Source: Mangrovimonas sp. ST2L15 (GTDB lineage: Bacteria > Bacteroidota > Bacteroidia > Flavobacteriales > Flavobacteriaceae). Taken from it: 64,000 nucleotides of DNA. The notes beneath the pieces were generated by a model that was not told where the DNA came from, ran no database searches, and saw only the letters and a list, made by a program, of their open reading frames with translations. Within the stretch, counting starts at the first letter, position 1. Each line of letters starts with the position of its first letter. The DNA lies in the NCBI RefSeq assembly GCF_001280515.1, contig NZ_LBIQ01000052.1:1-64000 (forward strand), written 5' to 3'. Shown one piece after another: positions 1 through 64,000 of this stretch. Position numbers and translations under genes: made by a program.

Positions 1-1802
1 CAACAAGTGTAGATTTAACTGCCTTAGAGCCAGGAGGACAAACCGGTGGAAGTTGGACCTATGGTGGCGGTACAGCAGTATCTGATGCCACGGATGCCGA
101 CCCAGCCAACGCACCGTTCACTTATACTTATACCGATGGTAACGGTTGTGATGCTTCCGATACGGTAGGCTATAGTAATTATACAGTAACCCCGGTATCG
201 ATTGACGATCAGATGGTATGTCCAGGGACAACAAGTGTAGATTTAACTGCCTTAGAGCCAGGAGGACAAACCGGTGGAAGTTGGACCTATGGTGGCGGTA
301 CAGCAGTATCTGATGCTACGGATGCCGACCCAGCCAACGCACCGTTCACTTATACTTATACCGATGGTAACGGTTGTGATGCTTCCGATACGGTAGGCTA
401 TAGTAATTATACAGTAACCCCAGTATCCATTGACGATCAGATGGTATGTCCAGGGACAACAAGTGTTGATTTAACCGCCTTAGAGCCAGGAGGACAAACC
501 GGTGGAAGTTGGACCTATGGTGGCGGTACAGCAGTATCCGATGCTACGGATGCTGATCCGGCCAACGCACCGTTCACTTATACCTATACCGATGGTAACG
601 GTTGTGATGCTTCCGATACGGTAGGCTATAGTGAATATGACGCTCCTCCTTGTCAAATTTCTGGCTCTACTGAAGTTTGTTTACAATCGCCGGATGGATC
701 TGGTTATGTGTATAGTTTTGAGGGAAATACCACAGGTTTAACCTTTGAGTGGACTGTAAATGGTGGTACTATAATAGGAGCTGACAATGGAACTTCTGTT
801 GAAGTTTTATTTGATTCTGAAGGAAATAATAAAGTATGGTTAACAGTTACAAATGTAACAACCAATTGTACTTCTACTTGTAGTTATGATGTTATGGTTT
901 ATGATTGCTGTAGCGATGAAACGGCCTATGCCTATAACACCCAATGTACAGGAGTTGATAACCTATGTTTCTTGGATTATGAAGACGAATTAAATGAGAA
1001 CCGATGGGGATGGACACTTTCAGGAATCGATTTAGAGTCTGATATCAGTGATGATATGGGTATGCAATACAACAGTTATACGGTTGACTTATATGCCGGA
1101 AATGGGAACGATTGTATGCCAACAGATGGCCCTGGACAGTATGTAGGTACAGCCACCATTACTAGAAATGGAGATGATATAACTGTGTCATATAACTTAA
1201 TTGATGATACTGAAGATACCTATTACGCACTTTACGGTTTGCATGTGAATATTGGCTGTAAACAATTCGCAACTAAGAAAAGAGGCAAAAAGAAGACTGT
1301 TTATACGGTAGCACCTGGGCAATACAACGCCAGTGGTAATGGTAATGGTAATTCTGAAGGTGTTGTCACCATTGATGTTGATGATACCGTAACTTTGAAT
1401 AACGGATCTTATTGTTTGGACAACCTTTATGTGATTGTTCATGCCGAGGTTGAGATTTGTACAACGGAGCCTATGATTTCAGCGCCAACAGCGGTTAAAT
1501 TGGCTGAGACAGCTAAGGTTGAACCGATACAAAATGAGACTGTAGCTGTAGATTTTAAAGCCTATCCAGTGCCATTTAAGGATATAGTCAATATTAGTTA
1601 TCGTTTTGATTTTGATACCGAAGTTACCTTGGAAATCATTGATTTAAGTGGTCGTTTGGTTTACACCAAAAACATTCAAAATTATGTAAAAGGAACCAAT
1701 GGTATGGAAACTATTGACTTGACCAAAACAAATAGTCAAATGTTATTTGTTAGATTAATTACTGATCAGGGAATCAAGATTAAGAAAATTGTAGCAAAGT
1801 AA
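1..1802 (+). CDS. Secreted repeat protein with T9SS C-terminal sorting domain (5' end outside window)
   Basis: The reading frame is open from base 3, so the gene begins upstream of the window and only its last ~600 residues are seen. It starts with about 2.8 copies of a 76-residue unit (cores VDLTALEPGGQTGG, DGNGCDASDTVGY, DDQMVCPGTTS) with two Cys per unit, probably disulphide-linked Ig/PKD-like domains. A unique region with several Cys follows (PPCQISGSTEVC, then a CCSDETAY segment). The last ~80 residues (from about base 1555) look like a type A T9SS sorting domain: YPVPFKD, then VTLEIIDLSGRLVY, ending KIKKIVAK. Such proteins cross the outer membrane through the type IX system and are attached to or released from the surface. 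A hairpin terminator follows. An adhesin or matrix role is inferred from architecture only. Confidence 0.88.
   Translation, partial: TSVDLTALEPGGQTGGSWTYGGGTAVSDATDADPANAPFTYTYTDGNGCDASDTVGYSNYTVTPVSIDDQMVCPGTTSVDLTALEPGGQTGGSWTYGGGTAVSDATDADPANAPFTYTYTDGNGCDASDTVGYSNYTVTPVSIDDQMVCPGTTSVDLTALEPGGQTGGSWTYGGGTAVSDATDADPANAPFTYTYTDGNGCDASDTVGYSEYDAPPCQISGSTEVCLQSPDGSGYVYSFEGNTTGLTFEWTVNGGTIIGADNGTSVEVLFDSEGNNKVWLTVTNVTTNCTSTCSYDVMVYDCCSDETAYAYNTQCTGVDNLCFLDYEDELNENRWGWTLSGIDLESDISDDMGMQYNSYTVDLYAGNGNDCMPTDGPGQYVGTATITRNGDDITVSYNLIDDTEDTYYALYGLHVNIGCKQFATKKRGKKKTVYTVAPGQYNASGNGNGNSEGVVTIDVDDTVTLNNGSYCLDNLYVIVHAEVEICTTEPMISAPTAVKLAETAKVEPIQNETVAVDFKAYPVPFKDIVNISYRFDFDTEVTLEIIDLSGRLVYTKNIQNYVKGTNGMETIDLTKTNSQMLFVRLITDQGIKIKKIVAK
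3..641 (+). repeat. 228-bp tandem repeats inside the T9SS protein gene
   Basis: The same sequence starts at bases 3, 231 and 459, an exact 228-bp (76-codon) period; the third copy is cut short near 641, where the sequence turns unique. Copies differ at only a few, mostly silent positions (for example GCC/GCT, GAC/GAT and CCA/CCG in the DADPANAP segment). The array probably continues upstream of the window. Confidence 0.95.
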
Positions 1803-1850
1803 TAGTAGCTATTAAATATGTGTACCTTTAATCAAATGATAGGTACAGTA

Positions 1851-1884
1851 AAAAGGGTAAATGATTTCATTTGCCCTTTTTTTA
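1851..1884 (+). terminator. Rho-independent terminator after T9SS protein
   Basis: The arm AAAGGGTAAATGA pairs with TCATTTGCCCTTT (one G-T pair), with a 2-base apparent loop and a T-run. A second small hairpin lies just upstream (TGTACCT at 1821-1827, AGGTACA at 1841-1847). Confidence 0.85.
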
Positions 1885-1906
1885 TTAAAAAAAATTACTG
1901 GGTCAT

Positions 1907-1931
1907 CCAACCTTTTTTATTTTTAGCACGT
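1907..1931 (+). promoter_or_regulatory. Candidate ECF-sigma promoter (autoregulation)
   Basis: CCAACC at 1907-1912 and CGT at 1929-1931 are 16 bases apart. This matches the general ECF-type layout (AAC-containing -35, CGT/GTC-like -10) rather than the housekeeping TAnnTTTG element, which is absent here. It sits 28 bases before the sigma-factor ATG, so self-activation is inferred. Confidence 0.4.
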
Positions 1932-1958
1932 TTCTTTAAATAGAGAACCACATTTAAT

Positions 1959-2525
1959 ATGGCAAAAATAGTATCGATGAATTTAGAGGTTGATGAGCTT
2001 ATCAGATTGGCAAAAAAATCCAATCAACAAGCTCAATTGGCACTGTATGATAGATACTCAGCCAAGATGTTAGGTGTTTGCAGACATTATATTAGGGACC
2101 AACATTTTGCAGAAGATGTCATGATTGGAGCTTTTCATAAAGCTTTGGAAAGTATTCAAGCCTACGAGCCTTATGGAAGCTTTGAAGGGTGGTTGAGAAG
2201 AATTATGGTTAGGGAGAGCATTTCTTATTTAAGGGTTCAGAAGAACAAATTTGATGTGGTAGAGGTTAACGAAGGTCATTTTTATCAAAAACCAAATCAG
2301 GACCCTAGTGATGATTCCGAAGAGATACAAATGGCAATCGATGCACTTCCTGTAGGCTGTAAAACCATTTTTAACCTATACGTAATTGAAGGATACAAAC
2401 ATTATGAAATTGCAGAGTTGCTGGAGGTAAGTGTAGGGACTTCCAAATCACAATTGGCGCATGCTAGAAAATTGTTGCAAAGTCAGCTTTCTCATTTAAA
2501 TTCAAAAAACGATGCATCAAGATAA
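1959..2525 (+). CDS. ECF-type RNA polymerase sigma-70 factor
   Basis: 188 residues, the usual size for an extracytoplasmic-function sigma factor. Region 2 spans about residues 20-95 (LALYDRYSAKMLGVCRHY, then SFEGWLRRIMVRESISYLR) and region 4 about 128-175 (LPVGCKTIFNLYVIEGYKHY, then an EIAELLEVSVGTSKSQLAHA helix-turn-helix). It should direct core polymerase to a small regulon. The first ATG (1959) was chosen; an in-frame ATG at 1977 is possible. The 3' end overlaps the next gene by 14 bases, which implies translational coupling to a presumed anti-sigma partner. The AAC-N16-CGT motif upstream suggests autoregulation. The target signal is unknown. Confidence 0.93.
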   Translation: MAKIVSMNLEVDELIRLAKKSNQQAQLALYDRYSAKMLGVCRHYIRDQHFAEDVMIGAFHKALESIQAYEPYGSFEGWLRRIMVRESISYLRVQKNKFDVVEVNEGHFYQKPNQDPSDDSEEIQMAIDALPVGCKTIFNLYVIEGYKHYEIAELLEVSVGTSKSQLAHARKLLQSQLSHLNSKNDASR

Positions 2526-3246
2526 TTTTGAACATAGTATAAAACAGGCTTTGAAGGATAGGGAAGTAGTCCCCTCCTTAGAAAGTAGAGACAAGTTAAA
2601 GGAGTTACTTAACAAATCTGAAAATAAAAAGACTTCTAACCAGGTTTGGCCTTGGTTTGTCGCGGCAACAGCTGTGATAGGTCTGTTTTTTGTTGCAGGC
2701 ATAAACATGATGGATGATTCTAAAATTATCATAGAACCCAAGGTTGTCATTGAAGAAGAAAAAGGAGAGTCGATAGAATCTAAAATCATACCCACTACAA
2801 ACAAAGATGAACTAACCAACCACGAGGTAGTTGAACAATCACTTAATAAACTTGAAAGTTCTGCCGAACAAAAATCACATTCTTACAGACTAGAAACAAC
2901 CATGGTTGATGAGTCTGTATATAATCCTAAGGACGAGATTGAAATTCAATCCCCTAGTGAGGAAATCAAAGTAACTCCCCGAGAAGAAAATTCACCCGAA
3001 GAGGAGGATGGGAAACATTTATTTATTACTCCGGAAGCCTTATTGGCAAGTTTGGAACAAGAGGACACAATCATTCCCCATAAGACAAAGACCCCAAAAT
3101 CGAGTTCATTTATTGAATCGGATAAATTGTTAACTAAAATGGAAGCTCAATTGTTTGAAGAAGACCATAATGATGTCTTTAAGAAAGTGGGTAAACAATT
3201 AAAGAGGGTTCAAGAAACTCTCGCCGATAGAAATTACAAAGATTAA
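2512..3246 (+). CDS. Anti-sigma-factor-like single-pass membrane protein
   Basis: 244 residues. A cytoplasmic N-terminus of about 45 residues is followed by one membrane helix (about 46-66, VWPWFVAATAVIGLFFVAGI) and a long acidic, low-complexity outer domain rich in Glu, Lys and Ser. It overlaps the ECF sigma gene by 14 bases. No anti-sigma zinc motif (HxxxCxxC) is visible, so the anti-sigma role is inferred from position and topology. Proteins of this layout commonly follow ECF sigma genes in flavobacteria and precede a barrel protein, as here. It could instead be a sensor or linker for the downstream envelope protein. Confidence 0.6.
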   Translation: MHQDNFEHSIKQALKDREVVPSLESRDKLKELLNKSENKKTSNQVWPWFVAATAVIGLFFVAGINMMDDSKIIIEPKVVIEEEKGESIESKIIPTTNKDELTNHEVVEQSLNKLESSAEQKSHSYRLETTMVDESVYNPKDEIEIQSPSEEIKVTPREENSPEEEDGKHLFITPEALLASLEQEDTIIPHKTKTPKSSSFIESDKLLTKMEAQLFEEDHNDVFKKVGKQLKRVQETLADRNYKD

Positions 3247-3275
3247 TTATTAAACAAATTTACACAATCAAAAAA

Positions 3276-4337
3276 ATGAAACTTTACACTTTCATCATGG
3301 CATTCTTATGTCTTATCCTGAACACCAAAGCTCAAGAGAAAACATTTGAAAAACAAGCGGTTAATATTGCGAAACGAATAGATTCTATCACGATTTCGCA
3401 GAAACTTTTAATGAAAAAGGAATTAAAGGTTATTGATAAAAAGTTAGTAAATGGAGAGGTTTCTCAAGAGGAAGCCCAATCCCAAAAGATGGAGATAGCC
3501 ACATTACATGCCGACATCATTAATAAGCAAGTAGCTATTGAAGAAACAAAGTTACAGCAATTGATAAAGGACAAAGTTGATAATAATCTGGAAGAAGAAA
3601 CCGATAAAAGCTGGATGAGTCAAACCTTCTTAAGTTCTTTAGAGCAAGATAATTTGGTTAGGGATAGTTTAACGGGGTTAAAAATGGAGAGACGATTTAC
3701 TTCACAGTTGGTTTTTATCCTGGGTATGAATACAGTACTTCAAGATGACCATGCTCATTATGGTAACGGATTTAAAACTGTACCTTTTGGATATGGTGAA
3801 GTAGGTTTTTCATTCAAATACCGTTTAAAGGAAGATCAAAATTTATGGAATCTTAAAGCTGGGTTTTCGGTCATGTTTCATGAAATCAAACCAGATTCTG
3901 ACAATGATATCTTAGTTAAGAATGGTAATGAGACCTATCTTGATGATGCCGGGTTTGACATAAAAAAATCGACTCTTAATATAGGTTACATTAGTATCCC
4001 GATTCATTTAGAACTTGACTTTTCAAAACCTCAATTTGATAAAAAATCAAATCAAAGTTATTTGCGTTCTCAAACGGGATTCCGAATGGGGATAGGAGGG
4101 TATGTAGGTGTTAGGTACTATACCAATCAGGTTATAAAATATGATGAAGATGGAAAGAAAGTCAGAAAAGTAGAACGTGATAATTTTAATGTTAATACGT
4201 TAACTTTTGGTCCAAGCGCATATCTGGGATTTAAAGATGTAAGTATTTATGCCAAATATGATGCTAATTCTATTTTTAAGAGAAATCCAGCAGAAATTCA
4301 CAATCTTTCTATAGGATTAAGGGTGGATTTTAATTAG
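3276..4337 (+). CDS. Outer-membrane beta-barrel protein, sigma operon member
   Basis: 353 residues with a cleavable signal peptide (MKLYTFIMAFLCLILNTKAQ). Residues ~25-115 are charged and probably coiled-coil (many KKEL, EEAQSQKMEIA type heptads). From about residue 140 alternating aromatic strands (LVFILGMNTVL, GEVGFSFKYRL, FRMGIGGYVGVRYY, SIYAKYDA) end in LSIGLRVDFN with a terminal aromatic, typical of a porin-like barrel. It begins 29 bases after the anti-sigma-like gene and is likely cotranscribed, so it is probably the envelope output or sensor of that sigma system. No specific substrate can be assigned. Confidence 0.7.
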   Translation: MKLYTFIMAFLCLILNTKAQEKTFEKQAVNIAKRIDSITISQKLLMKKELKVIDKKLVNGEVSQEEAQSQKMEIATLHADIINKQVAIEETKLQQLIKDKVDNNLEEETDKSWMSQTFLSSLEQDNLVRDSLTGLKMERRFTSQLVFILGMNTVLQDDHAHYGNGFKTVPFGYGEVGFSFKYRLKEDQNLWNLKAGFSVMFHEIKPDSDNDILVKNGNETYLDDAGFDIKKSTLNIGYISIPIHLELDFSKPQFDKKSNQSYLRSQTGFRMGIGGYVGVRYYTNQVIKYDEDGKKVRKVERDNFNVNTLTFGPSAYLGFKDVSIYAKYDANSIFKRNPAEIHNLSIGLRVDFN

Positions 4338-4418
4338 TTACAATTAACAAAACACAACCATAAATGATTCCATTTTTTATAGCAATTTTTTAAATTATGC
4401 ACGCATAATAAAAACAGT

Positions 4419-4426
4419 TATATTTG
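4419..4426 (+). promoter_or_regulatory. Bacteroidota -7 promoter element
   Basis: TATATTTG is a perfect TAnnTTTG match 19 bases before the ATG at 4446. No clear TTG -33 element is seen at the usual distance. Confidence 0.6.
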
Positions 4427-4445
4427 TGATACAAACTAATTTAAT

Positions 4446-5396
4446 ATGACTGATACCACACTTACCAAAATGCTTGATATCAAGCATCCTATTATTATGG
4501 CTCCTATGTTTTTGGTGTCAAATGTAGCCATGGTAAAAGAAGCTATGGCTTGCGGTATAGCTGGATGCATTCCTGCATTAAACTACCGTACCTTAGCTGA
4601 ATTACGTTCTGCTATTCAAGAATTAAAGGCAGCTAAAGTGGCTGGTGGCGCATTTGGTTTTAATTTAATTGTCAATAAGTCCAACGTTAAGTATCAGGAG
4701 CAGCTGCAAATTCTTTGTGAAGAAGGTTGTGATTTTATAATCACCTCTTTGGGAAGTCCGCAAGAAACCATACGAAAAGCGCATGAGGTAGGAATAAAAG
4801 TGTTTTGTGATATCACAGATTTAGCTTATGCCCAAAAGGTAGAGGCACTAGGAGCGGATGCCGTAATAGCTGTAAATAATCAAGCAGGTGGGCACCGGGG
4901 TGAAATGAAGCCGAAAGAACTAATCTCCTTGTTGAACGAACGTTGTAAAATTCCGGTCATTTCTGCTGGAGGTGTGGGAACCAAAGAGGAATTAGATAAA
5001 ATGCTGTCATACGGAGCTATTGGGGTTTCAGTAGGAAGTCCGTTCATAGCTTCCAAAGAATCAAATATTACGGAGGAATATAAACAGGCTTGCGTCGATT
5101 TTGGAGCTCAGGATATTGTAATGACCGAACGTATTTCAGGGACACCATGTACGGTGATAAACACCCCTTATGTTCAAAAAATAGGAACCAAATCCCCTTG
5201 GCTAGAACGCACCCTCAATAAAAATAAAAAACTTAAAAAGTGGGTGAAGATGTTACGATTTTATATTGGTATGAAGGCCACAGAAAAGGCAGCCCAACAA
5301 GCAACTTATAAAACAGTGTGGGTGGCAGGTCCCAGTATTGAACATACCAAACAAATTTTACCAGTAAAAGATATTGTAGAAAAGCTGATTCATTAA
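4446..5396 (+). CDS. Nitronate monooxygenase / FMN-dependent 2-nitropropane dioxygenase family
   Basis: 316 residues, a TIM-barrel FMN enzyme. The N-terminus has the family MAPMFLVSN motif after IKHPII, then FGFNLIVN, DFIITSLGSP, NQAGGHRGE (about 145-153, the flavin/active-site loop with its His) and ISAGGVGTKEEL (phosphate-binding). The C-terminal ~70 residues (KSPWLERTLNKNKK, KAAQQATYKTVWVAG) match bacterial nitronate monooxygenases rather than FabK. It oxidises alkyl nitronates, probably as detoxification. It stands alone behind its own TATATTTG promoter. FabK-type enoyl-ACP reductase is the main alternative and is less likely. Confidence 0.85.
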   Translation: MTDTTLTKMLDIKHPIIMAPMFLVSNVAMVKEAMACGIAGCIPALNYRTLAELRSAIQELKAAKVAGGAFGFNLIVNKSNVKYQEQLQILCEEGCDFIITSLGSPQETIRKAHEVGIKVFCDITDLAYAQKVEALGADAVIAVNNQAGGHRGEMKPKELISLLNERCKIPVISAGGVGTKEELDKMLSYGAIGVSVGSPFIASKESNITEEYKQACVDFGAQDIVMTERISGTPCTVINTPYVQKIGTKSPWLERTLNKNKKLKKWVKMLRFYIGMKATEKAAQQATYKTVWVAGPSIEHTKQILPVKDIVEKLIH

Positions 5397-5497
5397 GGTT
5401 CTTTTTAGATTCTAAATGCTTCAAAAGGAATTTAAAATTTGGATTTGATTTTCAATTTTTAAAGATTTAAATTCGTCATCTTATTTAATCATATATT

Positions 5498-6634
5498 ATG
5501 AAAAAGTTATTCCCTTCTGTTTTTATTGTGTTAATGGTGTTGATTTCTTCCTGCCAAAAGGAAGTTACTAAACAAAGTGATTTATTATTAGGGTCGGGAT
5601 GGGAATTGGAAGCCATCTCCAATACTGATAAATCTTTTGAAGAATTGTTTCCAGGTAAAAAACCTTTTTTGGAATTCACCCAAGAAGGATCTGTAAAGGG
5701 AAATAGTGGATGCAATGGGTATACCTCAGAATATAAAATTAGTGAAAATCAAATGTCCTTTGGTGAGCCTGGTCCAACAACAATGATGTATTGTGGCGAG
5801 GGAGAAAATTTGTTTCGTGATGCTTTAAAGAAAATTACTCATTACGAGGTAGATGATGAAGGCAAGCTTAAACTAGTTTCAGAGAGCGAAACTTTGCTAA
5901 TCTTTAAAGCCTCTGATTTAGAAAATGATGCTAATGAGACTTCTGTGAACGTACGATTTGATAAACAAGAAATCACCGATAAAAGTTATTTCAAAGCTAA
6001 TGGTACAGAGCCTTTTTGGAGCTTGGAGATTGATGAGCAATCCATTACCTTAAAAATGATGGAGGACACTATTACAGTACCAAATCCTAAAAGCATTAAG
6101 GCTATGGATGCCAATGTGAAACAATATGATGTGGAAACTGAGGCTTACGCTCTAAGGATTGTAATTATTCAGGATCCTTGTGAAAATCAAATGTCTGGAG
6201 AAAATTTTCCATATTCGGTGAAAATGGAATTAAAATCTACTGGTGATTCTGAAATTAAACCTCTTTATGGATGTGGTTATTTTTTGACAGATCCAAAATT
6301 AAATGACATCTGGAGTCTGGAAGCAATGAACGGGAATGCTATAGACAGGAGTCAATATCCAAATAAAATTCCATCACTTATAATCGATTCGGAAAAGAAT
6401 ATTTTTATTGGCCACACTGGTTGCAATGACATGAAAGGGTCATTATTTTTCGAGCCTAATCTTTTGAGGTTTAAAGACATTATAACCACTAAAAAAATGT
6501 GTGTTCCCGATAACGGACAAGAACAGGCTTTCTTGCAGGCACTGAAATCAAGTATTACCTTTAAAGTTGATAATGATCGATTGACATTATCAAATCCTAA
6601 CGGGGAACTATTGATGTTTAGAAAAGATAATTGA
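5498..6634 (+). CDS. Lipoprotein with two META (HslJ-like) domains
   Basis: 378 residues. The lipobox LISSCQ (Cys about 19) follows a short hydrophobic signal, so it is a lipoprotein. Residues ~28-135 form a META/DUF306 domain (GSGWELEAI, NSGCNGY, PTTMMYC). Residues ~160-260 form a COG3650-like middle domain (ANGTEPFWSLEID, DPCENQMSGENFPYSVKM). Residues ~265-378 form a second META domain (DIWSLEAMNG, HTGCNDMKG, TTKKMCVP). Single META domains are known from HslJ, linked to novobiocin resistance and heat shock in E. coli. The doubled arrangement around the middle domain suggests an envelope-stress or binding role, but none can be stated. Confidence 0.8.
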   Translation: MKKLFPSVFIVLMVLISSCQKEVTKQSDLLLGSGWELEAISNTDKSFEELFPGKKPFLEFTQEGSVKGNSGCNGYTSEYKISENQMSFGEPGPTTMMYCGEGENLFRDALKKITHYEVDDEGKLKLVSESETLLIFKASDLENDANETSVNVRFDKQEITDKSYFKANGTEPFWSLEIDEQSITLKMMEDTITVPNPKSIKAMDANVKQYDVETEAYALRIVIIQDPCENQMSGENFPYSVKMELKSTGDSEIKPLYGCGYFLTDPKLNDIWSLEAMNGNAIDRSQYPNKIPSLIIDSEKNIFIGHTGCNDMKGSLFFEPNLLRFKDIITTKKMCVPDNGQEQAFLQALKSSITFKVDNDRLTLSNPNGELLMFRKDN

Positions 6635-6637
6635 TTT

Positions 6638-7288
6638 TCATTCTTGAGTAAGTTTGGATACGAGATTCATATTTATTTCATGTTTTCCATCAAAGGGATG
6701 AATTTTTAATCGTTCCCCAAAGAGTGATTGGGCATGACTTATTTCTGTTTCAATGTATCCTTTAGCTACTAAATATTCATCATGATTCCCATAAATAAGA
6801 TGGACTTGGGTTTTATCTGATAGATATTTAAAATCAAGGGGATTCAATTCGTGTGGTATTTTACCGGAATGAATAATAATTTGATTACATAAAATCTCCC
6901 TTTTTGCTAAATATCTTAGAGCGACACTAACTCCTTGAGAAAATCCCAAGACAATAAAGTTGCCTTGTGGAGGTAGATTTTCTTGTTTGAAGAGGCCATC
7001 AAAATACCTAACTATATTTTCCATTTCCAATGGGGTATTCTCCTTGGTAAGCCAACTAGCTCCTACATGTCTCATTTTAGGAGGTAGGTAATATTTGCTT
7101 GGTGCTTGAGGTGCGATGATGAAATTTTCTTCCTTATTTAAAGATTCAAAATATCTTAAAAAGTATCTGCTTAAAAAGCCCATCCCGTGACAAACAAACC
7201 AAATATTCTTTGTTTTATCTGTCAAAGAATTGAGTGTTTCATAAGTGTTGGAGGTTTGATAGGATATTTCCTTTTGGGTTGAATTCAT
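6638..7288 (-). CDS. Alpha/beta hydrolase, carboxylesterase/phospholipase-like
   Basis: 216 residues. The nucleophile elbow GFSQG (FIVLGFSQGVSVALRYL) gives the Ser; YGNHDEYL probably carries the acid and FDGKHEIN the His, completing a triad. The oxyanion region is FVCHGMG. Size and motifs fit the serine-esterase family (YpfH/carboxylesterase type). It diverges from the thioesterase/menF pair with only ~50 bases between starts. MenH of the menaquinone pathway is also an alpha/beta hydrolase and no menH is seen elsewhere in the window, but the family signature here is esterase, so MenH is only a weak alternative. It converges on the META lipoprotein gene, with 3 bases between stops. Confidence 0.75.
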   Translation of the reverse strand: MNSTQKEISYQTSNTYETLNSLTDKTKNIWFVCHGMGFLSRYFLRYFESLNKEENFIIAPQAPSKYYLPPKMRHVGASWLTKENTPLEMENIVRYFDGLFKQENLPPQGNFIVLGFSQGVSVALRYLAKREILCNQIIIHSGKIPHELNPLDFKYLSDKTQVHLIYGNHDEYLVAKGYIETEISHAQSLFGERLKIHPFDGKHEINMNLVSKLTQE

Positions 7289-7338
7289 TTTAACAGCTCG
7301 TTTTGTATTTTTACAGCTCCTAAAAATACATCAAATTT

Positions 7339-7764
7339 ATGCCACTATCTAAAGAAGACGTTCTTGCCCAAGCCAATTTGGCAAGTAAAAACACCTTAAT
7401 GGAAACCTTGGAAATTGAAATGATTGATTTTGGTGAAGATTTTTTAACGGCAAGAATGCCAGTTAATTCTAGGGTTTATCAACCAGATGGGGTTCTTCAT
7501 GGAGGTGCTACGGCGGCTTTGGCAGAAAGTGTAGGTAGTTTTGCATCTCATATTTTTACCAACATTGAAGAGAAATTTGTTCGTGGTATTGAAATTACGG
7601 CAAACCATTTAAAAAGTGTGACCGAGGGTTATGTTTATGCTAAGGCTACTTTTATTCACCGGGGGCAGACAACGCAATTATTGGATATCCGTGTTACAGA
7701 TGACCAAGATAACCTCATTTCCATTTGTAGATTGTCTACCATTTCGCTTCCAAGAAAGAAATAA
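7339..7764 (+). CDS. Hotdog-fold thioesterase, probable DHNA-CoA thioesterase
   Basis: 141 residues, PaaI/MenI-type hotdog domain. The HGGATAALAESVGSFAS helix (from about residue 54) carries the conserved His-Gly-Gly and the Glu of this class. Its stop TAA shares a base with the ATG of isochorismate synthase, so the two are translationally coupled. That context points to hydrolysis of 1,4-dihydroxy-2-naphthoyl-CoA in menaquinone synthesis (MenI role); the fold is seen, the substrate is inferred. A generic phenylacetyl-CoA-type thioesterase is the alternative. Confidence 0.82.
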   Translation: MPLSKEDVLAQANLASKNTLMETLEIEMIDFGEDFLTARMPVNSRVYQPDGVLHGGATAALAESVGSFASHIFTNIEEKFVRGIEITANHLKSVTEGYVYAKATFIHRGQTTQLLDIRVTDDQDNLISICRLSTISLPRKK

Positions 7765-8879
7765 TGGATCAAGATCTTTTTTTCTCAGAAATTGAATTAC
7801 AGTTTCAAAAGCAATTGCCCTTTGTTGCCTATAGAAAACCAAACCAAGACTTGGTGAAGGCTTTTCTTCAAGATAATTCAGAATTATATACTGTTTCAGA
7901 GTTTACCGAATGTGGGTTTGTATTTGCCCCTTTTGACGATCATGAAGAGACCATCATCATCCCCTCAGATGTTTCAAAATTACTAGTTGCAAATAGTACT
8001 ATTCTGGAACAAACATCTAAAAAGCTTGATGAATTACCTAAATTGGACGATTCTGAAAAGGAACCTCATTTAAGCCTTGTACAACAAGGAGTCGATGCCA
8101 TCTTGAAACGACAATTTCAAAAGGTTGTTTTATCCAGAAAGGAAGTCATAAAAGGAGTTGAATTAGACCCCATAGTTGTTTTTAAAAGGTTATTGCAAAC
8201 ATATCACACTGCTTTCGTATACTGTTGGTACCATCCAAAAATTGGGTTGTGGCTGGGAGCGACTCCCGAAACGTTACTAAAAGTTGAGAATAACAGGTTT
8301 TCTACCATGGCACTCGCTGGAACCCAGGTTTATAAGGGTTCCATAGATGTAGAGTGGAAAGACAAAGAAAAGCAAGAACAGCAATTTGTGACTGATTTTA
8401 TTGAAGAAAGTCTTCAAGGAACAGTTAAAAACACACATGTAGGGGAACCTACGACCATTAAAGCAGGAAACCTACTTCATATACAAACAAAGATAACTGG
8501 GGTGTTGCAAAATAACTTAAAGAATGTCATTCAAAAATTACATCCTACACCAGCTGTTTGTGGTCTTCCCAAAAAAGAGTCAAAGGCATTTATTCAATTA
8601 CACGAACACTATAAAAGAACCTATTATTCAGGGTATTTAGGAGAGTTAAATGTTAAGGATAAAACGACTAGAAATACCAACAGACGTAACGTGGAAAATA
8701 ATGCCTACAGTATGGTAAAAACGCTATCAGAGTTATTTGTAAACTTGCGTAGTATGGAGATTATAAATAACGAAGCTCACCTATTTATTGGTGGTGGTAT
8801 AACCAAAGATTCAATTCCAGAACTAGAATGGGAGGAAACGGTTCAAAAAGCTAAAACCATCAAGCAGGTATTATTGTAA
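7764..8879 (+). CDS. menF: Isochorismate synthase
   Basis: 371 residues of the chorismate-binding family (MenF/EntC). Conserved stretches are KRQFQKVVLSRKE, GLWLGATPETLLKV, FSTMALAGTQ, HLHPTPAVCGLPK-type motif (LHPTPAVCGLPKKES) and the C-terminal IGGGITKDSIPELEWEET with its metal-binding Glu. It converts chorismate to isochorismate, the first committed step of o-succinylbenzoate and menaquinone synthesis, in the cytoplasm. It overlaps the upstream thioesterase by one base. With menD, menB, menA, menC and menE elsewhere in this window, the menaquinone role is much more likely than a siderophore role. The N-terminal ~90 residues are poorly conserved, as usual. Confidence 0.92.
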   Translation: MDQDLFFSEIELQFQKQLPFVAYRKPNQDLVKAFLQDNSELYTVSEFTECGFVFAPFDDHEETIIIPSDVSKLLVANSTILEQTSKKLDELPKLDDSEKEPHLSLVQQGVDAILKRQFQKVVLSRKEVIKGVELDPIVVFKRLLQTYHTAFVYCWYHPKIGLWLGATPETLLKVENNRFSTMALAGTQVYKGSIDVEWKDKEKQEQQFVTDFIEESLQGTVKNTHVGEPTTIKAGNLLHIQTKITGVLQNNLKNVIQKLHPTPAVCGLPKKESKAFIQLHEHYKRTYYSGYLGELNVKDKTTRNTNRRNVENNAYSMVKTLSELFVNLRSMEIINNEAHLFIGGGITKDSIPELEWEETVQKAKTIKQVLL

Positions 8880-8998
8880 AAATCCTATCGATTCAAAGAC
8901 CTAGTTCGTCGAGTCAATTCCCTAGAACTTCTATTGTCCTTTATATATAATGAGGTTTGTTAGAATTTTGGAGTGTGAAACTCAAACACATTTCAAAA

Positions 8999-10336
8999 AT
9001 GAAACAAATATTAACCATACTAATTTTCTTTACTGGGTTTGTTATTCAAGCACAAGAAGTTGGTGTTGTAGAAGATAGCGGGAATAAAGTTTGGACACTT
9101 CAAGAGTGTATAGACTATGCCATAGAAAACAATATAACGATTAAAGATGCAGAGTATACCAAGCAAACAGCAGATGTTACTTACAAACAATCCAAGGACA
9201 ATAGATTACCAAGTTTAAGTGGTAGCGCGACGCAAAGTTTTACCAACGGGCAGTCTATTGACCCCATTACTAGTGATTTTGTGAACCAGCAAATTCATTC
9301 AACAAGTTTGGGTTTAAATACCTCAGTAACATTATTTCAAGGGAATCAATTAAATAATCAAATCAAACAAAATAAACTACTTGTTGATCAAAATTCACTC
9401 TATGTAGAAGAGGCTAAAAATAATATCATATTAAGCGTTGCTGAAGCCTATTTACAGGCCTTGTATGCTAAAGAAGGAATTATTATAGCTGAAAAGAACT
9501 TACAAGCTTCCACTCAAGAAGCGACAACAGCAAAGGCTCGTTATGAAGCGGGAAGTTTTGCAATGCAAGATTATTCAGATGCATTATCTCAAGAGGCAAC
9601 CAATAATTACAACTTAATAGATGCTAAAAATTCTTATGCCCAACAAGTTATCGTTCTAAAACAGCTATTAGAGCTTCAACCTACAGATAATTTTGATGTT
9701 GTGACTCCAGAAACAGATGACTATCAATCACCATTGATACCAGCTAAACTAGACGTATATCAAGCAGCTTTGGAGTATTTGCCAGAGTATAAAGCATCTA
9801 AGTTAAATGTAGATGTATCTGAAAAGGATTTGGATATAGCCAAAGGTAATTACTTACCAATTCTAGCTTTAACGGGAAGTTTAGGTTCAGGATATACCAG
9901 TGTACAAGATTTAGCATTTAATGATCAAATTAATGGAAATTTCAATCAACGTGTAGGACTGTCTTTAACCATCCCAATCTTTAATAAAAATCAAACCAAA
10001 GCAGAAGTACAAAAAGCAAAAATAGCCATAGACCAATCGCAACTGCAACAACGTACGGTTGAAAAGGAAATTTATCAAAAAATTGAAACGGCTTATCAAA
10101 ATGTCTTAGCGACTCAAGAGCAATTGGTAGCTGCTCAGTCGGCAAGCAATGCGGCCGAAGAGTCTTATAAACTTGCGCAAAAAAAATACGATCTAGGTGG
10201 GTTAAGTGCTACCGATTTAGTGGTTAGTCAAAACACTTTTACCAATGCACAACAAAACTATTTACAAGCAAAATATCTAAACATTTTATACACTCAGTTA
10301 TTGGAGTTCTACCAAGGAAACGACATAAAAATTTAA
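8999..10336 (+). CDS. TolC-family outer-membrane efflux channel
   Basis: 445 residues from the ATG at 8999, which begins the signal peptide MKQILTILIFFTGFVIQAQ; an upstream TTG in frame at 8957 would put a hydrophilic stretch before the signal and is rejected. Two OEP repeats are seen: helical hairpins with LQECIDYAIENNI at the start, NIILSVAEAYLQALYAKEGI, then the second repeat with KAEVQKAKIAIDQSQL and KKYDLGGLSATDLVVSQNTF. It forms the outer-membrane exit duct of a tripartite pump. It is the first gene of a closely packed operon with adaptor, ABC ATPase and permease. Confidence 0.93.
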   Translation: MKQILTILIFFTGFVIQAQEVGVVEDSGNKVWTLQECIDYAIENNITIKDAEYTKQTADVTYKQSKDNRLPSLSGSATQSFTNGQSIDPITSDFVNQQIHSTSLGLNTSVTLFQGNQLNNQIKQNKLLVDQNSLYVEEAKNNIILSVAEAYLQALYAKEGIIIAEKNLQASTQEATTAKARYEAGSFAMQDYSDALSQEATNNYNLIDAKNSYAQQVIVLKQLLELQPTDNFDVVTPETDDYQSPLIPAKLDVYQAALEYLPEYKASKLNVDVSEKDLDIAKGNYLPILALTGSLGSGYTSVQDLAFNDQINGNFNQRVGLSLTIPIFNKNQTKAEVQKAKIAIDQSQLQQRTVEKEIYQKIETAYQNVLATQEQLVAAQSASNAAEESYKLAQKKYDLGGLSATDLVVSQNTFTNAQQNYLQAKYLNILYTQLLEFYQGNDIKI

Positions 10337-10340
10337 GGAC

Positions 10341-11549
10341 ATGAAAAATAAAACCACAAAAATACTCACTCTTGTTATTGTTATATTAATAGTTGCTGGA
10401 GGAATTTACTGGAAATGGGGACAAACTGAAGACACGGTTATTACGGTTGATACCTTAACGGTAAAAAAAGGAACAGTTACTAAAATGGTTACTGCCACTG
10501 GAACAGTACAGCCTTTAACCGAAGTTGAAGTAGGAACTCAGGTATCGGGGGAAGTTGAAAAAATATATGTTGATTACAACAGTATCGTAAAAAAAGGACA
10601 GCTTATTGCCGAATTAGATAAAACCAATTTAAAAGCGTCTTTGGCACAAGCAAGAGCTAGTTATAACAGTGCTTTAAACGAAAAAAATTATTTGCAATCT
10701 ATCTACGATAGACAAAAATCATTATTCGATAATAAAGTAATCAGTCAAGCAGATTACGATGAGGCTTTGTATAACCTAAATACAGCTAAAAATACTGTTG
10801 AACAACGTTATTCAGATTTACAAGAAGCCCAAACTAACTTAAGTTATGCTGAAATTTATTCGCCCATAGACGGTGTTGTATTATCTCGAGAAGTCGATGA
10901 AGGACAAACAGTGGCTGCTAGTTATGAAACACCAACCTTATTTACAATAGCCAAAGATTTAAAAGAAATGCAGGTAGAAGCAGATGTAGATGAGGCAGAC
11001 ATAGGTGAAGTAGAAGAAGGACAAAGAGTAAGCTTTACTGTTGATGCTTATCAAGGTCAGGAATTTGAAGGAACCATTACGCAAGTTCGATTGGATCCAA
11101 CCGAAGAATCTAATGTTATCACCTATACAGTAGTTATTAAAGCAGATAACCCAGAGTTAAAATTAAAGCCAGGTTTAACAGCGACTGTGTATATCTACAC
11201 TTTAGAGTTAAAAGATGTCTTAACGATAGAAGCTAAGGCGGCTAATTTTAAACCAGACATGAGTTTATTACAAGCCTATGAAGCTCAGGAAGAAGTTGCT
11301 ATGCCAAAATCAAGTTTAGAACCAACGAGTAGTCAATCTATAGTTTGGTTAAAAAATAACAAGTCTATTCAACCACAAGAGGTGGTGTTAGGACAAAGTG
11401 ATGGCGTAAATATAGAAATAAAAAGTGGTTTAAGTGAAGGTGATCAGTTAGTGTACCATATGGAATCAACATCTGGTGAAGTGGTTGAAGCAGGGAGTAA
11501 TGAAAGTCCGTTTATGCCAAAACCACCAGGAAAGAATAAAAGGAAATAA
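10341..11549 (+). CDS. MacA-like periplasmic efflux adaptor
   Basis: 402 residues. An N-terminal membrane anchor (about 7-25, ILTLVIVILIVAGGIYW) is followed by a lipoyl half-motif (VGTQVSGEVEKIYVDYNS), a coiled-coil hairpin (~95-165), the second lipoyl half (EIYSPIDGVVLSREVDEGQ), and a beta-barrel domain (DEADIGEVEEGQRVSF, PGLTATVYIY). It bridges the inner-membrane MacB permease to the TolC channel across the periplasm. It starts 4 bases after the TolC stop and ends 2 bases before the ATPase start. The Pro/Lys-rich tail is unremarkable. Confidence 0.92.
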   Translation: MKNKTTKILTLVIVILIVAGGIYWKWGQTEDTVITVDTLTVKKGTVTKMVTATGTVQPLTEVEVGTQVSGEVEKIYVDYNSIVKKGQLIAELDKTNLKASLAQARASYNSALNEKNYLQSIYDRQKSLFDNKVISQADYDEALYNLNTAKNTVEQRYSDLQEAQTNLSYAEIYSPIDGVVLSREVDEGQTVAASYETPTLFTIAKDLKEMQVEADVDEADIGEVEEGQRVSFTVDAYQGQEFEGTITQVRLDPTEESNVITYTVVIKADNPELKLKPGLTATVYIYTLELKDVLTIEAKAANFKPDMSLLQAYEAQEEVAMPKSSLEPTSSQSIVWLKNNKSIQPQEVVLGQSDGVNIEIKSGLSEGDQLVYHMESTSGEVVEAGSNESPFMPKPPGKNKRK

Positions 11550-11551
11550 TC

Positions 11552-12292
11552 ATGAGTAAAGAGATTATTAAAATAGAAAATCTTAAAAGAGAATTTAAAA
11601 TGGGTAATGAAACGGTTCATGCCTTAAAAGGAATCTCTTATACGATATATGAAGGTGAGTTTGTAACCATAATGGGGTCTAGTGGTTCGGGAAAAAGTAC
11701 CATGTTAAACATTTTAGGATGTTTAGATCAACCATCTTCTGGGACTTATCAAATCGACGGGGTGATGGTAAAGGAGCTTAATAGAAACGAACTGGCAAAC
11801 ATCAGAAATGAAAAAATAGGTTTTATTTTTCAATCCTATAATTTGTTACCCAGAACATCAGCCATTGAAAATGCCGAATTGCCTTTGCTCTATAACAGTA
11901 AAGTAGGAACTCAAGACCGCTATGATCGTGCTGTTAGCTCTTTAAAGTTAGTGGGTTTAGGCGAACGATTAGATCATACCCCAGCGCAATTGTCTGGAGG
12001 ACAACAACAACGGGTTGCTATTGCCAGATCGTTGGTGAATGATCCCGTAGTTATCCTAGCCGATGAAGCAACAGGGAATTTAGATACCAGAACATCTTAT
12101 GAAATCATGTCGCTTTTTCAGGAATTAAACAGACAAGGAAAGACCATCGTTTTTGTTACTCACGAACCTGATATTGCAGAGTTCAGTAGTAGAACGATTG
12201 TACTTAAGGATGGTCATATTATAAAAGATGAATATAACTCCAATGTATTAGATGCTGCAGAAGCATTGGCTGCATTACCAAAGGAAGATTAA
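11552..12292 (+). CDS. MacB/LolD-type ABC transporter ATP-binding protein
   Basis: 246 residues. Walker A is GSSGSGKST (~43-51), the Q-loop is [10 protein letters not shown], the signature is [15 protein letters not shown] (~147-161), Walker B is [13 protein letters not shown] and the H-loop is VFVTHE. In this operon the ATPase is a separate protein from the permease, unlike E. coli MacB where they are fused. It powers the tripartite exporter with the adjacent permease. The stop is one base before the permease ATG. Confidence 0.95.
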
Positions 12293-12293
12293 T

Positions 12294-13514
12294 ATGAGAC
12301 TATTAAATTTAACAAAAACAGCATGGAAAGCGATCTTACTTAATAAGGTAAGAACGTTGTTAACCATGTTAGGGATTATTATTGGTGTCGCTTCGGTCAT
12401 CGCTATGTTGGCTATTGGAGAAGGATCTAAAGAGAGTATTAGAACACAAATATCAAGTATGGGATCCAATATGATAAACATTCGGCCAGGAGCAGATATG
12501 CGTGGAGGAGTGAGGTTAGACCCAAGTGAGATGCAATCTTTAAAATTAGCCGATTTTACAGCCTTAAAAGAACAAGCCGATTTACTTACAGATGTTTCCC
12601 CTCAAGTATCTGGAAGTGGTCAGGCTATCAATGGCGCTAATAACTGGCCGACATCCATTTATGGCGTAGCTCCAAATTTTATAGACATTAAGAAGTTTAC
12701 CATTGAAGAAGGAAGTATGTTTACGGAGGCCGAAGTGAATTCCTTTTCTAAAGTAGCTGTTATTGGTCAAACCATTGTTGAAAATTTATTTCCTAATGGA
12801 GAAGATCCTATAGGTAAGATGATTCGTTTTGGTACCACGCCTTTTAAAGTGATTGGAGTACTCAGTGAAAAGGGAGAGAATACCTTTGGTCAAGATCAGG
12901 ATGATGTGATACTGTCTCCCTACACCACAGTTCAAAAGCGTATTTTAGCGATTGACTATCTTCAAACCATTGTAGCTTCCGCTGTTAGTGAAGAATTAGC
13001 TCAAAATGCTGTAAGTCAAGTGTCTGATATCTTGAGAGAGCAACATCATATTTCTGATAATGAGGAAGATGACTTTAATGTGTTTTCAATGGATGAATTG
13101 ATCTCTACCTTTAGTTCTACCAGTGAAATGCTTACTGTTTTATTGGTGGCTATTGCAAGTATATCCCTATTAATAGGAGGGATTGGAATTATGAATATTA
13201 TGTATGTTTCGGTTAAAGAAAGAACCAGAGAAATTGGTTTACGTATGGCCGTAGGTGGTAAAGGAAGTGATATCCTTTGGCAGTTTCTTATTGAAGCTAT
13301 TTTAATCAGTATTACAGGTGGATTAATTGGTGTATCTTTGGGTATGTTAGCAACGGTTTTTATAGAAAATATGCTAAGTTGGCCAACAAGTGTTACCAGC
13401 TATTCCATTATCATTTCCTTTGCCGTTTGTGCAGTAACAGGGATATTCTTTGGATGGTACCCAGCTAGAAAAGCAGCTGCCTTAGATCCTATTAATGCAT
13501 TGAGATACGAATAA
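12294..13514 (+). CDS. MacB-type ABC transporter permease
   Basis: 406 residues from ATG 12294; an earlier in-frame TTG-type start inside the ATPase gene is not needed. The N-terminal helix (LLTMLGIIIGVASVIAMLAIGEG) is followed by a large periplasmic MacB-PCD domain (~50-270) and three C-terminal helices (LLVAIASISLLIGGIGIMNI, LIEAILISITGGLIGVSLGM, SIIISFAVCAVTGIFFGW), ending in FGWYPARKAAALDPINALRYE, the family tail. It acts by mechanotransmission, pushing periplasmic substrate (peptides, macrolides, lipids or toxins) into the TolC duct. The substrate cannot be read from sequence. Confidence 0.94.
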   Translation: MRLLNLTKTAWKAILLNKVRTLLTMLGIIIGVASVIAMLAIGEGSKESIRTQISSMGSNMINIRPGADMRGGVRLDPSEMQSLKLADFTALKEQADLLTDVSPQVSGSGQAINGANNWPTSIYGVAPNFIDIKKFTIEEGSMFTEAEVNSFSKVAVIGQTIVENLFPNGEDPIGKMIRFGTTPFKVIGVLSEKGENTFGQDQDDVILSPYTTVQKRILAIDYLQTIVASAVSEELAQNAVSQVSDILREQHHISDNEEDDFNVFSMDELISTFSSTSEMLTVLLVAIASISLLIGGIGIMNIMYVSVKERTREIGLRMAVGGKGSDILWQFLIEAILISITGGLIGVSLGMLATVFIENMLSWPTSVTSYSIIISFAVCAVTGIFFGWYPARKAAALDPINALRYE

Positions 13515-13515
13515 T

Positions 13516-14556
13516 ATGAATATCAATATTAAGAATAAAGGCATTACCATTTTTTTTCATGCTTTGGTATGGGTGGTTTTGTTTAGCTTTCCATATTTGC
13601 TATCATCCGGTCAAGATCAAGTCTTGATGCGGGTGATTGCACATTCGTGGGTACCTTTATTGATGTATGCTGCTCTATTTTATGTCAACTATTTGATTTT
13701 AGTTGAGAATTTCTTTTACAAGAGGAAAATAGTCTGGTTTTTACTAATTAATGCAGGTTTAATAGCCTTGTGTATTTGGTCTAGGAGTCTCGTTAATGAT
13801 CTATTTTTTCAAGATATATTCCCGAAAATGTCGGAAAAAAATGCGCCTCCAAAAACGTTGTTTATTTATGTTCAAATTTTATCATTTCTAATTCCTATTA
13901 TATTCTCTTTAGCATTGAAAATGGCCGAACGCTATTTAAAAACGGAAGCCGATAGACAAGAAGCCGAAAAGATCAAATTAGAATCAGAATTACAGCATTT
14001 AAAATATCAATTGCAGCCTCATTTCTTTTTTAATTCTTTAAATAACATTTATTCGTTGGTTGATATCTCTCCAGATAAGGCAAAATCTACCATACATAGC
14101 CTAAGTAAATTGATGCGCTATTTGTTGTATGAAACCAATGTTGAAAGAGTCACTTTAAATAAAGAAATTCAGTTTATTGAAAAGTACATTGAGTTGATGA
14201 AATTGAGATTGACAGATAGAACAAAAGTATCCTATCAATTTCCAGAGGTGTCTCATGATGTACAAATAGCACCATTATTATTTATTTCATTGGTTGAAAA
14301 TGCTTTTAAACATGGCGTGTCTTCAAGTGAAGAGAGTCGCATTCATTTTGAAATGCACTTGAAGAATGATAAGATCATTTTTGAAACCACAAACCGTGAT
14401 TTCCCTAAAACAGATATGGATAAAAGTGGTTCAGGTATTGGACTTTTAAATATAGAAAAGCGTTTGAGATTATTGTATCCCAATAAATATACATTTCGCC
14501 ATGGGGCAGAAAAGAACCTGTTTAAAGTTAAATTAATGATTGATTTGAATGACTGA
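13516..14556 (+). CDS. LytS/YehU-type sensor histidine kinase
   Basis: 346 residues. Four hydrophobic segments lie in the first ~140 residues, then a short coiled coil and the His_kinase domain of the LytS class with LQPHFFFNSLNNIYSL (phospho-His about 169), VTLNKEIQFIEKYIELMKLR, and an ATPase domain with SLVENAFKHGVSS and GSGIGLLNIEKRLRLLYP. It starts one base after the MacB permease stop and overlaps the response regulator by 8 bases. It probably senses an envelope signal or pump substrate and controls the efflux operon it belongs to. Confidence 0.93.
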   Translation: MNINIKNKGITIFFHALVWVVLFSFPYLLSSGQDQVLMRVIAHSWVPLLMYAALFYVNYLILVENFFYKRKIVWFLLINAGLIALCIWSRSLVNDLFFQDIFPKMSEKNAPPKTLFIYVQILSFLIPIIFSLALKMAERYLKTEADRQEAEKIKLESELQHLKYQLQPHFFFNSLNNIYSLVDISPDKAKSTIHSLSKLMRYLLYETNVERVTLNKEIQFIEKYIELMKLRLTDRTKVSYQFPEVSHDVQIAPLLFISLVENAFKHGVSSSEESRIHFEMHLKNDKIIFETTNRDFPKTDMDKSGSGIGLLNIEKRLRLLYPNKYTFRHGAEKNLFKVKLMIDLND

Positions 14557-15295
14557 TTTCAAGTTAAATTGCGTGGTTGTTGATGATGAACCAATGGCGT
14601 TACAATTGGTTGAAAGCTATGTAACAAAGACGCCATTTTTACAGCTTCAAAAATCGTGTAGTAATGCTATAGAGGCAATGAATTATGTGTCAGAACATCC
14701 AGTAGATGTCCTTTTTTTAGATATCCAAATGCCCGACCTAACTGGGATTGAATTATCCAAAATGATACCAAAAAAAACAAAAGTGATATTTACGACGGCC
14801 TTCGATCAATATGCTTTAGAAGGATTTAAAGTTGATGCCTTAGATTACTTATTAAAACCTTTTGATTATTCTGAATTTCTGGTAGCAGCAAATAAAGCAA
14901 AGGATTGGTTCAACTTAGTTAAAAAAAGTGAGGAAAATAGAAATATTGTTCAAGGGCAAGAGGTAACAACTAAAGAGTTTTTATTTGTTAAATCAGAGTA
15001 TAAGCAACTTAAAATTAAACTTGATGATGTCTTATACTTTGAAGGATTAAAAGATTATATCAAGATTTGGTTAAAAAACGAACCCAAACCTATCCTTACC
15101 TTAATGAGTTTGAAATCCTTAGAAAACGAACTCCCTGAAAGTGATTTTATGCGTGTACACAGGTCGTTTATAGTATCCTTGAAAAATATCGATGTGATAG
15201 AGCGCAGTCAAATCATTATCAATCAACAACGCATCACGGTTTCCGAACAGTATAAGTCCAAGTTCTTTGAGTTCATCAATAACAATTCTTTATGA
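14549..15295 (+). CDS. LytTR-family response regulator
   Basis: 248 residues. The receiver domain (1-120) has VVVDDEP, the phospho-acceptor Asp58 in VLFLDIQMPDLTGIE, the conserved Thr in IFTTAF and Lys in LLKPF. A LytTR DNA-binding domain (~145-245) has FLFVKSEYKQLKI, YFEGLKDYIKIWL and FMRVHRSFIVSLKNID. It is the partner of the overlapping LytS-type kinase and the last gene of the efflux operon. It converges on the HxlR gene, with a 6-base overlap at the 3' ends. Confidence 0.95.
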   Translation: MTDFKLNCVVVDDEPMALQLVESYVTKTPFLQLQKSCSNAIEAMNYVSEHPVDVLFLDIQMPDLTGIELSKMIPKKTKVIFTTAFDQYALEGFKVDALDYLLKPFDYSEFLVAANKAKDWFNLVKKSEENRNIVQGQEVTTKEFLFVKSEYKQLKIKLDDVLYFEGLKDYIKIWLKNEPKPILTLMSLKSLENELPESDFMRVHRSFIVSLKNIDVIERSQIIINQQRITVSEQYKSKFFEFINNNSL

Positions 15296-15667
15296 TTGAA
15301 TTTTTTCTTGGTAAGCTTCCCGATTTTTTAAAATTGTTGCCAAGTGCTGCTTTGACCAATCTGATAAGGCATCTACATAAGGAATTAGACTTTTTCCCAA
15401 ATCGGTTAGTCTATATTCTACCTTAGGGGGTATTTGTGGATACACTTTTCTATTGACCAATCCATCTGCTTCCAAATTTTTTAAAGATACCGAAAGCATT
15501 TTTTGAGATATATCACCAATGGCTTGATGTATTTCATTAAAACGCAAGACCTCCTGCTGTTCCAAAACCATTAAAATGAGAAGTGACCATTTATCACCTA
15601 TGCGATCTAAAATGTTTCTTACGGGGCAATTTGATGATTCACTAAAATTAACAAATTCTTTATTCAT
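15290..15667 (-). CDS. HxlR-family transcriptional regulator
   Basis: 125 residues from the ATG at 15667 (MNKEFVNFSES); a TTG three codons upstream is less likely. It has the HxlR winged-helix signature: CPVRNILDRIGDKWSLLIL at the N-terminus with a Cys in the position used for redox or electrophile sensing in this family, then LRFNEIHQAIGDISQKMLS and VEYRLTDLGKSL. Family members are repressors of quinone, diamide or formaldehyde detoxification genes. It diverges from an NmrA-like reductase, and the gap holds paired operator-like repeats, so it probably represses that reductase and itself. Its 3' end overlaps the LytTR gene by 6 bases. Confidence 0.92.
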   Translation of the reverse strand: MNKEFVNFSESSNCPVRNILDRIGDKWSLLILMVLEQQEVLRFNEIHQAIGDISQKMLSVSLKNLEADGLVNRKVYPQIPPKVEYRLTDLGKSLIPYVDALSDWSKQHLATILKNREAYQEKIQS

Positions 15668-15690
15668 GATAATCAACTGGTTTTTAATAA

Positions 15691-15779
15691 TACTAACTTT
15701 TAGGTAAGTATTTGATGTTCAGGTGCGTTCTTGTTTAAAAGAAACTTACTTTTTATCTTTGACTAACCAAAAGTAAGTA
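15691..15779. promoter_or_regulatory. HxlR operator region with TAnnTTTG promoter
   Basis: Two ACTAAC-N(5-6)-GTAAGTA elements lie at about 15692-15710 and 15762-15779. A perfect 10-bp inverted repeat (ACTTACTTTT at 15744-15753, AAAAGTAAGT at 15769-15778) brackets the plus-strand -7 element TATCTTTG (15754-15761), whose TTG -33 lies at 15731-15733, 20 bases away. A minus-strand TACTTTTG also fits a -7 box (15775-15768). Repressor binding here would shut both directions. Operator assignment is inferred. Confidence 0.65.
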
Positions 15780-15811
15780 AATATATTTAATAAACTATAA
15801 AAAGAATACAA

Positions 15812-16684
15812 ATGATATTAATTACAGGGGCCAGTGGCCATTTAGGAGCAGCAGTTGTTAATGAACTTTTAAATAGAGTAGAAGCATCTCAAATGGCAGT
15901 TTTGTCAAGAAACGTTGAAAAAGTCAATAAATTTAAGGAATTGGGTGTAGAAGTAAGACAGGGCGATTATGATGATTATGATTCTCTTGTCAAGGCTTTT
16001 AAAGGAGTTGATTCTCTTTATTTTGTATCTGGAAATGATATTGCCTCAAGAATGAAACAACATGAAAATGTGGTTAAAGCGGCTAAAGAAGCAGAATTAA
16101 AACATATTGTTTATACAAGTTTTCAACGCCAAACAGACGAATTGGATTCAATCATTCAATTTGTTGCCGAATCACATATTAAAACAGAAGACCTTATAAG
16201 GGAGTCTGGAATACCTTATACCATTTTAAAACACGGTTTGTATCTTGAGGTAATACCACTTTTTATAGGTGACAATGTTTTGGAAACTCAAACGCTATTT
16301 TTACCAGCAGATGAAGGTAAGGTTTCTTTTGCATCTAGGGCAGATATGGCTCAAGGGGCTGCTATTATTCTTTCAACAAGTGGTCATGAAGGTAAAACCT
16401 ATGAGTTTGGAGGAGAGTTATCTTATGGAATGAAAGATGTAGCCGAGATTTTATCTAAGTTATCTGGAAAGGATATCTCGTATGTAAGTCCAACGATAGA
16501 AGACTTTGTTAATGCTTTAAGCGAAGCAGGAGTTCCTCAAGGTGCTATTGATGTGACAGTTGGATTCAGCCAAGGTATTGCCGCGGGTGAATTTGATCAA
16601 CCTACAACCACTTTAAAGGATATTTTAGGACATGAGTTATTATCGCTTTCTACCTTTCTTGAAGCAACATTTATTGGTGAATAA
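15812..16684 (+). CDS. NmrA-like NAD(P)-binding reductase (quinone-oxidoreductase type)
   Basis: 290 residues, atypical SDR. The N-terminal dinucleotide motif is ILITGASGHLGAAVV; EVRQGDYDDYDSL, LYFVSGND and HIVYTSFQRQ follow the Rossmann pattern of NmrA/QOR2-like proteins. C-terminal FVNALSEAGVPQGAID fits the same family. It is likely an NAD(P)H-dependent quinone or azo reductase, or a redox sensor. It is divergent from HxlR, the usual partner in many bacteria, and preceded by a good promoter within the putative operator. The dioxygenase-like gene begins 31 bases downstream and may be cotranscribed. Confidence 0.88.
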   Translation: MILITGASGHLGAAVVNELLNRVEASQMAVLSRNVEKVNKFKELGVEVRQGDYDDYDSLVKAFKGVDSLYFVSGNDIASRMKQHENVVKAAKEAELKHIVYTSFQRQTDELDSIIQFVAESHIKTEDLIRESGIPYTILKHGLYLEVIPLFIGDNVLETQTLFLPADEGKVSFASRADMAQGAAIILSTSGHEGKTYEFGGELSYGMKDVAEILSKLSGKDISYVSPTIEDFVNALSEAGVPQGAIDVTVGFSQGIAAGEFDQPTTTLKDILGHELLSLSTFLEATFIGE

Positions 16685-16715
16685 TCCATAAATTGTATCA
16701 TCTATAATTCATCCA

Positions 16716-17543
16716 ATGACAACCAAAGACCTTAAAAACTGGCAGAGCGCCTTACCCTATAAAGACACGACTCAACCTGTGTTATTTATAGGACATGGTT
16801 CTCCCATGAACGCCATTCAAGACAATCAGTTTACCAAACAATGGAACCAATTAGGAGAATCATTAGAACCTCCAGTCGCCATATTGTGTATTTCAGCACA
16901 TTGGTTGACCAATGGTACTTTTGTGACTAACATGGAAGCTCCTAGAACTATTCATGATTTTGGCGGATTTCCCCAACAGCTTTTTGAAGTAGAATATCCA
17001 GTAAAAGGAAAACCAACTTTGGCAGAGGAGATTAAACATCATTTAACGTCTACTCATGTAGGTTTGGATGAAGAATGGGGATTAGACCATGGGGCGTGGA
17101 GTGTCATTAAACATATGTACCCTAAAGCCAATATTCCAGTTGTGCAATTGAGCATCAATTATTTTAAGCCGCCAGAATACCATTATGAATTAGCGCAACA
17201 GCTTTTGGATTTACGTAAAAAAGGTGTGTTGATAGTAGGTAGCGGAAATATGGTTCATAATTTAAGAATGGTGGCTTGGGATAAAATGGAGGACACCTAT
17301 GGTTATGACTGGACGTTAGAAATAAATGATATTTTCAAATCTAAAATCTTGGATGGAAATCATCAAGATTAAATGAATTATCAAAAACTGCATAAGAATA
17401 TCGCTAAAGCAGTGCCCACTCCAGACCATTACTATCCTTTGCTATACACTTTGGGGTTGCAAACTAAAAATGACAGGATTGAATTTTTTAATGATCAGGC
17501 GGTAGCGGGTTCTTTAACCATGACATCCGTTAAAATTGGATAA
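16716..17543 (+). pseudogene. 4,5-DOPA dioxygenase extradiol family (YgiD), interrupted by one in-frame stop
   Basis: The first part (16716-17372, 218 residues) has LFIGHGSPMNAI, CISAHWLTNGTFV, HDFGGFP, LDHGAWSVIKHMYP and IVGSGNMVHNLR, the metal site and core of LigB/YgiD-type extradiol dioxygenases. A TAA at 17370-17372 ends it, but the very next codons continue in the same frame for 56 residues (MNYQKLHKNIAKAVPTPDHY, then PLLYTLGL and FFNDQAVAGSLTMTSVKIG) to a second TAA at 17541-17543. That segment is the conserved family C-terminus, including the PTPDHYYPLLY motif with an active-site His. A single T-to-A change (TTA Leu to TAA) would explain it. The gene is thus probably inactivated, unless the stop is read through or is a sequencing error. 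Confidence 0.85.
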
Positions 17544-17652
17544 ATTTTATCTATCATTCCATAAATTTAAAAATACGTTAAAGCCTATAAATATTGATGC
17601 TTTCATAGTTATCGCTCGTAATTTTATAGGATAAAAATCAAAATATATACAT

Positions 17653-18441
17653 ATGAAAACTTTTAAAAATAAATCAATTATTATAACAGGAGCCGCGATG
17701 GGATTAGGTTATGCAACTGCAAAATTTTTAGCCGAAAAAGGAGCAGATCTTACCTTGGTGGATTTTAATAAAGAAACGCTAGAAGAAACAGCTAAGGAAT
17801 TGAAGGATACATTCTCAATAAGAGTTGTTTCTGTTGTTGCAGATGTATCTAAAGAAGAAAGTGTAAAAGAATACGTAGCTAAGGCCAAAGAGGCTTTTGG
17901 TAAGATTGATGGATTCTATAATAATGCTGGAATTGAAGGTCGACAAGCCGATATGGTGGATTATGATCTAGACGTATTCAAAAAGGTGATTGATATCAAC
18001 TTGATGGGTGTTTATTATGGTTTACGTTACGTACTTCCAGAATTGGTTGCCAATGGTGGTGGACGGATTGTAAACGTGGCCTCTGTAGGGGGAATTCGAG
18101 GGGTATTGAACCAAACACCTTATGTGGCTTCAAAACACGCTGTGGCTGGAATGACTAAAAATGCAGCCTTAGAATATGGTAAGCACCAAATTTTCACTAA
18201 TGCCATTGCACCTGGGGCAATTTTAACACCTATGGTTGCTGAGGCTTTTAAACAGGTTAATCCAGATGATCCAAAAGCAGCGGAAGCAGATTATGCACAA
18301 AGAAATCCAACCAGACGATTAGGTAAACCTGAGGAAGTTGCAAGTTTGGTAGCCTATTTGTTAAGTGATGACTGTAATTATGTCAACGGTCAGGTAATAG
18401 CCATAGATGGTGGTGAATCTAATATGTATGGTAACGCCTAA
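17653..18441 (+). CDS. SDR-family oxidoreductase
   Basis: 262 residues, classical short-chain dehydrogenase. The cofactor motif is IIITGAAMGLGYATAKFLAE, the Asp in TLVDFN after beta-2 favours NAD(H), then NNAGIEG, the catalytic Ser in VNVASVGG, and YVASKHAV with Tyr and Lys. The C-terminus GQVIAIDGGESNMYGNA is typical. The substrate is unknown; the family covers alcohols, sugars and hydroxy-acids. It is followed after 4 bases by a DUF3861 gene, so the two are likely one transcript. Confidence 0.92.
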   Translation: MKTFKNKSIIITGAAMGLGYATAKFLAEKGADLTLVDFNKETLEETAKELKDTFSIRVVSVVADVSKEESVKEYVAKAKEAFGKIDGFYNNAGIEGRQADMVDYDLDVFKKVIDINLMGVYYGLRYVLPELVANGGGRIVNVASVGGIRGVLNQTPYVASKHAVAGMTKNAALEYGKHQIFTNAIAPGAILTPMVAEAFKQVNPDDPKAAEADYAQRNPTRRLGKPEEVASLVAYLLSDDCNYVNGQVIAIDGGESNMYGNA

Positions 18442-18445
18442 GGTA

Positions 18446-18739
18446 ATGGGTAAGAAAGCCAATCACTATAGATTAACAATGGAGGAGGTGATTTTAAAAG
18501 ATCCCAATGAACCTCTTAAAGATCCGATCACTTTGGAATTTGATAATCATGATGACATTTTTAAAATTATGGATATCGTCAAACAAAAGCAGTTGTTTGA
18601 AAGTGAAAGTCAGGCTCAAGAATTTGCCTTAGGACTTAAGCTTTTTAGTGAAGTGATGCTAAAAAATAGAAACCATCCAATTTTTGAATCATTTTATCCA
18701 GCGTTTAGTGCTTTTATGAAGACACTAAAAAGTCAATGA
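18446..18739 (+). CDS. DUF3861 domain protein
   Basis: 97 residues from the ATG at 18446, four bases after the SDR stop (earlier in-frame starts lie within the SDR gene). The sequence pattern KKANHYRLTMEEV, LEFDNHDDIFKIMDIVKQK, FALGLKLFSEVMLKNRNHP and FYPAFSAFMKTLK fits DUF3861. It is a small soluble cytosolic protein with no known activity. A strong hairpin terminator follows, ending the SDR-DUF3861 operon. Confidence 0.8.
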   Translation: MGKKANHYRLTMEEVILKDPNEPLKDPITLEFDNHDDIFKIMDIVKQKQLFESESQAQEFALGLKLFSEVMLKNRNHPIFESFYPAFSAFMKTLKSQ

Positions 18740-18759
18740 TTCATATTCAAACTTATTTT

Positions 18760-18790
18760 AAAAGGAGCCAAATTGGCTCCTTTTTTTTTA
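18760..18790 (+). terminator. Rho-independent terminator
   Basis: AAAAGGAGCCAA pairs perfectly with TTGGCTCCTTTT and is followed by a T-run; it lies 20 bases after the DUF3861 stop. Confidence 0.93.
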
Positions 18791-18888
18791 TCAATTCCAT
18801 TGATTTTTATAAATCGTATTGAAAACATAATTAAGATTTTATAAAAATTATAAACTAAATCGATTTCGTTTTCCGGGAAAAATTTGAA

Positions 18889-18956
18889 CATGATTTTTAT
18901 CATGAAACCCTCTTTACAACTACTCTAACTTTGATGTATAATAATGATTAATCATT
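18889..18956 (+). promoter_or_regulatory. Promoter and palindromes before the methylmalonyl-CoA operon
   Basis: TAACTTTG at 18926-18933 is a perfect TAnnTTTG element 30 bases before the epimerase ATG. Two palindromes flank it: CATGAT-N4-ATCATG at 18889-18904 and the perfect 14-mer AATGATTAATCATT at 18943-18956, just after the likely start of transcription. Their positions suit repressor binding; the factor is unknown. Confidence 0.55.
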
Positions 18957-18963
18957 TTAAGTC

Positions 18964-19371
18964 ATGAATATTTCGCACATAGAACACATTGGAATTGCGG
19001 TAGATAACTTGGAAGAATCCATTCAATATTATGAAAATGTATTGGGGTTAACATGCTACTCTATTGAAGAGGTAAAGGATCAAAAAGTAAAGACGGCTTT
19101 CTTTCTGGTTGGTGATACTAAAATTGAATTATTGGAAAGCACTTCACCTGATGGTCCAATAGGAAAATACATTGAAAAAAGAGGGCCTGGAATACATCAC
19201 TTAGCTTTTGCTGTGGATAGTGCTAATAAAGCCTTAAAACAAGCGGAGGAACGTGGAGTGAGATTGATAGATGCCCAATCTAGAAAAGGTGCAGAAGGAC
19301 TTAATATTGGCTTTCTTCATCCAAAGTCAACAAACGGCGTTCTAACAGAACTTTGCTCCAAAGAGCTATAA
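18964..19371 (+). CDS. mce: Methylmalonyl-CoA epimerase
   Basis: 135 residues of the glyoxalase/VOC fold. ISHIEHIGIAVDNLEESIQYY at the start and ERGPGIHHLAFAVDSANKAL in the middle supply the metal-binding His residues; IGFLHPKSTNGVLTELC ends with the metal-binding Glu. It interconverts (S)- and (R)-methylmalonyl-CoA between the decarboxylase/carboxylase and the mutase. First gene of an operon running to the mutase; the decarboxylase alpha subunit starts 31 bases later. The neighbours make the assignment firm. Confidence 0.95.
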   Translation: MNISHIEHIGIAVDNLEESIQYYENVLGLTCYSIEEVKDQKVKTAFFLVGDTKIELLESTSPDGPIGKYIEKRGPGIHHLAFAVDSANKALKQAEERGVRLIDAQSRKGAEGLNIGFLHPKSTNGVLTELCSKEL

Positions 19372-19402
19372 TAAGATAAATAATTTATAAAGTTTGGAAC
19401 TT

Positions 19403-20962
19403 ATGACAACGCAAGATAAAATCAACGAACTTATAGAAAAACGTGCTAAAGCACGATTGGGTGGAGGTGAAAAGAGAATTGATTCACAACATGCTAAAGG
19501 AAAATTAACAGCAAGAGAAAGAATAGAAATTCTTTTGGATGATGATAGCTTTGAAGAGTTTGACATGTTTGTTACCCATAGAACGAAATCATTTGGGTTG
19601 GATAAACAAATATTTCTTTCAGATGGTGTGGTAACAGGTCACGGTACCATAGATGGTAGAATTGTCTACGTATTTGGACAAGATTTTACCGTTTTTGGAG
19701 GATCACTTTCTGAAACCTACGCTTTGAAGATTTGTAAAATTATGGATATGGCCATGAAGGTAGGTGCACCTGTTATTGGGCTTAACGATAGTGGAGGGGC
19801 ACGTATTCAAGAAGGAGTGAGATCTTTGGCTGGTTATGCTGAGATATTCCAGCGTAACATTATGGCTTCGGGAGTGATTCCTCAAATATCTTCAATATTA
19901 GGGCCTTGTGCTGGTGGAGCAGTTTATTCTCCTGCATTAACCGATTTTACCATCATGACAGACCAAACCAGTTATATGTTTGTAACTGGGCCTAAAGTAG
20001 TACAATCGGTAACAGGTGAAAATGTTACCACTGAACAGTTGGGAGGGGCAAATATCCATTCTACAAAATCGGGGGTTTCTCACTTTTTAGCTGAAAATGA
20101 CGAAGAAAATTTATTGTTGATAAGAAAGCTTCTTAGCTACATGCCTTCAAATAATTTGGAAGATCCACCAATAATTTCAACGTCTGATCCAATAGATAGA
20201 TTGGATGATGTCTTAAATACCATCATACCTGAAAATCCGAATCAACCTTATGACATTTTGGATGTGATCAGCACAATTACCGACAATGGGGAATTTTTAG
20301 AGGTTCACAGAAACTATGCTAAAAACATTGTTGTTGGGTTTGCAAGATTTAATGGCCGTTCCGTAGGAGTCGTTGCAAACCAACCTAAATTTTATGCTGG
20401 AGTTTTAGATACAGAAGCTTCTAGAAAGGCAGCGCGTTTTGTTCGTTTTTGTGACGCTTTCAACATACCATTGGTTACTTTAGTTGATGTCCCTGGATTT
20501 TTACCAGGAACAGGTCAGGAATATGCTGGAATTATTCTGCACGGAGCGAAACTGTTGTTTGCTTATGGTGAGGCAACAGTGCCGAAAGTAACCATTACCT
20601 TAAGGAAATCTTACGGAGGTGCCCATGATGTAATGAGCTGTAAACAACTCCGGGGAGATTTAAACTATGCCTGGCCAACTGCAGAAATAGCAGTAATGGG
20701 AGCGAAAGGAGCGGTGGAAGTTTTGGAAGGTTCCAATATCAGAAAAATTGAAGATGATGATGAGAAGCAACATTATATCGAGGAAAAAGAAAACGAATAT
20801 ACCGCCAAATTTGCCAACCCTTATGTGGCAGCCAAATATGGTTTTATAGACGATGTGATTGAGCCAAGAAATACAAGATTCCGAATTATTAGAGCCTTGG
20901 AACTATTAGCTAATAAGAAAGAGGTGAATCCACCTAAGAAACATTCAAATATTCCATTGTAA
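19403..20962 (+). CDS. mmdA: Methylmalonyl-CoA decarboxylase alpha subunit (carboxyltransferase)
   Basis: 519 residues from ATG 19403 ([17 protein letters not shown]). It has the acyl-CoA carboxyltransferase fold of PccB/Mmd[74 protein letters not shown]. PccB and MmdA cannot be told apart by motif, but the following genes encode the gamma, biotin-carrier and membrane beta subunits of a sodium pump and there is no biotin carboxylase, so MmdA is preferred. It transfers CO2 from (S)-methylmalonyl-CoA to biotin, giving propionyl-CoA. The stop overlaps the gamma-subunit ATG by one base. Confidence 0.9.
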
Positions 20963-21324
20963 TGAAAACGATCCTATTATATACCGATGTTTTGGATGAG
21001 GGATATATCATCCTGATGACAGGACTTTTGATTGTCTTTGGAGGACTACTATTACTTACGTTATTCTTTAAGTATGGATTGCCTTTTATGCTTTATATCT
21101 ATAAGTTGATTACTAAAGGCCCAGACAAGAAGGTTACAGAAATTTCGCCAACAGTCAATGAAAATTTCACCGGGGAAATTGCAGCAGCTATTTCGGTGGC
21201 AGTACATATGTATCTCGATGAACAGCATGACAATGAAAATGCCATACTTACCATTAAGCAAGCCAGGAAAATGTATTCACCATGGAGCTCAAAAATTTAT
21301 GGTGCCTATAACAATAGATTTTAA
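20962..21324 (+). CDS. OadG-family gamma/delta subunit of Na+-translocating decarboxylase
   Basis: 120 residues. An N-terminal membrane helix (about 14-38, YIILMTGLLIVFGGLLLLTL) is followed by a soluble part with EIAAAISVAVHMYLDEQHD and a C-terminal WSSKIYGAYNNRF. This topology and the position between MmdA and the biotin carrier match the OadG/MmdD subunit, which holds the alpha, carrier and beta subunits together at the inner membrane. It overlaps mmdA by one base. Small and divergent, but context is decisive. Confidence 0.85.
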   Translation: MKTILLYTDVLDEGYIILMTGLLIVFGGLLLLTLFFKYGLPFMLYIYKLITKGPDKKVTEISPTVNENFTGEIAAAISVAVHMYLDEQHDNENAILTIKQARKMYSPWSSKIYGAYNNRF

Positions 21325-21351
21325 CCCATTTATTTAGAAAATCTAAAGATC

Positions 21352-21774
21352 ATGAAAAATTTCACATTCAATATAAACGAGAATAGCTACAGTGTTAGAA
21401 TCTTATCGCAAGAAGATAACACCATCGAGTTAGAAGTCAACGGAACAAATTACTTGGTGAAAATGAAGGAAGAAATAAAAAGCAGGAAGACACCTACTTT
21501 AGTGCGTAAACCTTCAACAACAGCACCAGTTGAGCCAGTTAAGGTCAATCCAAGTTCTTCAAAAACAACCATTACCGCACCTATTCCAGGTGTTGTGTTA
21601 TCTCTTAAAGTTCAGGTTGGAGATACAATTAAAGCCAATGATTCCTTGATGATTTTGGAAGCCATGAAAATGGAAAACAATATCGTATCAGAAAAATCAG
21701 GAACCGTTACTGCTATTAATGTAAAACCTGGTCAGCAAGTATTACAAGGAGAAGTAATGATAGAGATTGAATAG
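21352..21774 (+). CDS. mmdC: Biotin carboxyl carrier subunit of methylmalonyl-CoA decarboxylase
   Basis: 140 residues. The N-terminal ~50 residues form a small beta domain (FNINENSYSVRIL), then a Pro/Ser/Thr/Val hinge (~55-75), then a biotinyl domain (~75-140) with ITAPIPGVVLSLKVQVGD and EAMKMENNI, whose Lys is the biotinylation site. It carries carboxybiotin from the alpha subunit to the membrane beta subunit. It lies 27 bases after the OadG-like gene. Confidence 0.93.
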   Translation: MKNFTFNINENSYSVRILSQEDNTIELEVNGTNYLVKMKEEIKSRKTPTLVRKPSTTAPVEPVKVNPSSSKTTITAPIPGVVLSLKVQVGDTIKANDSLMILEAMKMENNIVSEKSGTVTAINVKPGQQVLQGEVMIEIE

Positions 21775-21826
21775 AATTGAGAATGCTTATTGTCTTTACG
21801 GCTAATTAAGCGTAAAAAACTACACA

Positions 21827-23146
21827 ATGAAAAAAATATTATTGATAATAGGTGTAATCTCCCTTCTCATCTCAATGAGACCTATTTTGGGGTTGACTTC
21901 AGCTTCAAATACAGTGGAAACTACTGCTGTGACAAGTATAACAGAGGACGAGCAGGAGGATAGTTTTATTTCAGAAGGAATTAGTGGTGTTAAACAGTTT
22001 TTAAGTTATACGGGTTTTGCTAATGCCCAAGCGGGTAATATCATTATGATCGTAATTGGAATTGTTTTCATTTACTTGGGAATTAAATTTGACTATGAAC
22101 CCCTTTTACTGATTCCGATTGGAGTAGGGGTGATTATAGGGAATATTCCATTTGTTGCAGGGAATCAAACCGGGATTTATGAAACAGGATCTGTTTTGAA
22201 TTACCTTTACTTTGGGGTGGTTAAGGGAATTTATCCTCCTTTAATTTTCTTAGGGATAGGTGCTATGACCGATTTCTCATCGTTAATTGCCAATCCGAAA
22301 TTAATGCTTTTGGGGGCTGCGGCGCAAATAGGGGTTTTTGGAACCTTTTTGGGAGCGCTATATTTAGGTTTTAATTTACCCGAGGCAGGAGCGATAGGAA
22401 TCATTGGTGGGGCTGATGGTCCAACAGCGATTTTCTTATCATCTAAATTGGCCAATGGTGTGAATCTTTTACCAGATGGGACAACGGTTAAAAACCTAAT
22501 TGGTCCTATTGCCATTGCAGCCTATTCTTATATGGCATTGGTACCAGTCATTCAACCTCCAATCATGAAGTTGTTGACTACCAAAAATGAACGACTCATT
22601 AGAATGAAACCACCAAGAGCAGTTTCTCAAAAAGAAAAAATGATTTTTCCTGTTGTTGCCTTATTATTGACTACCTTTATCTCACCAAGTTCATTACCAT
22701 TATTGGGAATGTTGTTCTTTGGAAATTTGTTGAAGGAATCTGGTAGAACAGAACGTCTAGCAGAGACTGCAAGGACCAAAATGATAGACATCGTAACCAT
22801 TCTTTTGGGTGTGACCGTGGGAGCTTCTACCCAAGCAGATATTTTTATCACCAAGGACTCTATGTTGATCTTTGGGTTGGGAGCTATTTCCTTTGTTATA
22901 GCCACTATGGGAGGTCTTATTTTTGCTAAATTCATGAATTTGTTCCTTAAGGGAGATAACAAAATAAATCCTTTAATAGGAGCTTCAGGAGTTTCTGCTG
23001 TTCCAGATAGTGCAAGGGTGGTACATGCTGAAGGTTTAAAAGCAGATCCTAAGAATTATTTACTAATGCATGCTATGGCCCCAAATGTGGCTGGAGTTAT
23101 TGGATCAGCCATTGCGGCAGGTATTATTCTAAGCTTTTTAGGCTAA
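21827..23146 (+). CDS. mmdB: Na+-translocating decarboxylase beta subunit
   Basis: 439 residues, polytopic membrane protein of the OadB/GcdB/MmdB family. Hallmarks are KFDYEPLLLIPIGVGVIIGN, GIIGGADGPTAIFLSSKLA (the conserved Asp of the ion/carboxybiotin path), and the C-terminal GASGVSAVPDSARVVHAEG and HAMAPNVAGVIGSAIAAG. Decarboxylation of carboxybiotin here drives Na+ out of the cell. The first ~65 residues form an extra segment with a signal-like helix (MKKILLIIGVISLLISM) and an acidic periplasmic stretch (TEDEQEDSF), longer than the classical OadB start. It follows the carrier gene by 52 bases and precedes the mutase by 40. Confidence 0.93.
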   Translation: MKKILLIIGVISLLISMRPILGLTSASNTVETTAVTSITEDEQEDSFISEGISGVKQFLSYTGFANAQAGNIIMIVIGIVFIYLGIKFDYEPLLLIPIGVGVIIGNIPFVAGNQTGIYETGSVLNYLYFGVVKGIYPPLIFLGIGAMTDFSSLIANPKLMLLGAAAQIGVFGTFLGALYLGFNLPEAGAIGIIGGADGPTAIFLSSKLANGVNLLPDGTTVKNLIGPIAIAAYSYMALVPVIQPPIMKLLTTKNERLIRMKPPRAVSQKEKMIFPVVALLLTTFISPSSLPLLGMLFFGNLLKESGRTERLAETARTKMIDIVTILLGVTVGASTQADIFITKDSMLIFGLGAISFVIATMGGLIFAKFMNLFLKGDNKINPLIGASGVSAVPDSARVVHAEGLKADPKNYLLMHAMAPNVAGVIGSAIAAGIILSFLG

Positions 23147-23186
23147 CATTATTTTAAAGTATAAAGTAAATTGTAATACATTTTGT

Positions 23187-25001
23187 ATGAGTACTCAGAA
23201 TAAATCACTTTTTTCAAATTTCAGTCCTACCTCCAAGCAGGAATGGAAAGATAAAGTGGACACCGATTTAAAAGGTGTGGATTTTAATAAATTGATTTGG
23301 AAGAATTTTAACGGTCTAAATTTTCAACCGTTTTATAATTCAGAAGATGGTATAGAGAGTTTGCCAAATACGGGCCTTAATTCTCAAGACTTAGTTAACT
23401 TTAGAAGTATTAAAGTAAACACTTCAGAAGAAGGGAACCAGTTGGCAAAACTGGCCATAAATGAAGGGGTGAATGGTTTGTTGTTTGAAATTGATGGTAA
23501 AATTCAGGTCGAAGCCCTTTTAAATGGCGTCGATCTCAATAAAGTTGCCATAAGTTTTTTAATTCAATTTGATCAAATAGACTTTGCCAAATCCTTTTTG
23601 ATTTATGCAGTTTCAACATTGAAGCAAAAGGAAAACTTAAAAGGTTATTTTGACTTTAGAGGTATTTCAAATTATGTCACAAATGGTTCTTTAAATAAAG
23701 CTTTTTTTGACAATTCTGTGGAATTATTGAAACTTACGGGAGCTTTCCCAAACTTTAAAGCATTTACTATTACTGGGGCTTCTTATTTGGATTCAGGTTC
23801 CAACCAAGTGCAAGAGGTTGCCTATTCATTAAATTCATTGGTATTTGTTGTTGAAAAATTGTTGGAAAAAGGTGTTGACGCCAACCAAATTTTTCAAGGC
23901 TTACATGTGGAATTGGCGATAGGGTCAGAGTATTTTATAGAGATAGCTAAGTTTAGAGCCTTTCATAGTCTTTTAAATTTGCTGGCCAATGAATATGGAG
24001 TTACAGATTTTAATCCATTTATAACGGCTAAAACTTCAGTTTGGAGTAAATCGGTTACAGATGCCCATACCAATTTGTTGAGAGCTACTACTGAGGCTAT
24101 GTCTGCAATTCTTGGTAATGTTGATGGTGTTTTAGTGGATCCCTATGATAAAGAATTCAATGAAGCATCACAATTCTCAAATCGTATAGCAGGAAATATT
24201 GCCACCATATTAAAAGAAGAATCCTATTTAGGAAAAGTGGCTAACCCGGTTGACGGATCTTATTATATTGAAGAAGCTACTCAAAAGATTGCTGAAAAAG
24301 CCTTGATTTTATTCAAGGAGGTTGAAGCTCAAGGAGGCTTTTTTGAAGCCTTTGAAAAAGGCTTGATTCAGGATCAAATTTCTGAAATAAGACAAGAAAA
24401 AATAAAATGGATTAGCCAAAGAAGGTTACCATTGGTAGGAGTCAATAAATATCCTAACCTTATGGAAACAATTTCTTCAGAAGTTTTATCCTCAGGAGCG
24501 TCTTCAGACCAAAAACTTTTAAAACCGAGAAGAGCATCGCTAGAAATAGAGGTTGTTAGAAAAGCAACTGAATTATTGGTAGAATCTATTGGTAAAAGAC
24601 CTGTTATTGAGCTTTGTAGTTTTGGAAATTTAACCATGAGAAAGGCAAGAGCCGCTTTCTCCTATGATTTTCTAGGGGTGTCAGGATTTAAAGTTTTAGA
24701 TGAGAAAAGTTATGAAACGGCTCAATCAGCAGCAGAAGCGAGTGCAGAATCTGATTCAGAGGTTGTTGTTATTTGCAGTTCCGATCCAGATTATCATGAA
24801 AGTGCCTTAAACTTTGTTGAAACTTTCCGAAGTAAGAATTCTGAAAAGGTCTTATTGTTGGCTGGAAATCCAGTAGATTTACTCGACCAATTAAAAGAAG
24901 CCGGACTCGATGGTTGTTTGCACATAAAGTCGGATGTCATTCAAACCTTAACAGCCATTCAGAATAAAGTTCAAGAACATTATAAATCTTTAGAAGTATG
25001 A
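23187..25001 (+). CDS. mutA: Methylmalonyl-CoA mutase small (beta) subunit
   Basis: 604 residues. It has the mutase TIM-barrel fold but lacks the complete active-site set of the large chain. Segments such as [23 protein letters not shown] (in part), [40 protein letters not shown] and LVGVNKYPN match MutA. The C-terminal ~130 residues resemble a B12 domain without the DxHxxG motif, as expected for this non-catalytic chain. It forms the heterodimer with MutB. The last codons overlap mutB by 4 bases (ATGA), so translation is coupled. Confidence 0.94.
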
Positions 25002-27130
25002 GAAAAGATTTTTCAAATCTAACATTAGATACGGTAAAGACTTCAAATAAACCTCCAGTAGAGGATCAAGATATTTGGAATACCCCAGAAGGGATTCCTG
25101 TGAAGAAACATTTTTCAAAAGCAGATATTGAAGACGCAGAACACTTAGGGTTTGCGGCTGGTTTACCTCCGTTTACAAGAGGGCCATATAGCACAATGTA
25201 CACCACAAGGCCATGGACCATTAGACAATATGCTGGTTTTTCAACGGCAGAAGAGTCTAATGCTTTCTATAGAAGAAATTTGGCTGCAGGTCAAAAGGGA
25301 CTTTCTGTTGCCTTTGATTTAGCAACACACCGTGGGTATGATTCAGATCATCCAAGGGTGACTGGTGATGTAGGTAAAGCTGGTGTAGCCATTGATTCTA
25401 TTTTGGATATGGAAGTGCTTTTTGACCAGATTCCATTGGATAAAATGTCGGTTTCCATGACCATGAATGGAGCTGTATTACCTGTGATGGCTTTTTATAT
25501 AGCAGCGGCTAAAAAGCAAGGGGTGGCTTTAGATCAATTAAGTGGAACCATTCAGAATGATATTCTGAAAGAGTTTATGGTGCGTAACACTTACATTTAT
25601 CCACCGCAACCATCTATGAGAATTATTGGGGATATTTTTGAATATACGACCAAATATATGCCTCGTTTTAATTCCATTTCCATTAGTGGATACCACATGC
25701 AAGAAGCAGGAGCAACAGCCGATATAGAATTGGCTTATACGTTGGCCGATGGATTGGAATACATTCGTACGGGATTGTCTTCCGGATTAAAAATCGATGA
25801 TTTTGCGCCTAGATTGTCTTTCTTTTGGGCTATAGGGATGAATCATTTTATGGAAATTGCGAAAATGAGGGCGGCCAGAATGCTTTGGGCTAAGATCATT
25901 AAGCAGTTCAATCCGCAGAATCCAAAATCTATGGCATTGAGAACGCATAGCCAGACTTCTGGTTGGAGTTTGAGTGAACAAGATCCGTTCAACAATGTGG
26001 CAAGAACCTGTATTGAGGCGATGGCTGCTGGTTTGGGTGGTACACAGTCTTTACATACCAATGCATTGGATGAGGCTATCGCGTTGCCTACTGATTTCTC
26101 AGCTAGAATTGCACGAAACACACAAATTTATATACAAGAGGAAACACAGATTACTAAATCTGTAGATCCTTGGGCCGGTTCATATTATGTGGAATATTTG
26201 ACTAAGGAAATTGCTAAAAAAGCGTGGAAGCTTATTGAGGAAGTAGAGGAATTGGGTGGTATGGCCAAAGCTATTGAAACCGGAGTTCCTAAAATGAGAA
26301 TTGAGGAAGCAGCGGCCCGCAAACAGGCAAGATTGGATTCTGGTCAAGATATCTTGGTAGGTGTGAACAAATATCAAACGGACGAGAAGTCACAGATTGA
26401 AATCTTGGAAGTTGACAATTCAGCGGTTAGAAATTCACAAATTGAGCGACTTAAAAAGCTGAAAGCCAACAGAGATCAAAATGTGGTTGATGCCAAATTA
26501 AAAGCCTTATCTGCATGTGCAGAGAGTGGTAAGGGTAATTTATTGGAATTGGCCGTTGAGGCGGCAGAAAATTTCGCTACTTTAGGTGAAATATCTGATG
26601 CTTTGGAAGTTCATTTTGGACGTCACAAGGCTGATACGCAATTAATAAGTGGTGTGTATAGAAAAGAAGTGAAAAACGATAGCGTGTTTGAACAGGCTCA
26701 AAAGTTGGCAGATCATTTTGCTGAAATAGAAGGGCGTCGTCCTAGGGTTATGATTGCAAAAATGGGACAAGATGGTCACGACCGTGGTGCTAAAGTGGTT
26801 GCCTCAAGTTTTGCTGACTTGGGATTTGATGTCGATATGGGACCTTTGTTTCAAACACCAGAAGAAGTGGCAAAACAAGCTATAGAAAATGACGTACATT
26901 TCGTTGGTGCCTCCAGTTTAGCTGCTGGTCACAAGACATTGATTCCTCAATTGATAGAAGAATTAGAAAGATTGGGAAGACCAGATATTATGGTGTTTGC
27001 TGGTGGGGTGATTCCAGAACAGGATTACCAATACCTTCTAGATAGAAAGGTTGCTGCCATCTTTGGACCAGGTACTGTGATAGCCAAATCGGCTATTACC
27101 ATCATGGAAAAATATTTGGAACAAGAATAA
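24998..27130 (+). CDS. mutB: Methylmalonyl-CoA mutase large (alpha) subunit
   Basis: 710 residues, adenosylcobalamin-dependent. The catalytic barrel has [40 protein letters not shown] and [20 protein letters not shown]; the C-terminal B12 domain has [18 protein letters not shown] with the cobalt-ligating His about residue 593, then [13 protein letters not shown] and [12 protein letters not shown]. It isomerises (R)-methylmalonyl-CoA and succinyl-CoA. It ends the operon and is followed by a hairpin terminator shared with the convergent meaB. Confidence 0.97.
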
Positions 27131-27152
27131 TTTTCAATAAAACCTAAAAATT

Positions 27153-27186
27153 AAACCCGGTACTGAAAAGTATCGGGTTTTTTTTA
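27153..27186. terminator. Terminator between mutB and meaB
   Basis: AAACCCGGTAC and GTATCGGGTTT form a stem around TGAAAA, followed by a T-run on the plus strand. On the minus strand the A/T flank is weaker, so it mainly ends the mut operon. Confidence 0.87.
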
Positions 27187-28191
27187 TTATAAAGATTTTT
27201 TGAAGCTATTCAATATAAGTTGTGCGGCCTCAACAGGAGATATATGAGAGTCTAGAACTTCTTTTTTCAATTGAATTAACTGTTCTGAAATCTCTGGGTT
27301 TCCATAGAAGAGTTGTTTGAGATCTTCATTGATGTTATCATACATCCAGCGCAATTTTTGATGATTTCGGTTTTTCTCAAAGTAGCCACTTTCTGTCACC
27401 TGTTGTTTGAATTTGAGGATTTCTTCCCAAATAGTTTCAATACCCATGCCTTTTAAAGCAGAAGCTTTGGTTACCACGGGTGTCCATCCAGATGCTGCAG
27501 GTGGAAATAAATGCAATGCATTTTGGTATTGAATTCGGGCTCTATCGCTTTGTTTTATATTGTCCCCATCGGCCTTATTAATAACAACCATGTCAGCCAT
27601 TTCCATGATTCCCTTTTTGATCCCTTGGAGTTCATCACCAGCTCCAGCCAACATTAATAATAGGAAGAAATCTGTCATTCCATGCACCGCTGTTTCCGAT
27701 TGACCAACACCTACGGTTTCAATTAAAATAATATCATAACCAGCAGCTTCACAAAGTAACATGCTTTCTGCTGTTTTATTGGCAACACCACCTAAGGTTT
27801 CTCCAGATGCTGAAGGTCTGATATAGGCTTCATCCATCCCGCTAAGTTCCTCCATTCGAGTTTTATCACCCAAAATACTCCCTTTAGAACGTTGGCTACT
27901 TGGGTCAATGCTCAAAATGGCAACCCGATGCCCGTTTTTAATCAAGAATTTTCCAAATGCTTCAATGAAGGTGCTTTTACCTACACCAGGGACTCCAGTA
28001 ATCCCAATTCGGAGTGATTTTCCGGAAGCAGGCAAAATACCTTGAATGATTTTTTTTGCTAGCTTTTTGTCGCTTTCCAAGCTGCTTTCGATGATGGTAA
28101 TGGCGCGAGACAGAATGACGCGATCTCCGTTTAAAATACCATTGATATATTCTTGGGCAGAAAGTCTGTTTTTAGGTTTGTATGCCTTCAT
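27187..28191 (-). CDS. meaB: MeaB/ArgK-family GTPase, methylmalonyl-CoA mutase chaperone
   Basis: 334 residues, G3E-type P-loop GTPase. Walker A is GITGVPGVGKST (about 63-74), followed by ILSIDPSSQRSKGSILGDK (switch I), ILIETVGVGQSE (switch II) and VINKADGD for guanine recognition. It loads adenosylcobalamin into, and protects, methylmalonyl-CoA mutase. It sits tail to tail with mutB on the opposite strand, so it is transcribed separately. Its C-terminal helical dimerisation arm is complete. Confidence 0.95.
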   Translation of the reverse strand: MKAYKPKNRLSAQEYINGILNGDRVILSRAITIIESSLESDKKLAKKIIQGILPASGKSLRIGITGVPGVGKSTFIEAFGKFLIKNGHRVAILSIDPSSQRSKGSILGDKTRMEELSGMDEAYIRPSASGETLGGVANKTAESMLLCEAAGYDIILIETVGVGQSETAVHGMTDFFLLLMLAGAGDELQGIKKGIMEMADMVVINKADGDNIKQSDRARIQYQNALHLFPPAASGWTPVVTKASALKGMGIETIWEEILKFKQQVTESGYFEKNRNHQKLRWMYDNINEDLKQLFYGNPEISEQLIQLKKEVLDSHISPVEAAQLILNSFKKSL

Positions 28192-28354
28192 TTTGGGATT
28201 TCATTAAGCCTTGTAAAGATACTGATAACCTCTGTAAACACCATATAATATGAGGGTCTTTTATAGGGTGTTCAAGGTGATTTATGAAATGTTTTATCGA
28301 AAAAGAATTATGAATAATTAGGCGTTATTTGTACCATTTGCCCCAAAGTTTCTG

Positions 28355-28362
28355 TAATTTTG
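28355..28362 (+). promoter_or_regulatory. Promoter of menD
   Basis: TAATTTTG fits TAnnTTTG and lies 21 bases before the menD ATG; a TTTG at 28328-28331 is 23 bases upstream, at the far edge of the accepted spacing. Confidence 0.55.
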
Positions 28363-28383
28363 TGCGACTATTTTTTCTATTAC

Positions 28384-30144
28384 ATGATTTATCCCAAAAT
28401 CCCTTTAGCCCAAACAGTAATTCAACTTTGTAAGGCTAAAAATATTCAACATATTGTTATTTCACCCGGTAGCCGAAACGCACCTCTTACCATTGGTTTT
28501 ACCAATGATCCTTTTTTTACTTGTTATAGTATCGTGGATGAGCGTTCAGCTGCTTTCTTTGCCATGGGAATTGCCCAAAAAATAACACATCCTGTAGCTG
28601 TAGTTTGTTCGTCGGGAAGTGCGTTATTAAATTATTATCCTGCCGTTGCAGAGGCTTTTTACAGTCATATTCCTTTGGTAGTTTTATCTGCAGATAGGCC
28701 CGATTATTTAATAGGAATTGGAGATGGACAGACCATCAATCAGGAAAATGTCTATGAAAATCATATTTTATATTCTGCTAATTTGAAAGTAAGCTCTGAA
28801 AAGAAACCAAAGCATTTGGATGAAACTGAGCCAGCTATAATCAAAAATATTGAAAGCAAACTGGAGCGATTATTGGGACTAAAACAAGCCATTCATGAAG
28901 AGAATGTAGATGAAATAAACATAGCTATTAATAAAAGTATATCGTTAGAAGGACCTGTTCATATCAACATTCCGTTTGAGGAACCTTTGTATTTAACCGA
29001 GGAGAAATTGAGTGTACAACCTGAGGTTGTTGAACTTGAAACAAAACCCAAAAGAATAGACCAATCTGAATTAAAGGGGCTTCTGGAAGATTGGAGTAAT
29101 GCTTCAAAAAAAATGATTTTGGTTGGTGTAAATCAACCTAATAGTATTGAAGAAAAGTGGCTTGAAGAATTAGCTTCTGACCAAAGTGTTTTGGTATTTA
29201 CCGAAACAACCTCAAACCTGCATCATCCCGAATTTTTTCCTAGTATCGATACTATTATTGCTCCTTTAGATGAGACAGAATTTCAAGAGTTACAACCCGA
29301 TATTTTGGTGACTTTTGGAGGGCTGATCGTGTCGAAAAAAATAAAAGCATTTTTAAGAAATTACCAACCAAAACATCATTGGCATATTGATTTGCATCAA
29401 GCAAACGATACTTTTTTCTGTTTAGATAACCATTTAAAAACCACGCCGAATCATTTCTTTTCTGAGTTTCTACCAAAGTTGACACATTTTAAAAAGAGTA
29501 ACTACAGGACTATTTGGAAGGAAGTAAAGAAAAAACGCTTGGAAAGGCATGATAGTTATCTTCAAGACATCCCTTTTTCTGATTTTAAGGCTTTTAATTG
29601 GGTATTAAATAAATTACCAAAGAAAAGTAGTTTACAGATTAGTAATAGTTCGGCAATCAGGTATTCCCAATTGTTCAATTTGGATGAAACTATAGATGTG
29701 TATTGCAATAGAGGAACTAGCGGCATTGATGGGTCAACAAGTACTGCTGTTGGTTTTTCTGTGGCTAATGATAGGCCAACCACTTTTATTACGGGTGATT
29801 TGGGATTCTTTTACGACAGTAATGCACTTTGGAATAATTACATTCCCAACCATTTTAGGATTATAGTAGTTAATAATGGCGGCGGCGGTATCTTTAGAAT
29901 TCTTCCGGGGGAAAAGAATACTGATAACTTTGACACCTATTTTGAAACCAAGCATCAACTAAATGCCCAACATTTATGTGCCATGTATGGTTTGGATTAT
30001 CATTCAGCTCAAGACGAAACCGAACTAAAAAACGAACTAGAAAGTTTCTATAGTGAATCAAATAAAACAAAGCTATTGGAAATTTTTACACCTCGAACTT
30101 TAAACGATGAGATTCTTCTGAATTACTTCAAGTATATTAAATAA
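28384..30144 (+). CDS. menD: 2-succinyl-5-enolpyruvyl-6-hydroxy-3-cyclohexene-1-carboxylate synthase
   Basis: 586 residues from ATG 28384 (MIYPKIPLAQTVIQ); an earlier frame opening runs through the promoter and is rejected. ThDP-dependent enzyme: N-terminal ISPGSRNAPLTIGF, VDERSAAFFAMGIA (with the catalytic Glu-type region), VVCSSGSALLNYYPAVAEA, and the C-terminal ThDP site STSTAVGFSVANDRPTTF with TGDLGFFYDSNALWN and VVNNGGGGIFRILPG. It condenses isochorismate with 2-oxoglutarate, the second step of menaquinone synthesis. DUF2853 and CvfB-like genes follow. Confidence 0.96.
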   Translation: MIYPKIPLAQTVIQLCKAKNIQHIVISPGSRNAPLTIGFTNDPFFTCYSIVDERSAAFFAMGIAQKITHPVAVVCSSGSALLNYYPAVAEAFYSHIPLVVLSADRPDYLIGIGDGQTINQENVYENHILYSANLKVSSEKKPKHLDETEPAIIKNIESKLERLLGLKQAIHEENVDEINIAINKSISLEGPVHINIPFEEPLYLTEEKLSVQPEVVELETKPKRIDQSELKGLLEDWSNASKKMILVGVNQPNSIEEKWLEELASDQSVLVFTETTSNLHHPEFFPSIDTIIAPLDETEFQELQPDILVTFGGLIVSKKIKAFLRNYQPKHHWHIDLHQANDTFFCLDNHLKTTPNHFFSEFLPKLTHFKKSNYRTIWKEVKKKRLERHDSYLQDIPFSDFKAFNWVLNKLPKKSSLQISNSSAIRYSQLFNLDETIDVYCNRGTSGIDGSTSTAVGFSVANDRPTTFITGDLGFFYDSNALWNNYIPNHFRIIVVNNGGGGIFRILPGEKNTDNFDTYFETKHQLNAQHLCAMYGLDYHSAQDETELKNELESFYSESNKTKLLEIFTPRTLNDEILLNYFKYIK

Positions 30145-30225
30145 ATGTTACAAGTGTCATTTCCTTTTTGTTTGGGTTTTTAATAATGTAATTTTAAAGT
30201 TATTATCAATCTAAAAAATAATCAA

Positions 30226-30564
30226 ATGAGTAAAAGAGATGAACTAATTGAAAAATATGCAGCCGATATTAAAGATAAAATTGGAGAAACTGCAGATATG
30301 GATCTTTTGACAAAAGTAACCATAGGTTTAGGCCCATCTATCTACAATGCTGATTCCTCAACGGTTTCTGGGTCTGATGCTTCGGAAGTTGAACGTGTTA
30401 AAACCAATTTTTTAATCAAGAAACTTGGTTTGAAAGATGGACCAGAATTAGATGAGGTAATAGCTAAAGTGATGGAACAATATGGTGTTTCAAATCGCAA
30501 TAAATATCGAGCAGTAGTTTATTATTTATTGGTAAAACATTTTAATAAGGCTTCTATTTATTAG
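30226..30564 (+). CDS. DUF2853 family protein
   Basis: 112 residues, small, charged and largely helical. Motifs KYAADIKDKIGETADMDLL, GPSIYNADSSTVSGSD and YRAVVYYLLVKHFNK match DUF2853, found in flavobacteria and proteobacteria with no assigned function. It follows menD by 81 bases and is closed by a terminator hairpin, so it may be its own unit or the tail of the menD transcript. No motif suggests a catalytic role. Confidence 0.82.
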   Translation: MSKRDELIEKYAADIKDKIGETADMDLLTKVTIGLGPSIYNADSSTVSGSDASEVERVKTNFLIKKLGLKDGPELDEVIAKVMEQYGVSNRNKYRAVVYYLLVKHFNKASIY

Positions 30565-30587
30565 GGAGCGTTTATAAAATTAAGAAA

Positions 30588-30616
30588 CGAGCGTCACAAG
30601 TTGTGGCGCTTTTTTA
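30588..30616 (+). terminator. Rho-independent terminator after DUF2853
   Basis: AGCGTCAC pairs with GTGGCGCT (one G-T pair) around AAGTT, with a T-run directly behind. Confidence 0.88.
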
Positions 30617-30638
30617 TTTTCGGTAAGTTAATTCGTTA

Positions 30639-30646
30639 TACCTTTG
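30639..30646 (+). promoter_or_regulatory. -7 element immediately before cvfB-like gene
   Basis: TACCTTTG is a perfect TAnnTTTG only 4 bases before the ATG at 30651. Transcription starting the usual few bases downstream would begin at or next to the start codon, giving a leaderless or nearly leaderless mRNA. No TTG -33 box is clear. Confidence 0.5.
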
Positions 30647-30650
30647 CCAC

Positions 30651-31481
30651 ATGATACACTTAGGAGAATTCAATACCCTCACTATATTAAGGGATACAGA
30701 GCCAGGATTGTTTTTAGGGGACCAAGAAGATAATGAAGTTCTTTTGCCTAACCGATATGTTCCTCAATCATTTGAAATAGGTGATGAAATAGAGGTGTTT
30801 GTTTATTTAGATAACGAAGAGAGAATTGTTGCTACCACCGATAAACCATATATCATTAAAAATCAATTTGGTCTTTTACGTTGTAATCAAGTGAATCAAT
30901 ACGGGGCCTTTTTAGATTGGGGTTTGGTCAAGGAATTGTTTTGTCCTTTTAAAGAACAAGTATTTAAAATGACAGCAGGTCATTATTATTTTGTTCATTG
31001 TTATCTCGATGAAAAGACCGATCGCTTGGTAGCTTCAAGCAAAACCAATAAGTTTCTGGACAATACCCAACTAACAGTTGAAAAGTTTCAGGAAGTAGAT
31101 TTAATTGTTTCCCATCCTACAGATTTGGGAATGGTCGTGGTGGTTAACAACTTGCATTCGGGCTTAATTTATAAAGATGATTTATATGGTGATGTAGAGG
31201 TTGGTGATCGATTAAAGGGTTACGTGAAAAAGGTACGTAATGACAATAAACTGGATATTGTATTACAGCCGATAGGTTATAAAAATATTGAACCAAGTGC
31301 CCAAAAAGTTATGGATGTCTTAAATGATAACAGTGGTTTTTTACCACTTCACGATAAATCAAATCCAGAAGAAATAAAAGAATTATTGGAAATGAGTAAA
31401 AAGAGCTTCAAAAAGGCTGTCGGCTCATTGTACAAACAGCGATTGATTGAGATTAAGCCTGATGGAATTTATTTAGTCTAG
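30651..31481 (+). CDS. CvfB-like S1-domain RNA-binding protein
   Basis: 276 residues. Three S1/OB-type units are followed by a winged helix: LFLGDQEDNEVLLPNRYV, then LLRCNQVNQYGAFLDWGLVK, then YKDDLYGDVEVGDRLKGYVK, and a C-terminal DNSGFLPLHDKSNPEEIKE / SKKSFKKAVGSLYKQRLI winged helix. This is the architecture of CvfB (YitL), an RNA-binding protein affecting virulence gene expression in Staphylococcus. The 3' end overlaps a convergent unknown gene by 29 bases. Confidence 0.87.
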   Translation: MIHLGEFNTLTILRDTEPGLFLGDQEDNEVLLPNRYVPQSFEIGDEIEVFVYLDNEERIVATTDKPYIIKNQFGLLRCNQVNQYGAFLDWGLVKELFCPFKEQVFKMTAGHYYFVHCYLDEKTDRLVASSKTNKFLDNTQLTVEKFQEVDLIVSHPTDLGMVVVVNNLHSGLIYKDDLYGDVEVGDRLKGYVKKVRNDNKLDIVLQPIGYKNIEPSAQKVMDVLNDNSGFLPLHDKSNPEEIKELLEMSKKSFKKAVGSLYKQRLIEIKPDGIYLV

Positions 31482-31911
31482 GTATTTTATTAGTCAATTT
31501 AAATAGATTTAGCTGCTCCTGAACCCATTTTTCAGCAGATAATAAGGATTTAAACTGTTTTTTGTTGGGAAATGAACAAAAGTGGTTTTCAAGTTCTATA
31601 GCCTTTTCAGATTGCTTGGAGTAAGTCACTATAGCTCTTGCTACTAATCCGTTGGCGGCGTTATGTAATTTCTCAAGATCTAATAAATTGATGGAGAATG
31701 AATTTATTCTGTTGCAAATCATACCATATGGTCGGCCATCAGAAAAATGCTCCCGAATTGCGTAAATCAATTCTTGGCCATTTATAAGGTCGACATTTGC
31801 ACCTTCATCCATTTCAGTAAGTAAGTAATTCTCAAAAAAATAAACAGTTCCAATACTCAATTTAAAACTGTTTTGAATATCGCTTTTTAAGGCGCTATTT
31901 TTAACGGTCAT
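31453..31911 (-). CDS. Uncharacterised protein, possibly STAS-like
   Basis: 152 residues with no signal or membrane segment. The layout (GTVYFFENYLLTEMDEGANV, then GQELIYAIREHF, PYGMICNRINSFSINLLDLE, a LHNAANGLVARAIVTYS helix-strand, and KKQFKSLLSAEKWVQEQL) resembles flavobacterial single-domain proteins with a SpoIIAA/STAS-like pattern, but no family can be named with confidence. It overlaps the 3' end of the cvfB-like gene by 29 bases, tail to tail, so antisense effects are possible. Coding is supported by length, codon use and absence of competing ORFs upstream of base 31482. Confidence 0.65.
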   Translation of the reverse strand: MTVKNSALKSDIQNSFKLSIGTVYFFENYLLTEMDEGANVDLINGQELIYAIREHFSDGRPYGMICNRINSFSINLLDLEKLHNAANGLVARAIVTYSKQSEKAIELENHFCSFPNKKQFKSLLSAEKWVQEQLNLFKLTNKIPRLNKFHQA

Positions 31912-32021
31912 ATTAGTTTAGCTAGTTAATCAAAAGGATTATAAAAGTAATATTTATCTTCCAATTACAAATCAAACTAGTTTAATTTAACACTAAGAGA
32001 ATTTTAAAAAATTATTAGTTT

Positions 32022-33143
32022 CTATTGAATGCTCAATCTTTGTTTTATCCCTTTAGGTAAGGCTTCTTTATGAATCAAAATGGATATGGCTTTTAACCTC
32101 ATATAAGCTTCGCTAAAATACACATAACCACCATGAGTAACACGGCTTTCATCAGTTCCCCACGAATTTTTAACCTTGAAATAAGTATTTCCTTTTTGGT
32201 CTTTGGCTAAACCTGTAATATGCATTAAATGGTCATCTGTTGTGTGAAAATTCTCGAATTCCTGTTGTCGGAATTCTGGGGTAATAGCCTTTTCTAATCT
32301 AATTTCAGTAAGAATCTCTTTGATCATACTTTCATCTTCAGGAATTACAGCGACACCGTGTTTGGCAGAAAAGGTTTTTTCGCTTACATCACAATCTAGC
32401 TCAACTGTATAACCATTTTCTAAGGCATGAGTAATTACTTGCATCAAATCATCTAAAGGTAGATTGTAAAAGCTGCCATTTGAAAAATTGTCTGGAATAT
32501 TTAGAATAAATTTAGAATTGTATGGTTGGTGAGTAAAACTTGTAAAACTGATGTAATCATCAGGGTTTATTTGCACCATTTCCATAAACGATTTTGGCGT
32601 GTAGGATGAACCTTCAAAAGTAAAGGACTCCACTTGTTTTCCTAAATAGGCATCCAAAATGCCATCTACAACCGTTTTCCAAGTTGGAGATAAGGTTTTA
32701 GCTGGATTTTCTATGTAGGTGTCCAATACATTTTTTAATACCTCTTCCAGTTCAATATGGTTGTATTTTGTTTGACCGTTTAAAAAACCGGTGTAAACTA
32801 CTTGCGGAACCAATCCAGCATCACGAGCACTATTAATAACATCATGTGCCAAACCACCTTGGCTAAACTGTGCATTGCCTTGTCTCATTAAATAATTCCA
32901 GGCTTTCTTAGGATAGGTTTGCCTAACTGAGTACATTTCTGAGAGATCAATAAACTTACCCGTTTTCCTAATGATTTCACTTTCCAAAAAGGAGGTTGTG
33001 GAAAAGCTCCAACAGGTTCCTGTGATGCCTTGACTAACCACTTCCGTGGCATCTAGATCGATTATTGGTGTGAACTCATATTTTTGGGAATAAAGTGAAA
33101 AAGACCCTATTAAAATTAGAGTCAAGAATGTATAAATTTTCAT
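32022..33143 (-). CDS. Secreted C1-family (bleomycin hydrolase-type) cysteine peptidase
   Basis: 373 residues from ATG 33143, which opens the signal peptide MKIYTFLTLILIGSFSLYSQ; a longer frame to 33242 would run into menB and put a second hydrophobic stretch in front. The catalytic Cys is in VSQGITGTCWSFSTTSF with the oxyanion Gln, the His in DDHLMHITGLA and the Asn in FKVKNSWGTDES. Bleomycin hydrolase/PepC-like aminopeptidases are usually cytosolic; this one carries a signal, so periplasmic peptide trimming is inferred. It diverges from menB with ~50 bases between starts. Confidence 0.9.
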   Translation of the reverse strand: MKIYTFLTLILIGSFSLYSQKYEFTPIIDLDATEVVSQGITGTCWSFSTTSFLESEIIRKTGKFIDLSEMYSVRQTYPKKAWNYLMRQGNAQFSQGGLAHDVINSARDAGLVPQVVYTGFLNGQTKYNHIELEEVLKNVLDTYIENPAKTLSPTWKTVVDGILDAYLGKQVESFTFEGSSYTPKSFMEMVQINPDDYISFTSFTHQPYNSKFILNIPDNFSNGSFYNLPLDDLMQVITHALENGYTVELDCDVSEKTFSAKHGVAVIPEDESMIKEILTEIRLEKAITPEFRQQEFENFHTTDDHLMHITGLAKDQKGNTYFKVKNSWGTDESRVTHGGYVYFSEAYMRLKAISILIHKEALPKGIKQRLSIQ

Positions 33144-33172
33144 GCTTAGGGAGCTATATTGGTAAAAACATT

Positions 33173-33180
33173 TATTTTTG
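33173..33180 (+). promoter_or_regulatory. -7 element before menB
   Basis: TATTTTTG matches TAnnTTTG and lies 15 bases before the menB ATG at 33196. No well-placed -33 box is visible. Confidence 0.45.
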
Positions 33181-33195
33181 GCTAAAATAAAAAAA

Positions 33196-34035
33196 ATGAG
33201 TGTAGCAGACTGGAAAATAGCCAAAGAATACGAAGACATCACATATAAAAAATGTGGTGGTGTAGCAAGAATTGCCTTTAACAGACCAGATGTCAGGAAT
33301 GCCTTTAGACCTAAGACAACAAGTGAGCTTTATGACGCTTTTTATGATGCTAATGAAGATACTAACATTGGTGTTGTTTTACTATCGGCAGAAGGGCCAT
33401 CCTCTAAAGATGGCATCTGGAGTTTTTGTAGTGGAGGTGATCAAAAAGCGAGAGGTCATCAAGGTTATGTTGGAGAAGATGGTTACCATCGTTTAAACAT
33501 ATTGGAGGTTCAGCGTCTAATACGTTTCATGCCAAAAGTGGTGATTGCTGTGGTACCAGGATGGGCTGTTGGAGGTGGACATAGTTTGCATGTCGTTTGT
33601 GATTTAACCTTGGCTAGTAAAGAACATGCTATTTTTAAGCAAACCGATGCTGATGTTACTAGTTTTGATGGGGGGTATGGTTCGGCATATTTGGCGAAAA
33701 TGGTCGGACAAAAAAAGGCTCGGGAAATTTTCTTTTTAGGAAGAAATTATTCAGCACAAGACGCCTATGAAATGGGTATGGTCAATGCAGTTATTCCACA
33801 TGATGAATTAGAAGCTACCGCTTATGAATGGGCTCAGGAAATCCTAGGCAAATCACCATTGTCTATTAAAATGTTGAAATTTGCAATGAACTTAACAGAT
33901 GACGGAATGGTAGGCCAACAAGTGTTTGCAGGAGAAGCTACTAGATTGGCATACATGACCGACGAGGCTATTGAAGGAAGAAATGCCTTTTTGGAAAAGC
34001 GGAAACCAAATTTTGATAAAAAATACATTCCATAG
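33196..34035 (+). CDS. menB: 1,4-dihydroxy-2-naphthoyl-CoA synthase
   Basis: 279 residues from ATG 33196 (MSVADWKIAKEYEDITY). Crotonase fold with RIAFNRPDVRNAFRPKT, the oxyanion hole FCSGGDQKARGHQGY, VPGWAVGGGHSLHVVCDL and TDADVTSFDGGYGSAYLA (catalytic Asp/Ser), KKAREIFFLGRNYSAQDA, and the C-terminal tail AFLEKRKPNFDKKYIP found in MenB. It closes the second ring of the naphthoate by Dieckmann-type condensation of o-succinylbenzoyl-CoA. menA starts 18 bases later. Confidence 0.97.
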   Translation: MSVADWKIAKEYEDITYKKCGGVARIAFNRPDVRNAFRPKTTSELYDAFYDANEDTNIGVVLLSAEGPSSKDGIWSFCSGGDQKARGHQGYVGEDGYHRLNILEVQRLIRFMPKVVIAVVPGWAVGGGHSLHVVCDLTLASKEHAIFKQTDADVTSFDGGYGSAYLAKMVGQKKAREIFFLGRNYSAQDAYEMGMVNAVIPHDELEATAYEWAQEILGKSPLSIKMLKFAMNLTDDGMVGQQVFAGEATRLAYMTDEAIEGRNAFLEKRKPNFDKKYIP

Positions 34036-34053
34036 GAACCCAAATCGATTGTT

Positions 34054-34956
34054 ATGGCATCATTTAAAACCTGGGTATCTGCTCTTAGGTTAAGAACTTT
34101 ACCTCTATCTGTATCAGGTATTATTGTAGCTGGCTCCTTAGCTGAGTATAATGGCCTTTTTCATTGGGGGATATTTACAATGGCAATATTAACTACATTA
34201 AGTTTCCAAATATTGTCTAATCTGGCCAATGATTATGGTGACGGCGTGAAGGGAACTGATAACATGGACCGAATAGGACCGCAAAGAGCCATTCAAAGTG
34301 GTGAAATAACTCCTACGAGTATGTTTTTTGCTATCCGAATTAATATTTTGATCAGTATTTTTCTAGCTGTTTTTACCATTTATGTGGCTTTTGGTTCGAA
34401 GTATTTCCTTTTGGGTTTATTGTTTTTGGTTTTGGGTATGTTATCCATTTATGCTGCCTTGAAATATACCATAGGTGGTAATGCTTATGGTTATAGAGGC
34501 CTAGGTGATATTTTTGTTTTTATCTTCTTTGGATTGTTAAGTGTTATTGGTGCTTATGTGCTTTTTGCAAAACAAATAGACCACGTTACTATTTTACCAG
34601 CAATCACTATAGGTTTTTTAAGTACTGCGGTTTTAAACCTTAACAATTTAAGGGATATAGAGTCTGATAAAAAAGCCAACAAAATTACGATGGCTGTAAA
34701 AATGGGATTTAAAAAGGCAAAAAGGTATCATATGTTCTTGGTCGGTGGTGCAATATGTCTCTCTTTTTTGTTTGGAATTTTATATTATAATTCTCCATAC
34801 AATTTTATTTTTTTTATTGCTTATATTCCGTTGATTATCCACATGAAGAAGGTACACAACTGTATTGAACCTGTTAAGTTAGACCAGGAACTTAAAAAGT
34901 TGGCTCTTTCAACCTTTTTATTAAGTGTTCTGTTGGCTGTAGGACATCTTTTGTAG
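34054..34956 (+). CDS. menA: 1,4-dihydroxy-2-naphthoate octaprenyltransferase
   Basis: 300 residues, UbiA-type integral membrane prenyltransferase with about eight or nine helices. The first Asp-rich motif is NLANDYGDGVKGTDN and the second is NNLRDIESDKKANKITMAV; the N-terminal WVSALRLRTLPLSVSGI is typical of MenA. It attaches a polyprenyl chain to dihydroxynaphthoate at the inner membrane, giving demethylmenaquinol. It lies 18 bases after menB and is followed by a terminator hairpin. Confidence 0.95.
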   Translation: MASFKTWVSALRLRTLPLSVSGIIVAGSLAEYNGLFHWGIFTMAILTTLSFQILSNLANDYGDGVKGTDNMDRIGPQRAIQSGEITPTSMFFAIRINILISIFLAVFTIYVAFGSKYFLLGLLFLVLGMLSIYAALKYTIGGNAYGYRGLGDIFVFIFFGLLSVIGAYVLFAKQIDHVTILPAITIGFLSTAVLNLNNLRDIESDKKANKITMAVKMGFKKAKRYHMFLVGGAICLSFLFGILYYNSPYNFIFFIAYIPLIIHMKKVHNCIEPVKLDQELKKLALSTFLLSVLLAVGHLL

Positions 34957-35065
34957 GGAAAAGTTAAAATATTGTTTTTCAGTTTTATAAGTCGTATATT
35001 AGGGTGTTGGTAAGTCCTTTATCAACATAATGAAGTGTATAAATGACTTCATATTTTGGGGATTG

Positions 35066-35105
35066 AAAACTCAAACAGATTCAAGGATTTGTTTGAGTTT
35101 TTTTG
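35066..35105 (+). terminator. Rho-independent terminator after menA
   Basis: AAAACTCAAAC (35066-35076) pairs with GTTTGAGTTTT (35091-35101), then a T-run. It lies within an open frame that precedes the UPF0173 ATG, which shows the longer start of that gene is false. Confidence 0.88.
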
Positions 35106-35136
35106 TATTTTCAATCTTCAATTAAACACTTACCTG

Positions 35137-35814
35137 ATGAAAATTACATTTTACGGTCATGCTAGTCTTGGAATAGAAGTTGGAGATGTCCAAATTTTAG
35201 TAGATCCTTTTATCTCTGCCAATGAAGCGGCTGCAAACATCGATATTTCAAGCCTAAAGGCTGATTACATATTATTAACCCATGCACATCAAGATCATAT
35301 TCTGGATGTCGAAACCATAGCTAAACAAACTGATGCCGTTATCGTTTCAAACTTTGAGATTGCAAGTCATTATGAAAATAAAGGGTTTGAGGTTCATCCT
35401 ATGAATCATGGAGGAGCTTGGGATTTTGAATTTGGTGTGGTTAAATATGTTATTGCACATCATACATCTTCATTTCCAGATGGAAGTTATGGTGGACAAC
35501 CAGGAGGTTTTGTGATTGAAGGAGAACATAAAAATATTTATATTGCTGGAGATACTGCGCTGACCATGGATATGAAACTTATTCCTATGCGTACCCAATT
35601 GGATTTGGCCATTTTGCCTATCGGAGACAATTTCACAATGGGTGTGGACGATGCCATAATTGCCAGTGACTTTGTGCAGTGCGATAAGGTGCTTGGATAT
35701 CACTTCGATACTTTTGGATATATTAAAATAGACCACGAAGAGGCCAAAAGAAAATTTTTTGATAAAGGGAAAGATTTGATGCTGTTGGATATAGGAGAGA
35801 GTATTGAATTGTAA
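35137..35814 (+). CDS. UPF0173 metal-dependent hydrolase (MBL fold)
   Basis: 225 residues from ATG 35137 (MKITFYGHASLGIEV). Metallo-beta-lactamase fold: the metal motif is LLTHAHQDHILD (HxHxDH), then HPMNHGGAWDF, HHTSSFPDGSYGG, YIAGDTALTMDM and GYHFDTFGYIKID with the last His. It is a soluble cytosolic hydrolase of unknown substrate. It follows menA, from which it is separated by a terminator. In my memory of related flavobacteria it often sits between menA and menC; here menC is about 17 kb further on. Confidence 0.9.
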   Translation: MKITFYGHASLGIEVGDVQILVDPFISANEAAANIDISSLKADYILLTHAHQDHILDVETIAKQTDAVIVSNFEIASHYENKGFEVHPMNHGGAWDFEFGVVKYVIAHHTSSFPDGSYGGQPGGFVIEGEHKNIYIAGDTALTMDMKLIPMRTQLDLAILPIGDNFTMGVDDAIIASDFVQCDKVLGYHFDTFGYIKIDHEEAKRKFFDKGKDLMLLDIGESIEL

Positions 35815-35884
35815 ACAAGCGTGAAAGCCAAATAAGTAAACTGGCTGAAGCATCAAAAAGTTTCACATTAACAGCTTCCAATTC

Positions 35885-38251
35885 ATGAATCTTGGAATAA
35901 AATCTTTAATAGGCCCGAAATCTCTTATCATATTAGGCATTTTTTTCGCCAGTCTACAAATATGGGGTCAGGATTTCAAAATGCCTGAAACAACTGAAAA
36001 CCGGAAACCTAAAATTGCTCTAGTTTTAAGTGGTGGAGGTGCTAAGGGTATTGCTCATATCCCTTTGCTTCAAGCTTTAGATTCCTTGAATATTGTACCA
36101 GATTTTGTTGTAGGTACAAGTATGGGAAGTATTGTAGGTGGCTTGTATGCCATGGGATATTCTGGTGACAGCATCTCTCAAATTGCTCATCAGGCTAATT
36201 GGCGAAAGCTGCTAGGGGGGAAAACCCTATTATCTAGTGTTGGAGTTGAGGAGAAAAGTGAGTTTGGCAGGTATCTTTTCGAATTGAATTTAGTGAATGG
36301 AAAACCTAATATCAATCCGGCCATTCTCAATGATCAACTACTGCGAGAATTTTTGTCTCAATTAACCTATCCCGTTTACCGAATCGAGTCTTTTGATGAT
36401 TTGCCCATTCCTTACCGTGCTGTAGCCACAGATATTGTCAATGGAGAATTAGTTATTTTAGATCGCGGATCACTGGCTCAAGCTATGAGAGCTAGTATGT
36501 CTATTCCAACAGTTTTTAAACCAGTAAGATATGAAAATACGCTTCTTGTTGATGGAGGTATTTTAAACAATTTCCCTACGGATATAGCAAAAAGCATGGG
36601 TGCCGACATTATCATTGGTAGTGATGTAGGAGGCGGTATGCTAACTCGAGATAAATTAAGTGACCCAATTAAGCTTATTTTTCAAACAAGCATGCTTACT
36701 AGTAATTTAATTGTAGAAGAGAATAGGGCATTATGTGATATTTTATTGAATCATGAAAAACACTTAACCTATTCCACAGGAGATTTTGTAAAGGCCAATG
36801 AAATTTATGTGGAGGGGAAAGAAGCTTTGATTCAAAATATGGATGCTTTGGAGCAGTTAGCCGAAATTTTAAAGAAGTATCCCAAACCTCGTCCTAATTT
36901 GCCTAAAATAGCTCCAAAATTCACTTTAGATACCATCGTCTATAAAAATATTTCTAAAGACAATCTTGATTTGGTCCGGGCTCGCATCAGAATTGAGCCA
37001 GGACAGACCTATAACGTAAATGATTTGAACTCTGGTATCAACCGATTAATGGGCACGAACCTCTTTGATGCCATTTATTTTAATCCGTTGGTTAAAAAGG
37101 ATAGTTTGGGAATTGAATTGGAAGGATTGGAGCGCTCAAGACATACCGTAAAAGGAGCTTTACATTATGATACATACAGAGGTGTGGGTTTACTTATGAA
37201 TTATACAGGAAGAAACATCATTGGCAAAGCTTCTAGATCTTTGGTATCTATAGATATTGCAGAACAACCTAGCTTAAGGTTACAACATCAAAAGATTTTT
37301 GGAGTTCAAAAAAATTGGTGGTGGCGAACGGATTTGTTGGGACAGCTGCTTAATGAAAGTGTTTACATTGAGGGTAGGAGAGCTGATGATGTGAATCACG
37401 ATGTTGTTTTGTTTCAAAGCCAATTCAATAGAAACCTCTTTCCCTTTAAAAGCTATGTGGGTTTTGGGATAAATCATCAATACGACTATTTGCGACCCAA
37501 AACAGATCCCGATTTGGGAGATAATGTTTTTGGTTTAAGAAAATATGGTTTTCATAACTTGGAAGCTGGGGTGCATTTTTTTTCCAATAGTATGGAGAGC
37601 GTTTTTTTTCCTAAAAGAGGAACTCTTATCAATGCTTTTATAAAACGTTCTTTATGGCGGCATATCAGATTGCAAAGTACCGTTTCTTCTGAGACTATTA
37701 GCGAAGGTTCAACCAATGGGTTTACAAAGTTTGGAGCCCATTTTGAAAAGCGCATCCATCTGGACCGGCATTTAGCATTTTTATTTTCAGGATCGGGATA
37801 TTTTACTATAATTAACAAATTGGACGACAATGAAATCTCTTATGCCGATTTTGGTATATCATCGCAATATTCTCTAGGAGGTTATAATCCCAGTCCCATC
37901 CCCGATAATTTTACTTTCCCCGGATTGTACGAAACCGAGCTTTTTGCCAGTCAAGTAATCATGGGGTCTGTTGGATTACAATGGGAGCCAACCAGAAATA
38001 TTTATTTTTCACCACATTTTCATTTGGCCTCCTTGGGATATGAAGGGTTTAAAGAATATTTTGAAAATTTTTCCAGTCAAACTACAAGTTGGCATACCAA
38101 TTTAAATTCAGGTTTACTTATTACTGGGGGGGCGACTCTATCATATGATTCCTTTTTAGGCCCTGTTCATTTGGATTTATCCTATGTCAATGGGATTAAT
38201 AAATTGCGTTTGTTTTTTTCGGTTGGGATTCCTTTGGGTAAGTCTAATTAA
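35885..38251 (+). CDS. Patatin-like phospholipase fused to POTRA and outer-membrane barrel (type Vd-like)
   Basis: 788 residues. A signal (to ~IWGQD, residue 30) precedes a patatin domain (~43-300) with the oxyanion loop LVLSGGGAKGIAHIPLL, the nucleophile GTSMGS and the dyad Asp in DGGILNNFP. A POTRA-like segment (~345-415, YNVNDLNSGINRLMGTNLF) follows, then a BamA/Omp85-type 16-strand barrel to the C-terminus ending KLRLFFSVGIPLGKSN. This matches PlpD-type, type Vd secretion proteins. The lipase is expected to be displayed on or released from the cell surface. Confidence 0.9.
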   Translation: MNLGIKSLIGPKSLIILGIFFASLQIWGQDFKMPETTENRKPKIALVLSGGGAKGIAHIPLLQALDSLNIVPDFVVGTSMGSIVGGLYAMGYSGDSISQIAHQANWRKLLGGKTLLSSVGVEEKSEFGRYLFELNLVNGKPNINPAILNDQLLREFLSQLTYPVYRIESFDDLPIPYRAVATDIVNGELVILDRGSLAQAMRASMSIPTVFKPVRYENTLLVDGGILNNFPTDIAKSMGADIIIGSDVGGGMLTRDKLSDPIKLIFQTSMLTSNLIVEENRALCDILLNHEKHLTYSTGDFVKANEIYVEGKEALIQNMDALEQLAEILKKYPKPRPNLPKIAPKFTLDTIVYKNISKDNLDLVRARIRIEPGQTYNVNDLNSGINRLMGTNLFDAIYFNPLVKKDSLGIELEGLERSRHTVKGALHYDTYRGVGLLMNYTGRNIIGKASRSLVSIDIAEQPSLRLQHQKIFGVQKNWWWRTDLLGQLLNESVYIEGRRADDVNHDVVLFQSQFNRNLFPFKSYVGFGINHQYDYLRPKTDPDLGDNVFGLRKYGFHNLEAGVHFFSNSMESVFFPKRGTLINAFIKRSLWRHIRLQSTVSSETISEGSTNGFTKFGAHFEKRIHLDRHLAFLFSGSGYFTIINKLDDNEISYADFGISSQYSLGGYNPSPIPDNFTFPGLYETELFASQVIMGSVGLQWEPTRNIYFSPHFHLASLGYEGFKEYFENFSSQTTSWHTNLNSGLLITGGATLSYDSFLGPVHLDLSYVNGINKLRLFFSVGIPLGKSN

Positions 38252-38326
38252 TAAAGGTTCAGATACAGATGGTTTATTTGGTAACATCGTTTTCAAAAAT
38301 GAAACTTATAATTGATAACTATAAAA

Positions 38327-39091
38327 ATGATTAAATTTTTTAGGAAAATCAGGCAAAATATGCTGAAGGAAAATAAATTCAGTAAATACCTAATATATGC
38401 GGTAGGAGAAATCATTTTGGTAGTTATAGGGATTTTAATAGCTCTTGCTATTAACAATAGTAATCAACATCGTGTTACGAGAGAAAAAGAACAAACTTAT
38501 TTGAACGGTTTAAAAGCAGAATTCCAGATTAGTAAAATTAAATTGGGCAACCTAATTGAGGTCAATAAGAATAATTTTTATGGAGCTAAACAACTTTTGG
38601 AATTTATATCAGATAAAAATGAGAGACCAACTGAAAAGCAATATTCAGAGTTGCTGTTTAATACATTTTCTTCTGATATTTCTTTTAATCCCAATAATTC
38701 ACTTTTGAATGAAATAATAAATTCTGGAAGTTTAAAAGATATTTCAAACAAAGATTTGAGGATCCAATTGACTAATTGGATTTCTACCATAGAGGATGTT
38801 ACAAAACAAGAAAATGAACTTGGAATTCAAAGAGAAAAAGTTCTCGATATTTTTAGAGAGGATAGTAATAGTTTAAGAACGATTTTTGAATTAACAGGTG
38901 TAAATGATGAACTAGGATTAAAAGAAACCGAGCTTAACTTAAGCAATCTGGATTTATTGGATTCTCGAAAATTTGAAAATAATATTTTGATGTTTATTCT
39001 AACCGTGAAGGCCATGGAAAAGGCGCATTACGAACCTCTTATGGAAGATTTGAACTCTATTTTATTGTTGATTACCAATGAAATAAATTAA
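38327..39091 (+). CDS. DUF6090 family membrane-anchored protein
   Basis: 254 residues from ATG 38327. The N-terminus MIKFFRKIRQNMLKENKFSK followed by a single helix (YAVGEIILVVIGILIALAIN) is the signature of DUF6090, a common flavobacterial family. The rest is a helical, charged domain, probably periplasmic. Members often occur as multi-copy paralogues; only one is here. No function is known. It precedes a cation transporter by 77 bases on the same strand. Confidence 0.85.
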   Translation: MIKFFRKIRQNMLKENKFSKYLIYAVGEIILVVIGILIALAINNSNQHRVTREKEQTYLNGLKAEFQISKIKLGNLIEVNKNNFYGAKQLLEFISDKNERPTEKQYSELLFNTFSSDISFNPNNSLLNEIINSGSLKDISNKDLRIQLTNWISTIEDVTKQENELGIQREKVLDIFREDSNSLRTIFELTGVNDELGLKETELNLSNLDLLDSRKFENNILMFILTVKAMEKAHYEPLMEDLNSILLLITNEIN

Positions 39092-39168
39092 GATGGTAAA
39101 CAACCTTTTTTTTAGAATAGCATTTGGTGGGAATATAAATTTTGGAATTTAGATGTGACCTAAAAACC

Positions 39169-39963
39169 ATGAACAAAACCGTATTTGAAATATCAAAAAT
39201 GGATTGTCCTTCAGAAGAAAATTTAATCCGCATGAAATTGGACGGGATGACTGGTTTAGTCCATTTGGAATTTGATATTCCAAATAGAATTTTGACGGTT
39301 TTCCACCATGGGGGAATAGATTCTATTGAGAAAAGTATAGATGAACTTAACTTAGGAAGCACATTTCTTTCCACTGAAACATCTGTCCAAACCGAGATTA
39401 AGGAACACACCAATCAAAAAAAGGTGCTATGGATAGTACTAGCTATCAATTTTACTTTTTTCATTTTGGAAATGATCACAGGTCTGGTTTCAAAATCAAT
39501 GGGTTTGGTGGCAGATAGTCTTGACATGTTAGCAGATAGTTTTGTTTATGGCATTAGTTTGTTTGCCGTAGGAGGATCTTTAGTTAGAAAAAAACAAATT
39601 GCCAAACTGGCCGGATATTTTCAGATGTTTTTGGCGGTTGTTGGTTTTGTTGAAGTTTTGAGGCGTTTCTTGGGGGCAGAACATTTACCAAATTTTTCAA
39701 CCATGATAGTTATATCCGTTTTAGCGCTTATTGCCAATGGTCTATGTCTTTACATTCTACAAAAATCAAAAAGCAAAGAAGAAGCCCATATGAAGGCGAG
39801 TATGATTTTTACATCTAATGATGTCATTATCAATCTAGGTGTAATTGTGGCTGGTCTTTTGGTACATTGGTTAAATTCAAACAAACCCGATTTAATTATA
39901 GGAACCATTGTATTTGTTTTGGTAGTTCAGGGTGCTTGGAGAATTCTAAAGCTAAGTAAGTAG
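39169..39963 (+). CDS. Cation diffusion facilitator-like transporter with N-terminal HMA-like domain
   Basis: 264 residues from ATG 39169. Residues ~1-70 look like a heavy-metal-associated fold (VFEISKMDCPSEENLIRMKL, with only one Cys where HMA domains have CxxC). Residues ~85-264 form five or six helices with VADSLDMLADSFVYGISLFA, the HxxxD/DxxxD-like metal site region of CDF transporters, and SNDVIINLGVIVAGLLV. It probably exports a divalent metal such as zinc. A DUF1287 gene follows after 5 bases. The single-Cys HMA and short CDF body are unusual but typical of this flavobacterial subgroup as far as I know. Confidence 0.78.
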   Translation: MNKTVFEISKMDCPSEENLIRMKLDGMTGLVHLEFDIPNRILTVFHHGGIDSIEKSIDELNLGSTFLSTETSVQTEIKEHTNQKKVLWIVLAINFTFFILEMITGLVSKSMGLVADSLDMLADSFVYGISLFAVGGSLVRKKQIAKLAGYFQMFLAVVGFVEVLRRFLGAEHLPNFSTMIVISVLALIANGLCLYILQKSKSKEEAHMKASMIFTSNDVIINLGVIVAGLLVHWLNSNKPDLIIGTIVFVLVVQGAWRILKLSK

Positions 39964-39968
39964 TTGCA

Positions 39969-40598
39969 ATGAAGATATATCTAGATAGAATGGCTCAATT
40001 AATAAAAGAAAGTTTAAGAAAAAACCTTTGGCTTATTGCCATCCTTTTTCTATTCAATTTTGGCTTTTCACAAACTGAAACAGACCGTAGGGACTTATCT
40101 GATTGTGCCTTAGAACTAACCAAACAGCAGGTTACTTATGACCCTAGGTATTTTTCCATTGATTATCCTAATGGCGATGTTCCAAGTGATAAAGGGGTTT
40201 GTACTGATGTGATAATTAGGGCATATAGAAAAATGGGTGTAGACTTGCAAAAAGAAGTTCATGAGGATATGAAAAATCATTTTAATGAATATCCAAAACT
40301 TTGGGGATTAAAAACAACTGATAGGAACATTGATCATAGAAGGGTGCCTAATTTGATGACGTTTTTTAATCGGATGGGCACGGAATTGGCAATATCTCAA
40401 AAGGGAGAAGACTACTTACCAGGAGATATTGTATGTTGGAATTTGGGAGGGGCCATAACCCATATCGGTATAGTGGCAGATAAAACATCGATCGATGGGA
40501 AGAGACCTTTGATTGTCCATAATATTGGTAAAGGGCAAGTTTTGGAGGATTGTCTTTTTGATTTTAAGATTATAGGACATTACCGATATAAAAATTAA
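39969..40598 (+). CDS. DUF1287 family protein (YijF-like)
   Basis: 209 residues with an N-terminal hydrophobic signal/anchor (~20-35, LWLIAILFLFNFGFSQ). The domain has YDPRYFSIDYPNGDVPSDKG, VCTDVIIRAYRKMGVDLQ, PNLMTFFNRMGTEL, GDIVCWNLGGAITHIGIVAD and PLIVHNIGKGQVLED. Conserved Cys and two His suggest an NlpC/P60-like cysteine hydrolase fold, probably acting in the periplasm on cell-wall peptides. It is 5 bases downstream of the cation transporter, likely in the same transcript. Confidence 0.85.
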   Translation: MKIYLDRMAQLIKESLRKNLWLIAILFLFNFGFSQTETDRRDLSDCALELTKQQVTYDPRYFSIDYPNGDVPSDKGVCTDVIIRAYRKMGVDLQKEVHEDMKNHFNEYPKLWGLKTTDRNIDHRRVPNLMTFFNRMGTELAISQKGEDYLPGDIVCWNLGGAITHIGIVADKTSIDGKRPLIVHNIGKGQVLEDCLFDFKIIGHYRYKN

Positions 40599-40732
40599 CT
40601 CCATTTTCACTGTAACATCCTTGTATATGCATCAGTTTATAGTATATCCTGTTTCTTTTAATTATCTTTATTAGGTGATTTTGCAAATCTCTTGTTTTGA
40701 GGTGATTAAAGGCTTGGTTTAAAAACGATGAC

Positions 40733-41248
40733 ATGACTTTAGAATTGCTCATTAATTTATTGACTTCCATAGGTGTTATCATTTCGGTTATTTTTCTGGC
40801 CATCGAAATTAAAAAGAACACCCAGGCAGTCCGTTCTAATTTTTACGATTCTTTTGCTAACTCCAATCGGGAATTCCTAAATCAATTGATTATGGATAGG
40901 GATTTAGGAAAACTATTTGAAAAAGGAACGAAGTCATGGAGCAACTTGAACGAGGAAGATAAAAGAACTTCTAATTTTCTATACATCCAAATGTTCCGAA
41001 TTTGGGAAAATTTGTATTATCAAAACAAGATGAAAGTTCTAGAGCCATGGTTATGGGTGAGTAATAAAAACACAATCATTTCTTATTTCTATTTGGAGGG
41101 CATTCAAGAATGGTGGCAACTAAGGAGGCAATCATTTTCTAAGGAGTTTGTTCAATTTTTGGAAACCTCAAAAAAACCTGAAAATGGCATTAAGGTTATT
41201 GAAGATTTAATAAAGCCAGAGCTAAAAGAGACACAGGCATCAAAGTAA
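40733..41248 (+). CDS. Small membrane-anchored protein of unknown function
   Basis: 171 residues. One N-terminal helix (~5-26, LLINLLTSIGVIISVIFLAI) followed by EIKKNTQAVRSNFYDSFANS and a helical cytosolic domain rich in Trp and aromatic residues (FLYIQMFRIWENLYYQNKM, EGIQEWWQLRRQSF). This type is widespread in bacteria (DUF6082-like pattern) but I cannot name a function. It stands alone between DUF1287 and DUF1905 genes on the same strand. Confidence 0.72.
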   Translation: MTLELLINLLTSIGVIISVIFLAIEIKKNTQAVRSNFYDSFANSNREFLNQLIMDRDLGKLFEKGTKSWSNLNEEDKRTSNFLYIQMFRIWENLYYQNKMKVLEPWLWVSNKNTIISYFYLEGIQEWWQLRRQSFSKEFVQFLETSKKPENGIKVIEDLIKPELKETQASK

Positions 41249-41299
41249 GTCTAAGTTCCCTCTGTTAAAATAGGTGTTTTATTAAATTCAAAAATTAAA

Positions 41300-41599
41300 A
41301 TGGAAACTACAATAAGATATCAATTTTCAGAAACTATCTGGAAACATGAGGGAACCGGAGGTTGGTATTTTGTGTCACTACCTAATTCACTTTCAAAAGA
41401 AATCCGTGAACATTTAAGATGGCAAGAAGAAGGTTGGGGAAGAATGAAAGCCAGGGCTCAACTTAAAGGACTGGAATGGCAAACTGCTATTTGGTTTGAT
41501 ACTAAAAGGGATACTTATTTACTTCCCATAAAGGCTGAAGTCAGAAGGAAAACAGATGTGGGAATAAATGAATGGATTGACCTGATACTTTGGATCTAA
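41300..41599 (+). CDS. DUF1905 domain protein
   Basis: 99 residues. RYQFSETIWKHEGTGGWYFV, SLPNSLSKEIREHLR, GWGRMKARAQLKGLEWQTAI and TYLLPIKAEVRRKTDVG match DUF1905, a small beta-barrel-like domain. Many relatives carry an extra YdeI/OmpD-like tail, which is absent here. The function is unknown. It starts 51 bases after the preceding gene. Confidence 0.85.
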   Translation: METTIRYQFSETIWKHEGTGGWYFVSLPNSLSKEIREHLRWQEEGWGRMKARAQLKGLEWQTAIWFDTKRDTYLLPIKAEVRRKTDVGINEWIDLILWI

Positions 41600-41659
41600 T
41601 GAAAACTCATATTTTTACATTCTACATATTCATTTTCAAATAGTTACAACCTTTTCTGT

Positions 41660-41689
41660 TTTGTAATTAATTGAAAATCACTATATTTG
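41660..41689 (+). promoter_or_regulatory. Strong housekeeping promoter before the NUMOD4/HNH gene
   Basis: TTTG (41660-41663), 18 bases, then TATATTTG (41682-41689): an excellent Bacteroidota -33/-7 pair. It would leave a 5' leader of about 85 bases before ATG 41779. Confidence 0.75.
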
Positions 41690-41778
41690 GTTTGTACTCC
41701 TTATTTATAGCCATAGCTAGCTAAAATGGCCTCTAAACGAATTGATAGTTTTAAAATAACAACTTAAATAAAACTAAA

Positions 41779-42327
41779 ATGATAAGAAATTACCGTAATG
41801 AGGAATGGAAAGAGGTTGTTTTTGACGATAAAATTCACGAAACTGAAAAATTTAAGATTTCAAATTATGGACGAGTTATCAATTGCAAGCAAGAGAAGGA
41901 GTTTATTCCCAAAGTATCCTTTGTTAACGGGTATCAAATATTACGTCTTCATTTGAAAGAGAAGAAAAGATGGACTTGTAGATATGTCCATAAATTGGTA
42001 GCAGAGCATTTTTTAAAGCGAGATGAGGGTATTTATGTGATTCACCTCAATTATGACAAAACAGATAATCGCATAGCTAACTTGAGATGGGCTACCAAAC
42101 GAGAAAAGGAAGTTCATCAATTCAGTAATCCAGAATATATTAACGCACCTAAAAGACGTACTTATTCAAAACTTACCGAAAATAAAGTCAAATTGATTAA
42201 GCGTAAGATCAACGATCCAAATCGTCGAACCCGTATGAAAATGATAGCCAAACAATTCGGTATATCAACCATGCAGCTTTATCGTATTAAAACGGGCGAA
42301 AATTGGGGTTCGGTTACTGAAGATTAG
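41779..42327 (+). CDS. NUMOD4/HNH-like protein with C-terminal helix-turn-helix
   Basis: 182 residues. An N-terminal NUMOD4 motif (EEWKEVVFDD, FKISNYGRVIN) is followed by an HNH-like core (YVHKLVAEHFL, VIHLNYDKTDNRIANLRWAT) and a C-terminal helix-turn-helix (MKMIAKQFGISTMQLYRIKT). In active relatives the core usually reads VNHIDGNKxNN; here Asn before the His is Ile and the Asp after it is Asn, so the nuclease site is altered although His and the NRIANL Asn remain. There is no intron or disrupted host gene next to it. It may be a retired homing endonuclease acting as a DNA-binding protein. Confidence 0.82.
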   Translation: MIRNYRNEEWKEVVFDDKIHETEKFKISNYGRVINCKQEKEFIPKVSFVNGYQILRLHLKEKKRWTCRYVHKLVAEHFLKRDEGIYVIHLNYDKTDNRIANLRWATKREKEVHQFSNPEYINAPKRRTYSKLTENKVKLIKRKINDPNRRTRMKMIAKQFGISTMQLYRIKTGENWGSVTED

Positions 42328-42451
42328 AAGCGCTTAAGTCAGGGGACATTTTCTTACAATCTGTTTTCTATTACCTCGTTATTTGTTAAATTAGATGCTA
42401 TAACTAATTGGCTAATTTGCCCTCAAATTTAGCTCCATACTAATTAACCAA

Positions 42452-44827
42452 ATGACTAGCCATCAAGATCAAATAAATCAACTGCTTAACCGACTTAATA
42501 GTCTTGTGGAAAAACAACGAGGTTTTTCTAAGGAAATAGATGATTTAAAGCACGCTATAGAAAAGCTGCAAAACTCGCAACTAGAGGAAGTTCAAGAACC
42601 TGAAATAAAAAAGCAGGAATTTACAGATAATGAGGTAAAGCAAAAGAGAGACTCTTTAAGCTCTATTGAAGAAGAAACACCCTCAGATACTTTAAAATCC
42701 ATACAACCTCGTATTCGTCCTGTTGAACCAAAAAGAGATACTGCAAAAGTAAAGTCAGATCTTGAAAAATTTATAGGCGAAAATCTTATCAATAAAATAG
42801 GAATAATCATTACGGTTATTGGTGTTTTCATTGGTGTGAAATATTCCATAGAACACGATTTGATAAGTCCGCTTACCAGGGTCATTTTAGGTTACCTTGC
42901 CGGTTTGGGCCTTTTGGGCTTTGGAATCAAACTGAAAACCAAATATGAAAACTATAGTGCCGTACTTGTTAGTGGGGCTATGGCCATTTTTTATTTTATT
43001 TCCTTCTCTGCCTATAATTTCTATCAGTTAATACCTCAAGCCTTGGCCTTTGTGCTTATGGTCATATTTACAATTTTTACCGTGCTGGCTGCCTTAAATT
43101 ATAATAGGCAAGTGATTGCTCATATTGGCCTGGTGGGTGCTTATGCGGTACCTTTTGTTTTGAGTAACGAATCTGGTAGGCCAGAAATATTATTTGGTTA
43201 TATGGCCATAATCAATATTGGGATTTTGGTCATTGCCTTTAAAAAATATTGGAAGCTACTTTACTATGTAGCTTTTGGTCTTACTTGGGCTATTTATTTT
43301 ACTTGGTTTATTAGTGATTATAGAACTTCAGAATATTTTGGATTGGCTTTAACCTTTCTTAGTCTGTTTTTCTTCATTTTTTACGCGACTTTTTTGGCTT
43401 ATAAACTGCTGCAAAAGGAAAAATTTGAAAGAAGTGATATTGCCTTATTACTATTTAACTCGTTTATATTTTATGGAAATGCCTATGTGATACTTTCTGG
43501 TCATGAAACAGGAAAGCAATTATTAGGACTTTTTACTTTAGGTAACGCATTGGTTCACTTTTTCGTAAGTCTGGTGATTTATAGACAAAAGTTAGGGGAT
43601 AAGAATTTATTTTATTTGGTAGTAGGATTGGTTTTGGTCTTCATCACCATTGCCATTCCGGTTCAATTAGATGGAAATTGGGTGACCTTCCTTTGGATAG
43701 GGGAAGCTGTTCTTTTATTTTGGATTGGAAGAACCAAAAAGGTGCCGGTTTATGAAAAGTTGTCCTACCCTTTGATGCTGCTGGCTTTTTTGAGTATCAT
43801 CCATGATTGGATTGTGTTTTATAATGCCTATACTCCTTCAACACCTGAGGATAGGATGATGCCTTTGCTTAACATTCAATTTTTAACATCCTTATGTTTT
43901 ATTGCCGGCTTTGGGTTTATTTTAAAGTTACATTTCAATCAAAAATATGATGCAGCTTGGAAGTCAAATAAGATACTTTCAAAAATGGTTTCTTTCGGTA
44001 TACCTGCTATTTTTTTATTGGGCATTTACTTTGCTTTTAGAATGGAAATTGTAAATTATTGGGGGCAACTTTTTACAGATTCATTACTTAAAATTAATGA
44101 AGATAACCAGCAATATCTTATGACTTATTGGAATTATGATTTACTCAAATTTGAAACTGTTTGGGTTGTCAATTATTCTATGTTATTTATGTCATTGCTT
44201 GGGATTGTTAATATAAGGTGGTTGAAAAACAAGTCTTTAGGTTTAGTTAATTTGGGTTTCATTGTTTTCGTGTTATTAGTGTTTTTAACCAATGGTTTGT
44301 ATGCGCTAAGTGAATTACGGGAGAGTTATTTGGATCCAACTAAATTACCATATTATAGGACAAGTATCATGCATATTTTAATAAGATATTTGTCGTTTGT
44401 GTTTGTAGTACTACTTCTGATTACTATCTACAAATACCTTCAAGAATCATATCGAAAAAATAAATACAAACGGGCCTTTGATTTTTTGTTGCACACTACC
44501 ATTTTATGGGTTGTAAGTAGTGAATTAATTCATTGGCTAGATATGGCTGAGTCTTCTCAATCTTATAAACTTGGTTTGAGTATTTTGTGGGGAGTTTATT
44601 CCCTTTTCCTTATAGCATTAGGTATATGGAAAAGAAACAAACCTCTTCGTATTGGTGCCATAGTTTTATTTGGACTGACGCTAATAAAACTCTTTTTCTA
44701 TGATATTTCCCACCTAGATACCATAGCAAAAACCATTGTATTTGTCTCATTAGGCGTATTGCTGCTGATTATATCATTTTTATACAACAAATTCACACAT
44801 AAAATTTCCGATGAAACGCCTCAATAA
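42452..44827 (+). CDS. DUF2339 polytopic membrane protein
   Basis: 791 residues. An N-terminal coiled coil (~1-45) and a charged linker precede GENLINKIGIIITVIGVFIG, the conserved start of the DUF2339 membrane domain, and roughly twenty hydrophobic helices to the C-terminus. GHIGLVGAYAVPFVLSNESG-type segment (HIGLVGAYAVPFVLS) and WIGEAVLLFWIGRTK are family features. The role is unknown; it is thought to be an envelope protein. It overlaps the DUF3999 gene by 17 bases, the usual partner. Confidence 0.88.
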   Translation: MTSHQDQINQLLNRLNSLVEKQRGFSKEIDDLKHAIEKLQNSQLEEVQEPEIKKQEFTDNEVKQKRDSLSSIEEETPSDTLKSIQPRIRPVEPKRDTAKVKSDLEKFIGENLINKIGIIITVIGVFIGVKYSIEHDLISPLTRVILGYLAGLGLLGFGIKLKTKYENYSAVLVSGAMAIFYFISFSAYNFYQLIPQALAFVLMVIFTIFTVLAALNYNRQVIAHIGLVGAYAVPFVLSNESGRPEILFGYMAIINIGILVIAFKKYWKLLYYVAFGLTWAIYFTWFISDYRTSEYFGLALTFLSLFFFIFYATFLAYKLLQKEKFERSDIALLLFNSFIFYGNAYVILSGHETGKQLLGLFTLGNALVHFFVSLVIYRQKLGDKNLFYLVVGLVLVFITIAIPVQLDGNWVTFLWIGEAVLLFWIGRTKKVPVYEKLSYPLMLLAFLSIIHDWIVFYNAYTPSTPEDRMMPLLNIQFLTSLCFIAGFGFILKLHFNQKYDAAWKSNKILSKMVSFGIPAIFLLGIYFAFRMEIVNYWGQLFTDSLLKINEDNQQYLMTYWNYDLLKFETVWVVNYSMLFMSLLGIVNIRWLKNKSLGLVNLGFIVFVLLVFLTNGLYALSELRESYLDPTKLPYYRTSIMHILIRYLSFVFVVLLLITIYKYLQESYRKNKYKRAFDFLLHTTILWVVSSELIHWLDMAESSQSYKLGLSILWGVYSLFLIALGIWKRNKPLRIGAIVLFGLTLIKLFFYDISHLDTIAKTIVFVSLGVLLLIISFLYNKFTHKISDETPQ

Positions 44828-46043
44828 ACAATTGTGTCTAATATTTCTTTTCACAGCTTGCTTTAAGTTTTTTGGCCAAATGAGTCAATATGACCACCAA
44901 AGGGAATTACTAGGTATATCCCAACCATGGCATAAAGTGATTCTACCAACCGATATGTTTGGTAAGATTTCACAAGATCTCTCTGATGTTCGCATTTTTG
45001 GATTGACGAAAGATAATGATACCATACAAGCTCCTTTTCTTTTGGAGGATACCTCTGATCAGTTTATTGTAAATGAAATTCAGTTTAAATTACTTAATAC
45101 GTCATTACATAGCACAGGGTATTATTTCACTTTTGAAATTCCCTCCGAAGAGGTTATGAACCAAATGATCTTGGATTTTGAAAATGAAAATTTTGATTGG
45201 CATCTTACTTTACAAGGAAGTCAGGACCAGCAGGAATGGTTTACTGTCATGGAGGATTATAGGATATTGTCTATTAGTAATGGCCAAACCAACTTCAAAT
45301 TTACAACATTAAATTTCCCAGATTCCAAGTACAGGTTTTTTCGAGTTCATATTCAGACAGACCAAAAGCCAGATCTAAAATCGGCCAGGCTTGTAAAAAA
45401 TGAGAAAATTACGGGAACCTTAAAAACCTATGCCATTAAAAAAATGGAGGTTGAGCAAGACAAAATTAATAAACAGACGCTTTTGGATGTGGAACTACTT
45501 ATGCCCGTTCGTATGAGTAGTATTAAAATCAATGTGAAGGATACCTTTGATTTTTATAGGCCTCTAAAAATCGAATATTTGGCAGATAGTATTCAAACTC
45601 AAAACGGCTGGAAGAATCAATATAATTTACTTACAAGAGGGACTTTGGCTTCTGTAAAGGACAATACGTTTCCCTTTGAAAGTACAACGGTTAAAAATTT
45701 TATGGTGATTATTGACAACAACAACAATCATCCTTTAATTATAGAAGATATAGAAGTAAAAGGCTTCTTATACCAATTGAAGGCGCGTTTTGTAGAGCCT
45801 GCAAAATATTATCTCACATACGGAAATAAAAGAGCCTTAAAGGCAGATTATGATATCTCGCGATTTAGTTCGCAAATACCTGATTCTTTAATCGTATTAG
45901 ATCTGGGAATAGAAGAAAAGATAGAAAAAAAAGGATTGCATCATAAAGAACCACTTTTTAAAAGTAAGTTCTGGCTTTGGGGAATTATGATATTGATTAT
46001 TTTAATTCTAGGATTCTTTTCCGTTCGAATGTTAAAGAAATAA
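44811..46043 (+). CDS. DUF3999 family protein
   Basis: 410 residues. A signal peptide (LCLIFLFTACFKFFGQ) is followed by a large beta-rich periplasmic region (LPTDMFGKISQDLSDVRIFG, WHLTLQGSQDQQEWF, FRVHIQTDQKPDLKSA) resembling galactose-binding/discoidin-like sandwiches, and one C-terminal helix (WLWGIMILIILILGFFSV). This agrees with DUF3999, which commonly pairs with DUF2339. The 17-base overlap implies coupled translation and probably a shared envelope complex. The biochemical role is not known. Confidence 0.82.
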   Translation: MKRLNKQLCLIFLFTACFKFFGQMSQYDHQRELLGISQPWHKVILPTDMFGKISQDLSDVRIFGLTKDNDTIQAPFLLEDTSDQFIVNEIQFKLLNTSLHSTGYYFTFEIPSEEVMNQMILDFENENFDWHLTLQGSQDQQEWFTVMEDYRILSISNGQTNFKFTTLNFPDSKYRFFRVHIQTDQKPDLKSARLVKNEKITGTLKTYAIKKMEVEQDKINKQTLLDVELLMPVRMSSIKINVKDTFDFYRPLKIEYLADSIQTQNGWKNQYNLLTRGTLASVKDNTFPFESTTVKNFMVIIDNNNNHPLIIEDIEVKGFLYQLKARFVEPAKYYLTYGNKRALKADYDISRFSSQIPDSLIVLDLGIEEKIEKKGLHHKEPLFKSKFWLWGIMILIILILGFFSVRMLKK

Positions 46044-46105
46044 GACTGGGATGAAAATCTTAGTGTCCTGTTCTTAATTTAACAGAATTATAAGGCTTTT
46101 AGAAC

Positions 46106-46134
46106 TTTGAAGGGTAGGGGATTTCGTAAATTTG
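46106..46134 (+). promoter_or_regulatory. Promoter of the second SDR gene
   Basis: TTTG (46106-46109), 17 bases, TAAATTTG (46127-46134): a strong -33/-7 pair with a leader of about 20 bases before ATG 46159. Confidence 0.72.
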
Positions 46135-46158
46135 ATAGTGAACTTAAAAATGTAAAAA

Positions 46159-46911
46159 ATGTCATTATTAGATAATAAAATAGCATATGTTTCTGGAGGT
46201 GGATCTGGAATAGGGAAAGCTATTGCCCTATGTTATGCTAGGGAAGGTGCAAAAGTAGCCCTTTCAGATATAAATGAAGATCATGGAAAAACTGTAGTTG
46301 ATGAAATCATTAAAAATGGAGGTGAAGCCTTGTTTATTTTGGCAGATTCTTCAAAAGCTGAAGATAACGAACGCATTGTAAAAGAAATTGTGGCGGCCTA
46401 TGGCCGTTTGGATGTGGCGTGTAATAATGCTGGTATTGGTGGGCAAGTTGCCATAACAGGAGAATACGCAATAGATGCTTGGGATAAAGTAATTGCCTTG
46501 AACTTAAATGGCGTTTTTTATGCGTGTAGATACCAATTGGAGCAGATGGAAAAAAATGGTGGCGGAAGCATTGTAAACATGGCGTCCATTCACGGAATGG
46601 TAGCAGCTCCTATGAGTCCAGCATATACGGCTTCAAAACATGGAGTGGTAGGATTAACCAAAAATATAGCTGCTGAATATGGGCAGAAAAACATACGTTG
46701 TAATGCAGTGGGGCCTGGTTATATAGCTACACCTTTACTAGATGAAAATCTAGACGAGGAAACCAAAGCTTTTATAGCAAGCAAAGCCAGTATGAACCGA
46801 TTGGGTAAGGCTGAAGAAATTGCAGAATTGGTGGTGTTTTTAAATTCAGATAAGTCATCCTTTACCACTGGAGGTTATTTTATAGCCGATGGTGGTTACA
46901 CTGCTGTTTAA
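46159..46911 (+). CDS. SDR-family oxidoreductase
   Basis: 250 residues, classical SDR. AYVSGGGSGIGKAIALCYA is the cofactor loop, ALSDIN with Asp indicates NAD(H), NNAGIGG follows, the catalytic Ser is in VNMASIHG, and YTASKHGVVGLTK has Tyr and Lys. The end FTTGGYFIADGGYTAV is typical. It is related to the SDR at 17653 but not a near-identical copy. It is monocistronic, between a strong promoter and a long symmetrical terminator. Substrate unknown. Confidence 0.92.
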   Translation: MSLLDNKIAYVSGGGSGIGKAIALCYAREGAKVALSDINEDHGKTVVDEIIKNGGEALFILADSSKAEDNERIVKEIVAAYGRLDVACNNAGIGGQVAITGEYAIDAWDKVIALNLNGVFYACRYQLEQMEKNGGGSIVNMASIHGMVAAPMSPAYTASKHGVVGLTKNIAAEYGQKNIRCNAVGPGYIATPLLDENLDEETKAFIASKASMNRLGKAEEIAELVVFLNSDKSSFTTGGYFIADGGYTAV

Positions 46912-46929
46912 TTTCTTTAAACTTTAAAC

Positions 46930-46968
46930 AAAAAATAAAGGTTGCTAATTTAGCAACCTTTATTTTTT
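46930..46968. terminator. Bidirectional terminator between SDR and amidohydrolase
   Basis: A nearly uninterrupted palindrome: AAAAAATAAAGGTTGCTAA and TTAGCAACCTTTATTTTTT. It has U-tracts on both strands and serves two convergent genes. Confidence 0.93.
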
Positions 46969-46975
46969 GTATGGA

Positions 46976-49900
46976 TTAATTACCTATTCCAGGTAATCCT
47001 TCGGGCTTTTTAGTTTGCCAGTGAAACGTTTCAGCTTTTTGTTCCTTAGGCCATACTTCGTCTAAATTGTTGGCGTCATAAACCTTTCCGTTTTTAACAA
47101 CATATTTGAGGGTATTGGTATTTCTTAATTCTTCCAATGGGTTTTCATCCATGATATTGATATCGGCTAATTTTCCAATCTCAATGGAACCAAGATCTTT
47201 TTCAAGTCCTAGAGCTGTGGCACCAATAATCGTAGCTACCTTTAGCGCATCATGATTTTTCATGCCGGCACTAGCTACCGCCCATAGTTCCCAATGATAA
47301 CCTAGTCCTTGTAATTGTCCGTGGCTTCCAATACCTGCCAGTCCATCAGTTTCTACCAAGTCCTTCATAAATACGGCATGCTTTTTAAATACATGTTCTT
47401 CATCCATAAACCATGCTGGTCTTCTGCGACTTTTTTGTGCCAATTCTTCATAAGGAGTGAAATATTGAAGTTTTTGATCGCCCCAAACATTCTCTCTGGA
47501 GTAAAAGTAATTCTCTCCCCAAGGACCTCCATAGGCTACCAAAAGGGTAGGGGTTACTGCCATTTGTGATTGCGCAATTGTTTTAACCACATCCTCATAA
47601 ATAGGATAGATAGGTAGGGCGTGTTCATGCCCAGGGTATCCATCTAATAATTGTGTCATATTCAATTTAAAATCCAAACCTCCTTCAGTTGTTGGCATTA
47701 AGCCGAGTTCTTTGGCTGCCATGATGACCCATTGGCGTTGTTGGCGGTTACCCACCAAGTACATTTTGATGGTTTTTGTTTGGTAGTATTCACTGTATTG
47801 TTTCAAAACTTTCTTGGCATGATCCAAGCTTTCAATTTGGTACATCCAGTAACCTACACCTGGTCCTGTACTATAGACTCTAGGTCCAGCTAGCATACCA
47901 GCATCAACCATATCGGCATAGGTTAGAACATCGGTGGTCATGGTTTGAGGATCTCTGGTAGTTGTAACGCCATAAGCTAAATTGGCCGAATACATCCACA
48001 TTTGATTTTTATGAACACCCCAAGTAGGCCACATATGGGCGTGAGTGTCTACAAAACCTGGTGTAATTGTTTTTCCCGTCACATCAATCACTTGGGTGCC
48101 CGAAGGAATATTTAAGCTTCCGGAGGAACCAATGGCTTTGATGCGATTATTTTCAATAAGAAGGTCTCCATTTTCAATGACCTCGTCATCCTTCATGGTT
48201 ATAATGCGAGCTCCCTGCAATAATAAATTCCCTTTCGGAGTATCTTTTTTGTAAAAAACCTTAATTTTTATCTCTTCCGCTTCAAAATCATCAAATTTTT
48301 CTTCCTTTTTGTCCATGATAATATCTTTGACCGTGCTATCCAATTTCTTGGTTGCTTCCAATTTCTCTTTTTGCTGCTTTTTTAGTTCAGCTATACTATC
48401 ATTGAAGCGTTTGCCCTCGGCTAGATCATATCGGAAATGACTGGATCCAAGAGACCAATGGATGGTGTTACTATCATTTGACCAGGCAGGGAATTCGCCT
48501 CCTAAAACGGTTAATTTCATCGCTGGAAATGCTGCTTTTTCTGCTTTGGCAACAGAAATGGTAGGCGTTTTTCCATAACGCGGAATGGTAATGCTAAAAA
48601 TATCATTATTAATTTGTGCTAAGGCTCTTTTGCCATCTGGTGAAATGAACACTTCACTAGGCTTGGAAGATTTATCATCTTCAGCTCGATTGTCATCCAT
48701 TTGTGGCAAAAGACTCGGTTCATGACCTTCGCTATGATGGTCGCTAAACACATCATAGGATCCAAAAGTTTCAATTCCTTTTAGTTTTAAATGGCTTTTT
48801 TCATCTGTGCCGTCCCAACGAACAGAAAGCAAACCTTTCTCCGGATGACTTAAATAAATGCGGTCATCCACTTTTGTGAAATGTGGCTTTTCCCTGCCTT
48901 TGGTCTTATCTATAAAAGTAATGTCACCGCCATCTGAAGAAATCCAAACCAAATCCTCATTGGCTCTTTCTGCTACAGGACCAATGACATCTTTATAGGT
49001 TTGCGCCGAACTTCTGTGAAAGGCAATTCGATTTTGTTTGTAAGACCACCTAGGGAAGGTGTAGATTCCAGGTTCTTTGGTAAGTTGTATTGGTTTTCCT
49101 TTTCCATTTGCGCTGACTTTATATAAATGACCGCCATCATTTTTCCAGGTAGTAAATACAATTTGACTTCCATCTGGAGACCATGAAGGATGTGCTTCAG
49201 TAAAGGCATTGTCTGTAAGTCGTTTGGGTTTTCCATCAGGAAGTTCCATAATGTATAATCTATTTAAGGCTGTAAAGGCCAATTTGGAACCATCTGGAGA
49301 CGGTTTGGCATCACGTATTTGCGTAATCAAAGCTTCTTCACTATCCTCGATAGGGTAATTGAATTTTACTCGAGGACCTAAATGCAATTTTAAATCCACA
49401 GTGAAAGGGATTTCCTTGGCTGTATTGGATTCGATAGAAATGGAATAGATTTTCCCACCGTATGAAGCGATTAAGTTTTTACTATCGGGTGTAAACGACA
49501 TACCAGGAAGAACACCTAAAGGCGCAATGGACTCTTGTTCGTCTCGTTGAACCGGATAGGCTAACCATCGTTCTTCACCCGAACTTAAGTTGCGAAGTAT
49601 TAAACCTGTTTCAGCCTCAAACCGTGTTCCGTAAACCAACCATTTGCCATCTGGTGATAGGGTAGGAGTGAAGGCGGAGCCATATCTGGAGGTAATAACA
49701 GCCATATCTGCGTCTTCCATATCATAGGTTCCTATTTGATATTGGGGCAACTGAGCGTTATAATTCCAAGCTTTGTTACGTTGTGAGAAATAGAGCAATT
49801 TACCATCCGCTCCAAAAGCTTGATCAATGGCCTTTAGATCTTTTGGCTTATCAAATAACTGACTTCCAGAGCCTCCATCTTTATGGTAGACGTGAAGTTT

Positions 49901-50383
49901 GATATTTCTGCGACCTTTACTGCCTATGAGATAATCACCATCAGGAGTCCAGACTACAGAAAAGAAATTATGCTTTTTCTCTTCGCTAATTTGTTTGTCT
50001 TTTTTGGTTTCCAAATCTAAGATCCAAATGTTATCGCAACCACTTTTATCTGAAATAAAAGCCAGAGATTTACCATCTGGGCTAAAACGTGGATGTACAT
50101 CATATGCCATACCCTGAGTGATCTGGGTGGCTTTACCACCAGAAATCGGAATGGTATAAATATCTCCCATCAGGTCAAAGGCTATGGTTTTACCATCTGG
50201 GCTAACATCCACAGAAATCCAGGTTCCTTTATCTGTGCTAAAGGAAATAGTTCTTTCTGGTTCCAGAGGTAATTCTTTGGTAGCTTTTTTTAGACTGTCG
50301 GCTGGTTTTGTTTTTTGTTGGGCTTGAATTGTAAATTGAAGAAATAAAACAAGGGCAATGGAAAAGAGTTTTAAAATTTTCAT
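46976..50383 (-). CDS. Secreted TolB-like propeller fused to amidohydrolase
   Basis: 1135 residues with a signal peptide (MKILKLFSIALVLFLQFTIQ). Residues ~45-690 carry many PD40/WD40-like repeats (DVSPDGKTIAFDLMGDIY, PRFSPDGKSLAFISDKSG, PSWSPDGSQIVFTTWKNDGG) forming one or two beta-propellers. Residues ~745-1110 form an amidohydrolase domain: GARIITMKDDEVIENG, VTPGFVDTHAHMW-type metal motif (GFVDTHAHMWP), EGGLDFKLNMT, HEHALPIYP, IGSHGQLQGLGYHWELW, LGSIEIGKLADINI. It is a periplasmic metal-dependent hydrolase family widespread in Bacteroidota; peptide or cyclic amide hydrolysis is possible but unproven. Confidence 0.92.
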   Translation of the reverse strand: MKILKLFSIALVLFLQFTIQAQQKTKPADSLKKATKELPLEPERTISFSTDKGTWISVDVSPDGKTIAFDLMGDIYTIPISGGKATQITQGMAYDVHPRFSPDGKSLAFISDKSGCDNIWILDLETKKDKQISEEKKHNFFSVVWTPDGDYLIGSKGRRNIKLHVYHKDGGSGSQLFDKPKDLKAIDQAFGADGKLLYFSQRNKAWNYNAQLPQYQIGTYDMEDADMAVITSRYGSAFTPTLSPDGKWLVYGTRFEAETGLILRNLSSGEERWLAYPVQRDEQESIAPLGVLPGMSFTPDSKNLIASYGGKIYSISIESNTAKEIPFTVDLKLHLGPRVKFNYPIEDSEEALITQIRDAKPSPDGSKLAFTALNRLYIMELPDGKPKRLTDNAFTEAHPSWSPDGSQIVFTTWKNDGGHLYKVSANGKGKPIQLTKEPGIYTFPRWSYKQNRIAFHRSSAQTYKDVIGPVAERANEDLVWISSDGGDITFIDKTKGREKPHFTKVDDRIYLSHPEKGLLSVRWDGTDEKSHLKLKGIETFGSYDVFSDHHSEGHEPSLLPQMDDNRAEDDKSSKPSEVFISPDGKRALAQINNDIFSITIPRYGKTPTISVAKAEKAAFPAMKLTVLGGEFPAWSNDSNTIHWSLGSSHFRYDLAEGKRFNDSIAELKKQQKEKLEATKKLDSTVKDIIMDKKEEKFDDFEAEEIKIKVFYKKDTPKGNLLLQGARIITMKDDEVIENGDLLIENNRIKAIGSSGSLNIPSGTQVIDVTGKTITPGFVDTHAHMWPTWGVHKNQMWMYSANLAYGVTTTRDPQTMTTDVLTYADMVDAGMLAGPRVYSTGPGVGYWMYQIESLDHAKKVLKQYSEYYQTKTIKMYLVGNRQQRQWVIMAAKELGLMPTTEGGLDFKLNMTQLLDGYPGHEHALPIYPIYEDVVKTIAQSQMAVTPTLLVAYGGPWGENYFYSRENVWGDQKLQYFTPYEELAQKSRRRPAWFMDEEHVFKKHAVFMKDLVETDGLAGIGSHGQLQGLGYHWELWAVASAGMKNHDALKVATIIGATALGLEKDLGSIEIGKLADINIMDENPLEELRNTNTLKYVVKNGKVYDANNLDEVWPKEQKAETFHWQTKKPEGLPGIGN

Positions 50384-50574
50384 TTAGAGATTGATTTTAG
50401 ATAGTTAAATATAAGTAATTGATTTATAAGAAAATGACTTGATACTGTAATCGGCAAGATTTTTTTTTGTTTTGGTTAGGCGTTCCACTTTCATATAATA
50501 GATTTAGAGCTTATTTTTATTACTTTAGTATAAATTCCAACGTTTGGCTTTTTAAGAATTATTATAGCAGGCTC

Positions 50575-51252
50575 ATGATTAACTTTTTAACTAAATTATT
50601 ACTGTATTTTAGTATCGGTTTGGCACCACTTTTTATCACTAGTCAAACCAATGAAATACAAATTAAATTCATTGGGAATTGTGGCTTGTTCATGACTGAT
50701 GGAACCATCAATTTGTATGTCGATTTTCCCTATAAATCGGGAGCTTATAGTTATATGGAATACGAGAATGAGGAAATTGAGCAAATTAAGGAGAATGCCA
50801 TTTTTTTATTTACCCATAAGCATGCAGATCATTATTCATATAAACTATTAAAACCGTTTGAGGGTGAGAAATATGGCCCTTGGAATGTTGAAGAATTAAA
50901 AGAATTGGAATCGAAAAGTTTAGATTTTCAAATTGAACCTTTTAGAACAGAACACAAGGTTTATGGTATATCTTTTAAACATTATTCCTATGTGATTACG
51001 TGGCATGGAAAACGAATTTTCCTCTCTGGTGATACTGGGGATGTTGAGGTAATTAAAAGCTTGAAAGAATTGGATTTGGCATTTATGAACCCATGGATGT
51101 TTATGAATTTGCAAAATGAGAGAATTCCTGTAGAAACCAAAATGTTTGGGATTTATCATCTGTATCCCAATGAAAAGCTTCCTGAGAAAGTACCTTCCAA
51201 TATTATTTTTTTAAAAGAGCAGGGGAGGCAAATAAGTATATCTTATGAGTAA
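50575..51252 (+). CDS. Secreted MBL-fold hydrolase
   Basis: 225 residues from ATG 50575, which opens the signal MINFLTKLLLYFSIGLAPLF; an earlier frame start would hide it. Metal motif FLFTHKHADHYSY (HxHxDH), then EHKVYGISFKHY and HGKRIFLSGDTGDVE, with a late His in GIYHLYP. It is a lactamase-fold hydrolase probably facing the periplasm, with no specific substrate visible. The SMR gene starts 21 bases later. Confidence 0.85.
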   Translation: MINFLTKLLLYFSIGLAPLFITSQTNEIQIKFIGNCGLFMTDGTINLYVDFPYKSGAYSYMEYENEEIEQIKENAIFLFTHKHADHYSYKLLKPFEGEKYGPWNVEELKELESKSLDFQIEPFRTEHKVYGISFKHYSYVITWHGKRIFLSGDTGDVEVIKSLKELDLAFMNPWMFMNLQNERIPVETKMFGIYHLYPNEKLPEKVPSNIIFLKEQGRQISISYE

Positions 51253-51273
51253 TTATAATTTCAAACATCAATT

Positions 51274-51600
51274 ATGAATTGGGTTTTACTTATTATTGCC
51301 GGATTATTTGAAGTAGCCTTTGCTGCTTGTTTAGGGAAAGCCAAGGAGTCGTCAGGAAGCGAAGCCACATATTGGTATTTGGGCTTTTTAATTTGTTTAG
51401 CGATAAGTATGTTGCTATTAGTGAAAGTGTCTAAAGAACTACCCATAGGAACTGCTTATGCGGTTTGGACAGGAATAGGAGCTGTGGGAACTGTGCTTAT
51501 AGGTATTTTTGTGTTCAAGGAACCAGCGACGTTCTGGAGACTCTTTTTTATTTCGACGTTAATTATATCGATTGTTGGACTCAAGTGGGTTTCGAATTAA
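51274..51600 (+). CDS. SMR-family transporter (SugE/Gdx-like)
   Basis: 108 residues with four helices, the size of SMR proteins. The conserved ligand Glu lies in LLIIAGLFEVAFAA (about residue 13) and helix 3 has PIGTAYAVWTGIGAVGTV. The AVWTGIGAVG form is typical of the SugE/Gdx (guanidinium exporter) branch as well as EmrE-like members. No guanidine riboswitch is evident in the short upstream gap. It functions as a dimer exchanging protons for a cation. The stop is 16 bases from the convergent hydroxylase gene. Confidence 0.88.
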   Translation: MNWVLLIIAGLFEVAFAACLGKAKESSGSEATYWYLGFLICLAISMLLLVKVSKELPIGTAYAVWTGIGAVGTVLIGIFVFKEPATFWRLFFISTLIISIVGLKWVSN

Positions 51601-51616
51601 ACTTAAGGACCTTTTA

Positions 51617-52525
51617 TCAGACTGATTTCTTTGAGGTTTTGAACCACTCCTCTCGCAAGTCATTGCTTAATTTTCCAGTGCCATCATGTTTCCATCCTGG
51701 TGGTTTGGTTACATAATTCCAGCGGTCTTTTAAGGTTTTCTTTCCCGTAAAAACATCTTTAAACATATAAACCCATTCTAAAAATGCAATTTTAATGGGA
51801 TTGAAGGTGTTGAGGTTTTTAACTAGTCCGTATTTGACCTTTTCGGTTTCCAATTCGGGTTGAAACGTACCAAAAAGTTTGTCCCATACTATTAGAATGC
51901 CAGCATGGTTTCTGTCTAAATAAATGGGATTACTTCCATGATGTACACGATGATGGGAAGGTGTATTAAATATAGCTTCAAACCATTTTGGTAGTTTGTC
52001 AATAGCCTCCGTATGAATCCAAAATTGATAAAGAAGACTAATTGACATCTGAAGCATGATCATGGCTGGGTGAAACCCTACCAACGGCAACCAAAGCCAA
52101 AAAATAAAGGAATAGAAACTGCCAGACCACGTTTGTCTAAGAGCCGTACTTAAATTGTAATGTTGTGACGAATGGTGAACCACGTGTGAAGCCCAAAATA
52201 AGCGGCATTCGTGTGAAACACGATGAAACCAATAGTAGGATAGATCATCAGCAAAAAATAACAAGACAAAGCTCCACCAAGTAACGGGAATAGTAAAAAA
52301 TCTAAGATGTTCGTAAACCAGAAAAAGGCATCCTAAAACGATGGCTTTACTCAAAAAGCCTAAAAAGACATTGCCCAATCCCATAGCAATAGATGCAAAG
52401 GCATCTTTAACTTCATAGCCCTTGGTTTCCTTAAATTTTGAGCGTGTTGTTACAAACAATTCCACCAACATAGCCAAAATAAAAAATGGAATGGCGAATA
52501 AAATAATATTTGGAAAATCTGGCAT
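51617..52525 (-). CDS. Sterol desaturase / fatty acid hydroxylase family protein
   Basis: 302 residues from the ATG at 52525 (MPDFPNIILFAIPFFILAML), where family alignments usually begin; an in-frame ATG at 52558 would add eleven residues. The eight-His di-iron motif is present: WFHRVSHECRLFWASHVVHH and PSHHRVHHGSNPIY. Five or so membrane helices surround it. It hydroxylates or desaturates a lipid chain at the inner membrane using O2; candidates are membrane lipids or ornithine lipids, not necessarily sterols. It diverges from menC and converges on the SMR gene. Confidence 0.9.
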   Translation of the reverse strand: MPDFPNIILFAIPFFILAMLVELFVTTRSKFKETKGYEVKDAFASIAMGLGNVFLGFLSKAIVLGCLFLVYEHLRFFTIPVTWWSFVLLFFADDLSYYWFHRVSHECRLFWASHVVHHSSQHYNLSTALRQTWSGSFYSFIFWLWLPLVGFHPAMIMLQMSISLLYQFWIHTEAIDKLPKWFEAIFNTPSHHRVHHGSNPIYLDRNHAGILIVWDKLFGTFQPELETEKVKYGLVKNLNTFNPIKIAFLEWVYMFKDVFTGKKTLKDRWNYVTKPPGWKHDGTGKLSNDLREEWFKTSKKSV

Positions 52526-52582
52526 ATATCTTTTAAAAAATCTCTCTAAAATAACCATTTTTATCAGTAATTTTGAGATGTG

Positions 52583-53617
52583 ATGACAGCAGAGTACAAA
52601 CAACACCAACTTCAGTTTAAAAAACCTAGCGGTACATCAAGAGGCATATTAAAAACCAAAGAAACGTGGTTTTTCATTTTAGAACAGAATGGTAAAAGGG
52701 GAATAGGAGAATGTGGTATATTAAGAGGACTAAGTGCCGATGATAGACCTGATTATGAGCATCAATTAAAATGGACATGCCACAACATTTCATTGGGGCT
52801 ACCCGCACTATACGAGGCTAATAAAGAATTCCCCAGTATTCAGTTTGGATTGGAAATGGCCTTTAAATCTCTAGAAAGCCAAACACCATTTGAACTGTTT
52901 CCTTCTGCATTTACAAAAGGAGAGGATTCTATCGCTATCAATGGTCTTATTTGGATGGGCAATGAAGATTTTATGAAAGAGCAGATTGAATCTAAACTGT
53001 CCACTGGCTTCAATTGTATTAAAATGAAAATTGGTGCCATTGATTTTGAGACCGAATTCAAGTTGTTAAAGTCCATAAGAAAAAGCTTTTCTAAAGAAGA
53101 AATAGAAATAAGAGTGGATGCTAATGGTGCTTTTCATCCTTCAGAAGCCTTGGATAAATTAAAAAAATTGGCTGAATTGGATTTGCATTCCATTGAGCAA
53201 CCCATAAAACAAGGTCAATTTCAAGAAATGGCACAACTTTGTGAGCTTACGCCTTTTCCTATAGCCTTAGATGAAGAATTAATTGGTGTTTTTGATGTAA
53301 CAAGTAAGCAGGAATTGCTACAAACCATCAAGCCACAATACATTATTTTAAAACCTAGTTTTGTGGGAGGATGGCAAGGAAGCCAAGAATGGATTAATTT
53401 GGCAGAAAGAGAGAATATAGGTTGGTGGATTACTAGTGCATTGGAAAGTAATGTGGGTCTTAACGCTATTGCGCAATGGACTTACACACTAAAAAATAGG
53501 ATGCCACAAGGGTTAGGGACTGGTGGTCTTTTTACTAATAATTTTGACAGCCCTCTAACGGTAAGTGATGGTACGTTAGAGTACCAGAATAATTTAAATT
53601 GGAAATTTAACTTGTAG
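52583..53617 (+). CDS. menC: o-Succinylbenzoate synthase
   Basis: 344 residues from ATG 52583. Enolase superfamily: an N-terminal capping domain (KTKETWFFILEQNGKRGIGE, LSADDRPDYE) and a barrel with NCIKMKIGAIDFETE (catalytic KxK), RVDANGAF, SIEQPIKQGQ, LDEEL (metal ligands) and LKPSFVGGWQG with the second catalytic Lys. It dehydrates SHCHC to o-succinylbenzoate. It is followed 3 bases later by a CPBP protease gene and then menE, so the three form one operon. Confidence 0.94.
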   Translation: MTAEYKQHQLQFKKPSGTSRGILKTKETWFFILEQNGKRGIGECGILRGLSADDRPDYEHQLKWTCHNISLGLPALYEANKEFPSIQFGLEMAFKSLESQTPFELFPSAFTKGEDSIAINGLIWMGNEDFMKEQIESKLSTGFNCIKMKIGAIDFETEFKLLKSIRKSFSKEEIEIRVDANGAFHPSEALDKLKKLAELDLHSIEQPIKQGQFQEMAQLCELTPFPIALDEELIGVFDVTSKQELLQTIKPQYIILKPSFVGGWQGSQEWINLAERENIGWWITSALESNVGLNAIAQWTYTLKNRMPQGLGTGGLFTNNFDSPLTVSDGTLEYQNNLNWKFNL

Positions 53618-53620
53618 TTT

Positions 53621-54577
53621 ATGTATATAACCCAAGCGTTTAATGTGCTGCATGATTGGTGGCGCTATTTGATAGGTCTTTTAGTTGTTATTTTTGCCGT
53701 AATTATTGGTCAAATACCCTTCACGGTAGCCGTATTTTTTAAGGCATTTGAAAGCGGCGAGAATATATTTGGTATGGATGAAACCCAAATGATGGGCATG
53801 TTGGAATCCAACCTTAATTTATTTCTCATGTTATTGTCTTTTGCAGCAGGTTTGGTTGGCGTCTTTTTTGTGGTCAGGACTTTACATAAACAAACAATTA
53901 CTTCCTTAACAACAGCACGAAAAAAAATAGATTGGGGGCGTATTTTATTTGCCTTTTTGCTTTGGGGCATTTTGAGTTCTTCCTTTGTTGTAGCAGATTA
54001 TTATATGAACCCAGAAAATTACCAATGGAATTTTAAAATGATCCCATTTTTAATCCTCTTGTTGATTTCTGTGGTGTTTATCCCCTTGCAAACCAGTTTT
54101 GAAGAGTATTTGTTCCGGGGCTATTTAATGCAGGGATTAGGTGTTATATCAAAAACTAGATGGTTGCCTTTAGCAATTACTTCACTTATTTTCGGTTTGT
54201 TACATATTGCAAATCCCGAAGTAGAAAAAATGGGCTACATCATTATGATTTATTACATAGGAACGGGACTTTTTCTTGGAATTATGACCCTTATGGATGA
54301 TGGTATGGAATTGGCTTTGGGTTTCCATGCGGCCAATAATTTGTTTACTGCTTTGTTGGTTACCGCAGATTGGACAGCGTTTCAAACACACTCCATTTTA
54401 AAGGATATTTCCAATCCGACTGCTGCTGGTTTTTTTGACGTTTTTTTACCCGTTTTTGTTTTATTCCCAATCTTATTATTCATATTTTCGAAGAAATATC
54501 GATGGACCAATTGGAAGGACAAGCTTTTTGGTCATGTAGAAGAACCTATTAAAGAAGATTATAAAATTTTAGACTGA
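53621..54577 (+). CDS. CPBP-family intramembrane metalloprotease
   Basis: 318 residues with about eight helices. The Abi/CPBP (Rce1-like) motifs are SFEEYLFRGYLMQGL (EExxxR), FGLLHIANP (FxxxH) and GFHAANNLFT (HxxxN). The family cleaves membrane or prenylated substrates, or is linked to bacteriocin self-immunity. Its gene is tightly packed between menC (3 bases) and menE (one-base overlap), which argues for cotranscription with menaquinone genes; a functional link to quinone synthesis is only inferred. Confidence 0.9.
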   Translation: MYITQAFNVLHDWWRYLIGLLVVIFAVIIGQIPFTVAVFFKAFESGENIFGMDETQMMGMLESNLNLFLMLLSFAAGLVGVFFVVRTLHKQTITSLTTARKKIDWGRILFAFLLWGILSSSFVVADYYMNPENYQWNFKMIPFLILLLISVVFIPLQTSFEEYLFRGYLMQGLGVISKTRWLPLAITSLIFGLLHIANPEVEKMGYIIMIYYIGTGLFLGIMTLMDDGMELALGFHAANNLFTALLVTADWTAFQTHSILKDISNPTAAGFFDVFLPVFVLFPILLFIFSKKYRWTNWKDKLFGHVEEPIKEDYKILD

Positions 54578-55632
54578 TGATTCCAAAGTTCGATAAAATC
54601 CATAACCGTTTCAAACTCAACGAGTATCATTTTGCTCAAGATGATTTAAAGGAAGTCGCTTATAGCTACATAAAAGAAGGTTTACCCTATGAGAAGAAGG
54701 TGGGTGATTTTATTAATAACTGGATGGATGACAGTCCGCTCATTACCATTCAATCTTCTGGTTCTACAGGTGCTCCAAAAGAATTTCATGTAGAAAAACA
54801 AGCCATGGTTAATTCGGCGATTTCTACCGGTGATTTTTTCAAATTAAAACCAGGTGATAGCGCCTTACATTGTTTACCTATTAATTTTATTGCTGGGGAA
54901 ATGATGTTGGTTAGAGGTCTTATTTTGGGCTTGGAATTGGATGTTGTTGAACCTAAATCCAAAATAGTTTTAACCAAAGACTATGATTTTGCTGCCATGA
55001 CACCTATGCAATTGGAAAATAGCTTGGACACCATTGAACATGTCAAAATTTTAATCGTTGGAGGAGCTCCCATTTCAAAAGAATTGGTGGCCAAAATCCA
55101 ACACATTTCTACCCGTGTTTATATGACTTATGGTATGGCTGAAACTTTAAGCCATATTGGGTTAAAAAAATTAAATCATACCACAAAAAAGAACGCTCCA
55201 TACAGAACGCTACCTAAAATTACGGTTTCCAAGGATGACAGGGGATGTTTGGTTATCAATGCCCCTAGATTATCTCAGGAACCTATTGTTACCAATGATT
55301 TGGTTGAGATTTATTCTGAAACTGAATTTGATTGGTTAGGAAGAGTTGATAATGTTATTAATTCAGGTGGGATAAAATTACTTCCAGAGTTGATGGAAGC
55401 CAAGATTCAGGACCAAATGGATAGACGTTTCTTTTTCGCCTCCCAACCAGATCCTACATTAGGAGAGAAGGTCATTTTGGTGGTTGAAGGAGATTTCAAT
55501 GTGGTAGAGCCGAAAGTTTTTGAAGCTTTGGATACCTATGAGAAGCCCAAAGCCATTTACAATATACCTCAATTTGAAGAAACTTCTTCTGGAAAAGTAA
55601 GGAGAGAGGAAACGCTTAAAAGGATTTTGTGA
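54577..55632 (+). CDS. menE: o-Succinylbenzoate-CoA ligase
   Basis: 351 residues, an acyl-CoA synthetase shorter than average MenE but intact. The P-loop is TIQSSGSTGAPKEF, then FIAGEMMLVRGL, MTYGMAETLSHIGL, DWLGRVDNVINSGGIKL (hinge) and the C-terminal Lys in ETSSGKVRREETL. It activates o-succinylbenzoate for MenB. Translation starts within the stop of the CPBP protease gene (TGATG). The N-terminal subdomain is reduced, as in other Bacteroidota MenE proteins. Confidence 0.93.
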   Translation: MIPKFDKIHNRFKLNEYHFAQDDLKEVAYSYIKEGLPYEKKVGDFINNWMDDSPLITIQSSGSTGAPKEFHVEKQAMVNSAISTGDFFKLKPGDSALHCLPINFIAGEMMLVRGLILGLELDVVEPKSKIVLTKDYDFAAMTPMQLENSLDTIEHVKILIVGGAPISKELVAKIQHISTRVYMTYGMAETLSHIGLKKLNHTTKKNAPYRTLPKITVSKDDRGCLVINAPRLSQEPIVTNDLVEIYSETEFDWLGRVDNVINSGGIKLLPELMEAKIQDQMDRRFFFASQPDPTLGEKVILVVEGDFNVVEPKVFEALDTYEKPKAIYNIPQFEETSSGKVRREETLKRIL

Positions 55633-55677
55633 TTCGTAAGAATTTCTTGTATTTTTAGTAGGTAAACTACTTAAGTT

Positions 55678-57336
55678 ATGAGAAATCTACTGATGATTTT
55701 CCTGATATTGCTGGGGGTGAATCTATACGCCCAAAATGAACCAATCAGGAATCTTTATGGAACAGTTTATGATGAAGAATTAAAGCCTTTTTCAGGAGTT
55801 CAGGTTACCCGTAAAGGATTTTTTGAAAAAACGAAAACGGATGAGGAGGGAACTTTTACTATAAAAGTTAAAGCCAACGATACGCTAGATTTTCATAAGA
55901 ATGGTTATTTACCTAAACGTACCATTGTGGGAAATACCACATTACAGGTAGTTTATATGAGGCGGGAACCAGTGTTTGAAGATCAGAGACGATCTAAACC
56001 TGCAGACGGCGCTTTAGGAATGAAAAAAGATCCGAACTCCATCGTTTATGCCTATCAAACAGTAAATTCAGAAGATTTAAACATTGGGAGGAGTTCTAAT
56101 GTCATAGAGGCTTTAGATAGTAAGGTAAGTGGATTAACTCTGACGACTCCTAATCCAGGATCATCTGTTGTAAAAAGGGCAGAAGAAACAAAAGAAATTA
56201 GGTTAAGAGGAATCAGGTTTTTAACGACAAACAATTCTGCTTTAGTTGTAATTGATGGAATTCCTTCAACTTATCAACATTTTGCAAATTTAGACCCCAG
56301 ATTGATAGAGTCTGTTACTATTTTAAAGGGAGCAAATGCAGCTGTTTTATACGGGGCGCGAGCAGGCAATGGAGTGGTTATGGTAAAAACGAAGAAATCT
56401 GTTCAAACTGGTCGTCAAGAAAATTATGTTCCCAATTATTCCACTGAAACCTTTTATTTCAAAACACCAAAAGTTGATTTAAAGGAAAAGACTCCTGATT
56501 TTATTAACAAACTTGAAAGGGCAGGGAGTATGGATGAGGCTTCAAGCGTTTATACCAATTATAGTCCGAAAAAGAATGAAATTACCTCATATTATGTAGA
56601 GGGCTATAAATTTTTCTCATCCCAAGGACAGGAGGATAAAGCTGCTTCTATCTTAAAGCAGCTGTTGGACAGCTCATTTACAAACCATTTCACATTAAGG
56701 GCTATGGCTTACCAATTGGAGAGTGAAGGTCAATTGGAAGCGGCCAATTTGTTTTACAATAAAATACTTTCCTTACAACCTCAGGATGGCAGGTCTTATC
56801 GCCAACTGGCTTTATCCAATTACGAAGTGGGTCAGTTTGAAAATGCCTATAATCTATTTAATAAATTGTACAATAAGGATCTTATGGAAAAGTTGGAAGT
56901 CTCCAACTATCAGAAGGTTCAGGAAGTAAGTTATAATGATGTGGGTAAGGTGTTGATGCAACTTGAGGATTATGCCGACAAAAATTTAAAAATTCAATAC
57001 AAGTTGCGAATATTGGTAGATTCCAATCGGGATGATGTGGATATCAATTTGAAATTGATTGATCCCAATAGAGAAATAAGCAGTAATGACCATATGAAGA
57101 CCGAAATGGGAGGTAATTTTTTTAGCATGTACGGTTTAGTAGAATATACCAATTCTACGGCTCAAATGGGAGCATATTATCTTATGGCAGACTATCAAAA
57201 TAAATCTGATAAACCTGTTTATTTAAAGCTTACCGTATTTAAGAATTATGGTAAACCCGAAGAAACTCAGGAGATCAAAGTGATAAGGCTCTTGCCGAAA
57301 AAGAAAGAACAAATTCTCTCCAAGATCGAATTTTAA
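55678..57336 (+). CDS. Barrel-less TonB-plug protein with TPR-like repeats
   Basis: 552 residues. A signal (to NLYAQ, residue 19) precedes a carboxypeptidase-regulatory-like domain (~22-95, LYGTVYDEELKPFSGVQVTR) and a TonB-receptor plug domain (~115-240) with SNVIEALDSKVSGLTLTTP, LRGIRFLTTNNSALVVIDGI and VTILKGANAAVLYGARAGNG. Instead of a 22-strand barrel, the remainder is a helical TPR-like block (~265-420) and a ~120-residue beta domain of the YfaP-type pattern (QYKLRILVDSNRDDVDINL). It is complete at its C-terminus; no barrel remnants lie downstream. It lies next to another plug-bearing gene with related sequence. Confidence 0.85.
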   Translation: MRNLLMIFLILLGVNLYAQNEPIRNLYGTVYDEELKPFSGVQVTRKGFFEKTKTDEEGTFTIKVKANDTLDFHKNGYLPKRTIVGNTTLQVVYMRREPVFEDQRRSKPADGALGMKKDPNSIVYAYQTVNSEDLNIGRSSNVIEALDSKVSGLTLTTPNPGSSVVKRAEETKEIRLRGIRFLTTNNSALVVIDGIPSTYQHFANLDPRLIESVTILKGANAAVLYGARAGNGVVMVKTKKSVQTGRQENYVPNYSTETFYFKTPKVDLKEKTPDFINKLERAGSMDEASSVYTNYSPKKNEITSYYVEGYKFFSSQGQEDKAASILKQLLDSSFTNHFTLRAMAYQLESEGQLEAANLFYNKILSLQPQDGRSYRQLALSNYEVGQFENAYNLFNKLYNKDLMEKLEVSNYQKVQEVSYNDVGKVLMQLEDYADKNLKIQYKLRILVDSNRDDVDINLKLIDPNREISSNDHMKTEMGGNFFSMYGLVEYTNSTAQMGAYYLMADYQNKSDKPVYLKLTVFKNYGKPEETQEIKVIRLLPKKKEQILSKIEF

Positions 57337-57452
57337 GCACTGACTAGTTCATGCTGATGCTTCCCTAAGCCAAAGGTATAGTTGCCTAAATATCATTGTT
57401 TTGATTGGTTTGTAGGATTTAGTTTTATGCTAAATCAATAAACACACTAATC

Positions 57453-59747
57453 ATGAAAGCAATTTTAAATACCTTATTTGTTTGCTTAATTAGCTTACAA
57501 ATATCAGCTCAGGAAATGACCGTTTCTGGAATGATAGCAGACGAAAATGGTTTACCATTACCCGGAGTCAACATTGTAATTAAAGGAACCCAAGAAGGCA
57601 CCCAAACAGATTTTGATGGAAAATATACCATTAAAGCTCAGGTCGGCGATGTTTTGGTTTATACCTATGTAGGTTATGTGACTACTGAAAAAAAAGTTGA
57701 AAGGCAGACAGGTTTCAGTTTTGCCATGGAGCCTGATGTTCAAAGCATAGATGAAGTTGTAATATCCGTTCTTGGCACCAAGAGAAGTCTTAATCAAATT
57801 ACAACATCTAGCCAAGTGATAAAGGCAGAAGAACTAAGTCAGGCACAAAACCCAAATTTAGTCAATAGCTTATCTGGAAAGGTTTCTGGCCTACAAATTA
57901 ATAATGGAAATCCTAATAAAAAGCAGAATACGCGCATAGTTTTAAGGGGAAACCGCTCAGTAAATAGAAATAGCAATACTATAATTGTTATTGACGGGGT
58001 TATTTCCTCAGAGAAGGAATTATCCAAAATAAACCAGAAGAATATCAAAAATGTAGAGATTTTAAAAGGAGCCAATGGAGCTGCATTATATGGGGCTCAA
58101 GGAGGTAACGGCGTCTTGGTAGTTCAAACAAAAAGTCAGGGCAAATCCAAAAAAATTAAAGAAGCGCCCTTATATATTGTAGATGGAATGCCCATAGCCC
58201 AAGATAATAATTCATTGGTTGAATCCATTGCAAAGGACAGTATTCACTCAAAGGTTGTTTATGACAAAGCGGAGGCTAAAAAGAAATTCGGGAGAATAGC
58301 TAAAAATGGTTGTATTGTAATCACAACACAAGGTGGGAATTTTAGAATTTCTGATAACGAAAGTTATGCAACGATCCAAGAAAACAATTTTGAGAATGTT
58401 CATTCCTCACCTTTGTCTACATTTTCTATAGATGTAGATAAGGCAGCATATAGCAACATTAGGCGAATGATTAATAGTGGTTATGTTGTGGAACCTGATG
58501 CCGTCAAAATTGAAGAAATGGTGAATTATTTTTCTTATGATTATCCGCAGCCTACGGGAGAGCATCCCTTTTCCATTAATACAGAGGTGGTGGAAACACC
58601 GTGGAATAATGACTCCAAATTGATACGTATTGGTTTGCAGGGAAAAACCATTGAAAACAAGAATTTACCACCATCCAATTTAACTTTCTTGATAGATGTC
58701 TCTGGCTCTATGGGTTCAGAAAATAAGCTCCCGCTTTTAAAGCAAGCATTTAAACTTTTGGTCAATCAATTACGAGAGGATGACAAGGTTTCTATAGTGG
58801 TTTATGCAGGGGCTGCTGGAATGGTTTTAGAGCCTACTTCAGGAAAGTTTAAATCTAAAATAATCAATGCTTTGGACCGATTGGAAGCCGGTGGATCCAC
58901 GGCCGGTGGTGCCGGGATTACTTTGGCTTATGAATTGGCCGAAAAGCATTTTATAAAAGGAGGGAATAACCGTGTGATTTTGGCCACTGATGGAGATTTT
59001 AATGTCGGAGCCTCAAGTGATAAGGATATGAAGCAACTGATAGAAGAAAAAAGAAAATCGGGTGTGTTTTTATCGGTACTTGGGTTTGGATATGGTAATT
59101 ACAAAGATTCTAAGCTTGAAACTTTGGCAGATAAAGGGAATGGCAATCATGCCTATATAGATAACATGCAAGAAGCTCAAAAGGTATTTGGGAAAGAGTT
59201 TGGAGGCACCCTTTTCACCATCGCCAAGGATGTAAAGATTCAAATAGAGTTCAACCCAGCTAAAATACAAGCCTATAGATTAATAGGATATGAAAACAGA
59301 ATGTTGGCAGATGAAGACTTTATTGATGATACAAAAGATGCGGGAGAATTAGGCAGTGGTCACACGGTTACCGCTTTGTATGAGGTAATTCCCGTGGGTG
59401 TCAGCAGTAAATATTTAAGAGAAACACCAGATTTGAAATATACAAAACCAACAAATGTCAACGCTTCGAATGAATTATTTACCGTAAAATTTAGATACAA
59501 AAAGCCTGATGAAAACTCCAGTATTGAGATGGTACATGTGCAACGGGATGAGTTGAATTCTCCAAGTGTTGATATGAAGTTTAGTGCAGCAGTAGCCTTG
59601 GCTGGTATGCAGTTACGACATTCTAAATATGCCAATGATACCAGCCTAGAAGATGTTGTTGCTTTGGCGAAAGAGGGTAGAGGGCCAGATAGAAATGGGT
59701 ATCGCGCAGAATTTATCCGACTGATTCAAACCTATCAAGGAATTTAA
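57453..59747 (+). CDS. TonB-plug and von Willebrand A (YfbK-like) fusion protein
   Basis: 764 residues. Order: signal (to QISAQ, ~19), carboxypeptidase-regulatory-like domain (~22-95, LPLPGVNIVIKGTQEGTQTD), plug domain (~105-228: NLVNSLSGKVSGLQI, IIVIDGVIS, ILKGANGAALYGAQGGNGV), a second half-plug (~236-300: LYIVDGMPIA, KFGRIAKNGCIVITTQ), a vWA N-terminal domain (~318-400), a vWA domain with MIDAS DVSGSMGS (~415) and a YfbK-type C-terminal domain to GRGPDRNGYRAEFIRLI. No barrel is present. YfbK-like proteins are periplasmic or surface lipoproteins of unclear role. The plug modules resemble those of the preceding gene, suggesting duplication and a shared partner. Confidence 0.88.
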   Translation: MKAILNTLFVCLISLQISAQEMTVSGMIADENGLPLPGVNIVIKGTQEGTQTDFDGKYTIKAQVGDVLVYTYVGYVTTEKKVERQTGFSFAMEPDVQSIDEVVISVLGTKRSLNQITTSSQVIKAEELSQAQNPNLVNSLSGKVSGLQINNGNPNKKQNTRIVLRGNRSVNRNSNTIIVIDGVISSEKELSKINQKNIKNVEILKGANGAALYGAQGGNGVLVVQTKSQGKSKKIKEAPLYIVDGMPIAQDNNSLVESIAKDSIHSKVVYDKAEAKKKFGRIAKNGCIVITTQGGNFRISDNESYATIQENNFENVHSSPLSTFSIDVDKAAYSNIRRMINSGYVVEPDAVKIEEMVNYFSYDYPQPTGEHPFSINTEVVETPWNNDSKLIRIGLQGKTIENKNLPPSNLTFLIDVSGSMGSENKLPLLKQAFKLLVNQLREDDKVSIVVYAGAAGMVLEPTSGKFKSKIINALDRLEAGGSTAGGAGITLAYELAEKHFIKGGNNRVILATDGDFNVGASSDKDMKQLIEEKRKSGVFLSVLGFGYGNYKDSKLETLADKGNGNHAYIDNMQEAQKVFGKEFGGTLFTIAKDVKIQIEFNPAKIQAYRLIGYENRMLADEDFIDDTKDAGELGSGHTVTALYEVIPVGVSSKYLRETPDLKYTKPTNVNASNELFTVKFRYKKPDENSSIEMVHVQRDELNSPSVDMKFSAAVALAGMQLRHSKYANDTSLEDVVALAKEGRGPDRNGYRAEFIRLIQTYQGI

Positions 59748-59778
59748 AAAAAAAGCGACCAATTGGTCGCTTTTTTTA
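59748..59778. terminator. Bidirectional terminator between vWA and DoxX genes
   Basis: AAAAAGCGACCAA pairs with TTGGTCGCTTTTT, with A- and T-tracts on each side, between two convergent genes. Confidence 0.92.
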
Positions 59779-60198
59779 CTGTTGCATTTTAAAGTAATAG
59801 TCAGCAGAATGCTTTCCCGAGCCATAAAAAATGAAGAAAATACATACCATCAGTGTGGCTGTGGCGACAATAAGGTTGCCTACATGCATTTCTCCTACAA
59901 AATTGATCATTATAGCTCCAATCAAAATTGGTAATTGGGCAATTATGGCCCAACGTGTCAATAGACCGAAAGCTATCAACATACCTCCAATAAAATGTGC
60001 AGGAGCCACATAATGAACAGTAATCATACCTCCCGCTAAATTTTGAATAGGAGTAAAGAGATCCATTAATATTTGGGTGTTGCTCATGAAGTGTATTCCT
60101 TTAATAAAAAGAAAGACACCTAGAGCCACCCGTACGGCATCTAATGGGTAATACGTATGCGCATTTGCCCACTTGTTAAGTGTTTTAATTGTTCCCAT
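59776..60198 (-). CDS. DoxX-family membrane protein
   Basis: 140 residues with four helices. The N-terminus DAVRVALGVFLFIKGIHFMS and the middle PAHFIGGMLIAFGLLTRWAI, GAIMINFVGEMHVG fit DoxX/SURF4-like proteins. Members are linked to thiosulfate:quinone oxidoreductase or to oxidative-stress redox complexes. It lies 54 bases downstream of the carboxyltransferase gene on the same strand and may be cotranscribed. Confidence 0.85.
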   Translation of the reverse strand: MGTIKTLNKWANAHTYYPLDAVRVALGVFLFIKGIHFMSNTQILMDLFTPIQNLAGGMITVHYVAPAHFIGGMLIAFGLLTRWAIIAQLPILIGAIMINFVGEMHVGNLIVATATLMVCIFFIFYGSGKHSADYYFKMQQ

Positions 60199-60252
60199 CG
60201 CTATTAATTTGTTGATTGTTAATGCTTAAGGTACGAAAAAAACACGATTATT

Positions 60253-61896
60253 CTAAACTTGTAACACCCCTAAATTAAATTGTTTCTCAATAGGAGCATG
60301 ATTGGCGGCCTCTATTCCCATTGAAATCCATTTTCTGGTGTCCAAAGGATCAATGACGGCATCGGTCCACAATCTAGCTGCGGCATAGTAAGGGGACACT
60401 TGATTGTCGTATCTTGCCTTGATTTGATTAAATAACTTTTCTTCTTTCTCTTTGGTAATCTTTTCTCCCTGTTTTTCTAAGGATGCCTTTTCAATTTGAA
60501 GTAAAACTTTAGCTGCCGAATTACCACTCATGACAGCAAGCTCAGCACTAGGCCAGGCTACAATCAATCTAGGGTCATAGGCTTTACCGCACATAGCATA
60601 GTTTCCTGCTCCGTAGCTATTTCCTATGACGATGGTGAATTTAGGAACAACCGAGTTACTAACTGCATTCACCATTTTTGCTCCATCCTTAATGATGCCA
60701 CTATGTTCACTTTTACTCCCTACCATAAAGCCCGTCACATCCTGTAAAAAAACCAAGGGTATTTTCTTTTGGTTGCAGTTAGCTATAAATCGGGTCGCTT
60801 TATCGGCAGAATCATTGTAGATCACGCCACCAAACTGCATTTCACTTGGTTTGGTTTTAGATTTTGTCGTTTTTACTAACGTCCGTTGATTGGCAACAAT
60901 ACCAACAGACCAACCGTCAATCCTTGCATAACCCGTGATAATGGTTTTACCATAACCTGCCTTGTATTCTTCAAATTCTGAACCATCTACCAAGCGTTTG
61001 ATAATTTCATACATATCGTATTGATCGGCTCTACTCTTAGGTAAAATACCATAAATATCACTTGGATTTTCTTTAGGTTTTATGGCATCTTTTCTGTTGA
61101 ATCCTGCTTTGTCAAAATCTCCTATTTTATCTACAATATTTTTAATAGTATCCAAAGCATCTTTATCGTCCTTGGCCTTATAATCAGTAACGCCACTCAC
61201 CTCACAATGTGTAGTGGCACCTCCTAAGGTTTCATTATCAATAGATTCACCTATGGCAGCTTTTACCAAATAACTTCCTGCCAAAAAGATGCTTCCCGTT
61301 TTATCAACGATCAAAGCTTCATCACTCATGATAGGAAGGTAAGCCCCACCGGCAACACAACTGCCCATAACAGCAGCAATTTGGGTAATCCCCATACTGC
61401 TCATTACGGCATTGTTTCTAAAAATGCGTCCAAAATGCTCCTTATCTGGAAAAATTTCATCTTGCATGGGTAAATAAACCCCGGCAGAATCTACTAAATA
61501 AATGATTGGTAGTTTATTTTCTATAGCAATCTCTTGAGCTCTCAGGTTTTTTTTACCTGTGATAGGGAACCAGGCCCCGGCTTTTACAGTCGCATCGTTA
61601 GCGACTACAATACATTGTTTCCCTTGGATGTAGCCTATTTTTACAACAACGCCTCCAGAGGGACAGCCACCATGTTCGGCATACATACCATCCCCTGCAA
61701 AAGCACCAATTTCTATATTTTTGGAGTCTTTGTCCAGCAAGTAATCGATGCGTTCCCTGGCCGTTAATTTGCCCTGAGAATGCTGTTTTTCAATCCGACT
61801 TTTTCCACCACCCATTTTCACTTGGGCCAATTTGCTTTTTAAATCGGAAACTAAAAGTTTATTATAATCTTCGTTCTTATTGAAGTTAATATCCAT
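60253..61896 (-). CDS. Acyl-CoA carboxylase beta (carboxyltransferase) subunit
   Basis: 547 residues from ATG 61896 (MDINFNKNEDYNKLLV); an earlier frame opening is not needed. Motifs: [86 protein letters not shown] and NSYGAGNYAMCGKAYDPRL. The VDSAGVYLPMQ and DVTGFMVG forms fit methylcrotonoyl-CoA or geranyl-CoA carboxylase-type subunits better than the MmdA copy at 19403. No biotin carboxylase partner is in the window, so it must be encoded elsewhere. It would act on leucine-derived or related acyl-CoA. Confidence 0.9.
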   Translation of the reverse strand: MDINFNKNEDYNKLLVSDLKSKLAQVKMGGGKSRIEKQHSQGKLTARERIDYLLDKDSKNIEIGAFAGDGMYAEHGGCPSGGVVVKIGYIQGKQCIVVANDATVKAGAWFPITGKKNLRAQEIAIENKLPIIYLVDSAGVYLPMQDEIFPDKEHFGRIFRNNAVMSSMGITQIAAVMGSCVAGGAYLPIMSDEALIVDKTGSIFLAGSYLVKAAIGESIDNETLGGATTHCEVSGVTDYKAKDDKDALDTIKNIVDKIGDFDKAGFNRKDAIKPKENPSDIYGILPKSRADQYDMYEIIKRLVDGSEFEEYKAGYGKTIITGYARIDGWSVGIVANQRTLVKTTKSKTKPSEMQFGGVIYNDSADKATRFIANCNQKKIPLVFLQDVTGFMVGSKSEHSGIIKDGAKMVNAVSNSVVPKFTIVIGNSYGAGNYAMCGKAYDPRLIVAWPSAELAVMSGNSAAKVLLQIEKASLEKQGEKITKEKEEKLFNQIKARYDNQVSPYYAAARLWTDAVIDPLDTRKWISMGIEAANHAPIEKQFNLGVLQV

Positions 61897-61987
61897 GTTT
61901 GTAAAGTTTGTGTGTGCTAAAATACAAAACTTGTTAGGACTCAAATCGCTCTAGTCAGAAAAATGAAGGTAGTAAGCTTTTAATTAG

Positions 61988-62043
61988 TTTCCTTGGAAAA
62001 TAAATTAAATTGTCATATATTTGCCATGGAAAATAAATTAAAT
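61988..62043 (+). promoter_or_regulatory. MarR-type operator repeats overlapping promoter
   Basis: The -7 element TATATTTG (62016-62023) has a TTG -33 at 61993-61995, 20 bases away. The 17-base direct repeat TGGAAAATAAATTAAAT occurs at 61994-62010 and 62027-62043, one copy between the two promoter boxes and one over the transcription start. Each begins in a palindrome-like TTTCCTTGGAAA / TTTGCCATGGAAAA. The operon encodes a MarR regulator, so autorepression is inferred. Confidence 0.72.
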
Positions 62044-62048
62044 AGGAT

Positions 62049-62603
62049 ATGAAAAAAATAATAGCATTTGGAGCCAGTATTGGGAAAGCATCCATCAACA
62101 AGCAATTAGCAAGTTATGTTGGAGAGTTAATGGAAGGGGTAGACTATGAGGTTCTGGATTTAAATGATTTTCCTTTACCCATTTATAGTGTCGATTTAGA
62201 AGCTGAAATGGGAGGGCAACCAGCCAATGCTCATTCATTTTTTAAAAAATTACAAGAAGCAGACGGTATAGTGATTTCTTTAGCAGAGCATAATGGCGCT
62301 TATTCTGCTGGGTTTAAGAATTTGATGGACTGGGTTTCTAGGATAATGGGAGAGTTTTTTGAAGGTAAACCAGTATTTTTGATGGCTACGGCGCCAGGTC
62401 CTCGTGGTGGAAAATCGGTTTTAAATATTGCAGAAAATAGGTTTCCTTTTCATGCTGCCGACATTACAGGTACTTTTTCAATGCCCATGTTTTATGACAA
62501 TTTTGTAGATGGAGATATTGTTAATGAAGATTTAAAGATGGAACTCAATCGTTACTTAGATATCTTCCAGGCAGCCGTTGTAACTGAAGCGCAATTAGTA
62601 TAA
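62049..62603 (+). CDS. NADPH-dependent FMN reductase family protein
   Basis: 184 residues, flavodoxin-like. The start IIAFGASIGKASINKQLASY is the FMN phosphate loop, then LNDFPLPIYSVDLE, SLAEHNGAYSAGFKNLMDWV and MATAPGPRGGKSVL, matching the FMN_red family (NAD(P)H:quinone/azo/chromate reductases). It reduces quinones or flavins with two electrons, protecting against electrophiles. It heads an operon with MarR and pirin genes. Confidence 0.92.
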   Translation: MKKIIAFGASIGKASINKQLASYVGELMEGVDYEVLDLNDFPLPIYSVDLEAEMGGQPANAHSFFKKLQEADGIVISLAEHNGAYSAGFKNLMDWVSRIMGEFFEGKPVFLMATAPGPRGGKSVLNIAENRFPFHAADITGTFSMPMFYDNFVDGDIVNEDLKMELNRYLDIFQAAVVTEAQLV

Positions 62604-62613
62604 ATTTTAAATT

Positions 62614-63051
62614 ATGGGTGATATTTCAAAAGATGTAAATTCCAAATTCAAAGACCAGCATACCAAGGCTTTGATAAATATTCTATACACGGCGGGCTGG
62701 ATAACAGCCAAACAAAATACTTTTTTTGGAACGTTTGGATTATCACCGCAGCAATACAATATTTTAAGAATTTTAAAGGGAGCCAAAGGCCCTTTAAGAG
62801 CTCAAGTTGTTAAAGAACGTATGATAGAACGTTCTCCCAATGCAACTCGTTTGATGGATAAACTATGCGCTAAAGGCTTAGTAGAGCGTTTTGATTGTAA
62901 AGAAGACAGAAGGGTAGTTCATGTGGTAATTACCAATAAAGGTTTGGAGCTTTTGGATGAGATTTCAGACGACTTTAATGACGAATGGCTTAAAAATATT
63001 TCAGAAGAAGAGGCAACACAATTAAGTGATTTGCTCGATAAACTAAGATGA
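62614..63051 (+). CDS. MarR-family transcriptional regulator
   Basis: 145 residues. The winged helix has FGTFGLSPQQYNILRILKG, PLRAQVVKERMIERSPNATR (recognition helix region), LMDKLCAKGLVERFDCKEDR and RVVHVVITNKGLELLDE. It is a dimeric repressor that usually responds to phenolic or electrophilic ligands. It lies 10 bases after the FMN reductase and 17 before the pirin gene, and the operon promoter holds paired repeats suited to its binding. Confidence 0.93.
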   Translation: MGDISKDVNSKFKDQHTKALINILYTAGWITAKQNTFFGTFGLSPQQYNILRILKGAKGPLRAQVVKERMIERSPNATRLMDKLCAKGLVERFDCKEDRRVVHVVITNKGLELLDEISDDFNDEWLKNISEEEATQLSDLLDKLR

Positions 63052-63068
63052 AGAAAGGAGATTAAAAA

Positions 63069-63794
63069 ATGAAAACAGTAGTACATAAAGCAGAATCCAG
63101 AGGGTTTGCAAACCATGGTTGGTTGCAGGCGAATCATTCCTTTAGCTTTGCAAGATGGTTTGATCCTGAGAGGATTCATTTTGGCGCCTTACGTGTTTTG
63201 AATGATGACATAGTGGCTCCTGATATGGGATTTGGAACTCATCCTCATGATAACATGGAAATTATAACGATTCCTTTGAAAGGGGTGTTGAAACATAGGG
63301 ACAATATGCATGAAAAATGGCAGCCAGTAGTTCCTGGTGAAGTACAAGTAATGTCAGCTGGAACAGGTGTTCAACATTCCGAAATAAATGGAACCAGCGA
63401 TGAATACCTTAATTTGTTTCAGATTTGGATTATTCCAGATACCCAAGGGGTTTCGCCTAGGTATGATCAAAAGACATTTTCTGATGAAGACAGAAAAAAT
63501 GAATTGCAAGTGCTTGTCAGTGGTATGAATTCTGGATATGATGGCAGTTTGAAAATTCACCAAGATGCCAAAATCTCTAGAATAGATTTAGATACTAATA
63601 AAGAGTTCACTTATAAAGTTTCTAGTGAAAACCACGGTGTCTATATGATGGTGATTGATGGCGATATTGCTATTGAAAGTCAAGAATTAAAGACTCGAGA
63701 TGCCATAGGTATTTCAGAAACTAATGATTTTTCTCTAAAAGCAATAACTGAAAGTCAGTTGCTATTTATTGAAGTGCCCATGATTGTGTTATAA
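63069..63794 (+). CDS. Pirin family protein (YhaK-like)
   Basis: 241 residues, bicupin. The metal site is in DMGFGTHPHDNMEIITIP and GTGVQHSEIN (His-His-His-Glu of pirins); FSFARWFDPERIHFGALRVL and LNLFQIWIIPDTQG are family motifs. Bacterial pirins act as quercetin-type dioxygenases or redox-sensitive proteins. It is the third gene of the FMN reductase-MarR-pirin operon, followed by a terminator. YhaK in E. coli responds to oxidative stress. Confidence 0.93.
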   Translation: MKTVVHKAESRGFANHGWLQANHSFSFARWFDPERIHFGALRVLNDDIVAPDMGFGTHPHDNMEIITIPLKGVLKHRDNMHEKWQPVVPGEVQVMSAGTGVQHSEINGTSDEYLNLFQIWIIPDTQGVSPRYDQKTFSDEDRKNELQVLVSGMNSGYDGSLKIHQDAKISRIDLDTNKEFTYKVSSENHGVYMMVIDGDIAIESQELKTRDAIGISETNDFSLKAITESQLLFIEVPMIVL

Positions 63795-63816
63795 ATAAGC
63801 TTTGGAACTTCAAAGG

Positions 63817-63845
63817 AAGCATCACGTAAGTGGTGCTTTTTTTTA
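63817..63845 (+). terminator. Rho-independent terminator after pirin
   Basis: AAGCATCAC pairs with GTGGTGCTT (one G-T) around GTAA, with a T-run behind. Confidence 0.9.
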
Positions 63846-63893
63846 TTTTAAAAAACACGATATTTGTATTTTAAAATTAAAAACAAATTAAAG

Positions 63894-64000
63894 ATGGCAA
63901 TGAACAAAAATACTGTGTTAGCCTGGGCGACATGGATCATGATATTAGTAGGATTGAGTTTAATAGCGTTGGGAGCTTTTAGATATGATGATGTAGCTGG
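63894..64000 (+). CDS. Small membrane protein, N-terminus only (runs off window)
   Basis: Only 35 residues are visible (MAMNKNTVLAWATWIMILVG, then LSLIALGAFRYDDVAG) and the frame is open to the window end. One hydrophobic helix followed by a short polar DDVAG turn is reminiscent of DUF378-like two-helix proteins, but this is a weak guess. An AAAG stretch precedes the ATG, and GATATTTG at about 63859-63866 is one base short of a perfect -7 element. Confidence 0.55.
   Translation, partial: MAMNKNTVLAWATWIMILVGLSLIALGAFRYDDVA

Follow-up and report, generated by a model that had tools for sequence, protein, structure and literature searches.

The window, a stretch of 64,000 nucleotides from Mangrovimonas sp. 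ST2L15, carries a YgiD/DODA-type extradiol dioxygenase gene interrupted by one in-frame TAA, and the interpretation we favor, with a probability of roughly 0.78, is that a genuine nonsense mutation has very recently disabled a dispensable second copy of this gene. The copy lies between menF and menD in a short gene cassette made up of an HxlR-type regulator, an NmrA-like reductase, the dioxygenase and a short-chain dehydrogenase (SDR). With a paralogue on contig C25 presumably covering the core activity, the window copy could be spared and would have been newly knocked out, with translation now ending after residue 218 and the third iron ligand lost.

A dioxygenase frame with one internal TAA

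Positions 16716–17543 (forward strand) form one continuous frame running from an ATG to a normal stop codon (TAA, 17541–17543) with no shift, and the only interruption is the TAA at 17370–17372. This divides the gene into a 5′ open frame of 218 codons (16716–17372 with its TAA) and a C-terminal piece of 56 codons in the same frame (17373–17543 with the final TAA), exactly as a preliminary description of the sequence had laid it out. A single curated model, 4,5-DOPA-extradiol-dioxygenase (NF007914), is hit by both pieces, at positions 4–196 and 213–262 respectively, and the read-through frame reaches 311 bits (cut-off 233) over positions 4–262 of 262; the earlier reading of the gene as extradiol (DOPA) dioxygenase-like, and of the tail as the family C-terminus, is thus borne out. 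The 218-residue piece alone scores 269 bits against this model, over positions 4–196 only, and also matches the LigB family (PF02900, 88 bits), while the 56-codon tail alone has no Pfam match. The window gene and its two nearest homologues, in genomes G031 and G018, are each 828 bases long, so no indel is needed, again as first proposed. To judge from the sequence, the window gene is a member of the dioxygenase family by descent and not, as written, a working enzyme.

By sequence, the nearest relatives of known structure are E. coli YgiD (2pw6; 248.5 bits, residues 17–275) and plant DOPA dioxygenases, and the leading fold matches of a model of the read-through frame (mean pLDDT 84.6) are 2pw6, which is also best by fold (E 9.8e-25), the Beta vulgaris enzyme BvDOD (8in2, E 7.4e-24) and 9j2l. 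In contrast to YgiD, the window product ends at residue 218 of 275. In BvDOD the iron ligands are His15, His53 and His229, while catalysis cannot proceed without His119 and His175 (PMC11926856). All five histidines align with the read-through frame: His15, His53, His119, His175 and His229 correspond to H27, H62, H125, H181 and H238. However, the His229 equivalent is behind the window stop; H27 and H62 precede it, and the three-histidine iron site is not contained in one chain. The active-site histidine previously noticed in the tail can accordingly be pinned to the third iron ligand of the beet enzyme. By the same assignment, the 218-residue product retains two of the iron-binding histidines and the pair needed for catalysis, and loses the third ligand together with the last helix (236–247) and strands (255–258 and 271–274) predicted in the read-through model. 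Since the third ligand and part of the fold lie behind the stop, this product should be inactive through improper iron binding and an incomplete fold.

The stop among homologues and the age of the lesion

Homologous places were collected at E ≤ 1e-60, a limit that would miss badly decayed copies, giving 119 places in one set of 395 genomes and 52 in another of 397, of which nine are common, for 162 distinct places. An unbroken frame of at least 273 amino acids is present in 159 of these, and no family member ending at residue 218, which the preliminary description had named as the finding that would speak against a truncation, was encountered. The three lightly broken copies are the window gene, with its one TAA, and two frameshifted copies in G442 (L146) and G699 (L172), which represent further broken members of the dioxygenase family in their own right.

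For residue-level comparison, 64 distinct homologues were aligned (loci up to L100, repeats of the same protein left out, an N-terminal motif and the C-terminal histidine motif required); use of these motifs as filters means that the rows are intact and H238-bearing by construction. There is no stop codon at the TAA column in any of the 64, the column being occupied by Leu in 59, Ile in four and a gap in one. The disabling stop is thus absent from relatives, with a residue present in 63 of the 64 and a gap in the other, and the proposal that one in-frame nonsense codon cuts a frame of otherwise full length stands. The tail of the window keeps the seven columns that are invariant in all 64 rows. 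When the count was repeated over all loci without the C-terminal filter, 75 distinct frames were obtained, 71 with the C-terminal histidine motif and four without. Two of the four (L013 and L086) are full-length, have the histidine within a slightly different motif and contain no stop; the remaining pair are the frameshifted copies noted above. The third-ligand histidine is therefore present in 73 of 75 distinct frames (71 by motif, L013 and L086 by eye).

The stop is followed immediately by an ATG, and it had been suggested that translation might stop at the TAA and reinitiate there, the 56-residue tail then joining the 218-residue chain in a two-chain enzyme. Such a translationally coupled extradiol dioxygenase, with the short chain giving the third iron ligand in trans, would accord with the adjoining stop and start, with the seven conserved tail columns, with the position of the break within a short predicted helix (216–220), and with the placing of the ATG in a column otherwise occupied mostly by Ile (Ile 58, Leu 3, Val 2 and Met 1 of 64). 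Nonetheless, we consider it very unlikely. First, there is no other single stop-start copy among the 162 places (the window's species being represented by one genome), leaving the suggestion without comparative support. Second, the one homologue with Met at this position (L073) has no stop, and given this and the Ile column, the ATG after the stop needs no special explanation. Third, the tail would supply a metal ligand, so that free assembly of two chains should be demanding.

Readthrough of the TAA, either programmed or by suppression, would yield some full-length enzyme and agrees with the conserved tail remaining in frame, but it is less probable still. None of the features expected of recoding, a conserved stop, a decoding tRNA or a stimulatory structure, was found. 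The stop is not shared by the 64 homologues, and RNA structure at the stop is not unusual when compared with shuffled sequences (z −0.59, 50 of 200 shuffles as good). No ochre-suppressor tRNA is present among at least 42 tRNA matches (150 of 265 first-look candidates scored); ARAGORN named a tRNA at 41 of 42 of these loci, and the one that it missed (L141) has a Lys-type TTT anticodon, its loop being read by eye in the Rfam alignment. The earlier idea of a readthrough site accordingly found no backing.

The tRNA search also revealed a degenerate tRNA-like cluster on one strand of another contig (L143 9100–9600; G000:C24, ~231.1–231.6 kb), consisting of an Asp-type match (32 bits), a Lys-type match with a TTT anticodon (40 bits) that has no regular T loop, and incomplete tRNA halves. 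It might represent a tRNA array of a mobile element or the scar of an integration event, and it contains no suppressor tRNA, the incomplete halves being read by eye only.

Several observations bear on how long the gene has been broken. First, there is no second lesion in the dioxygenase frame. Second, the proportion of nonsynonymous differences (pN) in codons 1–218 is ordinary: 0.116 between the window and G031, 0.137 between the window and G018, and 0.130 between G031 and G018. The synonymous values (pS) among the three copies are 0.79–0.85 (0.80 for window and G031, codons 1–218) and thus saturated, and a dN/dS ratio was dropped for this reason. Third, amino acid changes particular to the window number 15 before the stop and five behind it, as compared with eight and four in G031 and 18 and four in G018. 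Fourth, in a 65-row tree the window, G031 and G018 copies form a clade with 100/100 support and end branches of 0.16, 0.16 and 0.13. The ordinary pN and an end branch equal to that of G031 indicate that ordinary constraint acted on the gene until very recently. In the tail, pN is 0.159 for the window against either G031 or G018 and 0.115 between those two; this small excess over only 56 codons proves nothing, and clear relaxation of constraint is not seen. Little relaxation is to be expected if the loss is recent.

The single lesion, normal tail, ordinary pN and branch lengths support the preliminary description in its choice between a very recent loss and a sequencing error. The second of these, in which the gene is intact in the organism and the TAA in the consensus reflects a miscalled base or a variant from a minority strain, is improbable, though it is the most serious of the alternatives: the assembly is a draft of 56 contigs, there is only one lesion with a fully normal tail, and past constraint is intact. 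Against it, the three other genomes of the genus examined here do not carry this copy (see below), which makes a loss here plausible beforehand, and eight syntenic neighbors shared with G031 are unbroken, with frame lengths equal within one codon; neither point amounts to proof.

A second copy in the menF–menD interval

We next consider whether the gene is dispensable. What would be expected of a recent pseudogene in this respect was found: an intact paralogue is present and the gene is absent in kin. A search of the genome with PF02900 gives two LigB-family matches only, the window copy and an intact paralogue on G000:C25 near 41.5–42.4 kb. The paralogue falls with copies from G001, G002 and G003, all of the same genus, in a supported 16-row group (97/93), and the window copy is in a different group (98/97). 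A scan of genome contigs returned ten loci with 50–63% best-segment identity and no near-identical record, although that scan may exclude records of the window's own genome. We infer that the C25 paralogue can cover the core activity of the broken copy and that the two are to this extent redundant.

The window copy lies between a menF-like isochorismate synthase gene (7764–8879, forward; TIGR00543 just below cut-off) and menD (28384–30144, forward; profile match). An NmrA-like NAD(P)-binding reductase gene (15812–16684, forward) is directly upstream and an SDR gene (17653–18441, forward) directly downstream, both identified by profile matches, and an HxlR/DUF24-family regulator gene (15290–15667, reverse) is divergent from the NmrA-like gene; its match to the redox regulators RrpA and RrpB is below the cut-off (92.7 bits against 185). 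In G031 and G018, which belong to two other genera and hold the nearest kin of the window copy, the order is menF–dioxygenase–menD. A scan of the ~1.5 kb flanks of 87 loci, some of them the same place counted again, showed menF or menD beside the dioxygenase only in these two genomes and, as menD alone, in G507 (L073).

The window interval is wider, and includes an efflux and two-component block, the HxlR, NmrA, dioxygenase and SDR genes, and a further block before menD. The first block (8957–15295) has efflux and LytTR two-component genes, and the second (18461–28191) genes for sodium-pump-type decarboxylase subunits, methylmalonyl-CoA mutase and MeaB. Both are absent from this interval in G001, G002, G003, G031 and G018.

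The dioxygenase copy is missing at this locus in all three of the other genomes of the genus examined. G001 and G002 have the order menF–HxlR–NmrA–SDR–menD, their HxlR, NmrA and SDR genes being 84%, 74–75% and 85% identical to those of the window, and in G003 menF adjoins menD. The spacers between the NmrA and SDR genes (142 bases in G001 and 131 in G002) both align to the joined flanks of the window gene, and may hold a 15-base remnant of the gene end, which in the window lies within the last dioxygenase codons and the spacer to the SDR gene (17528–17652, forward). The match is 11 of 15 bases in G001 and 12 of 15 in G002, a score reached by three and one, respectively, of 3000 window offsets, true offset included. 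Because this remnant is short, the presence of the gene in the ancestor of the genus rests mainly on gene order and on the G031 and G018 copies. The pattern would fit a deletion, for which gene order speaks more strongly than the weak sequence match, and the sister genomes thus probably deleted the dioxygenase rather than never having it. A recent gain between the NmrA and SDR genes in this genome is conceivable. Horizontal import of the window copy was also considered, the other genomes of the genus carrying only the other paralogue, and is less likely given the shared menF–menD position in G031 and G018.

The cassette and the probable loss of its dioxygenase

The HxlR–NmrA–dioxygenase–SDR cassette may serve a catechol or quinone response, with the dioxygenase an optional member. 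In Bacillus subtilis, the catechol dioxygenase operon catDE is under the joint control of YodB and CatR, a repressor of the MarR/DUF24 family (PMC6212828). The likeness lies in MarR/DUF24-type repressors acting over a catechol dioxygenase, whereas in the window the regulator is linked to the dioxygenase by gene neighborhood only. CatE of B. subtilis is also in a different dioxygenase superfamily.

A neighborhood of HxlR, NmrA and YgiD-like dioxygenase genes recurs in several genera of the family (L026, L041, L159 and others). In a scan of 98 loci, which includes repeats of one place, most loci are without the association; NmrA-like genes are near the dioxygenase in G074, G126, G140, G179, G197, G275 and G674. 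An HxlR gene accompanies the NmrA-like gene in G140 (L026/L159) and G197 (L041). An SDR more than 70% identical is near the dioxygenase in L048 and L169.

The window gene carries a warning for annotation, since its 218-residue product, although short of an iron ligand, passes the family cut-off and would receive the name of a functional enzyme. It also provides a lead to the recurring HxlR–NmrA–dioxygenase neighborhood. As a change in a redundant copy, a premature stop of this kind is in itself ordinary. Its modest value would lie in showing gene loss at an early point, at a locus where the sister genomes have no such gene.
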